In this document: positions 1 to 64,000 of the stretch, piece after piece
Position numbering within the stretch: position 1 is the first letter of the stretch
Layout of the letters: every line of letters starts with the position of its first letter
Assembly (NCBI RefSeq): GCF_030122845.1
Contig: NZ_CP126084.1
Location: forward strand, 4,526,001 to 4,590,000
Origin: Paenibacillus woosongensis
GTDB lineage: Bacteria; Bacillota; Bacilli; Paenibacillales; Paenibacillaceae
Direction of reading: 5' to 3'
Length of the DNA: 64,000 nucleotides
Notes under the pieces: model-generated
Database searches by the model: none
What the model saw: only the letters and a program-made list of their open reading frames with translations
Told to the model about the DNA's origin: nothing
Position numbers and translations under genes: made by a program

Positions 1-67
1 TCACGTCCTTCAAATAGACCCACTGACCGTCAGGTAACGCCGTCTGATAACTAAAGACGCTTTTCAA
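1..67 (-). CDS. 5' end of an unidentified protein cut by the window edge
   Basis: An open frame runs off the left edge on the minus strand. It would begin at a TTG codon (positions 67-65) preceded by a good GGAGAG ribosome site five bases upstream, and reads MKSVFSYQTALPDGQWVYLK and onward. Only about 22 residues are visible, too few to recognise a family. It faces away from the window and is separated from the pectin operon by a terminator, so it is probably a separate transcription unit. The start is an inference from the ribosome site alone. Confidence 0.5.
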   Translation of the reverse strand, partial: MKSVFSYQTALPDGQWVYLKDV

Positions 68-202
68 AATATCTCTCCTTTCCTACTTTTAAGATATTTT
101 ACCATAATATATTTAAAAAATAACCTTTTAACTATATTGGTAATTTAAGTTTTGTAAATATTTAGCGCTTTTAAGGGTTGCTGTATAAGCATCATTCCCA
201 GG

Positions 203-227
203 AAAAAAACGCCTCGCGGCGTTTTTT
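203..227 (-). terminator. Intrinsic terminator of the pectin operon
   Basis: A short GC-rich hairpin (AACGCC, loop TCGC, GGCGTT) is flanked by A and T runs, so it can act in both directions. It lies about 40 bases after the stop codon of the ASRT-family gene and is the likely end of the operon that starts near 6.1 kb. Confidence 0.8.
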
Positions 228-266
228 AGCAAGCTAAATTTAGATGAAAATTTGAGCAGGACACGG

Positions 267-644
267 CTAACTTTCAATAGGATAGGCCATGACGCTCATC
301 AGTGCCAGCTCCGGCTGGGTCGTATCGAGACGGCTGTATTGAATGATGACGGGAACATCACTTTCTAACGTTAGCGCATAAGGCACTCCGGCAGGGATTC
401 GCTCTCCGCCGCTCTCCAGGGAGGTAGTGCGAATATGCCTTGTGCGGCGGCCTTCAACAATAGCCTCAATGCCCTCCAGCGGCTCGCGGTCTTCATAATA
501 GATGGTAATGCCAAGCCTTGCCGGCGTCTCCCCGCAATTCAGCACGCAGATGCTTTCGTGGCTGACGAGTTCTCCCCGGCTGTCCGGCGGAATATATCCG
601 TCGGGAATGACCCAGAAACGGTGTCCTTTTGCTTGAACTCCCAT
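267..644 (-). CDS. ASRT-family (sensory rhodopsin transducer-like) small protein
   Basis: A 125-residue soluble protein with no signal peptide or membrane segment. The N-terminal GHRFWVIPDGYIP and the beta-rich remainder resemble the ASRT family, named after the Anabaena sensory rhodopsin transducer, which forms small beta-sandwich oligomers. Related proteins occur in bacteria lacking rhodopsin, where a role in carbohydrate binding or sensing has been suggested. The start follows an AAGGGAG ribosome site. It is the last gene of the rhamnogalacturonan operon, 21 bases after the GH105 gene, so a role linked to uronide use is more likely than light sensing. The family call is fairly secure; the function is not known. 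Confidence 0.75.
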   Translation of the reverse strand: MGVQAKGHRFWVIPDGYIPPDSRGELVSHESICVLNCGETPARLGITIYYEDREPLEGIEAIVEGRRTRHIRTTSLESGGERIPAGVPYALTLESDVPVIIQYSRLDTTQPELALMSVMAYPIES

Positions 645-665
645 ATTGGCGGTTCTCCCTTCTTG

Positions 666-1700
666 TTAATTGTACGGATCTTCCTTGGAGCGCAGCAGCT
701 GCGCCAGGAACACCAGAGCCAGCCCCTGTCCCCAGCCTTGGATCCGTTTGCAAGGCACTTCCTTGTACCCCTCTACATCATTCATGACCGCCGTACCGGC
801 CGAAACGTCTGTAACCGTGCCGTCGTCCTTGATCCGAGACAGAATGCCTTCGATCGATTTTTGCGTATACTTGTTGTACAATCTTCCCCGCATCAGCAGC
901 GCCGTAGCGATCCCAGCCGATCCGGAGGTCTCCAGGTAAGAGGTCTCGTCATCCAGCACCGTATGCCACAGCCCTTCGGGCGATTGCAGCCTGACGAGCG
1001 CACTGAGCTGATCCCGCAAAGAGCCGTCGATGATCATATAGGATGGGTGCTGAACCTCGACGTACTGCAGCGCCTTCGACATCGTAAGCGCCGCCCAGCT
1101 GTTGCCGCGGGCCCAGTAGATACCGGACATATGGTTCTGGTTCAAATGATCCCAGCCATGATAGTAAAGATTCGTGTCCGGATCCTGCAGAAACTCCTCA
1201 TGTCCGTGATACTGCTTCAGGCCGTCCTCGAAATATTCCTTGTTTCCGAGCAGATGCCCGATGCGCAGCAGAAAATAACCCGCCATGAACATCGTATCCA
1301 CCCAAGCCTGCTGGGGAAATACGTCATTCACCGAATTCACCGTATGCTGAAAAATACCATCCGCGAACCGTTCCGCTTTATTTTTCAAAAATTCCGCCAT
1401 TTCGACAGCCGTGTTTAAATATTTCTCGTCCTGGTAGACCTGATATAGCGTCAGCAGACAGTGGCCGATTGAAACGCCGTTTACGGAAAGCTTCGGCAGG
1501 CCGTCCTCCATATGCTCGTCGACCCAGGCTTTCAGTTTGGTTAAATATTCCTCATTTCCCGTTGCCTCGTACGCTTCGCAGACCCCGTAATATGCTACGC
1601 CGCCCGGCCAGTCCCAGTTGAAATCCATATTAAACGTACGTTCGACGACCCGGGCGATCGTCTGCTTCACCTTCGCCTCATCATAAACCAATGCTGGCAT
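666..1700 (-). CDS. GH105 unsaturated rhamnogalacturonyl hydrolase (YteR/YesR type)
   Basis: A cytoplasmic enzyme of 344 residues that should remove the unsaturated galacturonic acid left at the non-reducing end of rhamnogalacturonan oligosaccharides by lyases. Family features are WDWPGGVAYYGVCEAYE near the N-terminus, the HCLLTLYQVY segment, FMAGYFLLRIG, YWARGNSWAALTMSKAL and ETSGSAGIATALL, the (alpha/alpha)6 barrel pattern of GH88/GH105. The frame extends 36 codons upstream, but the start at 1700 has a strong GGGGAGGAG site, and the shorter form matches the usual length. No signal peptide. It lies between the acetylesterase and ASRT genes, so the operon imports and then trims acetylated unsaturated oligomers. 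Confidence 0.88.
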   Translation of the reverse strand: MPALVYDEAKVKQTIARVVERTFNMDFNWDWPGGVAYYGVCEAYEATGNEEYLTKLKAWVDEHMEDGLPKLSVNGVSIGHCLLTLYQVYQDEKYLNTAVEMAEFLKNKAERFADGIFQHTVNSVNDVFPQQAWVDTMFMAGYFLLRIGHLLGNKEYFEDGLKQYHGHEEFLQDPDTNLYYHGWDHLNQNHMSGIYWARGNSWAALTMSKALQYVEVQHPSYMIIDGSLRDQLSALVRLQSPEGLWHTVLDDETSYLETSGSAGIATALLMRGRLYNKYTQKSIEGILSRIKDDGTVTDVSAGTAVMNDVEGYKEVPCKRIQGWGQGLALVFLAQLLRSKEDPYN

Positions 1701-1752
1701 GTCTAGCTCTCCTCCCCTTAATGGCTCTGTGATCATTTGTTCCTCCCATACG

Positions 1753-2922
1753 TTACCTGAGATACATGAATAAAGGCTGCAGCTGCAAATCGCCAATTCC
1801 GTCGGCAATTAACCGGGCGATCGCTTCTCCCCCCTGCTCCTGGAAATGCGTATTGTCCTGTACGCCCGCAGGGAAGTTCATGTATTCGCCCGGGTACACC
1901 CACATGAACAGGTCTTTGCAGCCCTCTGGCCCGGCCGTCTCGAACAATCGCTTGCTTCGGGCAGCAAGATCAATAAGCGGCGTATCCGTCTCTGCGGCCA
2001 GCTCCTGCATGGCCGTGATATAATCTCCGTGCGTATCAGAAAGCGTTCCGTCCGGGTTGAAATACCGGCGATGCACCGGCGTCACCAGCACCGGGTAGGC
2101 CCGCTTCTCCCGGGCAGCTTCGATATAACGCAGCAGATGCTGCTTATATGTCGTAAACGGGTCCGTCCCCCGGGGATCGGGCTTCTCGTCGTTATGGCCG
2201 AACTGGAGCATCAGGAAATCGCCAGGTTTGATCAGCTGCAGAATCGCCTCCAGGCGCCCTTCCTCGATGAAGCTCCGCGAGCTGCGCCCGGACTGGGCAT
2301 GATTATCTACACAGACATCGTGCTTGAACAAGGCGGGCAGCAGCTGCCCCCACCCCGCGTAGGGATAGCCGTCCTCCGGCTGATCCGTCACGGTGGAATC
2401 ACCCGCAAGGAATAGGGTCAGCGTATTGGGCGCGGGCTGAAGCTCCAGCATATTCAGGCGAGGCGCCTGCCCTGACACATGCAGACGGAAGCGGCCGCCC
2501 CGCACAGGAACGGCGAATTTCTCCTCGATAAACTGCCCGGCTGCTGAGCGAATCGGCGGCAGCACCCGCTTGCTGCCGGCGACCTTCAGCAGGGTATGCG
2601 TTTCCGCCAAAGCGTCTCCTGCCAGAATGCTCACCACATATACGCCGTCCGGCACATTTGCCGTAAACGTAGCTCCCATCGGAATGCAGAAGCGATGATA
2701 CAGCATGGCTCTGACATCGCCGGGAACGGCAGCGGCCGCGGCCAATCTATCCCGGGCATACACACCGTTTATGTCCTCGAATCCATATCCGGCCGCAGAG
2801 TCATACACACTTTCCGCGGTCACGCCAGTATAGCCTACCGCTGGCTGCCCCGGCCCAAAGTCGAATTTCCACGACATTTTCTCCAGTCCAGGCGCCGCGG
2901 CTCCTTTCCTCTCATCTTTCAT
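1753..2922 (-). CDS. Rhamnogalacturonan acetylesterase-like SGNH hydrolase (YesT/YesY/RhgT type)
   Basis: A 389-residue protein with an N-terminal beta-sandwich domain (starting DFGPGQPAVGYTGV) followed by an SGNH hydrolase domain. The catalytic blocks are visible: LFLAGDST with the serine nucleophile near residue 175, GWGQLLP (glycine block), GHNDEK (asparagine block) and DNTHFQEQGG carrying the Asp-His pair. These are the hallmarks of CE12-type rhamnogalacturonan acetylesterases, which remove O-acetyl groups from galacturonate residues. No signal peptide, so it should act in the cytoplasm on imported oligosaccharides. The start follows GGGAGGGGG. The gene sits between the permease and GH105 genes of the operon. 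Confidence 0.85.
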   Translation of the reverse strand: MKDERKGAAAPGLEKMSWKFDFGPGQPAVGYTGVTAESVYDSAAGYGFEDINGVYARDRLAAAAAVPGDVRAMLYHRFCIPMGATFTANVPDGVYVVSILAGDALAETHTLLKVAGSKRVLPPIRSAAGQFIEEKFAVPVRGGRFRLHVSGQAPRLNMLELQPAPNTLTLFLAGDSTVTDQPEDGYPYAGWGQLLPALFKHDVCVDNHAQSGRSSRSFIEEGRLEAILQLIKPGDFLMLQFGHNDEKPDPRGTDPFTTYKQHLLRYIEAAREKRAYPVLVTPVHRRYFNPDGTLSDTHGDYITAMQELAAETDTPLIDLAARSKRLFETAGPEGCKDLFMWVYPGEYMNFPAGVQDNTHFQEQGGEAIARLIADGIGDLQLQPLFMYLR

Positions 2923-2972
2923 ACAATTCCCCCTCCCCGCTATGGTCTCCTATGACTCACCGTCAACGTCTG

Positions 2973-3812
2973 CTAGCCTTTCAATCCGCTGCTGCTAATT
3001 CCTTCTACAATTTGTTTCTGGAACATAAAAAATACAACAACGACCGGAATCAAACTGACGATGGACATCGCGAACATCGCTCCCCAGTTGGACCCGGACT
3101 CACTGTCCAGAAACATCTTCAGCCCCATCGACACGGTATATTTCTGCGGCGAATTCAAATACAGTACCGGGCCGATCAGATCTTCCCACCGCCAATAGAA
3201 GGAGAAGATTGCCGCTGTAGCGAGCGCTGGTTTAATGAGCGGCAGAATGATGCGGTAGAAGAGCCGGAATTTGTCGCAGCCGTCGATCGTTGCCGCCTCA
3301 TCGAGCTCGCTCGGAATGGAGCGGATGAATTGAATCATCAGGAAAATGAAGAACGGCGCCCCGAAGTAGTTCGGGATGACAATCGGCTTCATGCTGTTCA
3401 GCCATCCGAGCTTCGAGAAAATAATATATTGCGGGACAAGCACCACGTCATGGGGCAGCATCAGCGTTACCATCATTAGCGCAAACCACAGATTGCGCCC
3501 TCTAAAATCAAGCCGGCCGAAGCCGAAGGCGACCAGCGCCGAGGAAATGACGACGCCGATGGTAGCCAGCACCACGATGATGAGCGAATTGACGATAAAC
3601 TGGGCGAAGGGCTGTCCTCCGACACCGGCCCAGCCTGCGGCATAGTTCCCAAAATCCCAGGACTGCGGGATCAGCTGCGAGGCCGTGGCAAAGATCGTCC
3701 GGCTCTCCTTGAAGGAGCTCATGAACAGCCAGATGATCGGGTACAGCATGAGAATGGCAATTGCGCCGACAAACACATGATAGGCCGGCCATTTCCATTT
3801 GCCTGCAGCCAT
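2973..3812 (-). CDS. Carbohydrate ABC transporter permease, MalG type (YesQ-like)
   Basis: A 279-residue inner-membrane permease with about six hydrophobic segments and the MalG-type EAA loop [20 protein letters not shown], which contacts the ATPase. It is the second permease of a CUT1-family sugar importer and should work with the permease at 3815 and the lipoprotein at 4763, most likely taking up rhamnogalacturonan oligosaccharides. The start has an AAAGGAGG site; the stop of the upstream permease is 2 bases away, so translation is probably coupled. No ATPase is encoded here, as is usual for this class, which shares an MsmX-type ATPase encoded elsewhere. Confidence 0.9.
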
Positions 3813-3814
3813 GA

Positions 3815-4714
3815 TTAACGGCCTCCTTTCGACTCATAGAACACCCATAATTTCGATGTCTTGAACAGAATCGCCGTCATGATGCCGACCATAATGAGCA
3901 TGACCCAAGCCATCGCCGCAGCGTAGCCCATATTGTTGAACATGAAGGCCTGCCGGAATAAATACAGGGAGTACAGCAGGGTTCCGTCCATCGGCGTTCC
4001 TTCCCCTTTGGAAATAATATAAGCCGGCACGAACGTCATAAATGCGCTGATCGTTTGCATAATCAGGTTGAACAGGATGATCGGGCTCAGCAGCGGCAGC
4101 GTGATCTTGAAAAACTTGCGGGGAGCGGTTGCTCCGTCAATGCCTGCCGCCTCGTACATCTCCGGAGAGATGTTCTTCAGCCCGGCCAAGAAGATCAGCA
4201 TGGACGATCCGAATTGCCACACCGACAATGCAATCAGGGTTCCAAGTGCGGCATTGGGATCGCCGTACCAAGCGACAGGCGGAATGCCGAGAAATATAAG
4301 CAGGCTGTTTACGATGCCCTGTTCGTTAAAAATGTTGCGCCACATAATCGACACGGCGACGCTTCCGCCGATGATCGATGGCAAATAATACACGGTCCGG
4401 TAAAAGCCGACCATGCGCGACTTCGTATTGAGCAGCATGGCCACGAACAAGGCGAACATCAGCCGCAGCGGCACGCCGGCAAATACATATATAAAAGTAA
4501 CTCTGACCGAGTTCCAATATTTCTGATCCTGGGTAAACATTTTTTTAAAATTGAAGGTTCCAATCCACTGCGGGTTATTGAATAAATTGTAATTCGTGAA
4601 TGACAAATATAATGAGATCAAAATCGGAATAAACGTAAAGACCAAGAACCCGATTACAAACGGACTGATAAAAGCATATCCGGTCAAATTGGCTCTGAGT
4701 GACTGTTTCCGCAA
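3815..4714 (-). CDS. Carbohydrate ABC transporter permease, MalF type (YesP-like)
   Basis: The first permease of the importer, with six hydrophobic segments and the EAA loop [20 protein letters not shown]. The frame opens at a GTG at 4756, but that would put MDFIFMILPGGAGA before the typical start. A TTG at 4714 has AGGAGG ten bases upstream and gives [20 protein letters not shown], the normal N-terminus of this family, so I chose it (300 residues). The alternative GTG has no proper ribosome site. Confidence 0.88.
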
Positions 4715-4762
4715 GGCACCTGCACCTCCTGGCAGTATCATGAATATGAAATCCACCTCAGC

Positions 4763-6088
4763 CTATTTATTGTTTGCCAGGATGCCGTTCGCTTCCTGCC
4801 GGAACGCAGATGCAGCTTTCTCCGGAGTTATCTGGCCGTAGTTGATCTGCTCCACCAGGTCGGCAAGGGAGGCGATCACCTGCGGTGAGCCTACCGGCGG
4901 CGCCGGGCTCATCGGTGAGCTCTTCTCTTCCATAGCCGCAACGAAGTCGAATACCTGCTTCTCCGGCTCCGACAATTCAGAGACGATCGCTTCTTTGATC
5001 GATGCCGAGATTGGAACTCCGCGCTCACCCTTGATCATTTTGTTGGCTTCCACGTCATTAATCCAGAAGTCGATAAACTTCGCCGCTTCTTCCTTGTTCT
5101 TGGAATGGGAAGTGATCGACCAGAACATGCTCGGCTGCATGTACAGGCCCTTCTCCATATTCGGTCCCATCATAGACGCCAGTTCCATCGGCCGGTTGAC
5201 CGCGGCCTGAAGTCCAACGTACTGGTTAGACCATTGCCATACGCCGACACCTGTTCCTTTGACGATTTCCGATTCCTCCAAAATGCCTTTCGTTTGCGTC
5301 AGCTTCTCCTGGGAAGGCACGGCGCCTTCTTTGATCAGCCTGGCCAGACGCCCGAAGAATTCGGTGAACAAAGCATCATCCTCATAGCCGAGCGCCGTAC
5401 CTTCCTTGTTATACAGGGAATATCCATGGGTACGAAGGAAGTAATGGAAGAAAATATCCGGCGCCATGGAACCGTCCATGACATAACCCGCGTCTCTAAC
5501 CTTCATGGCGATTTCCTCATATTGATCCCAGGTCCAATTTTCGGGGATGCTGTCGACGCCGGCTTTGTTCAACAGCTCGGGGTCGTATTGGAATCCAAGC
5601 ACGTTCACACCGGTGGGCACGCCGTACTGGACGTCGTTGATTTTTCCTGTGGAAATCACATTTTCGTTGACGTCATCAATTTTGATTTGATTGCCTATAT
5701 AAGGCGTCAGATCCTCAAGCTGGCCGTTCTTGGCATATTGAACAATGTAAGAGATGTCCATCTGCACGATGTCCGGCAGCTGGTTCGCGGCTGCCTGGGG
5801 CGCAAGCTTCTTCCAGTAGTCGTCAAAGGCCGCATACTCCACGTCGATTTTGACGTTGGGGTTCAGCTCTTGATACTTATCGACGATCTGCTGGGTATAT
5901 TCATGGCGCTTATCGCCTCCCCACCAGGCAATTCTCAGCGTCGTTTTATCTTTTTTGCCCTGGCTCTCCTGCACGGGCTTGTCATTGTTCCCTCCGTTAC
6001 TCGCACCTCCGGTGCTGCCTCCGCCGCTGCAGGCAGGCAAAATGAACAGCAGGGCAACCAACATCCATAAAGCGGTTTTCTTCCTCAC
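4763..6088 (-). CDS. Extracellular sugar-binding lipoprotein (YesO-like)
   Basis: A substrate-binding lipoprotein of a CUT1 ABC importer, anchored outside the membrane. It has a lipobox, LFILPACSGGG, after a short hydrophobic signal, then a glycine/asparagine-rich linker and a MalE-like body (LRIAWWGGDKRHEYTQ; QMDISYIVQYAKNGQLEDLT). The GTG at 6088 is preferred over the ATG two codons earlier because the AAAGGGGAG site is then seven bases upstream. It is the first gene of the pectin operon and lies just downstream of a perfect cre, so CcpA repression in good sugars is expected, with activation by the YesMN-like pair at 6210-9555. The ligand is inferred from the neighbours. Confidence 0.88.
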   Translation of the reverse strand: MRKKTALWMLVALLFILPACSGGGSTGGASNGGNNDKPVQESQGKKDKTTLRIAWWGGDKRHEYTQQIVDKYQELNPNVKIDVEYAAFDDYWKKLAPQAAANQLPDIVQMDISYIVQYAKNGQLEDLTPYIGNQIKIDDVNENVISTGKINDVQYGVPTGVNVLGFQYDPELLNKAGVDSIPENWTWDQYEEIAMKVRDAGYVMDGSMAPDIFFHYFLRTHGYSLYNKEGTALGYEDDALFTEFFGRLARLIKEGAVPSQEKLTQTKGILEESEIVKGTGVGVWQWSNQYVGLQAAVNRPMELASMMGPNMEKGLYMQPSMFWSITSHSKNKEEAAKFIDFWINDVEANKMIKGERGVPISASIKEAIVSELSEPEKQVFDFVAAMEEKSSPMSPAPPVGSPQVIASLADLVEQINYGQITPEKAASAFRQEANGILANNK

Positions 6089-6119
6089 AAACATGCTCCC
6101 CTTTCGTCGAACGCTAGTT

Positions 6120-6133
6120 TGTTAACGCTTACA
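6120..6133 (-). promoter_or_regulatory. CcpA-binding site (cre) upstream of the pectin operon
   Basis: On the minus strand the sequence is TGTAAGCGTTAACA, a perfect match to the Bacillus cre consensus TGWAARCGYTWNCW. It is about 30 bases before the lipoprotein start, downstream of or overlapping the likely promoter, where CcpA would block transcription. Inferred from the consensus match only. Confidence 0.8.
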
Positions 6134-6209
6134 ATTATCATTTTCGCCCTTATAGGGGGTGTAAGGAAACTCACTCATCCGACTTAAAGGTATAAAAATC
6201 AGAGGTACT

Positions 6210-7775
6210 TCACTCGGCTTTGCCGTCTTCCAGCGATTTGCGGTATTCCGTCGGCGTCATGCCCATCCATTTCTTGAACGCTTGGCTAAAATATTTGGAG
6301 TTGCCCCCGAAGCCGAAAGCATCGGCAAGCTCGAATACCTTCACGCCGCCGCTGCAGCGGATTTGCTCGGCCGCCTTCTCGATCCGCAGGCGGCTCAAAT
6401 AATGGGAGAAGTTGTCTCCCGTCACCTGCTTGAACACTTTGCCAAGATAATCGGGGTTCATGTACAGCATCTCGTGCGCCACCCCGTTCAGGGTCAGCTC
6501 CGCGTCCATGTAATGCTGCTCAATGATCGAGAGCATTCTCTCAACGATGGAGGAGCGGCGGCTGATGCTGTTCTTGTAGTAGCCGGAGGTGACGTGGATA
6601 GCCGCTTCCTTGACGAACGCCTTCAGGCTGGACAAAGTATCGAGCCTGACGATCTCGGCCATTTGCGCCGTGAAGCGGTGACGATCCTCGGGTGAGCAAA
6701 GGCGGATCAGCATCGCATACAGCTCCAGCACGTAGGAGCGGGTGACGCCGATTTCCAGGCACAGCTCCGCCAGCTGGCAGAACAGCCGCTCCAGTTCGCG
6801 CTCAACCTCGTCGCTGAGGCCCGACTTGATCAGCAGAGCCATCCGCTCCTCGTCCATCTCAACATCCCCGCTTCCCCGACCGTCTGCCGGCAGATCGCTC
6901 TGCGTAATAAGGCTCCCCTCGCCAACGTAAAAGCGGTGGTTCATGCACTCTTGCGCCTCACGATACAGCCTGCGTGCCGCCTCCATCGGACCGGCTTCAC
7001 TGAGCGCCACGGTCAGCTCGACGCTGTAGAAGCCAAAGAACGTCCGCTTCACATCCGCGATGCTCCTCAGCAGAAGGGCCCTGTCCGGCACCTCGCGGAT
7101 GGCCATCAGCAGCCTGCCATGGAGCGTCGCCCCTAGCAGAGCGCCCGTCAGCAAGTCCTCGGCAATATTTTTTAAGGCAAATAAATGCTCGTATTCGTGG
7201 GAATCCTCCAGTTGGAACAAGAGAAGGCGAACCGGCTGCTCTGCGGATTCAAGCCCGAACAGCTCGCGGTAATATTCCAGATCGCTGCGCCCGTACGTCT
7301 TATTGGATACAAGCTCGCGTAAAAATTGCTCCTTCACATGGGGCAGCACCTTGTTCAGCCCGTCCTTCATCCGGGCAATGAATCGCTCCCGCTCGCTCCG
7401 TTCCTCCCGCTCGGCCACAAGCTCGGCCAAGGCTTCGCAGATCTGCGCCTCGTTGCAGGGCTTCAGCAGGTAATGCTTCACCCCAAACTGCATGGCACTG
7501 CGCGCATATTCGAATTCCTTATACCCCGTGAGCATAATGAACCGGATATCGGGGAACGACTGCAGCGTTTTCTCTACCAGCTCCAGCCCGTTCAGCCCGG
7601 GCATGGATATATCGGTAATCACAAAGTCCGGCTGTTCCTGGACGATCAGCTCATAGGCCTCAATTCCATTACGCGCAGTGCCGATCAGCATGGTTCCCGC
7701 GCTTTCCCATTCCACGATCTGCTGAATGCCTTCCAATATCATCCGCTCGTCGTCTACGAGCAGCACCTTATACAT
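6210..7775 (-). CDS. Response regulator with AraC-type output domain (YesN-like)
   Basis: A cytoplasmic regulator of 521 residues. An N-terminal receiver domain shows VLLVDDE (acidic pocket), FVITDISMPGLNG with the phospho-accepting aspartate near residue 55, MLTGYKE and KPCNE with the conserved lysine. A long middle region follows, then two AraC helix-turn-helix motifs at the C-terminus (LTLNGVAHEMLYMNPDYLGK and the stretch ending SQAFKKWMGMTPTEYRK). The frame extends 23 codons further, but the ATG at 7775 has AAGGAGAGG just upstream and overlaps the end of the kinase gene by 8 bases. It probably activates the adjacent pectin operon. Members of this family usually bind direct repeats near the target promoter. 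Confidence 0.9.
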   Translation of the reverse strand: MYKVLLVDDERMILEGIQQIVEWESAGTMLIGTARNGIEAYELIVQEQPDFVITDISMPGLNGLELVEKTLQSFPDIRFIMLTGYKEFEYARSAMQFGVKHYLLKPCNEAQICEALAELVAEREERSERERFIARMKDGLNKVLPHVKEQFLRELVSNKTYGRSDLEYYRELFGLESAEQPVRLLLFQLEDSHEYEHLFALKNIAEDLLTGALLGATLHGRLLMAIREVPDRALLLRSIADVKRTFFGFYSVELTVALSEAGPMEAARRLYREAQECMNHRFYVGEGSLITQSDLPADGRGSGDVEMDEERMALLIKSGLSDEVERELERLFCQLAELCLEIGVTRSYVLELYAMLIRLCSPEDRHRFTAQMAEIVRLDTLSSLKAFVKEAAIHVTSGYYKNSISRRSSIVERMLSIIEQHYMDAELTLNGVAHEMLYMNPDYLGKVFKQVTGDNFSHYLSRLRIEKAAEQIRCSGGVKVFELADAFGFGGNSKYFSQAFKKWMGMTPTEYRKSLEDGKAE

Positions 7776-9555
7776 CCTCGTCCTCTCCTTGTCTATATGG
7801 AATGCGGATACGAATTGCCGTTCTGACGTTCGGCTCACTGTCAATGCGGATGCCCCATTCGGAGCCGAAAGTGAGCTTAATGCGCTCCTCGATGTTGAAT
7901 AGTCCGATGCCTTTGCCCCTCGTCTGCACCCGCCCGCCTCTAAGCTCCGTAAGGAACTCCGGCGTCATTCCCGGGCCATCGTCCTCCACCCGGATATCCA
8001 GCCCGCCCCCGCGTTCGGCCGACTCCTGAACGATGATGCGGATATGGCAAGTTTCGACTCTCGGCTCCAGGGCGTAATGAATGGCGTTCTCCAGCAGGGG
8101 CTGAAGCGTCATTTTCGGAATTAGGGCATCCAGATATTCATCAGGCACCTCCAATTGGAAGTCCAGCCGTTCCTCGAAGCGGATGCGCTGAATCGTCACA
8201 TAGCTGCGCACGATGCCCAACTCCGACTTCAAAGTGATCAGGCTGGTCCCATCACTCAGCGAGCTGCGCAGCAGGAAGCCAAGCGCTTCGACCATTTGCG
8301 AAATTTGCGACTGACGGTTCACCTTGGCCAGCCAATTAATCGAATCCAGCGTGTTGTACAAGAAGTGCGGGTTGATTTGCGCCTGGAGCGCTTTTAATTC
8401 GCTTTCGCGAATGACGAGCTGCTTGGCATAATTTTGGTTGATGAGCTCACGAATGCGCTGAATCATCATTTTAAACGTGCGCTGCAAATGCTCGACCTCG
8501 GTCTGCGACGTTCTCGGCACCTCCCCAAGCGACTGCTCCTCCAGGTTGTCGAGATCGCCCTTCTCAATTCTGCGCATCTTCTTGATCAGTTGTTCGATCG
8601 GCCGGGTGATGCTCCGCGACAACTTCACTCCCAGCGCAATGCCGATCAGCAAAATCAGAATGAAGATGATCGTGACGAGGTCTTTGACGAATGAAATGGT
8701 ACGGAACATGCTGTCATATGGGGTCATATTCAAATAAATCCAGCCTAGATCGGACGACCTTACCCGCGTGAAAAAATATTTACTCCCCCCTACGGTCGTT
8801 AACCCGTAGGATCCGGAGCGCACCCGTTCATCGGCAATCTCCTCCTCCGGGATGAGAGGATGATCGGGGTAAATGATTTTGCTCCCGTCGGTAATGATGA
8901 GATGACTGTCATCCCCGCCGCTTTGCACATAATCCTCCATAATCCGCTCTTTGCGGAAACGTATGATAAGCGTGCCCAGGTCATCCCGCGGAAAAGTCGT
9001 CCCGCTGAACGACTTAATCTGCCGCACGGCGTACAGCGACCGGTCGCTGCCAACGTACCACACGTTCGATCCGTCTGCGTCTTCGGCAATCGTCATGAGC
9101 TCCGTCTGCAGGTCCTGAGCCAAACCAGCCCGATTGCCTCCGATCAGAACATACCGTTCCGGGTCGATGACCATAATCGAATAAACGAATTTCTCGGAGC
9201 CGGCGATGGCGGTGAGACGGTCCATTATTTTTTTGCGCTGAACGGCTTTCTGGTAAGACGTAACGCTGTCCACCTTCAGGCGGGCCAAGCTGTGCTGCAG
9301 CTGCTCATCGGAGAACACCCGGAACGACAGGCCTTCCTGCTCCCTGAGCTGGTTCTCGATTCCGAGCGCTGAACTGTTGAGCACCTGGGAGGTTCGCTCG
9401 TACATTTGCCGGTCGTACAAGTCAGTCACATACTTTAACGCGATCCAATACAAGGAGAAGCTGACGAGCATTAGCAGCGTAATCAAAATCAGCATTTTGT
9501 GATAAATGCCGGCTTCCCTCATTCGTCCGCGAATTTTACCTATCAAGATGGCCAC
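7768..9555 (-). CDS. Membrane sensor histidine kinase (YesM-like)
   Basis: A histidine kinase of up to 595 residues with one transmembrane helix near residues 22-45, an extracellular Cache-like sensor, a second helix near 290-310 (LVTIIFILILLIGIALGVKL) and a HAMP linker. The His_kinase domain shows LQAQINPHFLYNTLDSINWL, where the histidine is phosphorylated, and the ATP-binding lid shows VEDDGPGMTPE and GKGIGLFNIEERI. It should pass a signal from extracellular sugar, perhaps through the binding protein, to the response regulator. The GTG start is uncertain; an internal ATG at 9522 is possible. A perfect cre lies upstream. Confidence 0.9.
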   Translation of the reverse strand: MAILIGKIRGRMREAGIYHKMLILITLLMLVSFSLYWIALKYVTDLYDRQMYERTSQVLNSSALGIENQLREQEGLSFRVFSDEQLQHSLARLKVDSVTSYQKAVQRKKIMDRLTAIAGSEKFVYSIMVIDPERYVLIGGNRAGLAQDLQTELMTIAEDADGSNVWYVGSDRSLYAVRQIKSFSGTTFPRDDLGTLIIRFRKERIMEDYVQSGGDDSHLIITDGSKIIYPDHPLIPEEEIADERVRSGSYGLTTVGGSKYFFTRVRSSDLGWIYLNMTPYDSMFRTISFVKDLVTIIFILILLIGIALGVKLSRSITRPIEQLIKKMRRIEKGDLDNLEEQSLGEVPRTSQTEVEHLQRTFKMMIQRIRELINQNYAKQLVIRESELKALQAQINPHFLYNTLDSINWLAKVNRQSQISQMVEALGFLLRSSLSDGTSLITLKSELGIVRSYVTIQRIRFEERLDFQLEVPDEYLDALIPKMTLQPLLENAIHYALEPRVETCHIRIIVQESAERGGGLDIRVEDDGPGMTPEFLTELRGGRVQTRGKGIGLFNIEERIKLTFGSEWGIRIDSEPNVRTAIRIRIPYRQGEDEDV

Positions 9556-9575
9556 CCCGTTTACAGGTCAATCAT

Positions 9576-9589
9576 AGCAAGCGCTTACA
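9576..9589 (-). promoter_or_regulatory. CcpA-binding site (cre) upstream of the sensor kinase gene
   Basis: Minus-strand TGTAAGCGCTTGCT matches the cre consensus TGWAARCGYTWNCW at every position. It is about 20 bases upstream of the kinase start, so the regulatory genes as well as the transport operon should be under carbon catabolite control. Confidence 0.78.
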
Positions 9590-9747
9590 AGTTCTGTTAT
9601 CGATATTTTACATAATTCATGAGCGTGCGGATACCCATCGTAATATCTATTTCATGCTATGAATAACAAATATTGCTCCATGCTGCAAAACAAACGGGGT
9701 TACCCTCTCATCCTAAGCGATGTTGCGGGCACCCCGTGTTACGATGT

Positions 9748-10647
9748 TTATTCATTTGCAATTTGCGCTGCTGCAGATTTCATTTGTTCAATCCAGCGTT
9801 GTCGTGCCTCTGGCAGGATGGGCCGATCGTCCTTCTTCAAGTAACGGATCATGAAAAAGCCGTCCGGTGCGGCCAGGCTCAGCACAAGCTCATGCCGGAA
9901 GCAGGAATCTGTCGTAAACTGTGCCTCAAGGATGGAGTAGTCTGCTCCAAGCTCAAGCATTTCACCGAGCTCCAAAATGTCCTGCTCCAAATAACCTTCC
10001 GTATGCTCCTTAATCGAGGCGGCGTCCATCCTCTCGAAATAATCGACGGTGAACTGCTCCGACGTTTTGTAGCGGTACCTCTCTGCCTTCGGGTAATAAC
10101 CGATCATTTCACTGTCGTTATACAGCAAATAGGTGGCCGCCTGGAAGCCGTCCAAATCGAACTCGTTAATAAAGCGCCGCATTCTCTCGAAAAATTGTGC
10201 CCCTGCTGGAACAACCGCCTGCTCTCCCGGTAAAACTTCTCCGTCCTTATTCAAATGCAAGACGCTGTATGGCGAGTATCTCGTAATGTAGACAGACTTT
10301 TTCTCCGCGGCTATTTGCACGTAGTAACTGGTAATATTGCTAAGAATCTCGCCGTTCTCATCCGCTTCATTGACGCAAGTGTAGATATGCTTGCGCGTAT
10401 ATGTAAATGTAGCTTCTTCCCCGGTCAGCGTAAGGATTTCCACGTTCAGGATTTCAGATTGGATGTTGTATATCTGAAAGTTCATCATCAGCTGAAAATG
10501 GTTAAGGAACGATATTTGCCGCTTGTCCGGATGAAACATTCCGGTGAGCTTGTCTATATTTTTGGCTGTGTAGGCTTGCTCTAGCGCTTTTGCGATTTCC
10601 TGCACCTTTTGTTCCGTGATTCTAGCTTTCTTGCCGAAAAAAAACAT
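9748..10647 (-). CDS. Hypothetical protein, possible NTF2-like domain
   Basis: A roughly 300-residue soluble protein I do not recognise. The N-terminal half (KVQEIAKALEQAYTAKNI, then FHPDKRQISFLNHFQ, EEATFTYTRKHIYTC and VQIAAEKKSVYITRYS) alternates helices and strands as in NTF2/SnoaL-like folds; the C-terminal half is acidic and mixed. No signal peptide or membrane segment. The ATG at 10647 is preferred because GGAAGG is eight bases upstream; a GTG and an ATG three and two codons earlier are too close to that site. It is a single-gene unit between the kinase genes and a repeat-rich intergenic region. Confidence 0.6.
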   Translation of the reverse strand: MFFFGKKARITEQKVQEIAKALEQAYTAKNIDKLTGMFHPDKRQISFLNHFQLMMNFQIYNIQSEILNVEILTLTGEEATFTYTRKHIYTCVNEADENGEILSNITSYYVQIAAEKKSVYITRYSPYSVLHLNKDGEVLPGEQAVVPAGAQFFERMRRFINEFDLDGFQAATYLLYNDSEMIGYYPKAERYRYKTSEQFTVDYFERMDAASIKEHTEGYLEQDILELGEMLELGADYSILEAQFTTDSCFRHELVLSLAAPDGFFMIRYLKKDDRPILPEARQRWIEQMKSAAAQIANE

Positions 10648-10762
10648 GCCCATCACCTTCCGTCATTCGAATCATTAGTAATATCGGATGTTCAAACGTT
10701 ATTGTTTAGTTGGTTGGTGGATCCATTGGACTGGGTCTGGATGCAGCAGCTGCGAGCACTAA

Positions 10763-10947
10763 GCTAACGGACAGAAGAACCGCTATTTACTCATTTTCCC
10801 CCGATTTTGAATTCTATCGGATACAGAGGACTTTATTTGCCCCTGCCATCCCTATTTTCACCCGCATTTGGTTGAACAGCGGAACTACGGTCCGTTAGCT
10901 CTGCAATATTGTGTTTTTTTCGCTAATAGCGGAACTACGGTCCGTTA
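10763..10947. repeat. Palindromic dispersed repeat copies in a gene-free stretch
   Basis: The gap 10660-11085 has no gene. It contains two identical 20-bp copies of AGCGGAACTACGGTCCGTTA at 10878-10897 and 10928-10947 (50 bases apart) and an imperfect inverted copy, starting GCTAACGGAC, at 10763-10784. Downstream, 11030-11065 is a degenerate run of CTTGGCG-like words. This kind of unit recurs between genes in Paenibacillus genomes, to my knowledge; its role is unknown (transcript-end hairpins or small non-autonomous elements). Confidence 0.6.
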
Positions 10948-11084
10948 AAGATACTGCGAGAGCCTTTGGCGGCCCGAACGGCTTGGGAGGCTTGTCACCT
11001 CAGCATCTTAGGCAGTTTGGCATCTTGATCGGCAGGCGTCTTGGCGGCTTGGCGACTTGGCGCCCCTCCCTTCAACGCAGGCAC

Positions 11085-11142
11085 TAAAAAACAAGGCCAT
11101 CCCCAATCAATTCCAATCCGATCTTTGGGGACAGCCTTGTTT
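11085..11142 (-). terminator. Intrinsic terminator after the azoreductase gene
   Basis: Paired arms ACAAGGC..TCCCCAA and TTGGGGA..GCCTTGT form a stem, and the A run at 11086-11090 gives a U tail on the minus-strand transcript. It lies 45 bases past the azoreductase stop. Confidence 0.75.
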
Positions 11143-11186
11143 ATAAAATACTAATCTAGTGCTGGATCATGCCAAGTCTATGGTAA

Positions 11187-11828
11187 TTACGCGTGTTGAA
11201 GAGCCAGTTTGGAAGCAGCTTCCGCTACGCGGCGCAAGCCGTCTTCGATGATCTCGTTCGCTTTGGCCGGCATTGCGTTATGCCCTTCGATGACAACTTC
11301 ATCAATGATTTGCATGCCGAACACGCCGCCGAATACGCTGCGCATATAATTCACGGCCATTTCCATCGGCGCTGTTTCTGGCGTCGAATAGATGCCGCCG
11401 CGCGCGCTCAGGAAGATTGCCTTCTTGTCCGTCATTAACGAAACCAGTTGGCCTTCCTCATTATATTTAAATGCAAATCCCGCAGCATAGACGTAATCGA
11501 TGAAGGTTTGCAATTTCGCAGGTATGGTCAGGTTCCACAACGGGAACGCGAATACAACAACGTCTGCAGCGCTTAATGCGTCCATTGCTTTTTGTTTAGC
11601 TGCCAAAAGACGGCTCTCAACATCCGTCAATTCGCCGCCGTTTTGCATTTTGCCGAAGGCATTGAACAGATCCTGGCCGAAATAAGGCATATCCTCTTCG
11701 AATACGTCATACGTAGTGACGTTCAGGTTCTCTTGGCCTTTGATTGCCTCCATAAACGTTTCATACATTCTACTGGACACGCCCTCAGAAGCAGGACGGT
11801 TATTGGCTTTAACAACTAGTACATTCAT
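11187..11828 (-). CDS. azoR: FMN-dependent NADH-azoreductase
   Basis: A flavodoxin-fold quinone/azo reductase of 213 residues that uses NADH and bound FMN for two-electron reduction of quinones or azo compounds in the cytoplasm. The segment VLVVKANNRPASEGVSSRMY is the phosphate-binding region after strand 1; ADVVVFAFPLWNLTIPAKLQ is the FMN-contacting loop typical of AzoR, and KKAIFLSARGGIYS the second one. The frame opens five codons earlier, but the ATG at 11828 has GGAGGAATC upstream and the expected N-terminus. Monocistronic, with its own terminator. Confidence 0.9.
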   Translation of the reverse strand: MNVLVVKANNRPASEGVSSRMYETFMEAIKGQENLNVTTYDVFEEDMPYFGQDLFNAFGKMQNGGELTDVESRLLAAKQKAMDALSAADVVVFAFPLWNLTIPAKLQTFIDYVYAAGFAFKYNEEGQLVSLMTDKKAIFLSARGGIYSTPETAPMEMAVNYMRSVFGGVFGMQIIDEVVIEGHNAMPAKANEIIEDGLRRVAEAASKLALQHA

Positions 11829-11982
11829 GTAAGATTCCTCCACTTTTTCTCTACAAATTTAGGTATGATTGATATCCCACTCTATTTTATCAGATGTTTC
11901 TGGCAGATGTCATATTTTTTAGGCAGCATGCAGCAGACTAACGGCATTCCTCCATCTAATTAACCTCACTTCACAGATAACT

Positions 11983-12398
11983 TTGATTTATTGGAAAAGA
12001 TTCCTAGGCATTAAGCATGCTGCGAAATATATGAAGGAAGCGCGCAAAGGCTCGATCGTCAACACTTCCTCCTATACGGCAATTATTGGCTCCGACTTTA
12101 ACCGTTATTCTGCGTCCAAAGGCTCCTTGCGCGCCATTGCACGTGCGGCCGCGGCGGACCTGGGCCAATTCAATATCCACGTAAATACGGTATTTCCCGG
12201 CGTAATCGAAACGCCGATGACGGCAAAGCTGACGGAGAGTACAAAGAAGCGATGGACATGCTCGTCCGTGCGACGCCCATGCAGCGTCTGGGACAACCTG
12301 AGGAAGTGGCCAATGCCATTTTGTTCCTGGCTTCGGATGAAGCATCCTATATTACGGGCGGCGAGCTCGTGATCGACGGCGGATACTCCGCCCGGTAA
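11983..12398 (+). pseudogene. Decayed short-chain dehydrogenase/reductase
   Basis: The plus strand encodes the C-terminal half of an SDR-family NAD(P)-dependent oxidoreductase. GSIVNTSSYTAIIGS and RYSASKGSLRAIARA contain the catalytic Ser and YxxxK residues, followed by VNTVFPGVIETPM. At about 12235 a one-base shift moves the reading to another frame, where it continues as the standard ending (ATPMQRLGQPEEVANAILFL, then ITGGELVIDGGYSAR). The N-terminal Rossmann half with TGxxxGxG is missing. Clearly non-functional. Confidence 0.85.
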
Positions 12399-12423
12399 TA
12401 GCCCGCTTCAAGCATCCCGTTTA

Positions 12424-12481
12424 TAAAAAAATAGCCGAGCCCCTGCAGGAACGTGTCCTGAGCGGTGCTCGGCTATTTTTA
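12424..12481. terminator. Bidirectional terminator
   Basis: A perfect stem ATAGCCGAGC/GCTCGGCTAT with A and T runs on its two sides separates the plus-strand SDR remnant from the convergent minus-strand lipoprotein gene. Confidence 0.8.
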
Positions 12482-12484
12482 TCA

Positions 12485-13051
12485 TCAATCATCCAGCTCG
12501 ACGCTTTGGATGTTTCCGTCCGCATCGACCGTCCACTCGATTTCAACGCCTTTATTCAGTCCCAGGTTGTCATCGTCTTCAATCGTCATATTGTCCGGGA
12601 TGGTCATCGTTTGCTGCCCGCCATGATCTAGTTGCACGGTAACCTTCCTCCCACTGACCTCCAGGATTGTGCCCTCGTATTCCAGATTCAGCAGAACCAG
12701 ACCGCCGTTGGGATCCGTAATCGTAATGCGTTTGCCTCCATCGGTAAGCAGCTCGACTTTTTTATGATAATTATTTTTGAGCGAAATATCTTTGAGCACT
12801 TTCTGGACCTTTACCCCAGAAGGCAGGCCCTCCGTCTCCGATACGGCTGCTGCGTTCTTTTGCTGGTCGGGCTGCCCGCCTGTATTATTCTGGTTCGTTG
12901 CTGCAGTTCCTTTTCCAGGTGCTTGCGCGTTTCCCTGGGTCCCTGTTTGCGCTTTGCCCGCGCAGCCGCTTAGCAAAATGCACGCACTCATTACCAGCAG
13001 AAGCGTAGTGGCCTTAAGCCCGCGCCCCTTATTAATTTTATAATTTGTCAT
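12485..13051 (-). CDS. Putative lipoprotein of unknown function
   Basis: A 188-residue protein with a lipoprotein signal (hydrophobic TTLLLVMSACILLSGCAG with lipobox LSGC), then a low-complexity Gln/Gly/Asn/Thr-rich linker, and a C-terminal domain of about 100 residues that is all-beta by pattern (KRITITDPNGGLVLLNLEYE, then the repeated TVQLDHGGQQTMTIPDN style). It ends EWTVDADGNIQSVELDD. I recognise no family. The start has a CTGGAGG site. Likely exported and anchored to the outer face of the membrane. Confidence 0.7.
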   Translation of the reverse strand: MTNYKINKGRGLKATTLLLVMSACILLSGCAGKAQTGTQGNAQAPGKGTAATNQNNTGGQPDQQKNAAAVSETEGLPSGVKVQKVLKDISLKNNYHKKVELLTDGGKRITITDPNGGLVLLNLEYEGTILEVSGRKVTVQLDHGGQQTMTIPDNMTIEDDDNLGLNKGVEIEWTVDADGNIQSVELDD

Positions 13052-13218
13052 TGTGTACCTCCAGTTGTTTGACTTATAAACCTATTCGACCGCCATATCC
13101 TATCCTTAATTTTCTATTATAACAAATTAATATATAATTATTCGTGGTTTTTAGACAATTTTCGACTATTAGTGAACAACTTTAAAATAAAGTAAGCGAC
13201 AGAATTTATTCCTGCATG

Positions 13219-13250
13219 AAAAAGGACGTGCCTTCGGCACGTCTTTTTTG
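13219..13250. terminator. Strong hairpin terminator
   Basis: GACGTGCC-TTCG-GGCACGTC-like stem with a stable UUCG-type loop, flanked by A and T runs. It follows the remains of the metalloprotease gene on the minus strand. Confidence 0.78.
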
Positions 13251-13284
13251 TTGCGGTTTTTCACTTTTCGTGTTAGTGATAGGT

Positions 13285-13772
13285 TCCCCTCAGAACCTAC
13301 GGGCGGGCGATCCTGAGCTCCATAGAAGTCAGGCAGTCCGAATCCATGACCGATCTCATGCTCCATAATATGGACTTCATAGTTGATCGGTTCTGCTAAG
13401 CTCATCTACAATCGTTTGCGTGTACACGATTTCATTTGGCTGTTTGTTTAAAATTTGCGCGGGATTCGCAACGGCCCAGCCCACAACTTTAACCGGGATA
13501 TCCCCGTAAGGCCATCCGTCATCCCCCTTGAGATGTTTGGTCCAGTTATTCAACTGGCGCCCCAGCATTCGTTCAATATCCTGACGCTGCTGCAGCGTCA
13601 GATTTTTGGGCGACTGCCAGCGGATCACATAATTAATCGTTCCCTTACCGGCAAAGATTTGGTCAAAAATGAGATTTTTGCGGCCTACAGAATTCTCCTT
13701 CAGCATTCGGTTATTATAGACCCATTCAATAGAAGGCCTTAGTGCCTCTGGCATGTCGGACAGCGGATAATT
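13285..13772 (-). pseudogene. Decayed secreted zinc metalloprotease
   Basis: Two minus-strand pieces in different frames. The upstream piece (13772 to about 13380) reads NYPLSDMPEALRPSIEW, NNRMLKENSVGRKNLIFDQI and GTINYVIRWQSPKN. The second (13405 to about 13285) contains IMEHEIGHGFGLPDFYG, an HExxH zinc-protease motif of the HExGHGxGLPD kind. The frames differ by one base near 13390, a stop codon lies just before NYPL, and the C-terminus runs into unrelated sequence. The gene is truncated at both ends as well as frameshifted. The exact peptidase family is uncertain. Confidence 0.7.
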
Positions 13773-13833
13773 CTATATTTTACATATATATATCAATATA
13801 TTGGTAGGCACTAATTACCTTTTTATATATACA

Positions 13834-13883
13834 AAAAATCTCCCCACATGGTAGACAAATGAACATCTATTCCATGTGGAGAG
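13834..13883 (-). terminator. Terminator of the tetR-MFS operon
   Basis: Stem TCTCC(C)CACATGG / CCATGTGGAGA with an A run on the plus-strand left side, giving a U tail to the minus-strand MFS transcript that stops at 13918. Confidence 0.75.
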
Positions 13884-13917
13884 CCATATAGTTACTTCGG
13901 TGCATGTACCTTGCTTA

Positions 13918-15138
13918 CTAGGTCGTGGTTGAACGACGCTCGGGAGGCTGTACACTCATACGTTTGCCCGCCCTCAATGATAACCCAAAGCAAAGCAGCA
14001 GAACGATGCATGCGAGAGTATACGGATAATTGATATCTATATCGAACAAATATCCCGCGAGGATCGGCCCGGCAATATTGCCGAGACTCGTATATGCCGA
14101 ATTAAGCCCTGCGACGTAGCCTTGTCGGTCCGCAGCCAGCTTCGACATTTGGGTACCAATGGCTGGACGCAAAATATCAATCGCCAGAAAGACGATAAAG
14201 GTAACGGCATAAATCATCCAAAACTGGTGCACAAAAAGCGTTATAAGAATGAAAATACCCGCAAACAGAAGGCATACCGAGATGACGTTTTTCTCGCCAA
14301 ACCGATTCAAAATCCAACTGAAGGCCGTAGCTTGAACTACGGCGCCAGCGATGGAGCCGAATGTAATGATAAAGGCTATATCCCCGGGTTCGAACCCGAA
14401 TTTATGATCGACAAACAGTCCGAAGACCGTTTCGAAATTGGCTAGCCCAAAAGACATGACAAAAACGATGATCAGGCTTAAGAAAAAGGGCTCCCGATAA
14501 GAATGGAGCAATTGAGTTAGAAAGCTGCTCTCCTTATCCGATGATGCAGGGGATTCGGAGGACACCTTTTGTATAGTTAGAGACTCCCGAAGGACAAACA
14601 AAGAAATACAACCTGCTATAAGCCCCGCAACTCCTGCGGCATAAAATGGGACGCGGATGCCGAACTCAGCGATATACCCCCCGATTCCAGGACCGATAAT
14701 AAAACCTGTCGTAATGGCCGCATTAATGTAGCCCATCCCGGCTGCACGCTCATCCTGTGTCGTAATGTCTGCGACGTAAGCCATCACGGCCGGCATAATC
14801 ATCGCGGCGCTAATACCGCCAAGCATCCTTGAAATATACAGCAGCACGGGAGCGCTCGCCAATCCGAACAGTACCTCGGAAAAAGCAAATACGATCATGC
14901 CGATGACAATCATCCGCTTTCTTCCGTAAGAGTCGGCCAAGCGGCCTGCCAGAGGCGAAAATAGAAACTGTGTCAGTGAGAAGGTAGCCACCAGCAGGCC
15001 GACCGTACTCCCGCTAATCCCCAAACTATTCATAAATTTAGGCATGATCGGGATGATCAGCCCAATTCCCATAAAAACTAGAAAAATATTCAACATCAGG
15101 ATCAGCACCGCACCCCGATTTTTCAACATTAACCCCAT
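13918..15138 (-). CDS. MFS multidrug-type efflux transporter
   Basis: A 406-residue major facilitator protein with about 12 hydrophobic helices. Motif A between helices 2 and 3 reads GRLADSYGRKRMIVIG, and the helix 5 region GYINAAITTGFIIGPGIGGY fits the drug/proton antiporter motif C of the 12-TM DHA1 family (NorA/TetA-like). It sits in the cytoplasmic membrane and probably exports a lipophilic compound. The start has GGAGG eight bases upstream. It lies directly downstream of a TetR gene, and an operator-like palindrome lies before it, so it is probably induced by its substrate. The specific drug cannot be told from sequence. Confidence 0.85.
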   Translation of the reverse strand: MGLMLKNRGAVLILMLNIFLVFMGIGLIIPIMPKFMNSLGISGSTVGLLVATFSLTQFLFSPLAGRLADSYGRKRMIVIGMIVFAFSEVLFGLASAPVLLYISRMLGGISAAMIMPAVMAYVADITTQDERAAGMGYINAAITTGFIIGPGIGGYIAEFGIRVPFYAAGVAGLIAGCISLFVLRESLTIQKVSSESPASSDKESSFLTQLLHSYREPFFLSLIIVFVMSFGLANFETVFGLFVDHKFGFEPGDIAFIITFGSIAGAVVQATAFSWILNRFGEKNVISVCLLFAGIFILITLFVHQFWMIYAVTFIVFLAIDILRPAIGTQMSKLAADRQGYVAGLNSAYTSLGNIAGPILAGYLFDIDINYPYTLACIVLLLCFGLSLRAGKRMSVQPPERRSTTT

Positions 15139-15167
15139 TCAGAATTCCTCCAACGTTATATGCAAAC

Positions 15168-15186
15168 ATACTGAATATTCATTCAA
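15168..15186. promoter_or_regulatory. Second, weaker TetR operator-like site
   Basis: The sequence ATACTGAATATTCATTC shares the ATACTGAA half-site with the perfect palindrome upstream of the tetR gene and contains the small palindrome TGAATATTCA. It lies between tetR and the MFS gene, 30 bases before the MFS start. Confidence 0.5.
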
Positions 15187-15232
15187 AATGATGAAAAAAG
15201 AAAAACGTCTATCGACGTAATTTTAACCTGAA

Positions 15233-15832
15233 CTATTTAGAGGGCTTGGCGATTCCATGCAGAAACACATCCATAGCCAATTGGTAAGCCTCAAGCGTCT
15301 CCTGCCGGTCCATATTTCGCGCATGCTGGCTTAAGCCAAGCAGTAGACTGTCCAGGATGATGGCTAACCCCTCTACATTTGTATTTTTAAATTCGCCGTT
15401 ATCGATCCCTTTCTGCAGCAATTGCTGATTAAATATGAGATAGCCTTTGACAATTTCATGAATCCGCTCTTCCACGTCCGAAGCTTTCTCCGAATTGTTG
15501 TAAAATTCATCAGCGGCTCTGGTCAGTGGATGGTTTAATTGATCGAGCGCTAAATGCTCAGCCATGCCGTGCAATTTATCGATCGTGGTTAGGTAGAGCG
15601 GCTCCTTCGCTAGCCATGTCTCCTCCCATTCGAGGTTCCATTCATCAATCAAATATAGAAACAAGCCTTCCTTGTTCTTGAAATGATAATAAATGTTGCC
15701 CGCGCTGCAGCCGGTGGCCTTCACAATATCTTCGATCGATGTAGCCTTGTACCCCTTCTGTACGAACAAAGCTCTAGCGGCATCGGCCATCTTCTTCTTG
15801 GTTTGCTCGCTTTGCTGCTTCTTTTTATTCAT
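15233..15832 (-). CDS. TetR/AcrR family repressor
   Basis: A 199-residue repressor. The N-terminal helix-turn-helix reads KKKMADAARALFVQKGYKAT then IEDIVKATGCSAGNIYYHFK, the classic TetR DNA-binding pattern; the helical C-terminal 140 residues would form the ligand pocket and dimer interface. The gene is followed by the MFS pump and preceded by a perfect palindrome overlapping a TATAAT box, so it most likely represses itself and the pump. Confidence 0.9.
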   Translation of the reverse strand: MNKKKQQSEQTKKKMADAARALFVQKGYKATSIEDIVKATGCSAGNIYYHFKNKEGLFLYLIDEWNLEWEETWLAKEPLYLTTIDKLHGMAEHLALDQLNHPLTRAADEFYNNSEKASDVEERIHEIVKGYLIFNQQLLQKGIDNGEFKNTNVEGLAIILDSLLLGLSQHARNMDRQETLEAYQLAMDVFLHGIAKPSK

Positions 15833-15852
15833 TCCTGAATCACCGCTTTCAG

Positions 15853-15876
15853 AATACTGAACAATTATTCAGTATT
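15853..15876. promoter_or_regulatory. TetR operator overlapping the tetR promoter
   Basis: A perfect inverted repeat, AATACTGAA-CAATTA-TTCAGTATT, has 9-bp arms and a 6-bp centre. A minus-strand TATAAT (15874-15879) overlaps its edge, so repressor binding would block RNA polymerase. The half-site recurs before the MFS gene. Confidence 0.75.
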
Positions 15877-15959
15877 ATAATCGACAATGGCCGGCTCAAG
15901 CAACTTCTTTTTCAAAGCAGCTAGTCCCCACCATTCTCAGCGACGAACTCTCCAAGATG

Positions 15960-17057
15960 CCTGATTTTATAACGAAAAAGGTACAGCCCTATGCTAATAC
16001 AGAGTTGTAGATGACGATCAGGACTCCCACGAGGAGAACTCGCAGAATTCGCAAATTCAGGGCATTCTTGAATCGCTGCTCAATGTCAATTCTTCAATTC
16101 GATCTATATCCATCATTCCTGAAGGAACACACCCGCTGATTACTACAGCCGACCGTAAAACGCTTGACCCCATTTTTTGGGATACGGACAAGGCCAAAAT
16201 GAAAGAAAACAACTGGTACAAAAAAATCTTTAATTCAAGTGGGCCGCTTTAGCCCTGGCTACTTGCAGTGCAGTATTGATCGGGTATATGGTTAGGGGAA
16301 ACAAGGAAACCTGGGGATACGAACCAATACGCAGCGTATGGATCAAATTGCGGATCTAGAGCGAAGCTTTGACCGGATGATGAATCGTATCACTCTGCTG
16401 GTAGAGCATGTGAATAAGTCTGTGGATGCCGTATTACATACTGCTGAAGAACTGATTCGCTCATCCAAGAGCACTTCATCTGCCTCCCATGATATATCAG
16501 CAGCGATGACACAGATTACCCCTGGAGCCATCAAGGTTGCCGACGATGGGAAATGTGCAACGGCCTTACCGTCCAGAACAATGAGCGGATCACCATCTTG
16601 AAATCATCCCACGAAAGTCTGGATAGACTCGGTCATCACTTGATAGAGGCAAGTTATCAAGGCCAGGAACATATGTCTTATATGCTGGAGCAAACCGGAG
16701 AAGTTGAAACCCGAACGAATCATTTAATTGAACAGGCTGCACAGCTCCGTGAAGGAACCGGCAGCACTGAAAAAATAATTGAGCTTTTAAGCAATATTAC
16801 GAAGCAAACTGCGATTCTTTCTTTAAATGCTTCAATCGAGGCAAGCAAGGCTGGAGGAATCCCAAAATAGCTTATCCGCTGCTGTAGAATCAGTTAGCGC
16901 CATTTCCGAGGAAACCTCCGCGGCCAGCCAAGAAGTCCTTGCCCTAAGCAGCAATCAAAGGGCTGTCAGCAGTGAGCTCTCACAGCTGTCCAACAATTTG
17001 AGTATGTTAGCAAGTGAATTGCGCCATTCGTTAGCCACTTCAAACTATAAAGAATAA
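15960..17057 (+). pseudogene. Decayed methyl-accepting chemotaxis protein
   Basis: The plus strand holds pieces of a chemoreceptor in several frames. A sensor-domain piece (LESLLNVNSSIRSISIIPEG, then FWDTDKAKMKENNWYKKIF) ends at a stop near 16252. A HAMP/signalling piece follows from 16338 (DQIADLERSFDRMMNRITLL), then NSQNTI-type helices with ITKQTAILSLNASIEASKAG near 16795-16855, and the C-terminal AISEETSAASQEVLALS to 17057. At least three frame breaks and internal deletions remove the membrane segments and hairpin tip, so no working receptor can be made. Confidence 0.85.
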
Positions 17058-17058
17058 T

Positions 17059-17097
17059 AAACAATCCGGAACAGGAGTGCCCTGCCCGGATTGTTTG
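17059..17097. terminator. Hairpin between convergent units
   Basis: Arms ACAATCCGG and CCGGATTGT form a stem between the chemoreceptor remnant and the convergent lichenase gene. The flanking runs are weak, so termination activity is only likely. Confidence 0.5.
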
Positions 17098-17101
17098 CTG
17101 A

Positions 17102-17815
17102 TTAATTACTAGTGTATCTTACCCAATCATAGTAAGCGTATAGCGGATTAGCTCCATTGTACGACCCGAGCCAACTATCTACTCCAGTGCCATTCCAAAT
17201 ATTCATCATGATTTTGCCGGGGGTTTTGGGAATATTCTTAGTTGCCCTATGCTTCGCAACACCGTCAACATACCACGTTATGGAATCAGGCTGCCAATCG
17301 AAGGCGTAGGTATGAAAGCTTTGAGATGCGTCGAAGCCCAAATCAATGACCTTTTCATTCCCTCCAACACCGTTAGTAAAATAATTGAATTGTACTTTGG
17401 TCGTATCCTTGCCTAAAAATTCGATATCAATTTCATCCCATGGTGTGCCGTCGGTTGGCCCCGTGTAAGTAAAGAAGGACGAAACGATGCCCACATTTTT
17501 TGCCGGCTTCATATTCACCTCGTACAACCCATATCCGGCTTTGAACTTGCTGCGATACTCCGCACAATCGAATTTATTATAGGAAGGGCTTGTAAGTGCG
17601 AGACGCAGCTTGCCATCATTTGTAAACGTTGCATTATTAGCCCGCCAGGTACAGTTGAACATGTTGCCGTTAGAGTACCCGTTGGCCATTTCCCAGGTCT
17701 GTGAATTATAGTACGTCATGGGTTCCCAAAACACAGTAGCGCCCTTCGCAGTGATCGCCAACGAAGTCAACAGAAGAAGCGAAGAGCAAAGCGCAATCCA
17801 CCATTTCTTCTTCAC
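17102..17815 (-). CDS. bglS: Secreted lichenase, endo-beta-1,3-1,4-glucanase (GH16)
   Basis: A secreted GH16 enzyme of 237 residues that cuts mixed-linkage beta-glucans such as lichenan and cereal glucan. The catalytic motif [13 protein letters not shown] is present, with the nucleophile and acid/base glutamates in the EIDIE core. [39 protein letters not shown] and the C-terminal YDWVRY are typical of Bacillus lichenases. The frame extends upstream, but a GTG at 17815 with GAGGTG six bases before it gives the signal peptide [20 protein letters not shown], and the resulting length is close to B. subtilis BglS. Cleavage probably falls after AKG. Monocistronic; adds glucan breakdown to the pectin capacity nearby. 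Confidence 0.92.
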
Positions 17816-18107
17816 ATTTCTCACCTCTTGGTTCATATTTTCCCTGCTGCCTCTCTTGGTACTTGGTCTTGGTCCTTGTGTAGAATGACTACTCAAAATC
17901 CTCCTTTCCCGGTAAAATGCTCATAAAATCATGATGTAACCTAATCTTATTACTATTTTCCATAGATTTCCATAACAAGAAATTAACTTTAGCATCAATA
18001 TTTCAAACTTTTTAAGAGGGCTGGAGCAGGCAAAATCGAAAACTGGCAAGAGGATAGAAAAAACCAAGTAAAATCAAAGGTATTTGCTTGAAATGTACAA
18101 ATTTGCT

Positions 18108-18479
18108 TTACTTCCCGTCAATTCTCAGGAGCACAGCCTCTCGGGCCGCCTTCGTGAGCGTGCCGAGCACCAATTCATAGGAATGGTCGATCATCTGTTC
18201 CAAGTCATCCACAGGAAGACTGCCGTCCGCAATGACCGTGTTCCAATGTGTTTTGTTCAGGTGGTATCCGGGGCGAACACACTCATGCTGCTCCCTTAGA
18301 TTTGCCGCAATCACAGGGTCGCATTTCAGCGAAATGTGCACCTCTTTGTCATCGCCAACCTCGGTAAGCAGCGCAAACATTTTGCCTCCTACCTTCATGA
18401 CCAGCGGGTCTGGACCGAACGGATAATCCTGAACTGCTCCTTTCTTGGATAAGCAATAGGCGGTAAGTTGGTCGTACAT
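18108..18479 (-). CDS. MmcQ/YjbR family protein
   Basis: A 123-residue cytoplasmic protein of the MmcQ/YjbR family, with the pattern YCLSKKGAVQDYPFGPDPLV, MKVGGKMFALL, ISLKCDP and the C-terminal helix starting DLEQMIDHSYELV. The fold resembles a double-wing DNA-binding module, but the biological role is unknown. The ATG at 18479 has AAAGGGTGAT before it and is better than one 12 codons upstream. Single gene. Confidence 0.85.
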   Translation of the reverse strand: MYDQLTAYCLSKKGAVQDYPFGPDPLVMKVGGKMFALLTEVGDDKEVHISLKCDPVIAANLREQHECVRPGYHLNKTHWNTVIADGSLPVDDLEQMIDHSYELVLGTLTKAAREAVLLRIDGK

Positions 18480-18551
18480 GGTATCACCCTTTATAAGAGA
18501 TATATTAACTAGCACATTGTTATATTGATGCCTAATAGTATAAAAAGGAGA

Positions 18552-19406
18552 CTATTTACAAGTGGTATAAATACTCTCCGTATACTTAGTAATAGCTTCA
18601 TCGTAATCTGGATACTTATACCCGAGACTTTCTGACACAGCTTTTGAGTATTTTCTAAATAGCTCATAACAAGTTAATAAGGACTTCCACATTTCCTGAT
18701 ACCCATTCTCAGAATAGGTTGAGAGGAGTTCTTCCCAATCTTCATTTGGGAGGTAACGTTCTATAAACTTATAGTTCTTCCCCATGCTCAAGTTGTATCC
18801 TTGCTCTAAGCCGATTTTCCAAGCCATCATTCTCAATAAATTTGGTCTTGCTATCTCGTTTAAGTGGTCAATAGCAAATAGTATTTCTTTTCTCGCTAAT
18901 CCTTTTACCACGTATGTTGAAACCATCCAGAACTCATTACAACAATCATCGAATTCCCTAGCAGTTGGCTTTGTAATCCAATATTGACGATCATTTGCGA
19001 TCACTTCGTGTTTGATCAGATTATCCTTATCAAGCAACACCTTAACTAAACCATCGCTATTGGTAAAATAATCATCTATTTCATTCTTTGGTATAAGTGT
19101 TAAGTCTAATTTATTTCCATCCTCAAATAGGATGATATAAGAAAACCAATTACCTAATTCTGATGGAAAAAGCTCCATATCTTCGGGTTTTTGCATCATA
19201 ACTGGCTTCCCAAATATTTGGAGCCACTGATCATTCTCCTTGAAAGAGTTAATATCCGTTACAAAGTAAGAGATGTCATAATCTTGGAATGTATCAGGGG
19301 GTATATTTTTATTTGTACGTGACCCCTCCAAAGTGACCAGTCGAATTCTATCATCATTTTTAGCGAAATCGATAAGGGTACTCATCATTTCATGTTCACT
19401 TCTCAA
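18552..19406 (-). CDS. aadK: Aminoglycoside 6-adenylyltransferase, AadK-like
   Basis: An ANT(6)-type nucleotidyltransferase that would adenylate streptomycin-class aminoglycosides. VTLEGSRTNKNIPPDTFQDY carries the GSR nucleotide-binding motif, and QDYDISYFVTD the metal-binding aspartates; GNKLDLTLIP adds the third acidic position. Much of the remaining protein follows B. subtilis AadK as I recall it (EFDDCCNEFWMVSTYVVKGL, MGKNYKFIERYLPN). The TTG at 19406 has GGAGG nine bases upstream and gives 284 residues, the length of B. subtilis AadK. Seven codons of extra open frame upstream lack a ribosome site. Single gene, probably intrinsic rather than transferred. Confidence 0.9.
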   Translation of the reverse strand: MRSEHEMMSTLIDFAKNDDRIRLVTLEGSRTNKNIPPDTFQDYDISYFVTDINSFKENDQWLQIFGKPVMMQKPEDMELFPSELGNWFSYIILFEDGNKLDLTLIPKNEIDDYFTNSDGLVKVLLDKDNLIKHEVIANDRQYWITKPTAREFDDCCNEFWMVSTYVVKGLARKEILFAIDHLNEIARPNLLRMMAWKIGLEQGYNLSMGKNYKFIERYLPNEDWEELLSTYSENGYQEMWKSLLTCYELFRKYSKAVSESLGYKYPDYDEAITKYTESIYTTCK

Positions 19407-19512
19407 TACCGTAATCCTCCGTTCCAACCGTCATGATCAACCATTTCTAATTCGACGTTGTATTCTCTTCCTCCTTGCTGTCTAAGTAACGGAACCAAGC
19501 ATAACCCTTTTT

Positions 19513-19545
19513 CAAAAAAAAATCACAGGCGAAAAGCCCGTGATT
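19513..19545 (-). terminator. Terminator of the second sugar operon
   Basis: Stem TCACGGGC/GCCTGTGA followed on the minus strand by nine U residues, 40 bases after the stop of the last dehydrogenase gene. Confidence 0.85.
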
Positions 19546-19583
19546 GAAGGTTGCAGTCCCAACTGCGCAATTGTAAGAACAAT

Positions 19584-20666
19584 TTAAGCTGTTTCAATTT
19601 TTACAGCCAACGCTTGCGCTTCAATGCATAAAGCCGCTGCTTTAAAGGCATGCTCCTGCGTCATTGCGTTTTCCGTTCCGTTCAGAATATCCAAAATAAA
19701 CTCGCCGAAATAAGGGTATCCCACCTTGCCGGAACAGTCGAAATGCCGTTCGCCTTCATGGTTGACTAAATACAAATGGTTGCCGGACGCTTCCCGGGCG
19801 ATATCGATGTATTTTCTGATTTCAATATACCCGTCGGTGCCTAATATAAAGGTTCTTCCATCGCCCCACGTACCTAGTCCATCGGGAGTCAGCCAATCCA
19901 CGCGAAAATAGAACGTGGCCCCATTATCTGCGACCAGCGTAGCATCGCCGAAATCCTCGAACTTCGGATAATCCTTAAAATTGTAATTGGCTACTTTACT
20001 GTGCAGCACTTTGGCATCCTTCGCGCCCGTATAGGATAAAAATTGCTCGATTTGATGGGAACCGATATCGCATAAAATGCCGCCGTAATAGGCGGGATCA
20101 AAAAACCAGTCCGGCCGGGCCTTTACATTTGCGCGATGCGGTCCCGTACCGATCACTTGAACGACACGGCCAATGGCACCCTCCTCAATCAACTGGCCGG
20201 CAAACACGGCGCTTTCCACGTGCAGGCGTTCGCCGTAGTAAATTCCCCACTTGAGTCCGGTTTCCTTCGTTTTCAAGCGTGCCTGATCTACTTGCTCCAA
20301 TGTGGTGAAGGCCGGTTTATCGACAAAATAATGTTTGCCATGATCCAACGCTCTAAGCCCCAGAGCACCACGCTCAGATGGAATGCAAGCGCCGGCAATC
20401 AGTTTGATTTGCGGATCGTTTAAAATCTCCTCCTCGGACTGCGCCGCTTTCACCTGGGGATAAGTGTCTAAGAATCGCTTGACCTTTTCCGGGTCCGGAT
20501 CATAAACCGCTACGAGCTCGGCACCTGCCTCCATGAGGCCGTTGCACATGCCATAGATATGTCCATGATCCAAACCGATAGCTGCAAACCGAAACTCCCC
20601 CTTGCCAACTACGGCATTGGGTTTTCCTTTTGGCGCATAGTTCATGCCGTCCTGCTTGTTTGTCAT
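19584..20666 (-). CDS. Gfo/Idh/MocA family oxidoreductase
   Basis: A cytoplasmic NAD(P)-dependent sugar dehydrogenase-like enzyme of 360 residues. The Rossmann N-terminus reads FRFAAIGLDHGHIYGM, an atypical glycine motif of this family, followed by ELVAVYDPDPEKVKRFL. KHYFVDKPAFTTLEQ carries the EKP-like catalytic lysine (here DKP), and GGILCDIGSHQIEQFLSYTG the conserved GxxxDxxxH segment. The frame opens 76 codons upstream, but the ATG at 20666 has AAAGGAG eight bases before it. Last gene of the LplABC-like operon; it may modify a sugar derived from the imported glycan. Substrate unknown. Confidence 0.86.
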   Translation of the reverse strand: MTNKQDGMNYAPKGKPNAVVGKGEFRFAAIGLDHGHIYGMCNGLMEAGAELVAVYDPDPEKVKRFLDTYPQVKAAQSEEEILNDPQIKLIAGACIPSERGALGLRALDHGKHYFVDKPAFTTLEQVDQARLKTKETGLKWGIYYGERLHVESAVFAGQLIEEGAIGRVVQVIGTGPHRANVKARPDWFFDPAYYGGILCDIGSHQIEQFLSYTGAKDAKVLHSKVANYNFKDYPKFEDFGDATLVADNGATFYFRVDWLTPDGLGTWGDGRTFILGTDGYIEIRKYIDIAREASGNHLYLVNHEGERHFDCSGKVGYPYFGEFILDILNGTENAMTQEHAFKAAALCIEAQALAVKIETA

Positions 20667-20688
20667 TGTGTCTGCTCCTTTCGGTTTC

Positions 20689-21840
20689 TCAAGCATTGCC
20701 GCCCGACGTAATCGTATTGTCGCTGAAGTTTTCGATGCTGGTTTTCTTGTCATAGAAATAGGTTGCATGCTCCAGAATACCCTGACGCGAATAAAAAGGA
20801 CTATCCGGTCCCAGCGGCAGCTTGACCGTCTGACCGGTGCTTGCGGATTGATAAATCGCTGTAATAAGCTCCAGCGTCCGTCTGCCTTGAACACCGTCCG
20901 CCAACACAGGCGTGTTCTGTTCGATAGCTCTCAGGACATCCAGGATCTGTCCGCGATGGCCTTCATAGGGAAGATCGGCTTGTTCATCGTAGACCTTCTG
21001 AATTTGGGCCTCCAGAGCCTTGTCCTCCTCCGGAAAACCGTTCGGTTTAGATATGGAAGCCGCTACTTTCCAGGGAGCAGATACGCGCGCATGCTTTCCT
21101 TGGAAGATCAGCTGCTGCTCCTGGCCATGATGCACCACAGAGCTGGTGATTTGAGCCAACGCACCGTTATCGTATCGGGCGATCGCAATCGAAATATCCT
21201 CCACCTCAGCATTGTCATGCGATGTATTGCTCATGACGGCCGTCACTTCGGCAGGCATGCCGTTCATCCATTGGAAAATATCGATATGATGCACGGCATG
21301 ATTCAATGTGCAGCCGCCTCCTTCCTTCTCCCAGGTCCCCCGCCACCACAGATCATAATAACAATGGCCCCTCCACCAGTAAGAATCGATCTGTGCGTGT
21401 ACAACCGGACCGATTAATTTCGTGTCCAGCACATGCTTCAACTTCATCATAGGCGTAGTAAAGCGGTTTTGCGCCACGACAGATAAAATTTTACCGCTTC
21501 GCTCCGCTGCCTCATTGATGGCATCGCATTCTTCCAGCGAGGAAGCCATTGGCTTCTCCACGATGACATGCTTGCCAGCATTCAAGAAGGCGATTGCCGT
21601 ATCCGCGTGAGTATACGGAGGCGTGCACACGGACACCAGATCGATGTCGCTGCGCTGGAGGAGCTCCTTGTAGTCAGCGTACACGGCCGCTTCCAGTTTA
21701 AACTCTTCTATTCTTTGCTTGGCCTTATCCGGGTAAATGTCACAGATGGCCACGATTTTGCATTGCTCCGGAAATTGTAAATACGCTTGGATATGCGCCG
21801 GGGAAATGGCGCCGGCCCCGATGACGGCTACATTTAACAA
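20689..21840 (-). CDS. Gfo/Idh/MocA family oxidoreductase
   Basis: A second NAD(P)-dependent sugar dehydrogenase-like protein, 384 residues. VAVIGAGAISPAHIQAYLQF is the cofactor-binding motif; GKHVIVEKPMASSLEECD contains the catalytic EKP motif and CTLNHAVHHIDIFQWMNG the conserved histidine helix. The TTG at 21840 (preceded by AAAGGAG, nine bases away) gives the normal N-terminus; the open frame continues 22 codons upstream without support. It is 22 bases from the next dehydrogenase gene, so the two probably act in sequence on one sugar, such as oxidation followed by reduction in epimerisation. This is inference from pairing. Confidence 0.88.
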   Translation of the reverse strand: MLNVAVIGAGAISPAHIQAYLQFPEQCKIVAICDIYPDKAKQRIEEFKLEAAVYADYKELLQRSDIDLVSVCTPPYTHADTAIAFLNAGKHVIVEKPMASSLEECDAINEAAERSGKILSVVAQNRFTTPMMKLKHVLDTKLIGPVVHAQIDSYWWRGHCYYDLWWRGTWEKEGGGCTLNHAVHHIDIFQWMNGMPAEVTAVMSNTSHDNAEVEDISIAIARYDNGALAQITSSVVHHGQEQQLIFQGKHARVSAPWKVAASISKPNGFPEEDKALEAQIQKVYDEQADLPYEGHRGQILDVLRAIEQNTPVLADGVQGRRTLELITAIYQSASTGQTVKLPLGPDSPFYSRQGILEHATYFYDKKTSIENFSDNTITSGGNA

Positions 21841-21909
21841 TAGATTCCACTCCTTTAGGCTCAGGTGTAAATCGGGCCTCCCACTCGAAAGGCCCGACCA
21901 GTTCATAAG

Positions 21910-23511
21910 TTACTGGTTGTAGAACTCATCGTATGCCGCCATTTTGCCTTCCATGACAGCTTTTCCGCCCATAGCCATGTATTCTCCAACTTTCTGTTCG
22001 TAGACCTTATCGAATTGATCCGGTTTAGCCGTCACAATCTTGGCCAGCATTTCCTTTTCGAAATCCTCCAGGATTTTGGCATATTTGATCTCAGCATCTA
22101 CCGGAATATCTACCCGAGGCAAGGTATATCCATCGTTATTGCCCGCTTGAATACTTTTGACCGTGAAATCTTTAAAGTTGGCGTCAAAGGCATTGGCCGC
22201 GATGTTTTTGTCTGGCTCTTCCGTTGAAATGTATTTACCGTTGAGAATAATGCAGTAATCATAGTAGTTGTACAGCAGGTTTTGGGCTTCCGGCGTATCC
22301 AGCAGTACAGGTAGTCCGTCAGCAGTCATCTCGTACGATTTGCCTTCCTCCCCGTTTTGGAGTACCAGTATATTGTTAGGATCCGCCATCCAATTCAGGT
22401 ACTTAATCGCCGCAACCGCATTTTTGCTCGTAGCCGGAACCATTATATAGGCTCCGTTTGGTTCATAGACGGGCTTCGGATGTTTCCCATCAGGAGTAGA
22501 GAAAGGATCGATGGCCTCAAGCACAGCGTCTGGATTATTCGCTTTCAAGTTGGCATAGTAGCCGTTATAGACCGGTTCGTTCGTATTTGGCGTGCCTGCG
22601 CCTGCAATGCTGTTGACGACTTGCTGGGCGAAAGCTTGGCTGAAGTCATCGCTGAGCGCGAAGTCCGGGTCGATTAGTCCCTCATTGTACATCTGGTTTA
22701 ATAGCTGGTAGCCGTCCTTGCTGCCCGGCTGCAGCCATCTTGGAACCGCATACAAATCTTTGTCGGTAATTTCGTCCCACTTCCAGAAGGAATTTACCAA
22801 AGGCATCATATGGAACACATCGATATAACCGTAAGGAATGACTTTTCCTCCCGTGTTGCCCGGATCCTTTTCTTTAAAGGCTCGCATCGTATTTACAAAT
22901 TCCTCCGTCGTTTGCGGAATCGGCAGATTTAATTGATCCAGCCAGTCCTTGCGGATAAAAGTCGTCGTTTGAGCCTGAATCACGCGAAGCGCGGGGATGA
23001 CATATTGTTTTCCTTCAAAGATGCCGTAAGGCAGGGAAGGCCCCAATACTTTCTTCAGGTTGGGTCCGTGCTCATCAATGAGCGGGCCTAAATCGGTCAG
23101 ACCGCCGCTTTTCACATAGTTTTGTACAGTCGGTTTGTTATACGTGAATACAATATCCGGTGCGGAACCCGATGCCATGAGCACGTTCAGCTTATCCACT
23201 TCTTCCGCCCGTGGAACCGTAACAAACTCTACGTCAATGTTGTTGGGGTCGCCGAAATTTTTCTGGATGTACTGCGCCATAAAGTTTTTCGTAATTGGCG
23301 GCTCGCCAGCCGGCGTATTATTTCTGTCGAACAGTTCTACGGTGAGCTTAATCCGTTCTCCTTTAGCTTCCTTGGACGGATCGGCGGCACTACCTCCGTT
23401 CCCTTCTTTGCTTGATCCATTTCCCCCGCTGCCGCAACCTGCCAACACCAATGTCACACTCATGACCAAAGCCAGCAGAGCAAACAGGGGCGAGCGATAT
23501 GGTTTTCGCAT
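21910..23511 (-). CDS. Extracellular solute-binding lipoprotein, LplA/YtcQ type
   Basis: A 533-residue lipoprotein with signal LFALLALVMSVTLVLAGCGS (lipobox LAGC), a Gly/Ser-rich linker, and a large family-1 solute-binding domain of the Paenibacillus LplA type (QYIQKNFGDPNNIDVEFVTV; LMASGSAPDIVFTYNKPTVQ). It should capture a complex oligosaccharide for the permeases encoded just upstream. The start has AAGGGAGG seven bases before. It is closely similar in layout to the lipoprotein at 25704 (shared phrases such as NNKPAG/NNTPAG and YYDYCIILNGKY), so the two are duplicates with perhaps different ligands. Confidence 0.88.
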   Translation of the reverse strand: MRKPYRSPLFALLALVMSVTLVLAGCGSGGNGSSKEGNGGSAADPSKEAKGERIKLTVELFDRNNTPAGEPPITKNFMAQYIQKNFGDPNNIDVEFVTVPRAEEVDKLNVLMASGSAPDIVFTYNKPTVQNYVKSGGLTDLGPLIDEHGPNLKKVLGPSLPYGIFEGKQYVIPALRVIQAQTTTFIRKDWLDQLNLPIPQTTEEFVNTMRAFKEKDPGNTGGKVIPYGYIDVFHMMPLVNSFWKWDEITDKDLYAVPRWLQPGSKDGYQLLNQMYNEGLIDPDFALSDDFSQAFAQQVVNSIAGAGTPNTNEPVYNGYYANLKANNPDAVLEAIDPFSTPDGKHPKPVYEPNGAYIMVPATSKNAVAAIKYLNWMADPNNILVLQNGEEGKSYEMTADGLPVLLDTPEAQNLLYNYYDYCIILNGKYISTEEPDKNIAANAFDANFKDFTVKSIQAGNNDGYTLPRVDIPVDAEIKYAKILEDFEKEMLAKIVTAKPDQFDKVYEQKVGEYMAMGGKAVMEGKMAAYDEFYNQ

Positions 23512-23617
23512 GCTATTGCCTCCCTTTTCATTGTTTATATATAGTGACCTTCAGCGCAGCCCGTCGCTAGACTTCTGCCGAAGAGCAGCTATTCAATTCA
23601 TTCCGGCCTTAGCAGGT

Positions 23618-24490
23618 CTATCCCTTGACGGCCCCTGTAAGCATCCCGGAAATGAAATACTTCTGCAGCCAAGGATAGACCAGCAAAATCGGCAAGGTGG
23701 CAAACATGATACTGGCCGACTGGATGCCTTGCGGAATCGGGGTCGCTGCGTTGAAGCCTTCCTGCGCCGTAGCATCGTTCACTTGGCTATTGATGACCAT
23801 CTGATAAAGCTTTAACTGGAGCGGGTAAAAGTCTTTGTCACTGATATAGAACAAAGCATCCTGGAACATATTCCATCGATCCACGGCGGAATATAATCCA
23901 ATGGTTGCCAGAATCGGCAGCTGCAGCGGAAGGACGATCCGAAGCAGGAATCGAAAATGACCGCAGCCATCGATCCAGGCTGAGTCCTCCAGCTCATTGG
24001 GCATTCCGGTAAAAGAAGTCCTCATAATAATCAACAAAAAGGCGTTGATCATCAGCGGGAGAATGAGCGACATAGGTGAATCCAACAGCCTCAGTTCCTT
24101 TATAAGCAAGTAATTGGGGATAATCCCTGGGTTGAAGAACATCGTGACGATAATTAGGCCAAACATAATATTTCTGCCTTTAAAATTTCTGCGGCTTAAA
24201 GCGTAGGCCGCCATGATGGTCATCGCCAAAGCGACTGCCGTATATGTGGCGACCAGGATGACCGTAATAACAAGAGAACGCATCATGGATGCATCTCCGA
24301 AGACCGCGGAATAGGAATGAAAGTTCCATTCCACGGGCCATAGGAACACTTCACCCGACATAATAGCCCTGTTGCCGCTGAAGGATAAGGCAAAAATATG
24401 GATCATCGGCACGACGCAAAATAATGAAAAAATGCCGATAAGCACGATGATGACGATATCAATGACTTTTTCAAAAGAATTCCTGATCAC
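23618..24490 (-). CDS. Carbohydrate ABC permease, LplC/YtcP type
   Basis: A 290-residue membrane permease with six hydrophobic helices. The EAA-type loop reads ELEDSAWIDGCGHFRFLLRI and the C-terminus YFISGMLTGAVKG is diagnostic of the LplC/YtcP group. The GTG start (24490) has GGGAGGG seven bases upstream. It pairs with the LplB-type permease encoded 13 bases before it. The ATPase is expected elsewhere in the genome (MsmX type). Confidence 0.9.
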   Translation of the reverse strand: MIRNSFEKVIDIVIIVLIGIFSLFCVVPMIHIFALSFSGNRAIMSGEVFLWPVEWNFHSYSAVFGDASMMRSLVITVILVATYTAVALAMTIMAAYALSRRNFKGRNIMFGLIIVTMFFNPGIIPNYLLIKELRLLDSPMSLILPLMINAFLLIIMRTSFTGMPNELEDSAWIDGCGHFRFLLRIVLPLQLPILATIGLYSAVDRWNMFQDALFYISDKDFYPLQLKLYQMVINSQVNDATAQEGFNAATPIPQGIQSASIMFATLPILLVYPWLQKYFISGMLTGAVKG

Positions 24491-24503
24491 GCACGTCCCT
24501 CCC

Positions 24504-25451
24504 TTAGAAGATTCCTTGATTGTTGACTTTTCTGGAAATCAGTTCGGCCGTAAGCAGCAGGACCAGCCCGACGACCGACTGGAATAATCCAACGGCAGCC
24601 GCAAGCGCAAATTGCGCGGACTGGATGCCGACCGTGTATACATAAGTACTGATGACCTGGGCTACATCCATCACATACCCGTTCTGCAAAGCATAGGGTT
24701 GTTCAAAGCTGATGTCCGCCATGCGCCCGATTTGGATAATGAACAACACGACGATGGTCGGTTTAATCCCGGGAAGCGCAATATGCCAAATCTTTCTCAA
24801 TCGGCTGGCTCCATCCACTTCTGCGGCTTCGTACAGTTCCTTATTAATCCCTGTAAGCGCTGCCAAATATAGAATCGTTCCCCAGCCTGCATAATGCCAC
24901 ACTCCGGCTCCCGTATAAGTAAGGATCCACATGATCGTATTCTCGAGAAACGGAATGGGCTGTCCACCAAGACTTTTTATAAATTCATTCACACTGCCCG
25001 TGTGGGTAGCCAGCAATTGAATAGCCATCCCGCCGACAATGACCCAGGAGATAAAGTGAGGCAAGTACAAAAGAGTTTGACTCAAGCGCTTATACCAGTT
25101 GATGCGCAGCTCATTGAGCATAAGCGCCAAGATGATCGGAATCGGGAATGTCAGCAATGAAATCACATTTAACATTAAAGTATTGCGAAGCGCTTTATAA
25201 AACTGCGGCATCGCGAAAATCTCCCGAAACACGTCTAGTCCAACCCACTCGCTCGCCCATATGCCTTTAAAAATGTTGTAGTCCTTAAAAGCGACCACGA
25301 CCCCCAGCATAGGGATGTACTTGAATGTAATAAAGAATGTCATGGGCAATACCATCAGGAGATACAACGGCCATTGCCGTTTAAAGCCGGTTATGGCATT
25401 CCGTCGTTTGACGGGAAGTTCTGTACCCGACCGGCGCACCTCTGTTTGCAT
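24504..25451 (-). CDS. Carbohydrate ABC permease, LplB type
   Basis: A 315-residue permease. RQWPLYLLMVLPMTFFITFKYIPMLG-type N-terminus (first helix) and FKDYNIFKGIWASEWVGL are hallmarks of LplB proteins; the EAA loop reads LYEAAEVDGASRLRKIWHIA. The ATG at 25451 has AAAGG eight bases upstream; an ATG three codons earlier lies too close to the ribosome site. It is the first gene of the operon 25451-19584, about 190 bases beyond the terminator of the preceding lipoprotein gene, so it probably has its own promoter. Confidence 0.9.
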   Translation of the reverse strand: MQTEVRRSGTELPVKRRNAITGFKRQWPLYLLMVLPMTFFITFKYIPMLGVVVAFKDYNIFKGIWASEWVGLDVFREIFAMPQFYKALRNTLMLNVISLLTFPIPIILALMLNELRINWYKRLSQTLLYLPHFISWVIVGGMAIQLLATHTGSVNEFIKSLGGQPIPFLENTIMWILTYTGAGVWHYAGWGTILYLAALTGINKELYEAAEVDGASRLRKIWHIALPGIKPTIVVLFIIQIGRMADISFEQPYALQNGYVMDVAQVISTYVYTVGIQSAQFALAAAVGLFQSVVGLVLLLTAELISRKVNNQGIF

Positions 25452-25631
25452 AGGCGTCATCCTTTCCGCTGAAGTCTGTTGTTTGTTTGGAGCTAACTAT
25501 ACAACAGGGAATTTCCCCTGCGAAATTCTCAATTATTTTGGGGCACACACCTTTTTTTTGCGGCCTATTCACCTTTTTTATATGCCTAACTATTTTTTGT
25601 CATGGCAGACCAGCTGCCGAAATTTCAGGCA

Positions 25632-25694
25632 CAAAAAAAAGAAGCGCCTCGAAAGAATGCATGCGTCATGCATATCCCCCAGGACAGCTTCTTC
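25632..25694 (-). terminator. Terminator after the first binding-protein gene
   Basis: Long imperfect stem with outer arms AAGAAGC/GCTTCTT and an inner ATGCAT hairpin; the A run at 25633-25640 gives a U8 tail on the minus strand. It separates the regulator-lipoprotein unit from the permease operon. Confidence 0.7.
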
Positions 25695-25703
25695 ATTTAT
25701 GTC

Positions 25704-27296
25704 CTACTTATGATCCTGATAAGCGCGGTGTTTCTCCTCCTGGACCTGCCTTCCCCCCATCATCATATACTCTGCTACCTCCTGGTCATAAACCGAATCG
25801 AATTCCTCAGGTTTCGCCGTAAGAACTTTCACAAAGATCTCATCATTCTTATCGTTCAGGATAGCTGAGGATTTGATTTCAGATGGCAGGATGGTTGGGA
25901 TCCGCGGAGTTGCAATTCCGTCGTTCATTCCATATTCCACGCTCTGGAGCGCAAAGTCTTCAAAGCTGGGAATCGAAGCATTGGCTTTCAGATTCAACTG
26001 TTCATCCGTGCTGCTGACATATTTGCCATTAAGAATGATGCAATAATCGAAATAATTAAATAGCAGAGTGTTCGCCTCTTCATTCTCCAGCGTAACTGGC
26101 AATCCATTCTCCATTTCGTAGGTTACCCCCTCAATCCCGTTCTGAAGGGTAATATAGTTTTCCGGCTGCGCCATCCAATTCAAATACTTGATCGCTGCCT
26201 CGGCGTTACGGCTCGTTTTTGGAACCATAATGTACATGCCCGTCTTTTCCAAAATCGGCTTTGTTTTTTTGCCATTTGCATTGGTGAAGGGATCAATGGG
26301 AGTCAGTATCGCGTTTGGATCGTTTTTCTGCAACTCGGCCAAATACCCCATATACACAGGTTCAATCGTATTGGGCGTAGCGGCGCCAACGCGGCCGTTC
26401 ACCAGGTGCTTCTGGAATTGCTGGGCATACCTGTCGAGATGGAAATCAGGATCGATCAGACCTTCATGATACAGCCGGTTCAGAAGTTTGAACGCATCTT
26501 TGTTCCCCGGCATTATCCATCCCGGATCGGCGTATAAATCCTCCTCGGTGATGCGGTCCCAATCCCAAAACGAGTACTGCAATGGCGCTATATGATAGTA
26601 ATCGATATGTCCATAGGGATAAATGGTTTCCCCGTATTTCTCCAGCCTGAGCTTCTTGAATGCCTTTAAGGCTTGGTAAAACTGCTCTGTTGTTTCAGGC
26701 AGAGGCAATTCCGCTTCCTTGAGCCAATCTTCGCGGATCAGGGTCGTGCTACGGGCAGTTAGCACCCGTTTGGCCGGAATCGCAAATTGCATTCCATTTA
26801 TGCGTCCATAGCTTAGGATTTCCTCCCCCAGGACGGTTTTCAGGTCTTGGCCGTACTGGTCCAGCAAAGGAGAAAGATCGGTTAATTTGCCTTGAGTGAA
26901 AAAGTTATAGACCGTAGGAAGATCGTACGTAAACACGATATCCGGGGCTTGATTCGCGGCCATAAGCACTTGCAGTCTCCCCACTTCTTCAGCCCTGGGT
27001 ATTGTGATGAATTCAACCTTGATTCGTTCCGGATCTCCAAAGTGCTTTTGAATATACTGCGTAATATAATTGTCCGTAATCGAATTTACTCCAGCGGGTT
27101 TGTTATTACGTTCGAACAGCTCGATTCTTAACGTTGTCCAACGATCAGTCGAAGCGGATTCGTCGGCCCCGAGGCGTCCTCTGGCACCCTCAGCATGGCC
27201 TGATTTATTCGATCCCGCAGGGCCGTTACAGCCCATCATGAATGACAAGATGGCGGTAACCACCATGATCGAAGTTAAAGACCGCAGAAACGGCAT
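25704..27296 (-). CDS. Extracellular solute-binding lipoprotein, paralogue of that at 21910
   Basis: A 530-residue binding lipoprotein with signal and lipobox ILSFMMGCNGP, then a body strongly matching the downstream paralogue (QYIQKHFGDPERIKVEFITI; LMAANQAPDIVFTYDLPTVY). GGGG-type ribosome site upstream of the ATG. It lies 35 bases after the sensor-regulator gene and is followed by a terminator, so it is transcribed with the regulator. I infer either a second ligand specificity for the shared permeases or a dedicated sensing role feeding the membrane AraC regulator; the sequence alone does not decide. Confidence 0.87.
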   Translation of the reverse strand: MPFLRSLTSIMVVTAILSFMMGCNGPAGSNKSGHAEGARGRLGADESASTDRWTTLRIELFERNNKPAGVNSITDNYITQYIQKHFGDPERIKVEFITIPRAEEVGRLQVLMAANQAPDIVFTYDLPTVYNFFTQGKLTDLSPLLDQYGQDLKTVLGEEILSYGRINGMQFAIPAKRVLTARSTTLIREDWLKEAELPLPETTEQFYQALKAFKKLRLEKYGETIYPYGHIDYYHIAPLQYSFWDWDRITEEDLYADPGWIMPGNKDAFKLLNRLYHEGLIDPDFHLDRYAQQFQKHLVNGRVGAATPNTIEPVYMGYLAELQKNDPNAILTPIDPFTNANGKKTKPILEKTGMYIMVPKTSRNAEAAIKYLNWMAQPENYITLQNGIEGVTYEMENGLPVTLENEEANTLLFNYFDYCIILNGKYVSSTDEQLNLKANASIPSFEDFALQSVEYGMNDGIATPRIPTILPSEIKSSAILNDKNDEIFVKVLTAKPEEFDSVYDQEVAEYMMMGGRQVQEEKHRAYQDHK

Positions 27297-27331
27297 GGAG
27301 ACCCCCTCCTCCTCGATTGTTAAACTGAGTT

Positions 27332-29548
27332 CTATATGGTGCGGTACATATTGCGAAACTCCCCTGGGGGAACGTCTTGAAGCTTCTTGAAAGCCCGATA
27401 AAATGAATTCACATTCTGGTAACCGATTTGTTCTGCGATCGATTGGATCGAATCCTCTGTTTCTATTAATAGCCGTTTGGCCTGCTGCATTCTGATCTTC
27501 AACACATAATCAACGAATTTCTCGCCCAGTTCCTCTTTAAATAGCAGGCTAAGAGCGCTTGGTTGAAGTTTGAAAATATCGCTTACCCGGGCCAGGGACA
27601 GATCCGGATCGGCAAAATGCGCATCAATATAACCTTTGGCTTGCATCGCAATGCTGTGATGTCTTCTAGCCTGCCGGTCCTCATCCACACAAGCCTCGAA
27701 CATCGCCATGATGCCCATGAACTGATATTCGAACTCATCCAGCGTTTCTGCCGTTTCGTTCAGGTTGGCGAACCGATGCTGAAAATCCTGTTTCCAAATT
27801 TGTTGAATGTTCGGTGATAACGCGTTAACCGCCTGATCCATCCGCTTGGCGAAAATATTTACAAGCCCAGTCATGTCTTGCTTCATAAACCGCATCTTTC
27901 TTAATTCCGTGAAAATCTGAGTCAATTTCTCCCGCCAATCGCTCTCGTTCATTCGGAAGGATTGAACCGCCTGATCCAGAGCTTGCAGGTAAACGTAATT
28001 GTCCAGGCTCAATTTACCGGCGCTCTTACGATTATCAATGATCGTATTCGTTCCGAAAATCATTTTCAGTTCAACGTTGTCGTGCGCATTGCGGTAAGAA
28101 TCCGCGACGGTTTCGATGGAATCGGAATCGGCCCCCACCCCAATCGTTATCGTAAGCTCCAGATGCTGATTGATCCATTTTTGGAATTCCTCCGCGTAGG
28201 CTGACGTCGTTTTGCTGCTGCGTGGATCGGCTGCAATATGCTGGATGACAAAAGCGATTCGATGCGGTTCCATCCAGACGTCCCAAACAAATGAATGATG
28301 GTTCTGCCCTAGGTCGCGGAAGGCGCTTTCGATAATAAATTTGAGCAAATGCTGATCCTTGACCTTGTATTTGTCAGTAAAGCTAGAATAATGATCAATT
28401 TCCACCACGATAACCCCTAGCCGGTCATACGCATCAGGCAGGCTCAAATCCGCAAGCTTCTGCTTGAATTCTTCGTCCGTTAAATACAGATGGCCCGCCA
28501 ACAAGTCGTGAAACAGACGCTGCTGCCGCAGCAAACAATCTTCCTTATGCAAATTCTCATAATCCAGAGACCTCTTAAGCAGATGATCCAAGGCCATTTC
28601 TATAAAAGTGAACTCATTATTCGCCCCCTTGATGCCAAGCTCCTCACTTTTTCGGTTCGAAAACTGGCCTACCTTTTCCATAATGGAATGAATCGGCTTG
28701 TAGTGCATATGCGTTACGATGGTAAAGCCGACCAATGCCAATAAAATGATAAAGATCAGAATAAACATCCATACACTAGAGAAGAGAGACAAAATATTGT
28801 AACCACTATCATATACACCCTGGGAAACAAACCTCCAGCCCGTATAGTCAGATTGAACCATAATCATGTCCGCCCCGCTGTCCGAAGCCGATGGGGCACT
28901 ATCATCGCCTTCTAATAGCAGCACTGAATTGGAATCGCTTTCATTTAACGAGTTAAGATAGTCCATAAAAGATCGCTGGTACACATTTACGACAAAGGCA
29001 CCACGTACTTCATCCCCCGTATAGGCGAACTTCACAAGCGAGACAACCTTCTGCTTGTCTTCGTCAAAAGCCGCATAGGCGAATAAGCGCGGATCATGCC
29101 AGTCCGTCGACTCTTTCTTGTCAAAGTTAAACATTAAAAATTCACGATCGCCAAAAGAGTCCAGCGCATACGAGCCAAGATCCGAAATAACCCGCTGCTC
29201 GTCCTCATTGTACATATAAATCGTATTGGAGAAAGGCAGGGCTAGACTTAATTCGATAATTTTCTTCTGCAGCATGAAATCATCAACAGCATGCTTGGGC
29301 CGATCGGAAAAATACTCCTGGATGTCGTTATCCATTAACAATTTGCTGACTACATTGCGTTCAATTAACATCAAATTAGCATCCAGATTAAAGACCATAC
29401 GATTCAAGATCGCGTTGTTGGTCTCCTTATACTTCTTCTCGGAGGCATTATTCAATACAAGGAAAATAATAAAGATCATCGAGGAAATGATGACGAAGAG
29501 AATAGGAGCATATGAAAGAATCGTTCGATAATACCAGTTCATTTTCAT
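27332..29548 (-). CDS. Membrane-bound AraC-family sensor-regulator
   Basis: A 738-residue single-chain regulator. A first transmembrane helix (residues about 13-31, ILFVIISSMIFIIFLVL), an extracellular Cache-like sensor of about 220 residues, and a second helix (about 257-278) precede a cytoplasmic middle region with a degenerate GGDEF-like look (LGVIVVEIDHYSSFTDKYKV). Two AraC helix-turn-helix motifs end the protein (LSLARVSDIFKLQPSALSLL; SIQSIAEQIGYQNVNSFYRA). Such proteins sense an outside ligand and activate sugar-import genes directly. The start has GGGAGAT. It probably controls the following lipoprotein and the LplBC operon. Confidence 0.88.
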   Translation of the reverse strand: MKMNWYYRTILSYAPILFVIISSMIFIIFLVLNNASEKKYKETNNAILNRMVFNLDANLMLIERNVVSKLLMDNDIQEYFSDRPKHAVDDFMLQKKIIELSLALPFSNTIYMYNEDEQRVISDLGSYALDSFGDREFLMFNFDKKESTDWHDPRLFAYAAFDEDKQKVVSLVKFAYTGDEVRGAFVVNVYQRSFMDYLNSLNESDSNSVLLLEGDDSAPSASDSGADMIMVQSDYTGWRFVSQGVYDSGYNILSLFSSVWMFILIFIILLALVGFTIVTHMHYKPIHSIMEKVGQFSNRKSEELGIKGANNEFTFIEMALDHLLKRSLDYENLHKEDCLLRQQRLFHDLLAGHLYLTDEEFKQKLADLSLPDAYDRLGVIVVEIDHYSSFTDKYKVKDQHLLKFIIESAFRDLGQNHHSFVWDVWMEPHRIAFVIQHIAADPRSSKTTSAYAEEFQKWINQHLELTITIGVGADSDSIETVADSYRNAHDNVELKMIFGTNTIIDNRKSAGKLSLDNYVYLQALDQAVQSFRMNESDWREKLTQIFTELRKMRFMKQDMTGLVNIFAKRMDQAVNALSPNIQQIWKQDFQHRFANLNETAETLDEFEYQFMGIMAMFEACVDEDRQARRHHSIAMQAKGYIDAHFADPDLSLARVSDIFKLQPSALSLLFKEELGEKFVDYVLKIRMQQAKRLLIETEDSIQSIAEQIGYQNVNSFYRAFKKLQDVPPGEFRNMYRTI

Positions 29549-29710
29549 AGAGCTAATCTCCCAAAAAGCAGTTTCATAGATTATAAAAGAAAACCATCTA
29601 TGTTGTTAATTCACATTTTATTCGGAGTTATCTTTTTTTATTCCTGAGCCATATATTCGCTATAGAGGCTTGTTAACCCTGCAAAATTTAAAATTTAAAA
29701 TTTAAAGGAA

Positions 29711-29769
29711 TGCACCCCTAGAATAGACTTTGGAAAAGCCTTGGTTCAACCATAAGTCCTAGGGGTGCA
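29711..29769 (-). terminator. Hairpin downstream of the ABC-2 permease remnants
   Basis: Exact 11-bp arms TGCACCCCTAG and CTAGGGGTGCA, 37 bases apart, 20 bases beyond the permease stop. The T/A runs are weak; it could also be a repeat. The preceding stretch 29570-29710 is AT-rich with nothing else recognisable. Confidence 0.5.
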
Positions 29770-29789
29770 CTAATCTCATTTTATAGTAA

Positions 29790-30348
29790 TTAACGAACAT
29801 TGCGATATAAAAACAAGTAAGCAGAAATAGTAAATAATAATACTACCCAAGAAAATTGAACCACTAGCCCCGACCATTTGTCCAAAAAAATATTTACCTC
29901 AGATATTGAAAAAAGATTCATTGTAGCAAGAGTAGGTAAAAATTTAGCCAACTGAAAAAACGAAAACAACATGTGGCTAAGTCCCAAAACAAGCGGGAGC
30001 ATGATAGCGATAGGTGCTATAAACCCCTGTAAAGACAACAAACATGGCGATGTTTACAAATTTCGCACATAAAAGTTTTAATCTAGATGGTTGTGTGAGA
30101 AGTGTTGTTCTAAGAGCAGCGTGCGAATATTCTTGTCCAAAATAACCTGCACTGGCAACAATAATTCCTGGTTGACCCAAATAAAGGGCTTGCAAGCAAA
30201 GAGAAAGGATCTCCTGCTCTCTCCCTATCTTTGGTGTATCGGATGTTAATAAGTAGAGTAAGGGAATGATAATAGCTCCAACTACACCTAGAACACACCA
30301 CCCATAAGAAAAAAATTTAGTTTTCTCACTACGCAATGCAGCGTACAT
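29790..30348 (-). pseudogene. Frameshifted ABC-2 type permease
   Basis: Begins at the ATG at 30348 (MYAALRSEKTKFFSYGWCVL, the usual start of ABC-2 permeases of bacitracin/lantibiotic-type exporters), overlapping the upstream gene's stop in a TGATG junction. The first frame continues through GQPGIIVASAGYFGQEYSHA and AALRTTLLTQPSRLKLL, then is lost near 30020; a second frame carries IAPIAIMLPLVLGLSHMLFS and the final helix to 29790. A one-base shift therefore breaks the gene. Original role probably peptide export or self-immunity; the matching ATPase is not here. Confidence 0.75.
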
Positions 30349-30685
30349 CAATATTTTCCTCCTACATCACTACGAATAAAAGCGTAAAAAGACGTGATTA
30401 AAGCTATTGTCACCCATATCAGCAGTACGATACCGCCTTTTAGTGGATCATGTTCATAAGGGGCTGTTGGTGTTGCAACGAGAAGATTACCTGCTGCCAC
30501 AGGAAGATACCCCCCCCCATTCCCACCTTTGTGCTAAATACTTTCCAAGATTGTAAACCTGAGGAACTAAAAAAGCTAAAGGTACGATAGCATTTCTAAA
30601 GAGCATTCCGATTCCAAAAGAAAGTACAGTTGATAAAATCCAATTCAGCGCTGAAAAGCCAATAAACTGCCAAGCTATTGTACTT
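30348..30685 (-). pseudogene. ABC-2 permease truncated by an IS30 end
   Basis: A second ABC-2 permease C-terminus. One frame reads AWQFIGFSALNWILSTVLSF and AIVPLAFLVPQVYNLGKYLA; after a run of eight G residues near 30511-30519 the reading moves to another frame (YLPVAAGNLLVATPTAPYE and on to the TGATG at 30348). The 5' part is missing because an IS30-family terminal sequence begins at 30686. So this gene is both truncated and frameshifted. Confidence 0.7.
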
Positions 30686-30892
30686 GACGGATTGTAATAT
30701 GAAGTGCGACAGGTGCCAAGAGAATAACAAATAGTCCATGGCTGATTCGTGTAGAATGAAGTTACCACACCACCCCTATACAAGGAGAATCAGAACATGA
30801 ACTACACTCATTTTAGCATAGTCGAACGTAGTCAGATAGAAGTCCTACGTTTGGGATGGACTAACCGCGAGATCGGTAAAAATCTTGGGAGA
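30686..30892 (+). mobile_element. 207-bp left fragment of an IS30-family element
   Basis: This stretch is a nearly identical inverted copy of 44697-44902, the left end of the IS30-family element downstream of the biosynthetic cluster. It begins with the terminal inverted repeat GACGGATTGTAATATGAAG and includes the first codons of the transposase from 30797 (MNYTHFSIVERSQIEVLRLG). It stops at 30892, where it is joined to an ISL3 fragment. Reading is toward the cluster, opposite to the other copy. Confidence 0.85.
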
Positions 30893-31469
30893 AGGACTGA
30901 TCTCGAACCAGATTCAAGAAGTCTGCTGCCATATGTCTCCGGCATTCATCCGAGGCATTGAAACGTTTTTCCCGAAAGCCGAGATCACTTTTGATAAATT
31001 TCATGTGATGAAATTAGCCAACGAAGCCGTAGATGAAGTACGTAAGAATGAGCAGAAAAAGCAACCAGAACTAAAGCACACAAAATATATTTGGCTAAAA
31101 AACGAAAGTAACCTGAATGATACACAACGAGAAACGTTACTTCGCCTAAAAGACCAGCATTTAAATACAGGTCATGCTTACCGTTTGAAGCTTGCTCTCC
31201 AAAATTTTTGGTCGGAGCCGCATATCTTTGCGGATATATACTTAGGGGAATGGATGAGCTGGGCAAAGCGTTCCAAACTGGAGCCCATGATTAAGTTAGC
31301 AACTACCATTAAACAGCATGAAGAAGGCGTTTTACGCTGGTTTCACAGCAAAATGACGAATGGTTTCCTAGAAGGACTAAATGGGTTGGTTCAAGCAGCT
31401 AAACGGAAAGCAAGAGGCTACCTTGCTTTGTATATTCCAATAATTGCGTCACAGATTTTTATATTATGA
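30893..31469 (+). pseudogene. Truncated ISL3-family transposase
   Basis: C-terminal half of an ISL3 (IS204/IS1001/IS1165) DDE transposase: CCHMSPAFIRGIETFFPKAE, ITFDKFHVMKLANEAVDEVR, KYIWLKNESNL, and the ending with NGFLEGLNGLVQAAKRKARG where the last catalytic acid lies. The N-terminus is missing; the open frame extends artificially into the IS30 fragment. It stops 10 bases before the convergent ATP-grasp gene's stop. Non-functional. Confidence 0.85.
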
Positions 31470-31479
31470 GAATTCCTCC

Positions 31480-32709
31480 TCATACGACCTCAAACACAAC
31501 TTTTTTTGTTATTTTATCCATAATTTCATAGAGTTCAATATAGCTATTTGCTTTTACCATAAAATAACCTATGCGATCCCATGAATTTCTAAATTTATTA
31601 ATTTGGTCTCCAGGCTTTACGCTTATATTCCAATTAACCACATGTTCTTCGTCATTTAATATGTCCAAGTTTTTAATTTCTTTTAGTTTTCCTGGTTCAG
31701 CATAAAAAAAACGCACAGCAGTTAATGATCTGTGTTCAAAATTTATATTTAAATTGTTGTTCTGTAACATCATATCAATAAAAGTTCTTCTAAAGTTAAA
31801 ACCATATGAATTGGTAATCAATTCAGATATGTTATCCCCGGGTATTCTTGCAGCACATTCTACAAGATGAGGAATCTCTTGCTTAAGAATCCATTCCGAA
31901 TGCAAAACACCGTTTTCAACCTCCGCTGCTTCAATAATCTTTTCTTTATAATATTTTATTTTGTTTTTTACAGCTTCAGATACTTGACCAGGAACAATGT
32001 GTCCTGATTCTACAAAGTACTTGCCTAAAAATTTGTCCTTCAGCGTAATATTAAAAAAAACAATCTCACTATTCTTTACAAGACATTCTACACTAACTTC
32101 ATCACCTTCAATAAAATCCTCTGCTATGTACTGATGCACAATTTCTCTATCTGGTACCAAAACATTTTCGGTTGAATGCATCGTTTCTTCATAAGCACTC
32201 TCGATCTCTTCAACTCTGTTGATTTTAATAACCCCAATAGAAGCGTGTCGTGTCGCTGGTTTGAAAATAATCGGATGTCCTATGAAAAATAATTTTAATT
32301 GATTCATTGAGTTTATTTCTTGATAACGGGGTTGAGGAATTCCAATATCCTCGCAAAGATCTCTCAAAAGTATTTTATTAGTGAATACCCTCGCACCCTT
32401 ATCTCCGACTCTTGGAAGTCCCAAATATTGGGCTGCTTTATTAGCCGCCTTAACGCAATATTCAAATCCGGGAACTACTGCGTCAAATTTAATTTTTTTA
32501 GACCAAGCTTTCACCACATCCATATATTCTTCAGAATCGTGGTACTTGCTTTCAATAATTTGACTAATCATCTCAGAACTAAACGGCTTCATTTTTCTTA
32601 ATACATCAGGCTCTTCAATTATAAAAAAGCGAAACTCATCTTCTTCATTCATTTCAACTAAATTTTTAATAAACATGGTATATCTACCGATTTGTAATAT
32701 ATTTTTCAT
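31480..32709 (-). CDS. ATP-grasp ligase (third of three paralogues)
   Basis: A cytoplasmic ATP-grasp enzyme of about 410 residues, expected to join a carboxylate (activated as acyl phosphate) to an amine. Its parts are an N-terminal Rossmann-like domain (FDAVVPGFEYCVKAANKAA; then LGLPRVGDKGARVFTNKILL), the ATP-binding fold with HPIIFKPATRHASIGVIKIN (lysine and glycine-rich loop), EDFIEGDEVSVECLV, and the metal-binding end HLVECAARIPGD. The ATG at 32709 has GGGGG eight bases upstream and overlaps the CitX-like gene by 26 bases; another ATG lies two codons before. It resembles the enzymes at 37513 and 39974, so the pathway probably makes up to three amide bonds. Last gene of the operon. Confidence 0.85.
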   Translation of the reverse strand: MKNILQIGRYTMFIKNLVEMNEEDEFRFFIIEEPDVLRKMKPFSSEMISQIIESKYHDSEEYMDVVKAWSKKIKFDAVVPGFEYCVKAANKAAQYLGLPRVGDKGARVFTNKILLRDLCEDIGIPQPRYQEINSMNQLKLFFIGHPIIFKPATRHASIGVIKINRVEEIESAYEETMHSTENVLVPDREIVHQYIAEDFIEGDEVSVECLVKNSEIVFFNITLKDKFLGKYFVESGHIVPGQVSEAVKNKIKYYKEKIIEAAEVENGVLHSEWILKQEIPHLVECAARIPGDNISELITNSYGFNFRRTFIDMMLQNNNLNINFEHRSLTAVRFFYAEPGKLKEIKNLDILNDEEHVVNWNISVKPGDQINKFRNSWDRIGYFMVKANSYIELYEIMDKITKKVVFEVV

Positions 32710-33259
32710 TTTCATAACCCCCATTGCACAAGATTGGATTTGAAAGCAACGAGTAACAATCTTCATTCATACATTTAAAGTGCTGAAAATCTAAAACTAC
32801 CTGCTGAAGCAATTTTTCAATCGGATGCGCTTGAATAAACGCACATTCTTTAGCTGTTTTTTCACAAATGAAACATTTACGAGGAGATAATTGCAACATT
32901 TTACGGCTTATTTTCCTTCCACTTTCATTAAACACATCAATATCCCAATACTTGCTGAGTATATTTTCACATTCTATTTCTATACATAATCTTTTAAGTA
33001 AATACGGATCCTCATTTATTTTAAATAAACCTATCATTCCTAAAGTGCTATTATGGAACATCATATTTTTTATTTCTATATTATATATGTAAAGATCTTT
33101 TATTATTGTATTAATTCCTAAACTGGCCAATTCGTAGCTTGGATAAATGGTTTTATTCGCTCCAGGCATATTAACAGTAAACTGAATCAGCGCACTATCA
33201 TCTCTTAAGGAACTACGCAAAGCTTGGAGCTTTTCCCTTTGCTCTAAGATTTGCTTCAT
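32684..33259 (-). CDS. citX: CitX-like apo-carrier phosphoribosyl-dephospho-CoA transferase
   Basis: A 191-residue homologue of CitX, which transfers 2'-(5''-triphosphoribosyl)-3'-dephospho-CoA onto a serine of the citrate lyase acyl carrier protein. The C-terminal signature is clear: YWDIDVFNESGRKISRKML and LSPRKCFICEKTAKECAFIQ followed by a histidine (AHPIEKLL). The ATG at 33259 with AAGGAGGT ten bases upstream is chosen; upstream codons overlap CitG by more. Adjacent CitG, CitD-like and CitE-like genes support the assignment. Here it should modify the small carrier at 36106, not a complete citrate lyase, since CitF is absent. Confidence 0.85.
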   Translation of the reverse strand: MKQILEQREKLQALRSSLRDDSALIQFTVNMPGANKTIYPSYELASLGINTIIKDLYIYNIEIKNMMFHNSTLGMIGLFKINEDPYLLKRLCIEIECENILSKYWDIDVFNESGRKISRKMLQLSPRKCFICEKTAKECAFIQAHPIEKLLQQVVLDFQHFKCMNEDCYSLLSNPILCNGGYENEKYITNR

Positions 33260-34157
33260 CTTGTCCGATACCTCCTTGAATATATCCGGTCTCCCAAAGT
33301 TGTAAAGCAAGGGAAACCGCAACCAAATCTGCCGATCCGCCAGGACTCAAAGACTTTTTTTTAAAATCCCATTCCATTTCCTCTAGCAGCTTTTTACCTT
33401 GAACCGTAAATACTCCACCTAGATCAAGTACCTTTTGGGCATAAAGCTGGACATATGAAATACGTTTGTAATCAAATTCACGATTAAGCAACGTTGTGTC
33501 CTCAGTCACAGACATTAACGATAACAATGTATGGATAATCGCTTCGCGCAAATCACCTTTTCGCTCCAACGCGTCCTTTAGCGCTGGAAGACCTACGTCC
33601 AACACATGATTATATCCGTCTTTAACTTCGCCTCGAACGCCTTGGATTCCCCATTGCCTATATGCTCTTAAGCCCACTGTAGGACATTTCTCGGTTATCC
33701 TTTTTGCTTCGCTTAACTGCATGAGCATATCGCGCTCGGCAATTTTACTGACATAATAGCATACCTGAGCAGGAACCAAGCTATTATGCCTTATATAGCA
33801 AATACCCGCCGCCGCACATAACAATACGCCATGGAATATCATCCCTTTATGCGTGTTAACTCCCCCCGTTGCTTCAAACATATCCTTCTCTGCTTGTAAA
33901 CCTAGCTCTTGAAGCAGGGGATACAATTGCGACAAGTTTGCTTCTAAGGCAAATCTTATCCCGGTCTCCGCCGCTTGAACAAAGTAATCTGCTATAGCTA
34001 AACCGCTATGAATAAACGAATAGATATCCATGTCGTTGTGAGAACCACTATCTAGAGCACTAACTAGGCCGGGTGTTGGCCAACTGATTGCCTCAGCCAT
34101 GACGGAAAAGTTCATTTTACGTCCGATCCATTTAGCGATTAAAACTGTATCAGGCAT
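33213..34157 (-). CDS. citG: CitG-like triphosphoribosyl-dephospho-CoA synthase
   Basis: A 314-residue helical protein of the CitG/MdcB family, which condenses ATP and 3'-dephospho-CoA, releasing adenine, to make the prosthetic-group precursor of citrate lyase and malonate decarboxylase. Signature segments are PGLVSALDSGSHNDMDIYSF (the GxHxDM motif) and EATGGVNTHKGMIFHGVLL, with the GVNTHKG motif fully conserved. It overlaps the aaRS-like gene by 8 bases and CitX by about 47, so these are tightly coupled. Its presence shows that the cluster makes its own prosthetic group. Confidence 0.9.
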   Translation of the reverse strand: MPDTVLIAKWIGRKMNFSVMAEAISWPTPGLVSALDSGSHNDMDIYSFIHSGLAIADYFVQAAETGIRFALEANLSQLYPLLQELGLQAEKDMFEATGGVNTHKGMIFHGVLLCAAAGICYIRHNSLVPAQVCYYVSKIAERDMLMQLSEAKRITEKCPTVGLRAYRQWGIQGVRGEVKDGYNHVLDVGLPALKDALERKGDLREAIIHTLLSLMSVTEDTTLLNREFDYKRISYVQLYAQKVLDLGGVFTVQGKKLLEEMEWDFKKKSLSPGGSADLVAVSLALQLWETGYIQGGIGQDEANLRAKGKAPSFA

Positions 34158-35367
34158 AAACTAGATCCCTTACCGCTTCTGGCCAGAGCTCGCAATTTAA
34201 GCCATACTGTTGTAAGAAACTCCAGACACATCTTTCAATACCTAAGCCCATACAACCTGACCAAGTCTCTTTCTGATTTGCCATATTAAAATTAAACGTT
34301 TTAGAGAAAAAATCGCCGTGTGTATCAAAAGAAGCTATAGATAGGCTATCTTGTTTATAAGGAATTTCCGCTTTCACTTCTACTTTTATATTTGAGGGAA
34401 TGTTAAAATTGTTACGGGCTTGATCATCGATAAAAAAGGGATCATTTGCATGTGCACAGTGACCTTTAATACCCAGTTTCTCCATCCAGTCAATCGTCCA
34501 TTGTAGGATTTTCCTTTTATGCTCAATTACAAATTCAGGAGTTCCAATAAATATGAATTCACGCATGGAAAATTGGTTCAATCTTTCCATCATATAAATC
34601 CTTTTTCCTTCGTTCCGATAACATTCTCCGCGGATATTATAAATTTGATTATGTTCCAAATTCTGATTTTCCAAACTAAAGTAAATTTTGAAGCATGGCG
34701 CACTTTGTAAAACATAGTTTGGCGAATCCAAGTGTAGATTTACATCATTCGGTAATTTTCCGTTATTACTAACTGTTTTTGCTGTAAATTGGTCTAGTGA
34801 ATCATTGTTCAAATGGCTAGGAAAAAAAAGATGTTTTGGTGAGCTTTGAAAATAATTCATTTTTTCCATATAGTATTTTGGAATTAAAGAATTATGTTTA
34901 ACCTCTGTTACATTATGCAGTCGCTCTGATATATAGCTAACATAACTTGTATCAAACCATTCAAGAAGACGGATAATTTCCACAGAAAATTGTAAATCCT
35001 GCTCCCGTATCATTTTGATCCAACCCGTTCGAAGTAGTTCCGCTGAAATGTCTGAATCATTCACAGGAAATGTACAGGAGCAAAGATCGTTACTCTCAAA
35101 ATGTTCTTCATTGCTAACTGATTCATAATCATTTGCAACAGATTGTTGTTCTTTGGCATACCAATGATGCGTTAGAAAACGATCTATTTCATTCCTGATT
35201 TCTCCGATTTTTTTGGTTTCAAGATAGTGCACTGTGACCTTCCTATGATCAACCTGATCCACATATACTTTATGGACGGATGCATGTTGCAGTAATTGAT
35301 AGCAAAAACGTTTAATCCCCAAATCATTCAGCGAACTATTTAACTCAAATTGATATTTTTTAAACAT
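34150..35367 (-). CDS. Class II aaRS-like protein, probable amino acid:carrier-protein ligase
   Basis: A 405-residue protein with the catalytic core of a class II aminoacyl-tRNA synthetase related to SerRS. Motif 2 is at about 248-271 (ECYRNEG, then ERLNQFSMREF), motif 3 at 371-380 (GCMGLGIERC) with the ATP-binding arginine. C224 (SAPCF), E270 and C372 lie where the zinc ligands of atypical SerRS and the amino acid:[carrier protein] ligases are found. No tRNA-binding arm is evident, but a distinct N-terminal 150 residues is. Known relatives activate a small amino acid as AMP ester and load it on a phosphopantetheinyl carrier. Its place between CitE- and CitG-like genes suggests the CitD-like carrier is the acceptor. 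The amino acid is not known; diaminopropionate is one candidate. Confidence 0.75.
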   Translation of the reverse strand: MFKKYQFELNSSLNDLGIKRFCYQLLQHASVHKVYVDQVDHRKVTVHYLETKKIGEIRNEIDRFLTHHWYAKEQQSVANDYESVSNEEHFESNDLCSCTFPVNDSDISAELLRTGWIKMIREQDLQFSVEIIRLLEWFDTSYVSYISERLHNVTEVKHNSLIPKYYMEKMNYFQSSPKHLFFPSHLNNDSLDQFTAKTVSNNGKLPNDVNLHLDSPNYVLQSAPCFKIYFSLENQNLEHNQIYNIRGECYRNEGKRIYMMERLNQFSMREFIFIGTPEFVIEHKRKILQWTIDWMEKLGIKGHCAHANDPFFIDDQARNNFNIPSNIKVEVKAEIPYKQDSLSIASFDTHGDFFSKTFNFNMANQKETWSGCMGLGIERCVWSFLQQYGLNCELWPEAVRDLVYA

Positions 35368-36109
35368 AGGTACCCTTCCTTTCAGAATATACCTCTAAAC
35401 CAATTTTTATTTGGTCAGGATGGATAATCGAACGACCTGTAAATCCCAAATTTCGAGAGAATTCGCAATCATTCCGATAACCTTCTAAGTCTTTATATTT
35501 CATAAAAGTGGTGTCAAAACTGTAAAGAGAGTTTTCGTTGCAAAATTGGCATATTTTCTGCTTTGCAAAAAGTACTTCCTTTTGAGGATCATCACTATTT
35601 AACTTAACATCATCATAGTAATCGCCTCCGCCGAGCGTAAACGCATAAATATTATCACTACATTGGTAAATACGCTCCAAATTATTTAATCCTTCCTTGC
35701 TTTCAATCATGATTTCATAAAGCGGTTTATAATCATCATCTGACTCTTTTGATATAAACCTCCAATATTCGTCAATTTCTAGTAAATCCTCTGCTTTATT
35801 TACCATCGGTATGCGTATTCGTGTTGGTCTATTTTCCAACAATGCCTCAAAATCCGCTTTCCAGTGATCGGTATAAACACTGTTGATTCTAACAATTAAA
35901 TTTAAATCCAGATCCTTAAACTCGCTAAGTGCTCTTTTCACTAGACTTCGGGCTTCAATTTTTTTGTTCTCAGGAGTCCCGTCCTCCAGACAAAGGATAA
36001 TATTCTTAAGTCCGAGAGTCATTGCTTTTTCAATATATCCCGGTTTGTATCCAGCAACATAAAATATAACCCGTTCATTATCAGTAATTTGAGAAATTTT
36101 CTTTCTCAT
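35360..36109 (-). CDS. CitE-like HpcH/HpaI family lyase/aldolase
   Basis: A 249-residue TIM-barrel enzyme of the citrate lyase beta (CitE) family. Conserved parts are VAGYKPGYIEKAM, CLEDGTPENKKIEARSLV (LEDxxxxxK..AR), VRINSVYTDHW, MIESKEGLNNLERI with the metal-binding glutamate, TLGGGDYYDD with the metal-binding aspartate, and GFTGRSIIHPDQI. Citrate lyase beta cleaves citryl-carrier to acetyl-carrier and oxaloacetate; relatives act as malyl- or citramalyl-CoA lyases. It is shorter than typical CitE (about 290). It overlaps the CitD-like gene by an ATGA junction. A retro-aldol or aldol reaction on a carrier-bound acyl or aminoacyl group is inferred; the substrate is unknown. Confidence 0.82.
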   Translation of the reverse strand: MRKKISQITDNERVIFYVAGYKPGYIEKAMTLGLKNIILCLEDGTPENKKIEARSLVKRALSEFKDLDLNLIVRINSVYTDHWKADFEALLENRPTRIRIPMVNKAEDLLEIDEYWRFISKESDDDYKPLYEIMIESKEGLNNLERIYQCSDNIYAFTLGGGDYYDDVKLNSDDPQKEVLFAKQKICQFCNENSLYSFDTTFMKYKDLEGYRNDCEFSRNLGFTGRSIIHPDQIKIGLEVYSERKGTYV

Positions 36110-36390
36110 CGTATAGTCCCCCCCTCTTCTTCCTTAATAGCCGTTGCAGCAGCGACCAATAAGGCAGCAGCTTCACATCTCCCTTTGATAACCCATTGGT
36201 TTGCTCCGTTATAGTAAACCTTCGGGTTGAAACGTACTAAATTAAACTCCTTTAAAAAGCTAATAACTACCTGCTCAATGAGCTCGTTATCAATCTCCGG
36301 CACTAGATTACTAATATAAACACCTTGATTCTGATCAGTAAACTCTAATAATAAGTCACTAGATTCAATCGACCCTACCATGATATTCAT
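36106..36390 (-). CDS. CitD-like acyl carrier protein
   Basis: A 94-residue protein resembling the gamma subunit (acyl carrier) of citrate lyase. The segment VGSIESSDLLLEF matches the AGTxESSDxxV motif whose serine carries the phosphoribosyl-dephospho-CoA arm; the rest (LVPEIDNELIEQVVISFLKE, then WVIKGRCEAAALLVAAATAI) follows the family's beta and helix layout, with the usual GALDCxIxAR changed to NQWVIKGRCEA. It overlaps the GH88-like gene by 26 bases and CitE by 4. Together with CitG and CitX it implies a working prosthetic arm. No alpha subunit is encoded, so its loading route must differ from citrate lyase. Confidence 0.78.
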   Translation of the reverse strand: MNIMVGSIESSDLLLEFTDQNQGVYISNLVPEIDNELIEQVVISFLKEFNLVRFNPKVYYNGANQWVIKGRCEAAALLVAAATAIKEEEGGTIR

Positions 36391-37516
36391 TTGCTCGCCA
36401 CCTTAGATTTACATTTTGTAAATTTAATATTGTTTCAAGTAAGAAGTAATCGCCCCATATTTGAGATTCCCCTTTTGTGAAAGTAACGCTCTTTGGAGTA
36501 CTGGCATGTAGCAGAATGCCTTCATGGTCTCTGACGGAACTAGCCATATAAGTATTAGTGATCAACGTGTCCAGTATACTTAATCCAAGATCTGCATAAG
36601 CTTTTTTTTGCGATTTGTCGTCCAAGTGAGAAGCTAGCTGTAGCAATGCAGAAGCTACGATACTAGCGGCTGAAGCATCCCGTAACGTAGTCTGGTGTTT
36701 AATGAGCATGTCCCAGTGAGGAATCAAACTATCATCCGTATTTTTTTGGTAGAAGGACGTAAGCTTGTCAATCACATCCAAATATTCAAAATGACCTAAA
36801 TTCAAGAAAGCTTGCACCATCCCGTATATCGCCCAAGAATGCCCTCTTGACCACACGGAATTTGCTTCTGCAGCATTTTTGTTGTAGATCTCTATCTCCC
36901 TATCCTCCCCGTTAAACTTCACATATTCACAAGTTCTTCCATCACTAAATATCATCGTTCGCAGAATGTTGTCGATACAGCCCTCAGCGGCTATTCGGTA
37001 TTTGCTGTTATCGGTCTCTCTGAATGCCCAGAGCCATAAGCCAATATTCATCATGGCATCTATCCCTTGATAGTGCTCACCGTCTGCTAACCAATTGCAT
37101 TTTAAATAACCGCCTGGCATCAATGAGTCAAATAGGCTATCAGCCGCCTCTAGGGCTACGGTTCTATATTTCGAATTTCCAGTCAACTTATAACCCGTAA
37201 TATAGGAAAAAATAAAAAGATAACCAATATCCTGAAAGTCCCCGTGATATTTATATGGTTCGAGGGCTGTTGTCGCCTTGTCTGCTGATTCTTTCCAGAA
37301 TTCGTCTTGATCCATTGCAAACATTAGCCAAAGCTGTCCAGCAAAAAAACCATTAGACCATTTGTCCTCCCATGACCATTTTCCATTGCGGGTTACAAAA
37401 GGGAATAAAACCTTCCCCCCAGTTACATTCAACTGGTTCCAGATACTGATCTCTTGTTTCAATTGTCTTCTGACGAAATCGAGCAACAGATCCATCTTCT
37501 CCTTCAAAGTGTTCAT
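36365..37516 (-). CDS. GH88-type unsaturated glucuronyl hydrolase-like protein
   Basis: A 383-residue (alpha/alpha)6-barrel protein of the GH88 family, distinct from the GH105 enzyme at 666. Hallmarks are WSNGFFAGQLWLMFAMD, GDFQDIGYLFIFSY and QGIDAMMNIGLWLWA (the two aspartates used in catalysis), SVWSRGHSWAIYGM, PHWDM and RDASAASIVASALLQL. Family members hydrate the double bond of an unsaturated uronic acid, releasing it from glycosaminoglycan or pectin fragments. No signal peptide. It overlaps ATP-grasp (ATGA) and CitD-like genes, so it is part of the biosynthetic operon rather than a catabolic one. It may act on an enol-ether or dehydrosugar intermediate of the product; this is inference. 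Confidence 0.82.
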   Translation of the reverse strand: MNTLKEKMDLLLDFVRRQLKQEISIWNQLNVTGGKVLFPFVTRNGKWSWEDKWSNGFFAGQLWLMFAMDQDEFWKESADKATTALEPYKYHGDFQDIGYLFIFSYITGYKLTGNSKYRTVALEAADSLFDSLMPGGYLKCNWLADGEHYQGIDAMMNIGLWLWAFRETDNSKYRIAAEGCIDNILRTMIFSDGRTCEYVKFNGEDREIEIYNKNAAEANSVWSRGHSWAIYGMVQAFLNLGHFEYLDVIDKLTSFYQKNTDDSLIPHWDMLIKHQTTLRDASAASIVASALLQLASHLDDKSQKKAYADLGLSILDTLITNTYMASSVRDHEGILLHASTPKSVTFTKGESQIWGDYFLLETILNLQNVNLRWRANEYHGRVD

Positions 37517-38745
37517 GAACTCACCTCGAATTTGACTGTTTCATTAATTTCAGTAATCGTCTTTTCCAACTGTTCATAGTTTGTACTCTGAAGCACTACA
37601 TACCCCTTTCTTGCCCAATTGCTGGTTAATGGCTCAATGAGTTGACCCAGTTCAAACCCCGACTCTATCCGTTTTATGCTCGGAATATTCCCTAGAACAT
37701 CGAACCCCTTGACGGAAATCAACTTTCCTGAGGGTGGAGTAAAATAAATAGCTGCAGCGACATGACAAAATTGTGAGGGAAACTGCACTTCAAGCCCCAA
37801 TAAGACATTAATATAGGCTTTAAATAAGTTCAGATCGTAAGCTAACTCAAACAATTCAGGTATTAGCCCTCCAGGGGCACGACCAGCGCATTCAATCAGA
37901 AATGAACCTTGTTCGTTTATGATCCACTCCGAATGTAAAAGCCCATTTTGAACAGCAAGCCCCTGTATTAATTTTTGTTTAGCATCGATAACTTCTTCTC
38001 TGATTTCCTCATGTATATCCCCCGGAATGATATGTCCGATTTCCACGGAATACTTGCCGACCGTAGTGAGCTTCTTTGTAATATTATGAAACAACACTTG
38101 ACCATCCTTGACAAAGGACTCGACACTGATTTCAAAGCCTTCCACATAATCCTCCGACATGTATTCCCATATTAATGGTCGTTGTGTAACAACTAAATTC
38201 CCTTCTGTTGCATTCGTCGTTTCAACCCAAGCCAATGCAAGGTCATCCTTGCTCTCAATTTTGATAACACCTGTACTTGCCTGTCTGTTCACAGGCTTAA
38301 GCATCAAAGGCTTACTCTGATAAAATTGAACTAAATCTTCAAACTGCTCAATTTTCGCAAATCTAGGCTGCAATATTCCTAGCTTGGATGCTACGGTCCT
38401 AAGCTTATACTTATTAGTCAACGAATCGGCTGCGACATCTCCCAAACGTCGTAAACCGAGCCTCTTAGCTATTTCATTCACCGCAATAACGCTATATTCT
38501 CTTCCAGGAATGACTGCATCGAAGCGAATTTCCTCATTCCAACGGACAGCGGTATCCACACAGTCAAGGGACTGCTGGTACGAGCCGATTCTTACCTCTT
38601 GACATATCGATGAGTGGAAACTCAAATAATTATTTTCGTATAATTCCTTTTCCTCTAAAATAAATAAGATAATATCATCCGCCATATTTTCTATAATATT
38701 AACAATTTTCGGATTCAACCCAATTACCAGGACATTCTTAGTCAT
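37513..38745 (-). CDS. ATP-grasp ligase (second of three paralogues)
   Basis: A 410-residue ATP-grasp enzyme. The N-terminal domain contains FDAVIPGREYSVIAVNEIAK and LGLRRLGDVAADSLTNKYKL; KPLMLKPVNRQASTGVIKIE is the nucleotide-binding core; EDYVEGFEISVESFV and FLIECAGRAPGG the metal-binding end. It should form an amide or peptide bond between small molecules with ATP cleavage to ADP. The ATG has an AGGAGG site about 15 bases upstream, further than usual. It overlaps the GH88-like gene by 4 bases. Sequence is closest in pattern to the copy at 39974 among the three. Confidence 0.87.
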   Translation of the reverse strand: MTKNVLVIGLNPKIVNIIENMADDIILFILEEKELYENNYLSFHSSICQEVRIGSYQQSLDCVDTAVRWNEEIRFDAVIPGREYSVIAVNEIAKRLGLRRLGDVAADSLTNKYKLRTVASKLGILQPRFAKIEQFEDLVQFYQSKPLMLKPVNRQASTGVIKIESKDDLALAWVETTNATEGNLVVTQRPLIWEYMSEDYVEGFEISVESFVKDGQVLFHNITKKLTTVGKYSVEIGHIIPGDIHEEIREEVIDAKQKLIQGLAVQNGLLHSEWIINEQGSFLIECAGRAPGGLIPELFELAYDLNLFKAYINVLLGLEVQFPSQFCHVAAAIYFTPPSGKLISVKGFDVLGNIPSIKRIESGFELGQLIEPLTSNWARKGYVVLQSTNYEQLEKTITEINETVKFEVSS

Positions 38746-38752
38746 AACTATA

Positions 38753-39970
38753 TTATCTGTCCTCCTTGATAACTATTGTTTGTAATTGTTTTTTTGATAG
38801 GAAAAGCTTATACAATACAGAGATAAGCAACGCAAATGTAGCTAATATTAACCAAAAAATCCATAATTCATTTTGCTTATTTAACCAATTATAAGTTGCG
38901 CCACCTATTAAATTGCCAAGTGCTCCGCCGATACCAGCTCCTAATAGCGCGAACCCATAATAACTGCCTGCTGTTCTTTCTGTAGCCAAATCTCCAGTAA
39001 TAGTATCAATCGTAGGTACTACCAACATTTCACTTAAAGTGAATAAAAACGTGAATAAAAGTAAAATAACTATTCCTGGAAATGCTGTGAGACATAAAAA
39101 AGCAAACGACATAAAGAGCGTACCGATCAACAATATAGTAGATTCTGTTAACAAATTACCTGTTTTTTTAATTAAATAATACTGAAGGATAACGACAAGC
39201 AATCCATTGAATGTAAACATAAACCCAATGTAGTCACTGGTACCTCCTACATCTTTCACATACAATGGAACTGTCAAAGAAAACTGATTATACAAAAACC
39301 AAAATCCAATACCGTTCATGGTCATTAGCAGAAACTTACGATCTTTTAATACAGTTTTAAATGTCCATAATGGCATCTGATCATTTTTATTCTCTTCTTC
39401 CGTGATGGTGATATCTCGAACGAAAATAAGAACCATACAAAGATATATGATAAATACGCCAATAGTAGATAAAAATACGAAATAGAACGAAGCTTTATAA
39501 AGGAAGCCTCCCAAAATAGGACCAATGGATGCTCCAATGTTTGTCAGAGTACTTCTTAGTGCAAAGACTTCTTTTCTTAGCTCTCCTGAACTCTTATAGA
39601 TGATTACCTTCGTGGCAGGCGCATAAATAGCCGCTCCTATACCAACCAATACCGCCGATATTATAAATAGCACCAAACGATCTGAAGCTAGATAGACAAC
39701 ATAGCCAACTATCCGAATAGCTAACCCGAGAATCAGTAATTTTTTTGTACCTACAAAATCGCTTATTATGCCTCCCAAAAAAGATAATCCCTGCATTGAA
39801 ATAATGGAACACATCAAAACAACGCCAATTTGTGAAGCATCTAAACCTTTAAACGTATTTAAATATAAGGCCAGAAATGGGTTGAGCATATAATTTCCAA
39901 TATTAGTGAGCAAAATACCAAACAAAATAACTTTGATATCTGCGTTTAGGCGCGAGAAATGGCTTAGCAC
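38753..39970 (-). CDS. MFS transporter of the cluster, probable product exporter
   Basis: A 405-residue major facilitator protein with about 12 membrane helices. GIISDFVGTKKLLILG is the loop 2-3 motif A and IGAAIYAPATKVIIYKSSGE the helix 4 region; NIGASIGPILGGFLYK resembles the drug-antiporter motif C. It starts at a GTG preceded by AGGTGAG. Placed between two ATP-grasp genes in the operon, it most likely exports the end product and so gives self-protection; uptake of a precursor is possible. Confidence 0.85.
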   Translation of the reverse strand: MLSHFSRLNADIKVILFGILLTNIGNYMLNPFLALYLNTFKGLDASQIGVVLMCSIISMQGLSFLGGIISDFVGTKKLLILGLAIRIVGYVVYLASDRLVLFIISAVLVGIGAAIYAPATKVIIYKSSGELRKEVFALRSTLTNIGASIGPILGGFLYKASFYFVFLSTIGVFIIYLCMVLIFVRDITITEEENKNDQMPLWTFKTVLKDRKFLLMTMNGIGFWFLYNQFSLTVPLYVKDVGGTSDYIGFMFTFNGLLVVILQYYLIKKTGNLLTESTILLIGTLFMSFAFLCLTAFPGIVILLLFTFLFTLSEMLVVPTIDTITGDLATERTAGSYYGFALLGAGIGGALGNLIGGATYNWLNKQNELWIFWLILATFALLISVLYKLFLSKKQLQTIVIKEDR

Positions 39971-39973
39971 GTA

Positions 39974-41203
39974 TCACTCACCTACATGAAATATAATGTT
40001 TGACTCAATTTGATCCAGTTTCTCCTGTAGGTCAATCATTTGATTACTCTTGATCATAAAATAACCGACTCGATCCCAGGAAGAATTGAAATTAGTAATG
40101 ATCTCCCCTAAAGATACATTGATTTGGTAACTAATTATACTTTCATCACTTTTTAATATATCTACTCCTTTGAGGTCGATTAATCTTCCCGGATTCGGTC
40201 TAAAATATCGAATTCCGGCATATCCGTCGCATAAAGAAGCAACATTAGGATGTCTCCCCATAAGCACTTGTAAAAAAGCTTCATATAAATTAAAATGATA
40301 TACCTCATGTATCAGTTCAGGAATTTTGTCACCTGGTGCCCTTGCAGCGCATTCTATCAGCATCGGACCTCCGGTAGTCATCTTCCATTCAGAGTGGAAT
40401 AACCCGAATGAAACCTCAAGTCCTGAGAGCAGCCTTTCATTAGCCTCCAACAGACTTGATTTTTTTTCAAAATCTAGAGGAGCCGGCAATATATGTCCAG
40501 TTTCTGCAAAATACCTTCCTCCAACCGTCTCTTTCAATGTAATATTATTGAAAATGACCTGACCATCCAACACGAGTGATTCTACTGAGTACTCTACCCC
40601 CTCCAAATAATCTTCAACAATGTACTCCCAAAAGAGGCTTCGTTGTACTAGCCTATTTTTTTCTGACGCATTAATAGATTCGTTCCATGCACTTTCTATA
40701 TCTTCACTTTTTTCAATCTTGATTACCCCGACAGATGCTCTGCGATTTACAGGCTTAATAATGATAGGTCGATCGTGATAAAAACGTGCGACATCAACTT
40801 CACTACTTACTTTAGCAAACTCCGGCTGAGGAACCCCGATCTCTCTACAGGCCTGACGAAGTCTATATTTATTCGTAAAAGCTGCGATTGCTTTTGCACC
40901 AGGAGTACGCAATCCCAATCGAGCTGCTGCTTTGTAAGTTCCTTGAACTGCATATTCCATACCCGGTACGATCACATCAAAACCAATTTCCTGAAACCAT
41001 TGGAAAACTTGATCTACAACTTGCTCACTCTGCTGGTATTCTCCGAATCTGACCTCTTGCAAAATTTTACTCTTATATGCTTGTGGATTGGCCTCATATA
41101 GGTCCTGTTCTTCCAAAATAAATACCTCATAGCGGTTATCCGCACACTCCAATGAGTGCAAAAAGGCTTTATTTAACCCTACCATCAATACTTTTGTCCT
41201 CAC
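39974..41203 (-). CDS. ATP-grasp ligase (first of three paralogues)
   Basis: A 409-residue ATP-grasp enzyme. FDVIVPGMEYAVQGTYKAAA and LGLRTPGAKAIAAFTNKYRL form the N-terminal part; RPIIIKPVNRRASVGVIKIE is the ATP-binding core, followed by EDYLEGVEYSVESLV and MLIECAARAPGDKIPEL. The GTG at 41203 is chosen because AAGGAGG is ten bases upstream; seven extra codons would precede it otherwise. It follows the SbnB-like gene by 36 bases, so it may be the ligase that first uses diaminopropionate. Stop codon lies 3 bases before the MFS start. Confidence 0.87.
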   Translation of the reverse strand: MRTKVLMVGLNKAFLHSLECADNRYEVFILEEQDLYEANPQAYKSKILQEVRFGEYQQSEQVVDQVFQWFQEIGFDVIVPGMEYAVQGTYKAAARLGLRTPGAKAIAAFTNKYRLRQACREIGVPQPEFAKVSSEVDVARFYHDRPIIIKPVNRRASVGVIKIEKSEDIESAWNESINASEKNRLVQRSLFWEYIVEDYLEGVEYSVESLVLDGQVIFNNITLKETVGGRYFAETGHILPAPLDFEKKSSLLEANERLLSGLEVSFGLFHSEWKMTTGGPMLIECAARAPGDKIPELIHEVYHFNLYEAFLQVLMGRHPNVASLCDGYAGIRYFRPNPGRLIDLKGVDILKSDESIISYQINVSLGEIITNFNSSWDRVGYFMIKSNQMIDLQEKLDQIESNIIFHVGE

Positions 41204-41239
41204 ACCATAAAAGCCTCCTTCCACAATGGTGGTAGTACT

Positions 41240-42211
41240 TTAATCAAGCTTTTTACCATTTCCATATTTTTGTGCAGTCTGAAGATAAAACGTTCCAACT
41301 GCAATATCAAATACAGCCATTCCCATCGGATTAAACATCACGGGTTGATCAATGGCTATGTCCCTAAAAGCCTCACGGCAAACAATATCTAGTATGGAGC
41401 GGGTATCTTCCTTACGAAGCCCTTTTTCTTTGTGCATCATTTCGATATCGGTTTTTTCCCGGCAAACCTCTTCCCAATCGTCAACAATGATTGAATCCTT
41501 GACATATCTAAACATTGAGGTACAGTAATCCCTCAAAGACACATTCAAGAGCAGCGCCCCCTGCTTAGGTGGTTTATTTATGTATGGCGCCTCAGAGACG
41601 GTACAAGTGATGAAAATGTCACTTTTGTCATATGCCTCTTCCCACTTCTCAACGATATGAACCCTCGCCTTGTCAAAGAACTCTACTTCGCTCATCTTGA
41701 TCACCGATCTTATATCATATAAAAAAACATTTTCGATTCGTTCACTAAACAAATTTTCACATACTTTTAAATGATACCGACCGATAGGTCCCCATCCAAT
41801 GATTCCAATATTTATTTTCTTGAGCGAGCGGGCATCATCAAAATATCTCATGATTAATCCACTCACTCCCGCAGTTCTAATCACACTAAGCAAAGCACCA
41901 TTTATTAAGCCAATCATTTGACCAGTATAAGAATCATTTAATATAACGACGCTATGCGCTCTTGGCAGTCCCACCTTAATGTTATCTGGAAAACTCGCTA
42001 TCCACTTTATCCCTGCAGTTTCTATCCCCCCTCCTACAAAGGCAGGCATAGCGATGATTCTATTTTTAGGATTCCTATACCTTAAGTAAGGCTTTACCGG
42101 TTGCACGTATTCATTATTGTTCAAACAATAGACTGTATTTTCTATCACATTTATAATCTCTGACCAATCGATACCCAGTTGGATGATATCCTTTTCATTT
42201 AAATATAGCAT
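41240..42211 (-). CDS. sbnB: SbnB-like ornithine cyclodeaminase family dehydrogenase
   Basis: A 323-residue member of the ornithine cyclodeaminase/mu-crystallin family. The substrate-side segment RNPKNRIIAMPAFVGGG and KWIASFPDN precede a Rossmann domain with NIGIIGWGPIGRYHLKVCE as cofactor motif, and VDDWEEVCRE near the end. In staphyloferrin B synthesis, SbnB oxidatively hydrolyses N-(1-amino-1-carboxyl-2-ethyl)glutamate with NAD to 2-oxoglutarate and L-2,3-diaminopropionate. Directly downstream of an SbnA homologue, this is the most likely activity here. The start has AGGAGG. Simple ornithine cyclodeaminase is a less likely alternative. Confidence 0.85.
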   Translation of the reverse strand: MLYLNEKDIIQLGIDWSEIINVIENTVYCLNNNEYVQPVKPYLRYRNPKNRIIAMPAFVGGGIETAGIKWIASFPDNIKVGLPRAHSVVILNDSYTGQMIGLINGALLSVIRTAGVSGLIMRYFDDARSLKKINIGIIGWGPIGRYHLKVCENLFSERIENVFLYDIRSVIKMSEVEFFDKARVHIVEKWEEAYDKSDIFITCTVSEAPYINKPPKQGALLLNVSLRDYCTSMFRYVKDSIIVDDWEEVCREKTDIEMMHKEKGLRKEDTRSILDIVCREAFRDIAIDQPVMFNPMGMAVFDIAVGTFYLQTAQKYGNGKKLD

Positions 42212-42348
42212 TGCACTCCTCCTAATTTAGTCCTGCAATATACTTCGGATGTTCCTAGACTACTGCATGTCTAAAGATCCATGTCTAAATCGTGTATTCA
42301 TTTTTCACGTTATTCATTAGCCCTTCCGAAGGTAATTTATTAGTGAGA

Positions 42349-43317
42349 TTATATTTGGACTCTATCAAAGTATTTTTTTAAGTCATGAACCCATTCCTCG
42401 TTATAAATCGTGCTAGCGTATCTGTCTCCACGGTCCGGAAACACAACAACCACTTTAGGTTTCTTTTCAAAGTTTCTACCAGCAAAGTATTTCATCACAG
42501 CCCCCAATACGGATCCGGATGAACCTCCAACAAAAACCGAATGTTCTTGTAAAAGATAATGACACATATTAATTGTCGTCAACTCGTCTACCATAACGAC
42601 ATCGTCGATGACCGCATGGGTTAAAATGTCAGGGACCATACTAGAACCAATACCTGGAATGTGTCTTTTCTGGGGATTTCCACCAAAAATAACCGACCCT
42701 ATAATATCGACTGCAATAATCTTCGCTGACGGATTTACCTCCTTAATTTTCCGCGAGACTCCTGTAATCGTCCCTCCGGAGCTGACTCCCATAAAAAGAT
42801 AATCAATATCCGAAATTTCTTGAACAATTTCATTGCCTAAAGTATAAAAGTACGCTTCCGCGTTATATAAATTTCCATATTGATTTACCCAATATGAGTT
42901 AGGAATCTTCTCAACCAATTCCTTTACTTTTTCAATTCGCTTAAGCAAATAGCCACCGGAACTATCAGGTTCCTGAACCTTGATCACCGCTGTACATAAA
43001 CTTTGAATAATCATTTCATTAATTGGAGAGATGAGGGGATCTATCACGCAATAGAACTTTAGTCCATAATGCTTGCAATATGTTGATAGAGAGATACCGA
43101 AGTTGCCTGAAGAAGATTCGATAATCGTGGTGTCCTTATTTATTATGTTCATTTCTAATAACTTATTAATAAGGTAATTTGAAGCTCGATCCTTAACGCT
43201 ACCAGTTGGGTTGTAAAACTCTAGTTTAGCAAAGAGATCAATATTGCTTAATTTATTTGAATTAATCTGAATAACAGGCGTTTCGCCAACCTTCTCAATA
43301 ATTCGCTCGTAGACCAT
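42349..43317 (-). CDS. sbnA: SbnA-like PLP enzyme for diaminopropionate synthesis
   Basis: A 322-residue cysteine-synthase-fold PLP enzyme. NPTGSVKDRASNYLINKL holds the PLP lysine (about residue 42), SSSGNFGISLSTY the substrate loop, MGVSSGGTITGVSRKIKE the phosphate-binding loop and VFVGGSSGSVLGAV the end of the site. SbnA joins O-phospho-L-serine and L-glutamate into the intermediate used by SbnB. The frame opens 80 codons upstream with a hydrophobic non-family stretch; the ATG at 43317 has GGAGGG and gives the family length. It is the first gene of the operon, 137 bases from sbnB. O-acetylserine sulfhydrylase is the alternative, but the sbnB partner argues against it. Confidence 0.87.
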   Translation of the reverse strand: MVYERIIEKVGETPVIQINSNKLSNIDLFAKLEFYNPTGSVKDRASNYLINKLLEMNIINKDTTIIESSSGNFGISLSTYCKHYGLKFYCVIDPLISPINEMIIQSLCTAVIKVQEPDSSGGYLLKRIEKVKELVEKIPNSYWVNQYGNLYNAEAYFYTLGNEIVQEISDIDYLFMGVSSGGTITGVSRKIKEVNPSAKIIAVDIIGSVIFGGNPQKRHIPGIGSSMVPDILTHAVIDDVVMVDELTTINMCHYLLQEHSVFVGGSSGSVLGAVMKYFAGRNFEKKPKVVVVFPDRGDRYASTIYNEEWVHDLKKYFDRVQI

Positions 43318-43440
43318 AACATCCCTCCAACCCCAAATGATATATCTTTTGTAAAATAATAGTAATAAAATAATTATAGCATGATATTCTTGTAAATAAA
43401 ATATAGAGTATATTTGTGATGTAATTTTTTTCACTTGAAT
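43318..43440 (-). promoter_or_regulatory. AT-rich leader and candidate promoter of the biosynthetic operon
   Basis: The upstream region is very AT-rich. A perfect minus-strand TATAAT lies at 43373-43378, about 55 bases before the sbnA start; a good -35 is not visible at the usual distance (best match is T-rich), so strength or an activator requirement is uncertain. No riboswitch or T-box-like structure was recognised. Confidence 0.35.
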
Positions 43441-43469
43441 ATTTAGAACTGAAACAAAAGGAGATTTTA

Positions 43470-43717
43470 CTACTATTGGGTGCTGTAGGAATAGGAAAAA
43501 AAGCATATGGTCACCGCCTTGGGAGTCGAGGCATGCAGACAAGGACAGTCGGTACAATTTTACCGCGTCTCGGATTTGGTGGCGGTGTTACAGGAGAAAT
43601 TCGCAGCGAGCATACTGACCCGCTTTCGAGAAAAGCTAAGTAAGCTAGACTTACTCATTCTCGACGAGCTTTGTTATGTCCCTTTTAGCCAGACAGGAGC
43701 CCCTAATAAAAGGTTGC
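43470..43717 (+). pseudogene. Fragment of an IS21-family IstB ATPase
   Basis: The plus strand reads LGAVGIGKK (a damaged Walker A), then MVTALGVEACRQGQSVQFYR, VSDLVAVLQEKFAAS and LDLLILDELCYVPFSQTGA (Walker B and sensor region), all typical of IstB, the AAA helper of IS21 transposition. It breaks off at about 43717 into unrelated sequence, and no IstA is present. A dead relic beside the promoter of the biosynthetic operon. Confidence 0.8.
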
Positions 43718-43767
43718 CCCAAAACAAGTTATCGGGACAAAGGACGGGCCATGATATTTATTAAGTA

Positions 43768-43813
43768 GTCCCATAGTTTATTTACTGGTTCCACACTTTT
43801 TTATCACCGGACA
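43768..43813 (+). mobile_element. Orphan right end of a Tn7-like element
   Basis: Two consecutive 20-bp units (43768-43787 and 43788-43807, the second GTTCCACACTTTTTTATCAC) are followed by CGGACA, ending at 43813. The same unit-plus-terminus layout is found at 52910-52955 (ending CAGACA) and the same units at 63922-64000. The ACA end matches Tn7-type TGT...ACA termini. The rest of the element is not seen; it is followed within 16 bases by the IS30 element. Confidence 0.6.
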
Positions 43814-43829
43814 GCAGCAGTTGTTAGAT

Positions 43830-44902
43830 GACGGATTATCAAGCTAAGTGCGACATGGCATCCATGAAGGATTCGTGGGCAGGTTTCCAATTAAGCCATT
43901 TCCTGGGACGGTGGTTGATGAGGTTGACGGCATGAGCCAACTCCTTATCGGTTACCTCAGCAAAATCCTTACCCTTGGGAAAGAATTCCCGAAGAAGTCC
44001 GTTGCCGTTTTCATTAGAACCTCGTTGCTAGGAAGAATAGGGATCAGCAAAGTAGACAGATAGGGCATGAAAGGCTTCTAGCGCAGCATAGCAGGCAAAT
44101 TCCTTTCCACGATCAGCTGTAGCCGTAAGGAATGTCCCTTGTGGGAACTGTGAAACTGCAACACTAAAGGCAACCTCCATCGAATACGCTGTTCGGTCAG
44201 GCATCTTTATAGCTAAATATAGGCGTGTCTTTCGTTCTATGAACGTTGTAGCACAAGCACGACTCTTTCCTCTACTAGAGACAACCGTATCTAGCTCCCA
44301 GTGTCCGAATGTAGTTCGCTTCCTCACTACTTTGGGTCTTTCGCTAATTGTTTTGCCTACAAGGAAACGTCCACGTGTCTCTTGGGGCTTGCGGCGTTTC
44401 CCTTTATGCCGAAGCATTTTTACTTCACCCGCAGCAAGGCGTCCAGCATAAAGCCAACGATAGATCGTCTTGAAGCACACGAACGATTTCCCGTTCACTC
44501 ATCTATGCTCGGCGATTTGTTCGGGCGATCAAGTCTGCTCTAGGTTCTCTTCAGTTCGCTCGCTAACTCAGGCGTGAACCGACCCTTTGGCTTACAAGAA
44601 GTCCTCCGTTTCCTTATAAGCAGCCTGTGCAACTTCTGCTACGTAGGTTCCGTCCTTGCTTCCGCGCTTCTTTTCTCTAGCTATAGCAGAGTGGTGTCTC
44701 CCAAGATTTTTACCGATCTCGCGGTTAGTCCATCCCAAACGTAGGACTTCTATCTGACTACGTTCGACTATGCTAAAATGAGTGTAGTTCATGTTCTGAT
44801 TCTCCTTGTATAGGGGTGGTGTGGTAACTTCATTCTACACGAATCAGCCATGGACTATTTGTTATTCTCTTGGCACCTGTCGCACCCATATTACAATCCG
44901 TC
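43830..44902 (-). mobile_element. Degenerate IS30-family insertion sequence
   Basis: A 1073-bp element bounded by imperfect inverted repeats, GACGGATTATCAAGCTAAG at 43830 and GACGGATTGTAATATGGGTG on the opposite strand ending at 44902. Transposase pieces on the minus strand: start at 44792 (MNYTHFSIVERSQIEVLRLG), a middle piece from 44498 (GHWELDTVVSSRGKSRACAT, with catalytic acids), and the end around 43855-44020 (LAHAVNLINHRPRKWLNWK). A stop codon (TAG in place of a TGG) near 44030 and frameshifts between 44498 and 44592 make it inactive. Its left 206 bp recur inverted at 30686-30892. Confidence 0.87.
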
Positions 44903-45570
44903 GTTTGAAATAACGCTCAGAGTTCAAATCAAAAACTTTCGTTACCTCATCCACTCCGACGGCTTTGTCCCCATTTAATTCCTGGTGACACATGTACAAT
45001 GCTTTCTCATCCAGTAGGTGGATCAAGCTTGTAAACTGCTCTTTGGGTCGTTCTATTGCTAATTGTGCTATCTTAACAAGTTTTGTTTCCAATTCGTTAC
45101 CACCTCTGAGTGTGGGAATTGTGTCCTTTGTCAAAGTCTTCAGAGGTGCTTCGTTTTCTCCACCGCCATTACGCAGCTTCATCGATACTACTCAGCCATC
45201 TCTATCTCTCATTTGCTTCCCTTGCTTGGTTTTCGCTTGTACGGCATCCCCACTGATTCCAGGAAGAGAGAGGGTCTCCCGGGTTGCCGCTAATTCTCCG
45301 TTATAATGTGCCAAGCTCTTAGACTCCGGAGTGTCCATTCAAACTCACCATAACGCTTGAACGAATTTCGCCTTCTGTATGTGTAACTACATCGGCCTTT
45401 CTCGACTAATTTTTCAAGGCTCGATCACTTCAGCTAACGCTTTCGGCCCATTATTTTGCCGTTCTACGCTTAAGGCTACCCGTTTCCAAGAACTAGCTAC
45501 AGGACTGCTGGTTAGGCTTTATCCTGATGGGACTCCCGCCCACTAGAATAATGACCTTGCCCGGCCGCAC
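44903..45570 (-). mobile_element. Truncated group II intron
   Basis: On the minus strand, GTGCGG at 45570-45565 looks like an intron 5' end, followed by about 380 bases of GC-richer structured RNA sequence. The reverse-transcriptase/maturase N-terminus then starts near 45182 (KLRNGGGENEAPLKTLTKDT; LETKLVKIAQLAIERPKEQF; LNGDKAVGVDEVTK). The protein is cut after about 85 residues, near 44930, and the IS30 element begins at 44902. The catalytic YADD region and domains V-VI are missing, so the intron is dead. Confidence 0.8.
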
Positions 45571-45646
45571 TACACATAATTTAGGACTTGTTCTGCGCCA
45601 ACGGTAACGCTGGTCTTTTTTGCGTACCACTTCGTCGTCAGCACGT

Positions 45647-45675
45647 CCAAAAAACGGTTCTCCCGAGGGAGAACC
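45647..45675 (-). terminator. Terminator of the ABC ATPase-permease operon
   Basis: Stem GGTTCTCCC/GGGAGAACC with a tiny loop, followed on the minus strand by six U residues. It lies 19 bases after the permease stop. Confidence 0.87.
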
Positions 45676-45693
45676 AATCGTTGAAGCTGTTTA

Positions 45694-48279
45694 CTAATCC
45701 ATTTGAATGTTGGACTTCTTGGACTCAGAAACCATTCTAGCTTCTTTGCTTCCTAATAGGAACGATAAGATAAAAGTAAAAACCACAACACATATTACAA
45801 TATATATTTGTTCTCTTATTGCATTAAAAATGTAACCATGATCTATTTGTGAAAAGTAGAAAGTGATGAGCCACCCCGTGATAACTCCGATAACAATTCC
45901 TATCATGCCAAATAATCCACACTGAACGATAACAATCTTCCGAATTTGACCGTGGGTTGCGCTAATCATACAAAGTATAGACATTTCACGACGTTTAGTC
46001 AGGAGGATGGCCGATAGATGATTAGCCATCCCGCTCAGTCCCATTATGAGCAACAACACAAAAGTCGCTCCCAATATCAAAATGCGCTCGGACATTTGCT
46101 TTGACAGCTCCTGCAACTGAGTAGATTTGTCGCTCCAATTGATTTCGTCATATTTATTCGTTTGAAGCATCTTTATATGCTGATCTACAAGCGTTTTCTG
46201 GGTCGGATCGACGTATAGCATGACACTATGCACATTGGGTTGATCCAGTCCTGTGAGCGCAGAGTTGTTCCAATCCAAAAGCAGCAGTGAGTCTTCGTTT
46301 GCATACAACTGATCTAATACTGCTGCAATCGTAACCTTCATCTGGCGGTAAGGTTCTTTATAAACTAAAGGAACGATAGAAAATTCCAAAGTATCCCCCT
46401 TCCTAACACCCAACATTTCGGCGTAACGCGCTGTTATCATTACCGCATTTTGTGATTCGATCTCTTGTGGCAATTGCAGATCAAGTTCCTTAACGAGAGA
46501 ATGGATGTGAACCAGCTTATAGTTCGCCACTTCTCGTTTCAAAACAGGTTTATTGTGTTCATCTTTAAAAAATGGAGAAGGGGATGACTTTAAATTCAAC
46601 CATCTCTGATTGCTCTTTGAGAAATCATAATTATCCAGAATTAATGTCCGATTGACGCTAACCGCAATAGCCGTTTTCACACCTGGTATTCGTTGCAAAT
46701 CTTCTTGTATTTCCAACGGAACAGTGGAACGCATGCTTTTATTGCTCGATACTAAAATATCAGAGATGTAATTTGACTCTATTTGCTTCAACATGTTATC
46801 TCCAATCCATGTATAAATAGTGACAATCGGAATAGTCAATGTCATGGATAAACCAATGATAATAACAGCCAATGTACTTTGGGCTCGTTGGAAAATCAGA
46901 TTTTGAACAGCAATTTTGGATTCTATGCCTGCTACTCGTTCAAGGAGCGGGGACAATATGCGCAAAACAGGTGATATCCAAAAGGGAGTTAACATATAAA
47001 GGGAGCTGGAGATCATTAATCCTCCTACAACATAGAACAGAACATGCAAGGAACTTTCCTGATCCCCCCATCTGCCTATACCTGCGCAAAGAAGACTAAT
47101 CACCAATAACCCGACCGCTATCCATTTCTGAGTATTCCGAGGACGCAAATTTTCATCAAGTATCTCATTAAGGAATTCCATGGGCAGAACTTTTGAGGCT
47201 TTATGGGCAGGAATCAAGGAAGTTAAAAAAACAAATAAAGCGATGCTTATTGCAGTGACCGCAACGTACTTATATGAAATTGACACTGAAAATAATGGGA
47301 TCGCAAGATACCAGGCCATCCAGTTTATAGTTAACTTTGTTAATAATACACCCATAAGCGAGCCGAGAAATGACCCGATAATGGCAATCGCCAACCCCTC
47401 TATACAGACCATCAACTTCAATTGACTCGGACTTCCACCGATCATACGTAGAAGAGCTAACTCTTTTTTTCTCTGTTGTACAGTAATGTAGAAACTACTC
47501 AGCATCATAAAACCACTGGCGAACAAAACCATAATGCCTAATGCATATCCGATGACGAGAAAACTATTTAATTTTTCTCCCTCTTCATGGTTACCTACAA
47601 TATCCACATCCGGTATGGGATCTAAGTTATCCTTCACAAACCGCGAAAACCTTTGCTTATCATGATCTTTGACTAAATCTATCAATAGAAGATTAACTTT
47701 TACGTCGCTTCCTGCAATCTCTTGCAGGGATTGCAAATGAAAAATGGCATAGTCCGGCAACGGGCCGTCTGGTCCGTAAAGATCAGGGATAATTTCCTTT
47801 ACGACCCAGGGCTGTGAAGATGGAATAGACGGTATGGATGTTTTACCGTGTAATTCGACATCCCAACGTTCGGCAAGTCTCTCAGTTAACACAATTTCAT
47901 AGGGTTCCAGGGCTTGCGTAAATTTATAAGTCGATCTGGCAATTTCGGAATTATCAACCCCAACAACATAAAAATCAGGAGAGAGTCCAGGGATTTTAGG
48001 CGCTGCCAATATTTGCGCAAAACCTTGTACCATCGTACTGCTCGTAATTTGATCCATTTGTTCTGGGGTAAGCCCTTGTTCAGCAGTCCTATATCCCACC
48101 ATAATATCGGTATACCCAAATTGATCAAACTGTTGTTTTTTTATTGAAGCATGAAGCATCTGACTGAGCAGCACTACACTAGTTAAAAGAACCGTACCTA
48201 ACATTACGCCGATGAGCATATAGAGCATCCTGCTCTTTTTCGCAACAAGCATCTTCCAGGCTAGCATCAGAATAACCAT
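45694..48279 (-). CDS. FtsX/MacB-type ABC transporter permease
   Basis: An 861-residue membrane protein with the layout of duplicated FtsX-type permeases: one N-terminal helix (SRMLYMLIGVMLGTVLLTSV), an extracellular domain, a first block of three helices near 245-365, a linker, a second N-terminal-like helix near 465-490, another extracellular domain, and a last block near 745-850. ELALLRMIGGSPSQLKLM and MSILCMISATHGQIRKIVIV are the two coupling segments after each helix. Its start overlaps the ATPase stop in TGATG. Such transporters move lipoproteins, peptides or antibiotics by mechanotransmission; a role in peptide resistance or export is plausible given the exporter remnant upstream. Confidence 0.87.
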   Translation of the reverse strand: MVILMLAWKMLVAKKSRMLYMLIGVMLGTVLLTSVVLLSQMLHASIKKQQFDQFGYTDIMVGYRTAEQGLTPEQMDQITSSTMVQGFAQILAAPKIPGLSPDFYVVGVDNSEIARSTYKFTQALEPYEIVLTERLAERWDVELHGKTSIPSIPSSQPWVVKEIIPDLYGPDGPLPDYAIFHLQSLQEIAGSDVKVNLLLIDLVKDHDKQRFSRFVKDNLDPIPDVDIVGNHEEGEKLNSFLVIGYALGIMVLFASGFMMLSSFYITVQQRKKELALLRMIGGSPSQLKLMVCIEGLAIAIIGSFLGSLMGVLLTKLTINWMAWYLAIPLFSVSISYKYVAVTAISIALFVFLTSLIPAHKASKVLPMEFLNEILDENLRPRNTQKWIAVGLLVISLLCAGIGRWGDQESSLHVLFYVVGGLMISSSLYMLTPFWISPVLRILSPLLERVAGIESKIAVQNLIFQRAQSTLAVIIIGLSMTLTIPIVTIYTWIGDNMLKQIESNYISDILVSSNKSMRSTVPLEIQEDLQRIPGVKTAIAVSVNRTLILDNYDFSKSNQRWLNLKSSPSPFFKDEHNKPVLKREVANYKLVHIHSLVKELDLQLPQEIESQNAVMITARYAEMLGVRKGDTLEFSIVPLVYKEPYRQMKVTIAAVLDQLYANEDSLLLLDWNNSALTGLDQPNVHSVMLYVDPTQKTLVDQHIKMLQTNKYDEINWSDKSTQLQELSKQMSERILILGATFVLLLIMGLSGMANHLSAILLTKRREMSILCMISATHGQIRKIVIVQCGLFGMIGIVIGVITGWLITFYFSQIDHGYIFNAIREQIYIVICVVVFTFILSFLLGSKEARMVSESKKSNIQMD

Positions 48280-49046
48280 CAGATATCAACCCTTCCTTGC
48301 GATGCAAGTTGAAGATCGACGATAACCGACACCCGTTTATTGTGGTCACATGCCTTATCATTAGCATGATCAAGAACCAGTTTGCCATCGTGTAAAAAAA
48401 TGACCCGATCCGCGTGAGCGGCCACTTGAGGATCGTGAGTAACTAACAGAATGGTCTGATTACGATGTTTCTGAAGTTGAACCAGCAAAGACAAAATATG
48501 AGTGGTCGTTACCGAATCCAAATTTCCTGTTGGTTCGTCAGCAAGCAATAGGCAAGGATTTTGCACGAGGGCTCTCGCGATCGCGACACGTTGCTGCTCC
48601 CCACCCGATAAAGTGTGAGGATATTGTTTTCTTTTGTTAAACAAACCTACTTTCTCAAGCAGATCTCTCGCTTTATCGTAAGCCTCTTTCTTCTTCACGC
48701 CTGCCAGCAACAAGGGCATGGCAACATTGTCTTCGGCATTAATTGAGGCAATGAGATTAAAAAACTGGAATATGAATCCAACCTTTTCTCTTCGGTATTG
48801 TGTAGCATATGGTTCAACGGAAATATCTTGCAAAGATTGACCATCGACTCGTATATTACCTTCCGACGGTTCAATCAATGCTCCGACAAGTTGTAGTAAG
48901 GTTGTTTTACCAGAGCCGCTTTTCCCCATGACGACAATGAATTCTCCACGTGATACAGCTAGGTTAATATCCTTAATGACATATGTCATTTCCGAATGCG
49001 TTGTATAGAATTTGCTGAGATTTTCTATTTCCAGAATCACAGTCAA
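48279..49046 (-). CDS. LolD/MacB-type ABC transporter ATPase
   Basis: A 256-residue ATPase that drives the adjacent permease. Walker A is [19 protein letters not shown], the signature [20 protein letters not shown], Walker [15 protein letters not shown], and the H-loop LLVTHDP. The frame opens 13 codons upstream at 49085, but the TTG at 49046 has GAGGCG six bases before it and overlaps the stop of the upstream exporter remnant as TTGA, so translational coupling supports it. The C-terminal 40 residues extend past the core. Confidence 0.88.
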
Positions 49047-49206
49047 AGTGCTCGCCTCGATTCGAATTCGGTGTCTTGATACCATTGCGATTGGGTGCGG
49101 TACATTTTAGCATACTCCCCGTTTAACGAAAGCAATTCTTTATGGTTGCCAATTTCAATTATTTCACCTTGTTTCATAACTATTATACGATCGCATAATC
49201 TCTCAT
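49043..49206 (-). pseudogene. C-terminal relic of an ABC exporter
   Basis: The minus strand encodes NERLCDRIIVMKQGEIIEIG, NHKELLSLNGEYAKMYRTQ and ends EFESRRAL with the TGA shared with the ATPase TTG start. This is the D-loop-downstream end of a half-size exporter (MsbA/lantibiotic type). No Walker A, signature or membrane part is found upstream, and the frame breaks at about 49206. The 49240-49530 stretch beyond it holds nothing I recognise. Confidence 0.7.
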
Positions 49207-49530
49207 TTCTATCGCCTACGAAATTCAGCAGAAGTCCTCAAAGCAAATATGACATAAAGAGCCTCTTAAAAAAGGTAGTATGTACATATACTAGCAAATG
49301 CTTACATTTTTGTGTACCTTTTACGGGATCTTTTTGACTAGTTTTAATTTCGCATTAATCGCACTTACCATAGAAAATTTCAGCCTGACCGCCAATCATA
49401 AGATTTATTGTTTTTTCACTTATGGCTGCGAATTTTGCTTGTAACTCCTGACTATATTTTGTTGATTTTATTGAGTTTGCCGCGGCACAGATAAACACGA
49501 AAAATTTGGCATCCATTTTCGGCCCAGGTT

Positions 49531-49580
49531 AATAAAATAGAGCCACCCCGATTTGAGGTGGCTCTCCCGTCCATTTTATT
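49531..49580 (-). terminator. Extended hairpin, probable terminator
   Basis: Arms AGCCACC and GGTGGCT, extended by an outer AATAAAAT/ATTTTATT pairing, lie about 110 bases after the DUF998-like gene's stop. Likely the transcript end of that minus-strand unit. Confidence 0.6.
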
Positions 49581-49688
49581 ATTGATCTAAGGTTTTCGTC
49601 CCTCACTAGCGAACAACTGAGCAATTTGTAATTGATCCGTATTTATGTTTTGCGGGTTGTTTTCATGAGCACCGATAAAATATGCGCT

Positions 49689-50525
49689 CTACAAACTCTG
49701 CTTACGAAGTTTCAGCGCGTGCAATCCGACGATCAAATGCCAGCCAAGATCGGCTGCAATCAAGAGTCGGCCGAACAGACCTGCCAGAACATCTGGACCA
49801 AACTGGCCATCTTGCGGGATTTGAAGTACGAATACAATCATGGCGACGAGTGTAATGCCGGTGCTCACAAACAGCCGTCCCCGTATCGGTCTCCAGGCGT
49901 TGCTGCGAGCCAGCGAAAGGCTGAGCAACAATGCTGCAACAGGTGTATAATCGAGCATGGCGCCAATGGAATGCATCTTGCCGCTGAACGTCGCATCGAC
50001 CGGACTCACTGATATTGGATCGGTGACGAAGACGGCCGCAATCAAGACGCCGACTGCACTTATGCCAAGGATCCCCAGCCCAATGTATCCCGTGATGGTT
50101 CGAATTTGCGGCAAAATTGTTATTGCGACGCTAATCTGTGCAGCAGCCAACAATCCGAATGCAAGCTGCATCATCCATCCGAAGCTGCCGAGCGCATATT
50201 CACTTATAAAGCGCCACGTCGGGTCGAATTCCGGCTGCAGTAGATGGAGACTGCAAAGGATCAGAAAGAATAATGTCCCTGAAAGGACGGAAACCTGCGC
50301 CCATCTGGAAGCAGTCGCTGAAACTGGTTTTGCAACGAGTAACGGTTTAGCCAATTTCGTTCCCCCCCCCATAGTCAAGACTGTTGTCATCGACGATGCA
50401 TATCCGCCTTCCATCCACCCATATGTTACCGTCCCTTCAGCACCGCCACTGATATGCCAGGCGCCGACCAAACGGCCCAACGTTTGAAGATCGTTCATCA
50501 TCGCATTCTCCTCGTATGAACCCAT
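49689..50525 (-). CDS. DUF998-like membrane protein with a foreign N-terminal remnant
   Basis: A 278-residue predicted membrane protein. From about residue 60 it resembles DUF998 proteins, with TWRFISEYALGSFGWMMQLA after the first helix and about six hydrophobic helices in all. Residues 11-45 (LQTLGRLVGAWHISGGAEGT, then VTYGWMEGG) look instead like the start of a DUF1579/SnoaL-like soluble protein, cut short. The join is near a run of eight C residues at 50363-50371. Either an internal deletion fused two genes or the true start is internal, for example the TTG of LAKPLLVAKP. No known function; one base from the next gene's stop. Confidence 0.65.
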   Translation of the reverse strand: MGSYEENAMMNDLQTLGRLVGAWHISGGAEGTVTYGWMEGGYASSMTTVLTMGGGTKLAKPLLVAKPVSATASRWAQVSVLSGTLFFLILCSLHLLQPEFDPTWRFISEYALGSFGWMMQLAFGLLAAAQISVAITILPQIRTITGYIGLGILGISAVGVLIAAVFVTDPISVSPVDATFSGKMHSIGAMLDYTPVAALLLSLSLARSNAWRPIRGRLFVSTGITLVAMIVFVLQIPQDGQFGPDVLAGLFGRLLIAADLGWHLIVGLHALKLRKQSL

Positions 50526-51322
50526 TTACAGACCGAATTCGGCGATAGCCTTGGCCAGGACTTCTGGCGCCATCACAACGGCGGAATGATCTTGACCAGG
50601 CAGCGTATGTATACCAGCCTGAGGTAACCGTTCAGCAAGTGCACTAGCTGCGTCATGAAGGAACGGTTCACTGTTCTCGCCAACGATGATTATCGTGGAG
50701 GCTTTCACAACCCATCTATCGGCCGGCAGCGGCTTGCCTGACTGTGTGTTCCCCATAATCAGGCCGTCATACGCCAGTGTGTGTGAGAGCTGCTCCATTT
50801 TTTGCCATGATGGGTCGGCTTTCATATAGTCGATAAATTCCCCCGGAATGCCGAGAGCCTCGGATGCAAAATACTCGACTGCTTCGGTCCGTTTGCCGAC
50901 TTCGATCAACCTATTCAAATGCTCAACGTATTCTGCAGGCACTCGCTTTCTGCTGTCATTGATGATGAACGGCGGTTCATATAGATACAGTTTTGTAACT
51001 TGATCTCCCAATTGGCTTGCCGCCTCAAGAGCTAATACCGCGCCGGACGAACTTCCGAACAGGCGGGCTTGGCCGCCTGCGACTTGAACCAATGCCTCGA
51101 TATCTTCCACTTCTCGCTGAACGGCATATGGCGCATTACCGTGCTGTGACCACGTCCGCGGCGATCGTAATTATAGACTGTGAAATGAGCGGCCAGCTGC
51201 TCGGCTAACTGAGCGGCATCATGATGGTCGGCAGCTGCGGATGATACGAGAATTAGCGTCGGACCCGTTCCTTGCTTTTCATAAGCGATCTTTGTTCCAT
51301 CTTTTGAAATAACTGAGTTCAT
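50526..51322 (-). pseudogene. Frameshifted alpha/beta hydrolase
   Basis: The N-terminal frame (MNSVISKDGTKIAYEKQGTG; LILVSSAAADHHD; NYDRRGRGHS) breaks at about 51145. The second frame picks up as GNAPYAVQREVEDIEALVQV, LFGSSSGAVLALEAAS (nucleophile elbow GSSSG), and continues to the LPGQDHSAVVMAPEVLA histidine segment and the stop. A small indel thus splits an otherwise intact hydrolase of about 265 residues. A sequencing error cannot be excluded. Confidence 0.8.
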
Positions 51323-51397
51323 ATGTCCTCCCATGAAATTTTCTAAGTATTGTTCAAGTCGATCATAGGCATCGGTGAATCCCGACGCTCCCGATCC

Positions 51398-51529
51398 TTA
51401 TGAATGGTTGTTTTTCTTCTCATCGACATCCATCCTTTTTAGGTCATGTTCCAGTGCATCAAGCCGCTCGTTCCAGATTTCCCGGCAGTTCAGCATGTAG
51501 CCCACTATAAAACGGTTGATTGCTGTCAT
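51398..51529 (-). CDS. Small 43-residue protein coupled to the ArsR gene
   Basis: An ATG at 51529 follows a strong AAGGAGG site four bases upstream and overlaps the ArsR stop as ATGA. The product, beginning MTAINRFIVGYMLNCREIW and continuing NERLDALEHDLKRMD, is short and helical. Its middle resembles the C-terminal tail of the ArsR protein itself (SILWEERLDNFEDYML), so it may be a partner peptide or an echo of a duplicated tail. Function unknown. Confidence 0.55.
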   Translation of the reverse strand: MTAINRFIVGYMLNCREIWNERLDALEHDLKRMDVDEKKNNHS

Positions 51530-51861
51530 AAATCCTCCTTCTTTTTGTAGTCGAGCATATAGTCCTCGAAATTGTCGAGACGTTCTTCCCACAGGATGCT
51601 GAAGGAATCAAACCATTCGTCCAGTTCCTTGAAAGGAGCGGCTTCAAGGCTATATATTCGCTGCTGTGCCTTACTGCGGGCTTTCACCAGCCCGGCCTCG
51701 CCCAATATGCGCAAATGGCGAGACACATGCGGCTGGCTAATACCTAGGGCTTGAACGATTTCCCCCACCGAGCGCGGTCTTTGTTTTAACAGTTCAACAA
51801 TTTTAAACCGATTCGGCTCGGCGAGCGTAAGTAATGTTAACTGCATAGCTGATGTATTCAT
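51526..51861 (-). CDS. ArsR/SmtB family transcriptional regulator
   Basis: A 111-residue winged-helix repressor. LAEPNRFKIVELLKQRPRSV and GEIVQALGISQPHVSRHLRI form the helix-turn-helix, and LVKARSKAQQRIYSLEA the wing. No metal-binding cysteines are visible, so it belongs to the non-metal subgroup often found next to SRPBCC-domain genes. The start codon lacks a clear ribosome site; a GTG at 51876 is an alternative. An ATATAC-ACTTAG-GTATAT inverted repeat at 51869-51886 overlaps the start region and may be its own operator. Confidence 0.82.
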   Translation of the reverse strand: MNTSAMQLTLLTLAEPNRFKIVELLKQRPRSVGEIVQALGISQPHVSRHLRILGEAGLVKARSKAQQRIYSLEAAPFKELDEWFDSFSILWEERLDNFEDYMLDYKKKEDL

Positions 51862-52178
51862 GTTTATAATATACACTTAGGTATATATATACATTAATAT
51901 ATATTAGGGAAATATTTCCCTCCTAAGTTATTTTCTTTAACAGAAATATTCAGTCCCCGCCTGGCACCGTCAAATTAGCATTGTTATCGCTTCTTCATCC
52001 GCTGACAAGAACTTTGCAACTTCATTTATTGTTGCGTCTGAAGAGATGATTTCGATACCGGTTACGATATGCTATATTTCCAAGCCAAAAAAAGAGCAGA
52101 GTGTTTATAACTGCCCCTTTGCCGGCCATTTTTGCTCTCGTAGAAAACCTAGAGGTAAGAAACCTCAGGTATTTTCCT

Positions 52179-52454
52179 CTACGCCTCTATTGGCCAATCT
52201 TTATATTTTTCTATTGCTTGAGCAATGATCGCATTCGTCGGGAACCGCAATTGCTTGCCTTTTTTCTTCTCCCGAATAAGCACCATTTTCATGGCATTGC
52301 TGACCTTTGCCACGACATCAGCACGATGCGGACTCGTCCAGTTGATTTGAAATCCCTTCTTCATTGCCGCGACCACTTTGCGAATCAAGCCTGAAATGAA
52401 CTCATTGGAAGAGGCATCATTACCCCTTATTCTCGCCGCCGACGATTTATACAT
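52179..52454 (-). CDS. Small protein resembling a type I restriction HsdR C-terminus
   Basis: A 91-residue reading frame whose ATG overlaps the stop of the XRE remnant as TAATG. The part FQINWTSPHRADVVAKVSNA and FPTNAIIAQAIEKYKDWPI resembles the helical C-terminal end of HsdR (DUF3387-like), without the nuclease or helicase domains. It could be a decayed HsdR fragment or a small independent gene coupled to the regulator. The 51877-52178 stretch between it and ArsR has nothing else I recognise. Confidence 0.4.
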   Translation of the reverse strand: MYKSSAARIRGNDASSNEFISGLIRKVVAAMKKGFQINWTSPHRADVVAKVSNAMKMVLIREKKKGKQLRFPTNAIIAQAIEKYKDWPIEA

Positions 52455-52815
52455 TATGGAATGTATTTTTTTAGTGATCTTAAATTTATTTTCACTCGTA
52501 TAAATTCAATTATTCCGTTCTTGTCATAATCATCAAGATTTCTAAAACCATCAATCAGCCTTTTTTCGAACTCATCTTCATATATTGTCCCATCTTCGTC
52601 AGCCACACCGGTTAATAACCAGTTTAGGTTTACATTATAATGTGTTCGGATTGAGATAAGCGTTTCGCAGAAGGATTAATATTCCCCATTTCAATTTCAC
52701 TCAGATTTCCTTGAGAAATGCCTATACCTTTTGCAAACTGAATTTGGTTTAAATTATTCTCTTTACGGATACATCTTGTTCTATGTTCAATGTCACTCAA
52801 TAATTTCACAACCAA
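52454..52815 (-). pseudogene. Frameshifted XRE-family regulator
   Basis: The first frame starts near 52815 (VVKLLSDIEHRTRCIRKENN) and has a helix-turn-helix, IQFAKGIGISQGNLSEIEMG. It is broken after INPSA near 52665. A one-base shift restores TLISIRTHYNVNLNWLLTG and EDEFEKRLIDGFRNLDDYD to the stop at 52454. The whole protein would resemble the XRE regulator at 63508 (NVNAMWLLFG), so the two probably derive from the same Tn7-like family of elements. Confidence 0.75.
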
Positions 52816-52850
52816 TCGTAAATTCCCGTGTACATTTATTCACACAAATT

Positions 52851-52884
52851 AAAAGGAGCCCGAATCTTTCCCCGGGCTCCCTTC
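52851..52884. terminator. Hairpin beside the right end of an older Tn7-like element
   Basis: Stem GGAGCCCG/CGGGCTCC with an A run on its left. It sits just inside the right-end repeats at 52889-52955, as the hairpin at 63879-63912 sits just inside the array at 63922, so the arrangement appears conserved between the two elements. Confidence 0.6.
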
Positions 52885-52888
52885 AGAT

Positions 52889-52955
52889 GTTCAATCATCA
52901 TGCATTTCGGTTCACAACATCTTTTACTGGTTCACGACTTTTTTATCACCAGACA
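52889..52955 (+). mobile_element. Right end of a resident Tn7-like element
   Basis: Consecutive 20-bp units, a degenerate one at 52889-52909, GTTCACAACATCTTTTACTG at 52910-52929 and GTTCACGACTTTTTTATCAC at 52930-52949, end in CAGACA at 52955. This matches a Tn7-type right end with adjoining transposase-binding sites and a terminal ACA. The element extends leftwards; its left end was not found, and the XRE and HsdR-like remnants at 52179-52815 are probably its decayed contents. Confidence 0.65.
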
Positions 52956-52960
52956 TCATA

Positions 52961-53087
52961 TGTTAGGTGATAAAAAAGTCGTGAACCAACATAGTTGATT
53001 TTATTGGGATTGCTGCACCATATGATAATTACGAAAAAAAGAAAGTGTGGAACCACGGAAAACAACCACCTAAAGAAAGTTGGAAAC
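52961..53087. repeat. Tn7-like left end with three spaced binding-site-like repeats
   Basis: Three sites resembling the reverse complement of the right-end unit lie at about 52966-52985 (ending GTCGTGAAC), 53034-53053 (AAAAAAAGAAAGTGTGGAAC) and 53068-53087 (ending AGTTGGAAAC). Three separated sites at one end and a tandem array at the other is the known arrangement of TnsB sites in Tn7. The first site forms a perfect 23-bp inverted repeat with the neighbouring element's right end, around the central AGACATCATATGTTA. Confidence 0.65.
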
Positions 53088-53189
53088 TGTAGGCTCTGCC
53101 TAAATCAATGTTCCTTTGGATATTTAAATGTTTCATTCAATTTCCTCTTTAAACGTACAGGATTTATACACTTTATGAGCTATATTTAT

Positions 53190-54821
53190 TTAATCCACAA
53201 TGTAAAATAATTGCCCTGTCGATACATCCTGAGAGTTCTTTGACGTGATTTCATAATTTATCACAAAGGATTCATTCGACTTGACTAATATGTAGCATGG
53301 GAAAGCAATGTTCTCTTTAGGATTAAGTTCATCGAAATGAAACTCTACCACCAAATAATCTGCCTCGTTATGGATTTCAAAATCAAGCAAAGTTTTTAAA
53401 TACCACCTAAAATCTGAATAATCATGTTCAATTCGTTTTTCAAGATCTAACAAATTTCGATACTGGTTAAATGGAATAAACGAATCATTTACATTATCTT
53501 GAACTTTGCTATCTTTTTGGTGACGCAAGAATAAATTTAAAACGCTATCATATCCTGTTAACTTTTCTAGTACAATGTATTCGGGTTCTTGATAACTGTC
53601 TGGTGTAAGAACTTCAATACTCATTGGTAATTTAATCAACACCTTAATTTTTTCGTCATACTGTTTTCCCTCGTTCTTTAAAACAAGAGGTATGAGTGAA
53701 AATTCTTCGAGAAATTTAAATTGCTTTACAAATGCTTCTAGTTCCTCAAGTTCATAATCATATTCCTCTAACTTTTCAAACTTTTGCTTTTCAACTTCAT
53801 CCCCGATTCGCTCAACTGGAGTTGAAAAGAATGGTGTATGAAGCCGAACTTGCTGCTCTTTCAAATTGCCAACATAAAAGAAATCATCACTTAGTTGAAT
53901 ACCCAGGAGCCGCTGTGTTTTTTCACGGATTTCTTGTTGCTTCTTCGGTGAATATTCTGATGAAACGTACAATGATAACTTAAGTGGACTTCCAAATATT
54001 CCAGTTTCCTTCACCACCTCTTTCTCTTTTTGTGGTATATGGATCTTATTGATTTCATCAATTTCTTTTATTAACTTTTGTTTTCGTTTTTCAATAAACT
54101 CCATGTTTAGTAATTTGAGATTAAATGACTTCATTGTATTTGAAAATGATACTTTTTGGGTAAGGTAAAACTCAACAAGCAATTTATTGGACGGCAAGTC
54201 ACTCTTAACTTCTGGATAATTAAAATACACCCACTCCAATAGTTGCTTCTCAAAATCAGCCTTAGATACTTTACTTCCATTTGTTGAAAATTTAAAAAAT
54301 TGATAAACAATTGCACCTGTCATCATTTCCAACAAATAGTGCCCAACAGTATGTCCCTTATGAGACAGGAATTTGTTGAGAGACGTATAAATTTTTGATT
54401 CCATTGAGTCCAAATCGAAATTCTCTAACTGGACGTTCATCCTATCAAGAAAAGGACTGATTGTAGCTATTTCATCCTGCTCGTCAGCAGCAAAGTTGTT
54501 TTTGTTCAGTTTATTAATAAACTGTTTGGTTGGATCACTACAAGTTCCAATAAGAATTAATTTATAATCTTTTGCATTCGGCACATCCTGAAGCAGCGTT
54601 TCAAACCAATGAATAATATTGGGCTTAGTAAAATTATTTATCGAAGATTTAACTTGTGTGACTTCTTGTTCATCGTTTTCATAAAACCACGATATATCAA
54701 CCTTATCGTTTGTCGTGTCAGGTTCGATTTGAACGAAAAGCCAATCTCTTGCGACCAATGAATTCAGTACTGACACAACTGACTGATACAAGTATCCTCT
54801 TGCCCCTTCTTTTCCTCCCAT
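53190..54821 (-). CDS. Putative Cap4-like nuclease-domain defence protein
   Basis: A 543-residue protein. The N-terminus GARGYLYQSVVSVLNSL followed by E33, D42 and the QVTQ-like EVTQVKSS (Q56-K58) has the ExD...QxK layout of a PD-(D/E)XK nuclease like the dsDNA endonuclease domain of Cap4/DUF4297 proteins found in antiviral systems. The remaining 400 residues, rich in charged helices, are not recognised and may sense a trigger or bind a partner. No membrane segment. It is the last gene on the left of the Tn7-like cargo. The nuclease call rests on a short motif set. Confidence 0.55.
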   Translation of the reverse strand: MGGKEGARGYLYQSVVSVLNSLVARDWLFVQIEPDTTNDKVDISWFYENDEQEVTQVKSSINNFTKPNIIHWFETLLQDVPNAKDYKLILIGTCSDPTKQFINKLNKNNFAADEQDEIATISPFLDRMNVQLENFDLDSMESKIYTSLNKFLSHKGHTVGHYLLEMMTGAIVYQFFKFSTNGSKVSKADFEKQLLEWVYFNYPEVKSDLPSNKLLVEFYLTQKVSFSNTMKSFNLKLLNMEFIEKRKQKLIKEIDEINKIHIPQKEKEVVKETGIFGSPLKLSLYVSSEYSPKKQQEIREKTQRLLGIQLSDDFFYVGNLKEQQVRLHTPFFSTPVERIGDEVEKQKFEKLEEYDYELEELEAFVKQFKFLEEFSLIPLVLKNEGKQYDEKIKVLIKLPMSIEVLTPDSYQEPEYIVLEKLTGYDSVLNLFLRHQKDSKVQDNVNDSFIPFNQYRNLLDLEKRIEHDYSDFRWYLKTLLDFEIHNEADYLVVEFHFDELNPKENIAFPCYILVKSNESFVINYEITSKNSQDVSTGQLFYIVD

Positions 54822-54935
54822 ACCTCTTCACCCGTTCTATAAATAAATTTTACAAACCGCAACGCCCACAAATATCTAACCACCTACACCATTGAACATA
54901 AAAATATTTATTTAACTTCCATGGAATGTTTTGTT

Positions 54936-56219
54936 TTAAGAGAGATTTGAATATGGAGATAAATCAATTCTAATACCAAAATTATTCTCCGCTGTTTCTT
55001 GAATATCATTTACCAAATCCCCACAACCATATGCATTATATATTTGACTATTTGAGTTCATAACTTTAAGTAATTCGTTAAGCTCATCTTCTTCAAATTC
55101 TTCTAATTTTCGTTTCACTATCTCAATACGCCTAATCGCACCTGAATAATTATTTGCACTTGATAGATATTTAATTAGCATTTTTCTATATACATTCATC
55201 TTATTAACTGTTCTTGCAAGTTCCTCTAGTCTATTAAGGGTTATATAATTGAATTCGCGGGAACTAAGGTGTGGTACTACTTTATTAAGATGTTCCTCCG
55301 GATCAGAACTTAAAAACCATGCTCGAACGAAAAGGGAGTTATACCTTCTAATCTCCGTATCTAGCTGTTTCTGTACATCCTCATCAAGAAGTATAAACAA
55401 CCGTGGTGATTGATTAAAAAGATCAATTAATTTATTTATTTGTTTTTTTCCAAAGGAGACTTGACTGTAGTAAACTGGATCATCCGACAAACATTTGATT
55501 ACCAAATCCGGATATATTCGGTTAATTAACTCAACCGTTATAGCGTTAACCTCTCTATTTTCATCACAGTCATCATCATCCAATCTATAGGTAAACTTCC
55601 ACAATTTCTTAAAAAGGCTTGTCAACGCTTTTCCGTTCATTTCACCAAGATACCTCTTAACTAACATCCTTTCGAATTCAGTAGTGTCATTAGCTAGCTC
55701 GTACATCTGAGGTAACTTAGTAATAATAAGATCAACCAGTTTTGCAGTATGAGTGGATGACTTTGTAAGCACTCCCTCCAACATATTGCGAATATGAGCC
55801 CGAACAGTTTCTTTATTGGGTGTAAACAACACATTATCTTCTGTATCAAGTATGTTTGGATGAGCTGATAAATTGCGATGATCTTTCAAATACTCTATAT
55901 TTGCCTTATCTGATAATTCAAGAAGTTTAGTTTCTTGGAACACCTTTTCGACCAACAATTTCTCCCATTTGGAGGAAGTAATATCTTTTTTCTTTTCTTG
56001 TTCAACTTCTTTAAGAATTTTTTCAGCACCGGGATCACTCTCACGTTCTACCTGATCCTTTAATTTGAAAACAAGATCGGAAATAACAATTGCATATAGC
56101 GAAAGTACAGCCGATCTATAATTACCAATTGCATACGAACTCATAACTTCTTGAAAATATTCTTTTGTTTTTGGATGCTTAATACGTTCTGCTGCTACAT
56201 CTAGAGAATAATCCTGCAT
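54936..56219 (-). CDS. Hypothetical protein with HEPN-type RNase motif
   Basis: A 427-residue, largely helical protein. GNYRSAVLSLYAIVISDLVF is a HEPN-like first helix and DHRNLSAHPNI (about 114-123) contains RNLSAH, the Rx4H motif of HEPN ribonucleases. The rest has no recognised domain, but a charged helical repeat-like pattern is visible (ESNDPE-type linkers). HEPN proteins often kill or stall infected cells by cutting RNA. The ATG at 56219 is preferred over a TTG one codon earlier. It lies between the nuclease gene and the Gabija-like pair, all minus strand, with gaps of 114 and 191 bases. Confidence 0.6.
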   Translation of the reverse strand: MQDYSLDVAAERIKHPKTKEYFQEVMSSYAIGNYRSAVLSLYAIVISDLVFKLKDQVERESDPGAEKILKEVEQEKKKDITSSKWEKLLVEKVFQETKLLELSDKANIEYLKDHRNLSAHPNILDTEDNVLFTPNKETVRAHIRNMLEGVLTKSSTHTAKLVDLIITKLPQMYELANDTTEFERMLVKRYLGEMNGKALTSLFKKLWKFTYRLDDDDCDENREVNAITVELINRIYPDLVIKCLSDDPVYYSQVSFGKKQINKLIDLFNQSPRLFILLDEDVQKQLDTEIRRYNSLFVRAWFLSSDPEEHLNKVVPHLSSREFNYITLNRLEELARTVNKMNVYRKMLIKYLSSANNYSGAIRRIEIVKRKLEEFEEDELNELLKVMNSNSQIYNAYGCGDLVNDIQETAENNFGIRIDLSPYSNLS

Positions 56220-56410
56220 CAAATTTATCTTAACCTTTCTTCATTAGTGTATTATTTTGAGCTGTCGTAAATGAGATAAACTTATTTGAAGTTCAAAAAG
56301 ATCATGCACCGAAAAGATTCACTGTAATATAATTCCCCCCGCAACAAAGGCCATCCTTTCCTCTATTATATTTTTCAAAACGCAAACAAGATCATAGGCG
56401 ATTCTATTGC

Positions 56411-58138
56411 TTAGTTTAATAGCTTAAGTTCCCAAACAGTTCTACTTTTCTCACTTGGGACCGCAATTACAAGTAGTTTACTTGGCCTCGTCATTCCAAC
56501 ATATGCAATACGTAATTCCTCATCATCAAGTGTTTTTAAGCCTTGAGAAAGCATCGTTCTATAATAACCCCCTTTGGCACCCCTTTCTTTTAAAATGAGT
56601 AAAACAGCATCAAAAGTTTCCCCTTTAACCGTATGTACAGTACCTATTCTAAATCTTTCAGAGCAATCTTCTGTAATTCTAAATAATTCGTCAAAACTGC
56701 AATCCACACAATTAGGTTTGAGATTCATTTTTATAGGCATATTGTGACATCTAAGAATATCCGACGCCTGTTTTACCCATTCAATAATACTACCAGTCGG
56801 AGAAGGCAAACACCTCAGTATATGCATTATGTTCTGTCGATGATGAACAAAGCCTCTTTCCAAGATCCAATTATTAAGATCATTTGCGGAACAGTAATTT
56901 TTATTATGTAATCCTTTGTATATAGCTTTCTCTGCTAGTTTAAATGCATCTAAAATACGTCCCTTTTCGGCCATATATTTACTTTTTGCTATATCTCTAA
57001 CGTAGTACCTACCTACTAACCATGGATGTTCAATCCGTTCAGGTTGGGATAGAATCTGGCTCTGTATAGACTTACTTCTAAAAATAACAGCAACCTTTTC
57101 ATGACTAATCTCAATCTGATGTTGTTCACATAAATGAAGAAAGTAATCAATTGTTTGTTGGATACATTCCGGTTTGTAACAAATAACCTCCGGAATGTGG
57201 CCATAATTCTTAACAGTCTCATTAACCGCGACCGGTGGATTATCACGAGAAGTAAGATTATATGTTACATTACAAATATTCTGGGAGCTCCGTCTATTTT
57301 CATCTAAAACGACAGAGTTCTTTCCCCACTCATTAAATTTATCGATAAAAAGATCAGGCCGAGCGTCGTTCCACTCAAAAATGGCTTGATCAGGGTCCCC
57401 AACTAACATTACATTTTTAAGTCCATTATCAATTAATTTATTGATTATGCCCATTTGAATCTCGGATGTATCTTGTGCCTCATCGATAATGAGTTCTGGA
57501 AATCTCATAGCAATAGACTGTGCAATATTAGGATACTTTTCAAGGATTTTTAACGAGAAGTAATTAGCATCTGCTTGCGTTGCATATCCTTGTTTCCAAT
57601 ACTTCATTTTTGTCTCGCGCAATCTATTCACATGACCACTTTCAGAACCATCCTTATTTCTCCATTTAAAATGAAACCTCTTAAAATCTGCTGTTGTTGG
57701 TATAACACCATCATTAATTGAAAAGCTTGTGCAATCAAAATACTGATCATAATCATAATCATAATCGTAATTCCCAGCTGACCATGTGCCATGCGGTTCA
57801 CCAACAAGGATAGGCCGTTTTCCACAACCCATTATTAAATGTCCAAACGGCAAGAATATAAATTTATTAATAAAACTATCCAACGTTCCAAGATGATGAG
57901 GGAAATTTATTGTCATCCCTAAGTTTTGATCGAGCATTTTCCGAATTTCATGCCATGCCACGTTTGTAAAGGATAATACCGCAATCCCCCTAGTTGATAG
58001 TTGCCAATTATTTAGCTTATGAGCCAATCTTGCTGCTGTCGTATATGTTTTTCCACTTCCAGGACAAGCCTTAACGGCAAATAACCCTTTCTTTTCAAAC
58101 ACGATTGTTCGTTGAATGTGAGATAAACTTTCAAACAT
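56411..58138 (-). CDS. gajB: GajB-like UvrD/Rep family helicase (Gabija-type)
   Basis: A 575-residue superfamily 1A helicase. FAVKACPGSGKTYTTAARLA is motif I, GIAVLSFTNVAWHEI motif Ia, LIIDEAQDTSEIQM motif II, VGDPDQAIFEWN motif III, VLDENRRSSQNI motif IV, GTVHTVKGETFDAVLL motif V and IAYVGMTRPSKLLVIAV motif VI. All ATPase residues appear present. It overlaps the upstream nuclease gene by 8 bases; OLD nuclease plus UvrD-like helicase is the Gabija antiphage layout. It is a little longer than the characterised GajB. A housekeeping DNA repair helicase is unlikely in this context. Confidence 0.82.
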   Translation of the reverse strand: MFESLSHIQRTIVFEKKGLFAVKACPGSGKTYTTAARLAHKLNNWQLSTRGIAVLSFTNVAWHEIRKMLDQNLGMTINFPHHLGTLDSFINKFIFLPFGHLIMGCGKRPILVGEPHGTWSAGNYDYDYDYDQYFDCTSFSINDGVIPTTADFKRFHFKWRNKDGSESGHVNRLRETKMKYWKQGYATQADANYFSLKILEKYPNIAQSIAMRFPELIIDEAQDTSEIQMGIINKLIDNGLKNVMLVGDPDQAIFEWNDARPDLFIDKFNEWGKNSVVLDENRRSSQNICNVTYNLTSRDNPPVAVNETVKNYGHIPEVICYKPECIQQTIDYFLHLCEQHQIEISHEKVAVIFRSKSIQSQILSQPERIEHPWLVGRYYVRDIAKSKYMAEKGRILDAFKLAEKAIYKGLHNKNYCSANDLNNWILERGFVHHRQNIMHILRCLPSPTGSIIEWVKQASDILRCHNMPIKMNLKPNCVDCSFDELFRITEDCSERFRIGTVHTVKGETFDAVLLILKERGAKGGYYRTMLSQGLKTLDDEELRIAYVGMTRPSKLLVIAVPSEKSRTVWELKLLN

Positions 58139-59921
58139 TTAGTTCACCCTTAATGACCCAACTTATCGAACGTTTTATATAGTCTGGAACTACAAACTGT
58201 CTCCTAGCTATTTCATCATTCTCAAGTTTTAGAGCAAGCCGATGTGCTAATTCCGATTTTGCTTTATTACTTACCACTTTTCTCAGGAAGCTGTGTGCAA
58301 AATCAGAACTTGTGTCGCCAGATATCCTGGAAGCCGAGATAGGATGCATGTCCTGAAAAATACTAAACAATAAATTTTTATTATAGTCACTGGCCATAAT
58401 TAGCTCGTATTCAAACGTCACAGCTGAAGTTTCGACATGCAGCAGTCCACCCTTCAGCTCTAAAGCATTTTGCGCTCTTGAAGATACTTCCTCTGTCGCT
58501 AGGTCCCTATCATCATCAGTGATAATCACACTACGTATACCTAGTCTCTTGTTTTTATCATTTGAATTAAAAAGTCTTCCAAAATGTTCAAAAGAAACAC
58601 CGTTAACAATAACAATTTCGATACCCATTTTGTCCAAATCATATTCATTCCCCATGATTTTCGAAAACTTCTGTAACAAAAGAGCTTCTGATATCCCTTC
58701 GACAAAAATAACTCCATTTGAAAAAAACAATTGCGACTTGGTTACATCAAGAAACTTACCCAGATATTTTTTATTATCATCAGACAACTCTGAATTTGCT
58801 AAAGAATATGTAGATACATTATTGTCTTGGCATTGTACTACGATCAACGAATCAAGGTCCGCTCTAGCTGTAATTGTTGGTGAATGCGAAGTAATAAAGA
58901 TTTGAAATCCAATCGAATCTAATTTGCTTAGATAATTAAAATAAATACTCTGTAATTGTGGGTGCAGATGTGCCTCTGGTTCCTCAATTAGTAACGCAAT
59001 ATATGACTCTGGTTCTAAATGCTTACGATTCTTCAAGTCACCCAAAACTGTTGCCATGTACAGCAAATTATTATACCCGAGGCCATTTTGTTGAATATCA
59101 AAGTATTTTTGTTTGCTGTAGTCCCCTCCCAAAATGTTTGTATCAAATACAGGAAATAATACTCTTAAGCTATCGACGATTTTCCTGAATTCAAAAGGTA
59201 AAAATTCCACTTCCACTTTTTGTTTTTTATTTGATATAGAAGTCTCATCAAGATGCTCGTTAATCTTTTGCTTTCCTGTTTCAATAATACTCCCCCAATC
59301 AGGGTCTCCAGTTAACGCTTCCCTAAGTCTTAGTGTTAATTCATCTCGTTTTTCATCAGTAATGGGATTACCATGAATATCTTCCCGGAGATAAGAAAAT
59401 AATTCACCTAATCTATTTCCACGAACTGGTCTAAGTTGTTGAGCTGCGTCTCTAAGGGCATCCAGATACACGAAAAGCAACAAATTAAAAACATCGGGTG
59501 TAATTTGTTGTCCCTCGTTGTCCCCTCCCCAAACGTTGTATCTGATTTTCTCAATACCGTTCTTATATTCTAAAAAATATTTATAATGAATCTGTAAACA
59601 TTGCTGAGTTCCATCCTTAGATAGGGAAAATAAATCGATAAAAATTCCGCTTTCTGTGGGGTCTTCTATCTTGAATTGTAAATGGAATTCAATCGGGTTG
59701 ATATTTGCATCAGGATCATGCCGATTAATATGAAAATCACTTCGCTTCACATACGTGTCTCTCAATTGTTTGCCATAATTGAAGCAAATCCTAAGAGCAT
59801 CAATTATCGTTGACTTACCAGCATTATTTTCACCAATTAATATATTTAACCCTTTACGAAAATCAATGCTGAGACAAGATATATTTCTGAAATTCTTAAT
59901 AATTAAATTCTCCAAAAACAT
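58131..59921 (-). CDS. gajA: GajA-like OLD-family ATP-dependent nuclease (Gabija-type)
   Basis: A 596-residue class 2 OLD nuclease. The SMC-like ATPase has FLENLIIKNFRNISCLSIDF, Walker A GENNAGKST (about 30-38), the signature region near 285 and Walker B ALLIEEPEAHLHPQ with ITSHSPTI after it. The TOPRIM domain has GVIFVEGISEALLL and VIITDDDRD, which supply the metal-binding acids. Such enzymes nick or cut DNA, and in Gabija sense nucleotide depletion during phage infection. The start has GGGGGATC upstream. The helicase partner is directly downstream. Confidence 0.82.
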   Translation of the reverse strand: MFLENLIIKNFRNISCLSIDFRKGLNILIGENNAGKSTIIDALRICFNYGKQLRDTYVKRSDFHINRHDPDANINPIEFHLQFKIEDPTESGIFIDLFSLSKDGTQQCLQIHYKYFLEYKNGIEKIRYNVWGGDNEGQQITPDVFNLLLFVYLDALRDAAQQLRPVRGNRLGELFSYLREDIHGNPITDEKRDELTLRLREALTGDPDWGSIIETGKQKINEHLDETSISNKKQKVEVEFLPFEFRKIVDSLRVLFPVFDTNILGGDYSKQKYFDIQQNGLGYNNLLYMATVLGDLKNRKHLEPESYIALLIEEPEAHLHPQLQSIYFNYLSKLDSIGFQIFITSHSPTITARADLDSLIVVQCQDNNVSTYSLANSELSDDNKKYLGKFLDVTKSQLFFSNGVIFVEGISEALLLQKFSKIMGNEYDLDKMGIEIVIVNGVSFEHFGRLFNSNDKNKRLGIRSVIITDDDRDLATEEVSSRAQNALELKGGLLHVETSAVTFEYELIMASDYNKNLLFSIFQDMHPISASRISGDTSSDFAHSFLRKVVSNKAKSELAHRLALKLENDEIARRQFVVPDYIKRSISWVIKGELNV

Positions 59922-60152
59922 ATTGATCCCCCATTATCGTTATTATGTATAACATCATTTCAGCTGACTTCGTTTTTCTTCCAAATTATCCACTTTTAGA
60001 ATTCGACAGATTATTCCAAATCCCTACTTTTGAAACCAATTCCTTTACCTATAACAATAAATTCATTACCTGGCTGCTCCTCCACTAATAATGCAATTGG
60101 CATTATTGTTAAGAACATTTACTATTCTACTCACTCTCCACCCCCTTAAAAC

Positions 60153-60192
60153 ATAAAAAACCTAGTAACATTAAATCATTACTAGGTTTTGC
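60153..60192. terminator. Bidirectional-looking terminator in the gap upstream of the Gabija-like genes
   Basis: Arms CCTAGTAA and TTACTAGG with A run before and T run after. It separates the Gabija-like unit from the small gene and TniQ transcription to the right. The rest of 59922-60345 shows nothing else. Confidence 0.7.
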
Positions 60193-60345
60193 TTATAAGA
60201 ATAATAACACCCTATGGTATATTAAATTTTAAATCATACCCCCAAGTGATGCTCTTTCGATAACACCTTGTGAAATTATAATATCTCAGCGCTGTCAACA
60301 ATGAAAAAAAGGTACATCTGCTCAGGTCCATAAACTGGTACAGTT

Positions 60346-60557
60346 CTATTTTCGTTTCATCGCTCGTTCAAACTCATCGACTAGCTTTGCAAATTCGGAT
60401 ACATTCGGCTCAAGTCCAAATGCACGCTTCATGTCCCTATAATGGCGAAAAAAACCACATTCGCTTCTTCACAAGGATACCCTAATAGCTGAAGCTCCAA
60501 AATAACAGCTTGTGCGTAATGCTTAATCATTAATCGTCGACTTGACATCTGGGACAT
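60346..60557 (-). pseudogene. Small Paenibacillus-type hypothetical gene, frameshifted in a T run
   Basis: An ATG at 60557 opens a small protein, MSQMSSRRLMIKHYAQAVIL, ELQLLGYPCEEANVVF. After a run of seven T residues (plus-strand A run near 60449-60455) the correct continuation FRHYRDMKRAFGLEPNVSEF and VDEFERAMKRK lies one frame away. Adding one base would give a 70-residue protein. Either a recent slip or a sequencing error. It is directly downstream of TniQ. Function unknown. Confidence 0.6.
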
Positions 60558-60586
60558 AATTAAGTGACACCTTTAAAGGATACGCT

Positions 60587-62308
60587 CTAATTAAGATGCA
60601 TCTCCAGCTGTTCAATAATTTTTTCGTCTAGCTCTTTTGTAGTATTTCTATACATTTTACTAAATACCTTAATATTATCAAGTGAGTCGACTCTCTTTTT
60701 ATACTTCCTCATCTGTTTTATTATTATTGGAAGATGTCGTATCAAATATTGATCTTTCGATTCGACTCTTCTTTTTAGCAAATCTATAGACTTTGGAAAT
60801 TTAGCCGATGAAATCTCCAAATGATTCATAACCTTCTTAGGCAATTTCCGTAGTATAGTGTACTTTTTAATCTGCTCTGATGGATTTAACCTGTATAATT
60901 CGTCCGCAGCATGTGCTACCATCGTACAATAATGGTTGTCCAGTTTGTTCCAATCTTTTCGAATTTGATTTTTTCTGCTTGGGGGCAATATTTGCTCCAT
61001 CCACTCTCGATCTTCTTTCATCATTATTTGATATAAATCCCCAGCTTGTTTAGCAATTTCGGCTCTCGTTAACGTTATACCGTTATCTCTCCCAAGAATA
61101 TCCAGTATTCTTTCCCGTTTTTTACTTAGAAGCTTCGATACTTCGAATGTTGAAGCGACTTCAATATTGGCATCTAAGGAAGTCCACAACATATTTAAAC
61201 ACTGCAAAATTCTTGTATCAGAACTCGGTTTTCTTAACCTTTTAAAATATTGATTTATTTGTGTAGGTGAAGTATTTAGTTTTTTAGCAATTTCACTATA
61301 GCTTAAGCCACTTGAATGAAGTTCTAATAGGGTTGAATACCAGAGCGGGCCCATTGTCAACACAGCATAACGCTTGTCATTATTTAAGTCCTCCATCTTC
61401 CACCTCCTAGAGAAACTAAAACCACATAAAGGGCAACCAAATAAGCCAGAAATATACTTACCACCGTGATCAACTCGAACACATTTTTTAATGACTTCTA
61501 AGTTGTATCCTTTACATATCGGGTTATTGCAAATCCAAGGTCCGTTTCCAAAAGGTATTGGAATTGAATAGGCTGTGGTGTCTAATAAAAAATTGTTTAC
61601 TGATTTTGCTAAGAACATGATCATCAGTATATATAGTAGAATATTTTTCACAGGACCTTTTGTAGCAAAGAAACTGAAACTTCCTATTTGTGATAACAAG
61701 TCTGCAGCAATATACTCTTTGAGGCCATTTTGAATTAGATAGTTGTTAAAATCATGAATAAGCTGCGTTTTGTCTATTCTCCCTGAATATTTTAAGTATC
61801 CATTAGTTCCCAAGATATTTCTTATTTTTATAAAGATTACTTCTCGAGATAACTGACTTGAAAACTTAACGATTTGATAAAAGTTATTAAGTATCTGTTT
61901 CTCGGCTTGATATTTAAGAGGATTAGCCATTTTTTTATATTCCGATAAAGTGCAACCACATTCACAACGTTGAGAAGCTAATAAATCCCTTTCATCTATC
62001 ATTGCCAACTTCTTTTCGCAATTGGGACAGTGTGTAAGCAGTTCATAAGCATGCTCTGGACAAAAAGATAAGAATGTTATTTGATGAATTCTATGCGGAT
62101 AAACTTCTCCATATTTCTGATAATCACCGTTCATGCATTCGGGACAATATCGAATATTCTCTGATATGAATCTTCTTTTTCCTCTACCTAGAAAAATGGA
62201 GATGTTAAATTCCCCTTCATTATTCAAAATTTCTTTAAACGCAGCAATTAGTCTGTCTTCTGGAATAAACGGTTTAACCCAATAAAAAAATGTATTTAAG
62301 TTGTGCAA
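60587..62308 (-). CDS. tnsD: TniQ/TnsD-family target-selection protein
   Basis: A 574-residue protein of the TniQ/TnsD group, which choose the insertion site for Tn7-like transposons. The zinc-finger region is clear: RYCPECMNGDYQKYGEVYPH, FCPEHAYELLTHCPNCEKKL and RCECGC; a second cysteine cluster follows (ICNNPICKGYNLEVIKKC and FGCPLCGFSF), then helix-turn-helix-like YSEIAKKLNTSPTQINQYFK in the DNA-binding C-terminal half. The start is uncertain: the frame opens at 62401, but the family-like part begins after the TTG at 62308, and longer forms would overlap the divergent XRE gene. No TnsABC genes accompany it in the window. Confidence 0.8.
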   Translation of the reverse strand: MHNLNTFFYWVKPFIPEDRLIAAFKEILNNEGEFNISIFLGRGKRRFISENIRYCPECMNGDYQKYGEVYPHRIHQITFLSFCPEHAYELLTHCPNCEKKLAMIDERDLLASQRCECGCTLSEYKKMANPLKYQAEKQILNNFYQIVKFSSQLSREVIFIKIRNILGTNGYLKYSGRIDKTQLIHDFNNYLIQNGLKEYIAADLLSQIGSFSFFATKGPVKNILLYILMIMFLAKSVNNFLLDTTAYSIPIPFGNGPWICNNPICKGYNLEVIKKCVRVDHGGKYISGLFGCPLCGFSFSRRWKMEDLNNDKRYAVLTMGPLWYSTLLELHSSGLSYSEIAKKLNTSPTQINQYFKRLRKPSSDTRILQCLNMLWTSLDANIEVASTFEVSKLLSKKRERILDILGRDNGITLTRAEIAKQAGDLYQIMMKEDREWMEQILPPSRKNQIRKDWNKLDNHYCTMVAHAADELYRLNPSEQIKKYTILRKLPKKVMNHLEISSAKFPKSIDLLKRRVESKDQYLIRHLPIIIKQMRKYKKRVDSLDNIKVFSKMYRNTTKELDEKIIEQLEMHLN

Positions 62309-62329
62309 AGAAGACTGGAGGATAAAAAG

Positions 62330-62746
62330 TTGTTTGAACTCGGGGAAAGAATTAAAGAACAAAGATTGAAACAGAAATGGACTCAAGACGTCCTTGCTCA
62401 AAAAATAGGTACTTCAAAACACGTAATATCAAACTGGGAACGTGGGGTCGCAAACCCTGATTGCAAACAAATTGTCCTTTTATGTAAAGCCTTGTCTGTT
62501 TCAGCTGATTTTTTACTCGGGATCACAGATATGCCAGATCCGTATTACAAAGATACAGTCAGCCAATTAAACCTTTTATCTTCTTTAAGCTATTCTTTCG
62601 CTAAAGAAAATTCATGGGACTTACTGCAGCTTATTGATTCTGGAATCGCATTGAGCGTGAACAATGAGAAGCTTTCAAATAAAGAAAAAGCCCTCCTTCA
62701 AGAAGTGATTTCATCAATAATAACAAAGGTTCGCGAGATGACCTGA
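62330..62746 (+). CDS. XRE-family transcriptional regulator
   Basis: A 138-residue regulator with an N-terminal Cro/CI helix-turn-helix, IKEQRLKQKWTQDVLAQKIG and TSKHVISNWERGVANPDCKQ, followed by LSVSADFLLGITD and a helical tail. TTG start with GGAGG eight bases upstream; the frame opens nine codons earlier at a GTG without a site. It is divergent from tniQ with a very short or overlapping 5' region, so it probably controls tniQ transcription. Confidence 0.85.
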   Translation: MFELGERIKEQRLKQKWTQDVLAQKIGTSKHVISNWERGVANPDCKQIVLLCKALSVSADFLLGITDMPDPYYKDTVSQLNLLSSLSYSFAKENSWDLLQLIDSGIALSVNNEKLSNKEKALLQEVISSIITKVREMT

Positions 62747-63507
62747 AAAACTAGGGAAAGATAAAAGGAATATTTATGAATATTGTCATAAAACTCTCAC
62801 CCTGGCAATGCATACTATAATTTCTCGTGGTTTTTCCGGTACTTCTTAAGTGCTCTTATTCAATGCCATACTAGATACGAAGGCTTGCTATCTAATCATC
62901 ATCTTTAGAGGACAAGGAATTCACTACTTTTTGTACTGAGCATTAGCAACTACGTTTCTACAATTCCCATGTATCGTTGCTATTTGGCCCACCTTTCCCA
63001 ATAGCAACGATAAATAAATTATATATTAACTTGCATACATCACTTCGTTACTTCCATGCTTATTCTCTGTAAGCTACATTGAAACTTAAGAATATAATTT
63101 ATGTTACAAGGAATATCCGTTTATCGATATTTTAAACAAGCAATAAGCAATTTAATCGATTAATCCTATAAGAAATTTTTCATATATCATAGTAACCAAC
63201 AAGACAATGTTGGTTCATCTATAGATATGTGTTAACATTCTGCGGAAAATGTTTCTTTTAGTAGAGAATAAGTGTATGTATAAACCAAAACCTATTGAAA
63301 ATACTAAGACCCGGATAAGTTGAAATTATCCGGGTCACACCAATAAACGCCCCTCATAGGCGTGGGTCTATATTGGTAGTGAAGTAGACTATTTCTCATA
63401 GAGTGAGGGTCCCTTCTTTTTATGCATAGATCTAATTATGAGTACTCGATACTGGGTCATGGAATAGCTCCCTATCCACTACAAATCCTTTTTTATTAAA
63501 TCAGTTA
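62747..63507. other. 760-bp gene-free, AT-rich stretch with strong hairpins
   Basis: No convincing reading frame is seen. A perfect 12-bp stem, ATCGTTGCTATT/AATAGCAACGAT, lies at 62973-62984 and 63000-63011, and an 11-bp stem, GACCCGGATAA/TTATCCGGGTC, at 63308-63336 (terminator-like). An interrupted CCAATA..TATTGG pairing with a CGCC/GGCG core follows at 63341-63380. This is where tnsABC would be expected in a complete element, but no trace of them is visible. Confidence 0.5.
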
Positions 63508-63852
63508 TTATTTATGTATATTTTCAGTAATCTTTAAATCGATAATATCTGAAACCTCTTGTTGGTCACAAACTGGTAATTTTCTGAACTTAATGAGTAA
63601 GAAACTCTCCACTTTATTAAGTTCTCCAACCTTTGGATTGAGACTATTTTCATTTGCTGTATATCCAAATAAGAGCCACATTGCGTTTACGTTAAACACT
63701 TTGATAATAGCTAGAATTGTTTCCAGAGAAGGATTATATTTATTCTGTTCTAGCTCACTCAAAGTTCCCTGGGACACGCCGATTAAGTGCGAAAACTCGG
63801 TTTGGTTCATCTGATGTTGCTTCCTAATTTCCTTAATTCGTCCCCCTAACAT
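63508..63852 (-). CDS. XRE-family transcriptional regulator
   Basis: A 114-residue Cro/CI-type regulator with GRIKEIRKQHQMNQTEFSHL and IGVSQGTLSELEQNKYNPSL as the helix-turn-helix, then VNAMWLLFGYTANE and a variable tail. The ATG at 63852 has TAGGAG nine bases upstream; a TTG three codons earlier is too near that site. It is the gene closest to the right end of the Tn7-like element, and a frameshifted relative lies in the same position beside the neighbouring element's right end at 52.5-52.8 kb, which suggests a conserved end-linked regulator. Confidence 0.85.
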   Translation of the reverse strand: MLGGRIKEIRKQHQMNQTEFSHLIGVSQGTLSELEQNKYNPSLETILAIIKVFNVNAMWLLFGYTANENSLNPKVGELNKVESFLLIKFRKLPVCDQQEVSDIIDLKITENIHK

Positions 63853-63878
63853 TGGCTCCAACTCCTACTTAATAATGA

Positions 63879-63912
63879 AGTCCCGATGACCTAACAAGGC
63901 ATCATCGGGACT
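63879..63912. terminator. Hairpin just inside the right-end array
   Basis: Perfect 11-bp arms AGTCCCGATGA/TCATCGGGACT. It may stop transcription entering from outside the element. Flanking runs are weak. Confidence 0.55.
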
Positions 63913-63921
63913 GTTCTAGAA

Positions 63922-64000
63922 GTTCCAAACTTTTTTTACTGGTTCCATAGATTTTTTAATGGTTCCAGACATTTTTTACTGGTTCCACACATTTATTTCA
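63922..64000 (+). repeat. Tandem 20-bp repeat array, Tn7-like right end (incomplete)
   Basis: Exact 20-bp periodicity: GTTCCAAACTTTTTTTACTG (63922), GTTCCATAGATTTTTTAATG (63942), GTTCCAGACATTTTTTACTG (63962), and a fourth unit starting GTTCCACACATTT (63982) cut by the window edge. The same unit precedes the ACA termini at 43813 and 52955. Head-to-tail binding sites at one end fit Tn7R. The terminal unit is expected just outside the window. Confidence 0.7.

What the first reader, a model, noticed from the sequence alone, without database searches (positions are those of the whole stretch)
31480..43317. Undescribed-looking biosynthetic operon combining diaminopropionate synthesis, a citrate-lyase-type carrier system, an aaRS-like ligase and three ATP-grasp enzymes
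Twelve closely spaced or overlapping minus-strand genes bring together parts I have not seen combined: SbnA/SbnB (L-2,3-diaminopropionate), CitD, CitE, CitG and CitX homologues, a SerRS-like amino acid:carrier ligase, three ATP-grasp ligases, a GH88 protein and an MFS pump. The gene families are read directly from sequence. That they make one exported, amide-rich small molecule is inference from co-location. Using the phosphoribosyl-dephospho-CoA arm for secondary metabolism would be new to my knowledge.
Basis: partly seen in the sequence, partly recalled or inferred. Interest (0 to 1): 0.95.

Follow-up and report, generated by a model that had tools for sequence, protein, structure and literature searches.

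The report
Amino-acid factory built on citrate-lyase carrier
A rare twelve-gene bacterial operon, whose six core genes keep one order in nine genomes, joins homologues of diaminopropionate-making genes to a citrate-lyase-type carrier and a tRNA-synthetase-like ligase, and is predicted to build a small peptide-like molecule by loading an amino acid onto that carrier, which would be a new use for it.

Summary
Twelve co-directional genes (43317-31480, minus strand) encode SbnA, SbnB, three LAL-type ATP-grasps, an MFS protein, GH88, CitD, CitE, a SerRS-like amino acid:carrier ligase, CitG and CitX. GH88-CitD-CitE-ligase-CitG-CitX keep one order in all nine genomes whose close ligase relative could be read in context (four divergent lineages; GH88 is split by an insertion in one), always with SbnA, SbnB and at least one ATP-grasp in the cluster, while the rest shuffles. 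It is not citrate lyase: of 21 CitX genomes among 388 Paenibacillaceae, 13 have full CitF and the 8 cassette genomes have none. The cassette CitE keeps the family's metal and arginine residues but lacks a C-terminal segment. The ligase keeps zinc-site residues and class II motifs; its clade has Asp348 in 22 of 22 distinct rows, where 34 of 35 other rows have Asn. Best reading (inferred): the ligase charges an amino acid, likely diaminopropionate, onto the phosphoribosyl-dephospho-CoA arm of CitD; CitE and GH88 remodel it; ATP-grasps make amides; the product is exported. Product, substrate and arm are untested. Nine searches of the held library listed no paper describing it.

The parts
42349..43317 (-). 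SbnA homologue (first step of 2,3-diaminopropionate synthesis)
   Evidence: TIGR03945 391.5 bits, over cut-off; ATG 43317 with GGAGG upstream; in the cluster in 9 of 9 genomes
41240..42211 (-). SbnB homologue (second step; by recalled SbnB chemistry releases diaminopropionate and 2-oxoglutarate)
   Evidence: TIGR03944 317.6 bits, cut-off 326.9; in the cluster in 9 of 9 genomes
39974..41224 (-). ATP-grasp ligase 1 (LAL type)
   Evidence: PF13535 72.1 and PF18603 LAL_C2 41.4 bits
38753..39970 (-). MFS exporter-like protein
   Evidence: PF07690 142.2 bits; nearest NCBIfam model MdtH, 126.7 vs cut-off 469
37513..38745 (-). ATP-grasp ligase 2 (LAL type)
   Evidence: PF13535 72.1 and LAL_C2 50 bits
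36365..37516 (-). GH88-like protein (unsaturated glucuronyl hydrolase family); core gene 1
   Evidence: PF07470 34.3 bits; PDB 1vd5 E 4.4e-31, Asp96 and Asp153 aligned to the two (recalled) catalytic Asp of UGL; both Asp in 8 of 8 unbroken copies
36106..36390 (-). CitD-type carrier; core gene 2; GSIESSD with predicted attachment Ser10
   Evidence: PF06857 28.3 bits; Ser10 in 9 of 9; one such protein per genome in 9 of 9
35360..36109 (-). CitE-type enzyme, C-terminally short (249 aa); core gene 3
   Evidence: PF03328 125.6 bits; Glu42, Asp43, Arg74, Glu136, Asp163 in 9 of 9; C-terminal segment of three canonical CitE absent
34150..35367 (-). SerRS-like (class II) amino acid:carrier ligase; core gene 4
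33213..34157 (-). CitG (triphosphoribosyl-dephospho-CoA synthase family); core gene 5
   Evidence: PF01874 228.1 bits
32684..33259 (-). CitX (phosphoribosyl-dephospho-CoA transferase family); core gene 6; the raw ORF began at TTG 33322
   Evidence: PF03802 122.8 bits; only CitX found in the genome; ribosome site and ATG
31480..32715 (-). ATP-grasp ligase 3 (LAL type); raw ORF to 32766
   Evidence: PF13535 68.7 and LAL_C2 64.6 bits; start
30885..31469 (+). ISL3 transposase remnant at the downstream border
   Evidence: PF01610 190.3 bits
43507..43764 (+). IS21 IstB remnant at the upstream border
   Evidence: PF01695 47.5 bits

Best explanation
The operon is a conserved, likely biosynthetic cassette in which a SerRS-like ligase would charge an amino acid, likely L-2,3-diaminopropionate from SbnA and SbnB, onto the predicted phosphoribosyl-dephospho-CoA thiol arm of a CitD-type carrier, where the CitE-type enzyme likely forms a metal-bound enolate and joins it to (or splits it from) a 2-oxo acid. 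CitG and CitX would make and attach the arm at Ser10 of CitD. The GH88-like protein, with both catalytic Asp kept, probably adds water to (or takes it from) a C=C bond next to a carboxylate of the intermediate; this is the least certain step. The LAL-type ATP-grasps would then couple the new amino acid in ATP-driven amide bonds, and the MFS protein would export the product. Shown: genes, families, gene order, residues, absence of CitF. Inferred: every substrate and every reaction.
For: Core order GH88-CitD-CitE-ligase-CitG-CitX in 9 of 9 genomes with a close ligase relative and readable neighbourhood, in four divergent lineages (ligases of the other three 39-49% identical to the window's), while ATP-grasps (1 to 3 seen), exporter (MFS in 8 of 9) and SbnB position vary. 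SbnA and SbnB in the cluster in 9 of 9. One CitD-type carrier per genome, 9 of 9. CitF absent in 8 of 8 Paenibacillaceae cassette genomes, present in 13 of 13 other CitX genomes. Ligase: Cys225, Glu270, Cys372 (zinc site), Arg251, Glu253, Arg379 in all 25 Asp348 rows; folds nearest to methanogen SerRS and aa:carrier ligase. In a tree of 57 rows built without column 348, the 22 Asp348 rows are one branch, support 100/99; of the 35 others 34 have Asn and M. barkeri SerRS has Ser. Lys227 also marks the clade (25 of 25 against His, Pro or Tyr). Column 348 aligns to Ser437 of M. barkeri SerRS, recalled as a serine-contact residue, so an acid there fits a side-chain amino group. CitE metal/Arg residues in 9 of 9.
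Against: No biochemistry. Asp348 may pair with Lys227 instead of the substrate. Asn348-type ligases also occur near such genes: L060 is beside an SbnB gene (no SbnA within its 19.5 kb, but five SbnA-family matches in its genome) and L074 lies about 3 kb from an SbnA-like gene. Trp369, conserved in the clade, is also in M. barkeri SerRS. SbnA-like genes are common (153 of 295 genomes), so only same-cluster linkage counts. Six of the nine genomes are one close group. CitE lacks the C-terminal segment with the (recalled) catalytic Asp of citramalyl/citryl lyases. GH88 is split by an insertion in L. macroides. CitD scores low against its family, SbnB and the ligase are under their NCBIfam cut-offs.
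Confidence: 0.55

Rival explanations
1. The ligase loads glycine or another small amino acid onto CitD, CitE makes a beta-hydroxy amino acid (for example with glyoxylate or 2-oxoglutarate), and diaminopropionate enters only later as a partner in an ATP-grasp amide bond.
For: The solved carrier-ligase relatives are titled glycine:[carrier protein] ligase; an enolate at glycine avoids loss of the beta-amino group (chemical reasoning); SbnA/SbnB are in the cluster but outside the six-gene block.
Against: The B. japonicum glycine enzyme is an Asn348, Pro227 row; the cassette clade has Asp348 and Lys227 throughout.
Confidence: 0.3
2. CitD carries a non-amino acyl group made or cleaved by CitE, and the SerRS-like protein works apart from it, for example charging a conventional carrier or a small molecule.
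For: An aaRS-like gene of the wider class neighbours a conventional phosphopantetheine carrier (L044), and the P. pinihumi cluster holds a PP-binding protein as well as CitD.
Against: No PP-binding match among the twelve window genes; in the window CitD, CitE and ligase genes overlap by 4 and 8 bases and are neighbours in 9 of 9; one CitD per genome.
Confidence: 0.12
3. A decayed or divergent citrate or malonate catabolic operon beside unrelated biosynthetic genes.
For: CitD, CitE, CitG and CitX are citrate-lyase families. CitC and malonate decarboxylase subunits were not searched genome-wide.
Against: CitF absent in 8 of 8 against 13 of 13 canonical; canonical CitX 173.7-190.5 bits, cassette CitX 94.7-125.7; core order and catalytic residues kept across four lineages.
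Confidence: 0.03

Closest known systems
Amino acid:[carrier protein] ligases (Bradyrhizobium Bll0957, PDB 3mf1/4h2s)
   Same: Class II SerRS-like catalytic core, zinc-site residues, motifs 2 and 3; would work alike, activating a free amino acid for a small carrier
   Different: Neighbouring carrier is CitD-type, not a phosphopantetheine carrier; about 100 extra N-terminal residues; Asp348 and Lys227 instead of Asn and Pro
Citrate lyase (CitCDEFXG)
   Same: CitD, CitE, CitG, CitX homologues; predicted prosthetic arm
   Different: No CitF; CitE C-terminally short; ligase, SbnA/SbnB and ATP-grasps present; CitX scores in a separate lower band
Staphyloferrin B / SbnA-SbnB diaminopropionate pathway
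   Same: SbnA and SbnB homologues
   Different: No NIS synthetase among the twelve genes; amide bonds would come from ATP-grasps
Dapdiamide / bacilysin ATP-grasp dipeptides (DdaF, BacD; recalled)
   Same: LAL-type ATP-grasp ligation; diaminopropionate in dapdiamides
   Different: No carrier-bound amino-acid step is known there (recalled)
Ter operon CitE-like lyase with ATP-grasp (PF15617, PF15632; recalled)
   Same: CitE-like enzyme beside an ATP-grasp
   Different: No CitD/CitG/CitX or aaRS-like ligase (recalled); only matches below the Pfam cut-off here

Membership tests
Citrate lyase | CitF alpha subunit | tested here: not met
   0 of 8 Paenibacillaceae cassette genomes, 13 of 13 other CitX genomes; L. 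macroides only two weak partial matches on other contigs
Citrate lyase | CitD, CitG and CitX families | tested here: met
   Pfam over cut-off; in NCBIfam CitX is over, CitG and CitD are under their equivalog cut-offs
Citrate lyase | Full-length CitE with C-terminal segment | tested here: not met
   Cassette CitE ends before the segment present in the 3 canonical CitE compared, of 13 canonical loci; NCBIfam citE 128 vs cut-off 443.4
Citrate lyase | CitC ligase | not tested
   none of the twelve genes matched it; genomes not searched for it
Malonate decarboxylase | MdcA and decarboxylase subunits | not tested
   none of the twelve genes matched them; genome not searched
Amino acid:carrier protein ligase | Class II core with zinc site (Cys, Glu, Cys) and motifs 2/3 | tested here: met
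Amino acid:carrier protein ligase | Family score over NCBIfam cut-off | tested here: not met
   NF005479 113.7 vs 357
Amino acid:carrier protein ligase | Phosphopantetheine carrier encoded beside it | tested here: not met
   neighbouring carrier is CitD type; no PP-binding match among the twelve genes
Amino acid:carrier protein ligase | Charges a carrier and not tRNA | not testable with these tools
   no assay
Methanogen-type SerRS | Family score over NCBIfam cut-off | tested here: not met
   NF002120 145.3 vs 611, TIGR00415 106.1 vs 489.55
SbnA/SbnB diaminopropionate synthesis | SbnA and SbnB pair | tested here: met
   SbnA over cut-off, SbnB at 97% of its cut-off; both in the cluster in 9 of 9
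LAL-type ATP-grasp ligases | ATP-grasp_4 plus LAL_C2 | tested here: met
   3 of 3 in the window
GH88 unsaturated uronyl hydrolase | Two catalytic Asp | tested here: met
   Asp96 and Asp153 align to the UGL pair; PDB 2ahf differs from 1vd5 by Asn at the first
GH88 unsaturated uronyl hydrolase | Acts on unsaturated uronosides | not testable with these tools
   no assay

The most novel reading that the evidence does not exclude
A new thiotemplate: free amino acids are charged by a stand-alone aaRS-like enzyme onto the phosphoribosyl-dephospho-CoA arm, until now tied to citrate lyase-type enzymes, and a citrate-lyase-type enzyme does carbon-carbon bond chemistry on aminoacyl thioesters to build unknown amino acids that ATP-grasps stitch into an exported peptide.
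Probability: 0.4. Interest if true: 0.92.

Novelty: new variant of a known kind. Interest (0 to 1): 0.78.

Why it matters
If right, a prosthetic group known from citrate lyase and malonate decarboxylase also serves amino-acid assembly, aaRS-like ligases have a second kind of carrier, and CitE chemistry extends to aminoacyl thioesters. It gives a search handle (Asp348-type ligase next to CitD and CitX without CitF) for unknown small peptides in Paenibacillus, Lysinibacillus and, by a source's label of one relative, Vallitalea.

Tried and rejected
Plain citrate lyase: rejected. Anti-phage defence: no PADLOC match at E 1e-5 for the 9 of 12 proteins given. Translation-type SerRS: family scores far below cut-off. 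RNA regulator: Rfam on 27000-50000 found only a group II intron piece at 45314-45536; promoter and terminator scans were at shuffle level (39 vs mean 45.0; 9 vs mean 10.1). Plasmid copies: 86 records match the ligase, none over at least 80% of it, all under 60% identity. A genome scan with peptides of the window protein found nothing; the alignment scan found five loci. A class sample of 398 genomes and a phylum sample of 398 gave no close relative besides the window's own genome; 32 genomes of the L. macroides genus gave only that one. The metagenome relatives (P0002, P0004-P0014) and the Vallitalea one (P0003) were not read in context. Paper searches listed nothing describing this system; one listed 20 of 41 papers and 70 was too broad to tell (15 of 12,612 listed). 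The library lacks most subscription papers, and the two source papers on SerRS and the ligase that I asked for are not held. CitC and malonate decarboxylase subunits were not searched.
Full report
What is there. Twelve minus-strand genes run from SbnA (ATG 43317) to a third ATP-grasp (stop at 31480). Start codons of CitX and of the last ATP-grasp are better placed at 33259 and 32715/32709.

A conserved module. The ligase is rare: 14 proteins at E 1e-3 in about 5.8 billion, the window's own included, by a search that needs shared 5-residue words. In 394 Paenibacillaceae genomes 50 hold an aaRS-like match at E 1e-30, and 8 of these are close (E below 1e-130); with Lysinibacillus macroides that makes nine genomes. 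In all nine the order GH88-CitD-CitE-ligase-CitG-CitX is kept, with SbnA, SbnB and at least one ATP-grasp in the same cluster. In P. pinihumi SbnB lies about 10 kb past CitX in the same direction. Surroundings differ: window SbnA-SbnB-AG-MFS-AG-[core]-AG; P. tritici, silagei, piscarius and three unnamed relatives SbnA-[core]-MFS-AG-AG-SbnB; L. macroides AG-AG-SbnA-SbnB-[core]-MFS-AG with GH88 split by what looks by eye like an IS66-type element; P. pinihumi PP-binding-SbnA-[core]-amidohydrolase-Rieske-(no Pfam match)-AMP-binding-AG, then ABC-transporter-like ORFs by eye. One of the two ATP-grasps in the P. tritici group is only weakly related to the window's. The nine genomes are four lineages, not nine independent cases.

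Not citrate lyase. CitX occurs in 21 of 388 Paenibacillaceae genomes: 13 at 173.7-190.5 bits and 8, the cassette genomes, at 94.7-125.7 bits. All 13 have full CitF (723.7-734.4 bits); none of the 8 has one at E 1e-3. In L. macroides two CitF-model matches of 29.6 and 28.9 bits cover only positions 310-423; I take them for CoA-transferase-type proteins, which was not tested further. Each of the nine genomes has one CitD-type carrier at E 1e-3. The cassette CitE keeps Glu42, Asp43, Arg74, Glu136 and Asp163 in 9 of 9, shared with human CLYBL and malyl-CoA lyase, but stops before the C-terminal segment of the three canonical CitE compared.

Mechanism, marked. Shown: families, order, residues, missing CitF. 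From recalled chemistry of the families: SbnA/SbnB make diaminopropionate and 2-oxoglutarate; CitG/CitX make and attach the arm; aa:carrier ligases form aminoacyl adenylates and thioesters; CitE forms a metal-bound enolate; ATP-grasps make amides. Inferred: that these act in series on one amino acid. The GH88 role is open; its two catalytic Asp are kept in 8 of 8 unbroken copies and an Arg of the (recalled) uronate-binding site in 9 of 9, so a hydration-type step on an unsaturated acid is the best guess.

Mobility. The operon lies between an ISL3 remnant (30885-31469) and IS21/IS30 remnants and a group II intron piece (43507-45536). The window ligase is nearer to P0002 and to P0003, which a source labels Vallitalea longa, than to those of other Paenibacillus. 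GC is 0.355-0.405 in the 2-kb bins from 32001 to 42000 against 0.413-0.565 over 1-28000, but 52001-64000 is as low (0.335-0.357), so GC says little. Horizontal transfer is likely.

Novelty. The parts are known; the combination was not in the papers listed by nine searches of the held library (12, 23, 24, 46, 47, 50, 51, 70, 74). PMC2922099, of which I saw the abstract start and passages, describes class I aaRS-like proteins with ATP-grasps in predicted peptide operons; the words citrate and class II do not occur in it. I file the finding as a new variant of carrier-protein amino-acid biosynthesis because the key reaction is unproven; if aminoacyl-CitD is shown, it becomes a new kind.

Noticed in passing
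L007 5397-8975 / L126 7247-10825 (Lysinibacillus macroides): The GH88 gene of the cassette is split by an insertion that looks IS66-like by eye; a transposase-like ORF also lies among the ATP-grasp genes nearby.
   Followed up: partly
L060 9157-11418: An Asn348-type aaRS-like gene is directly followed by an SbnB homologue, in a cluster with KAS III-like ORFs (by eye); its genome has five SbnA-family matches.
   Followed up: partly
L044 8246-9840; L045 7815-10243: Other aaRS-like ligases neighbour a phosphopantetheine carrier (Pfam) or, by eye, an acyl-CoA dehydrogenase and a large NRPS/PKS-like protein; such matches at E 1e-30 occur in 42 of 394 Paenibacillaceae genomes besides the 8 cassette genomes.
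   Followed up: partly
L008 6449-6805 and 12482-17097: The P. pinihumi version adds a PP-binding carrier, an amidohydrolase, a Rieske protein and an AMP-binding enzyme, so both carrier kinds sit in one cluster.
   Followed up: partly
window 44028-45536: IS30-like transposase pieces and a group II intron fragment upstream of the operon.
   Followed up: no
G000:C1:1232272-1233186: A second SbnA homologue elsewhere in the window's genome.
   Followed up: no
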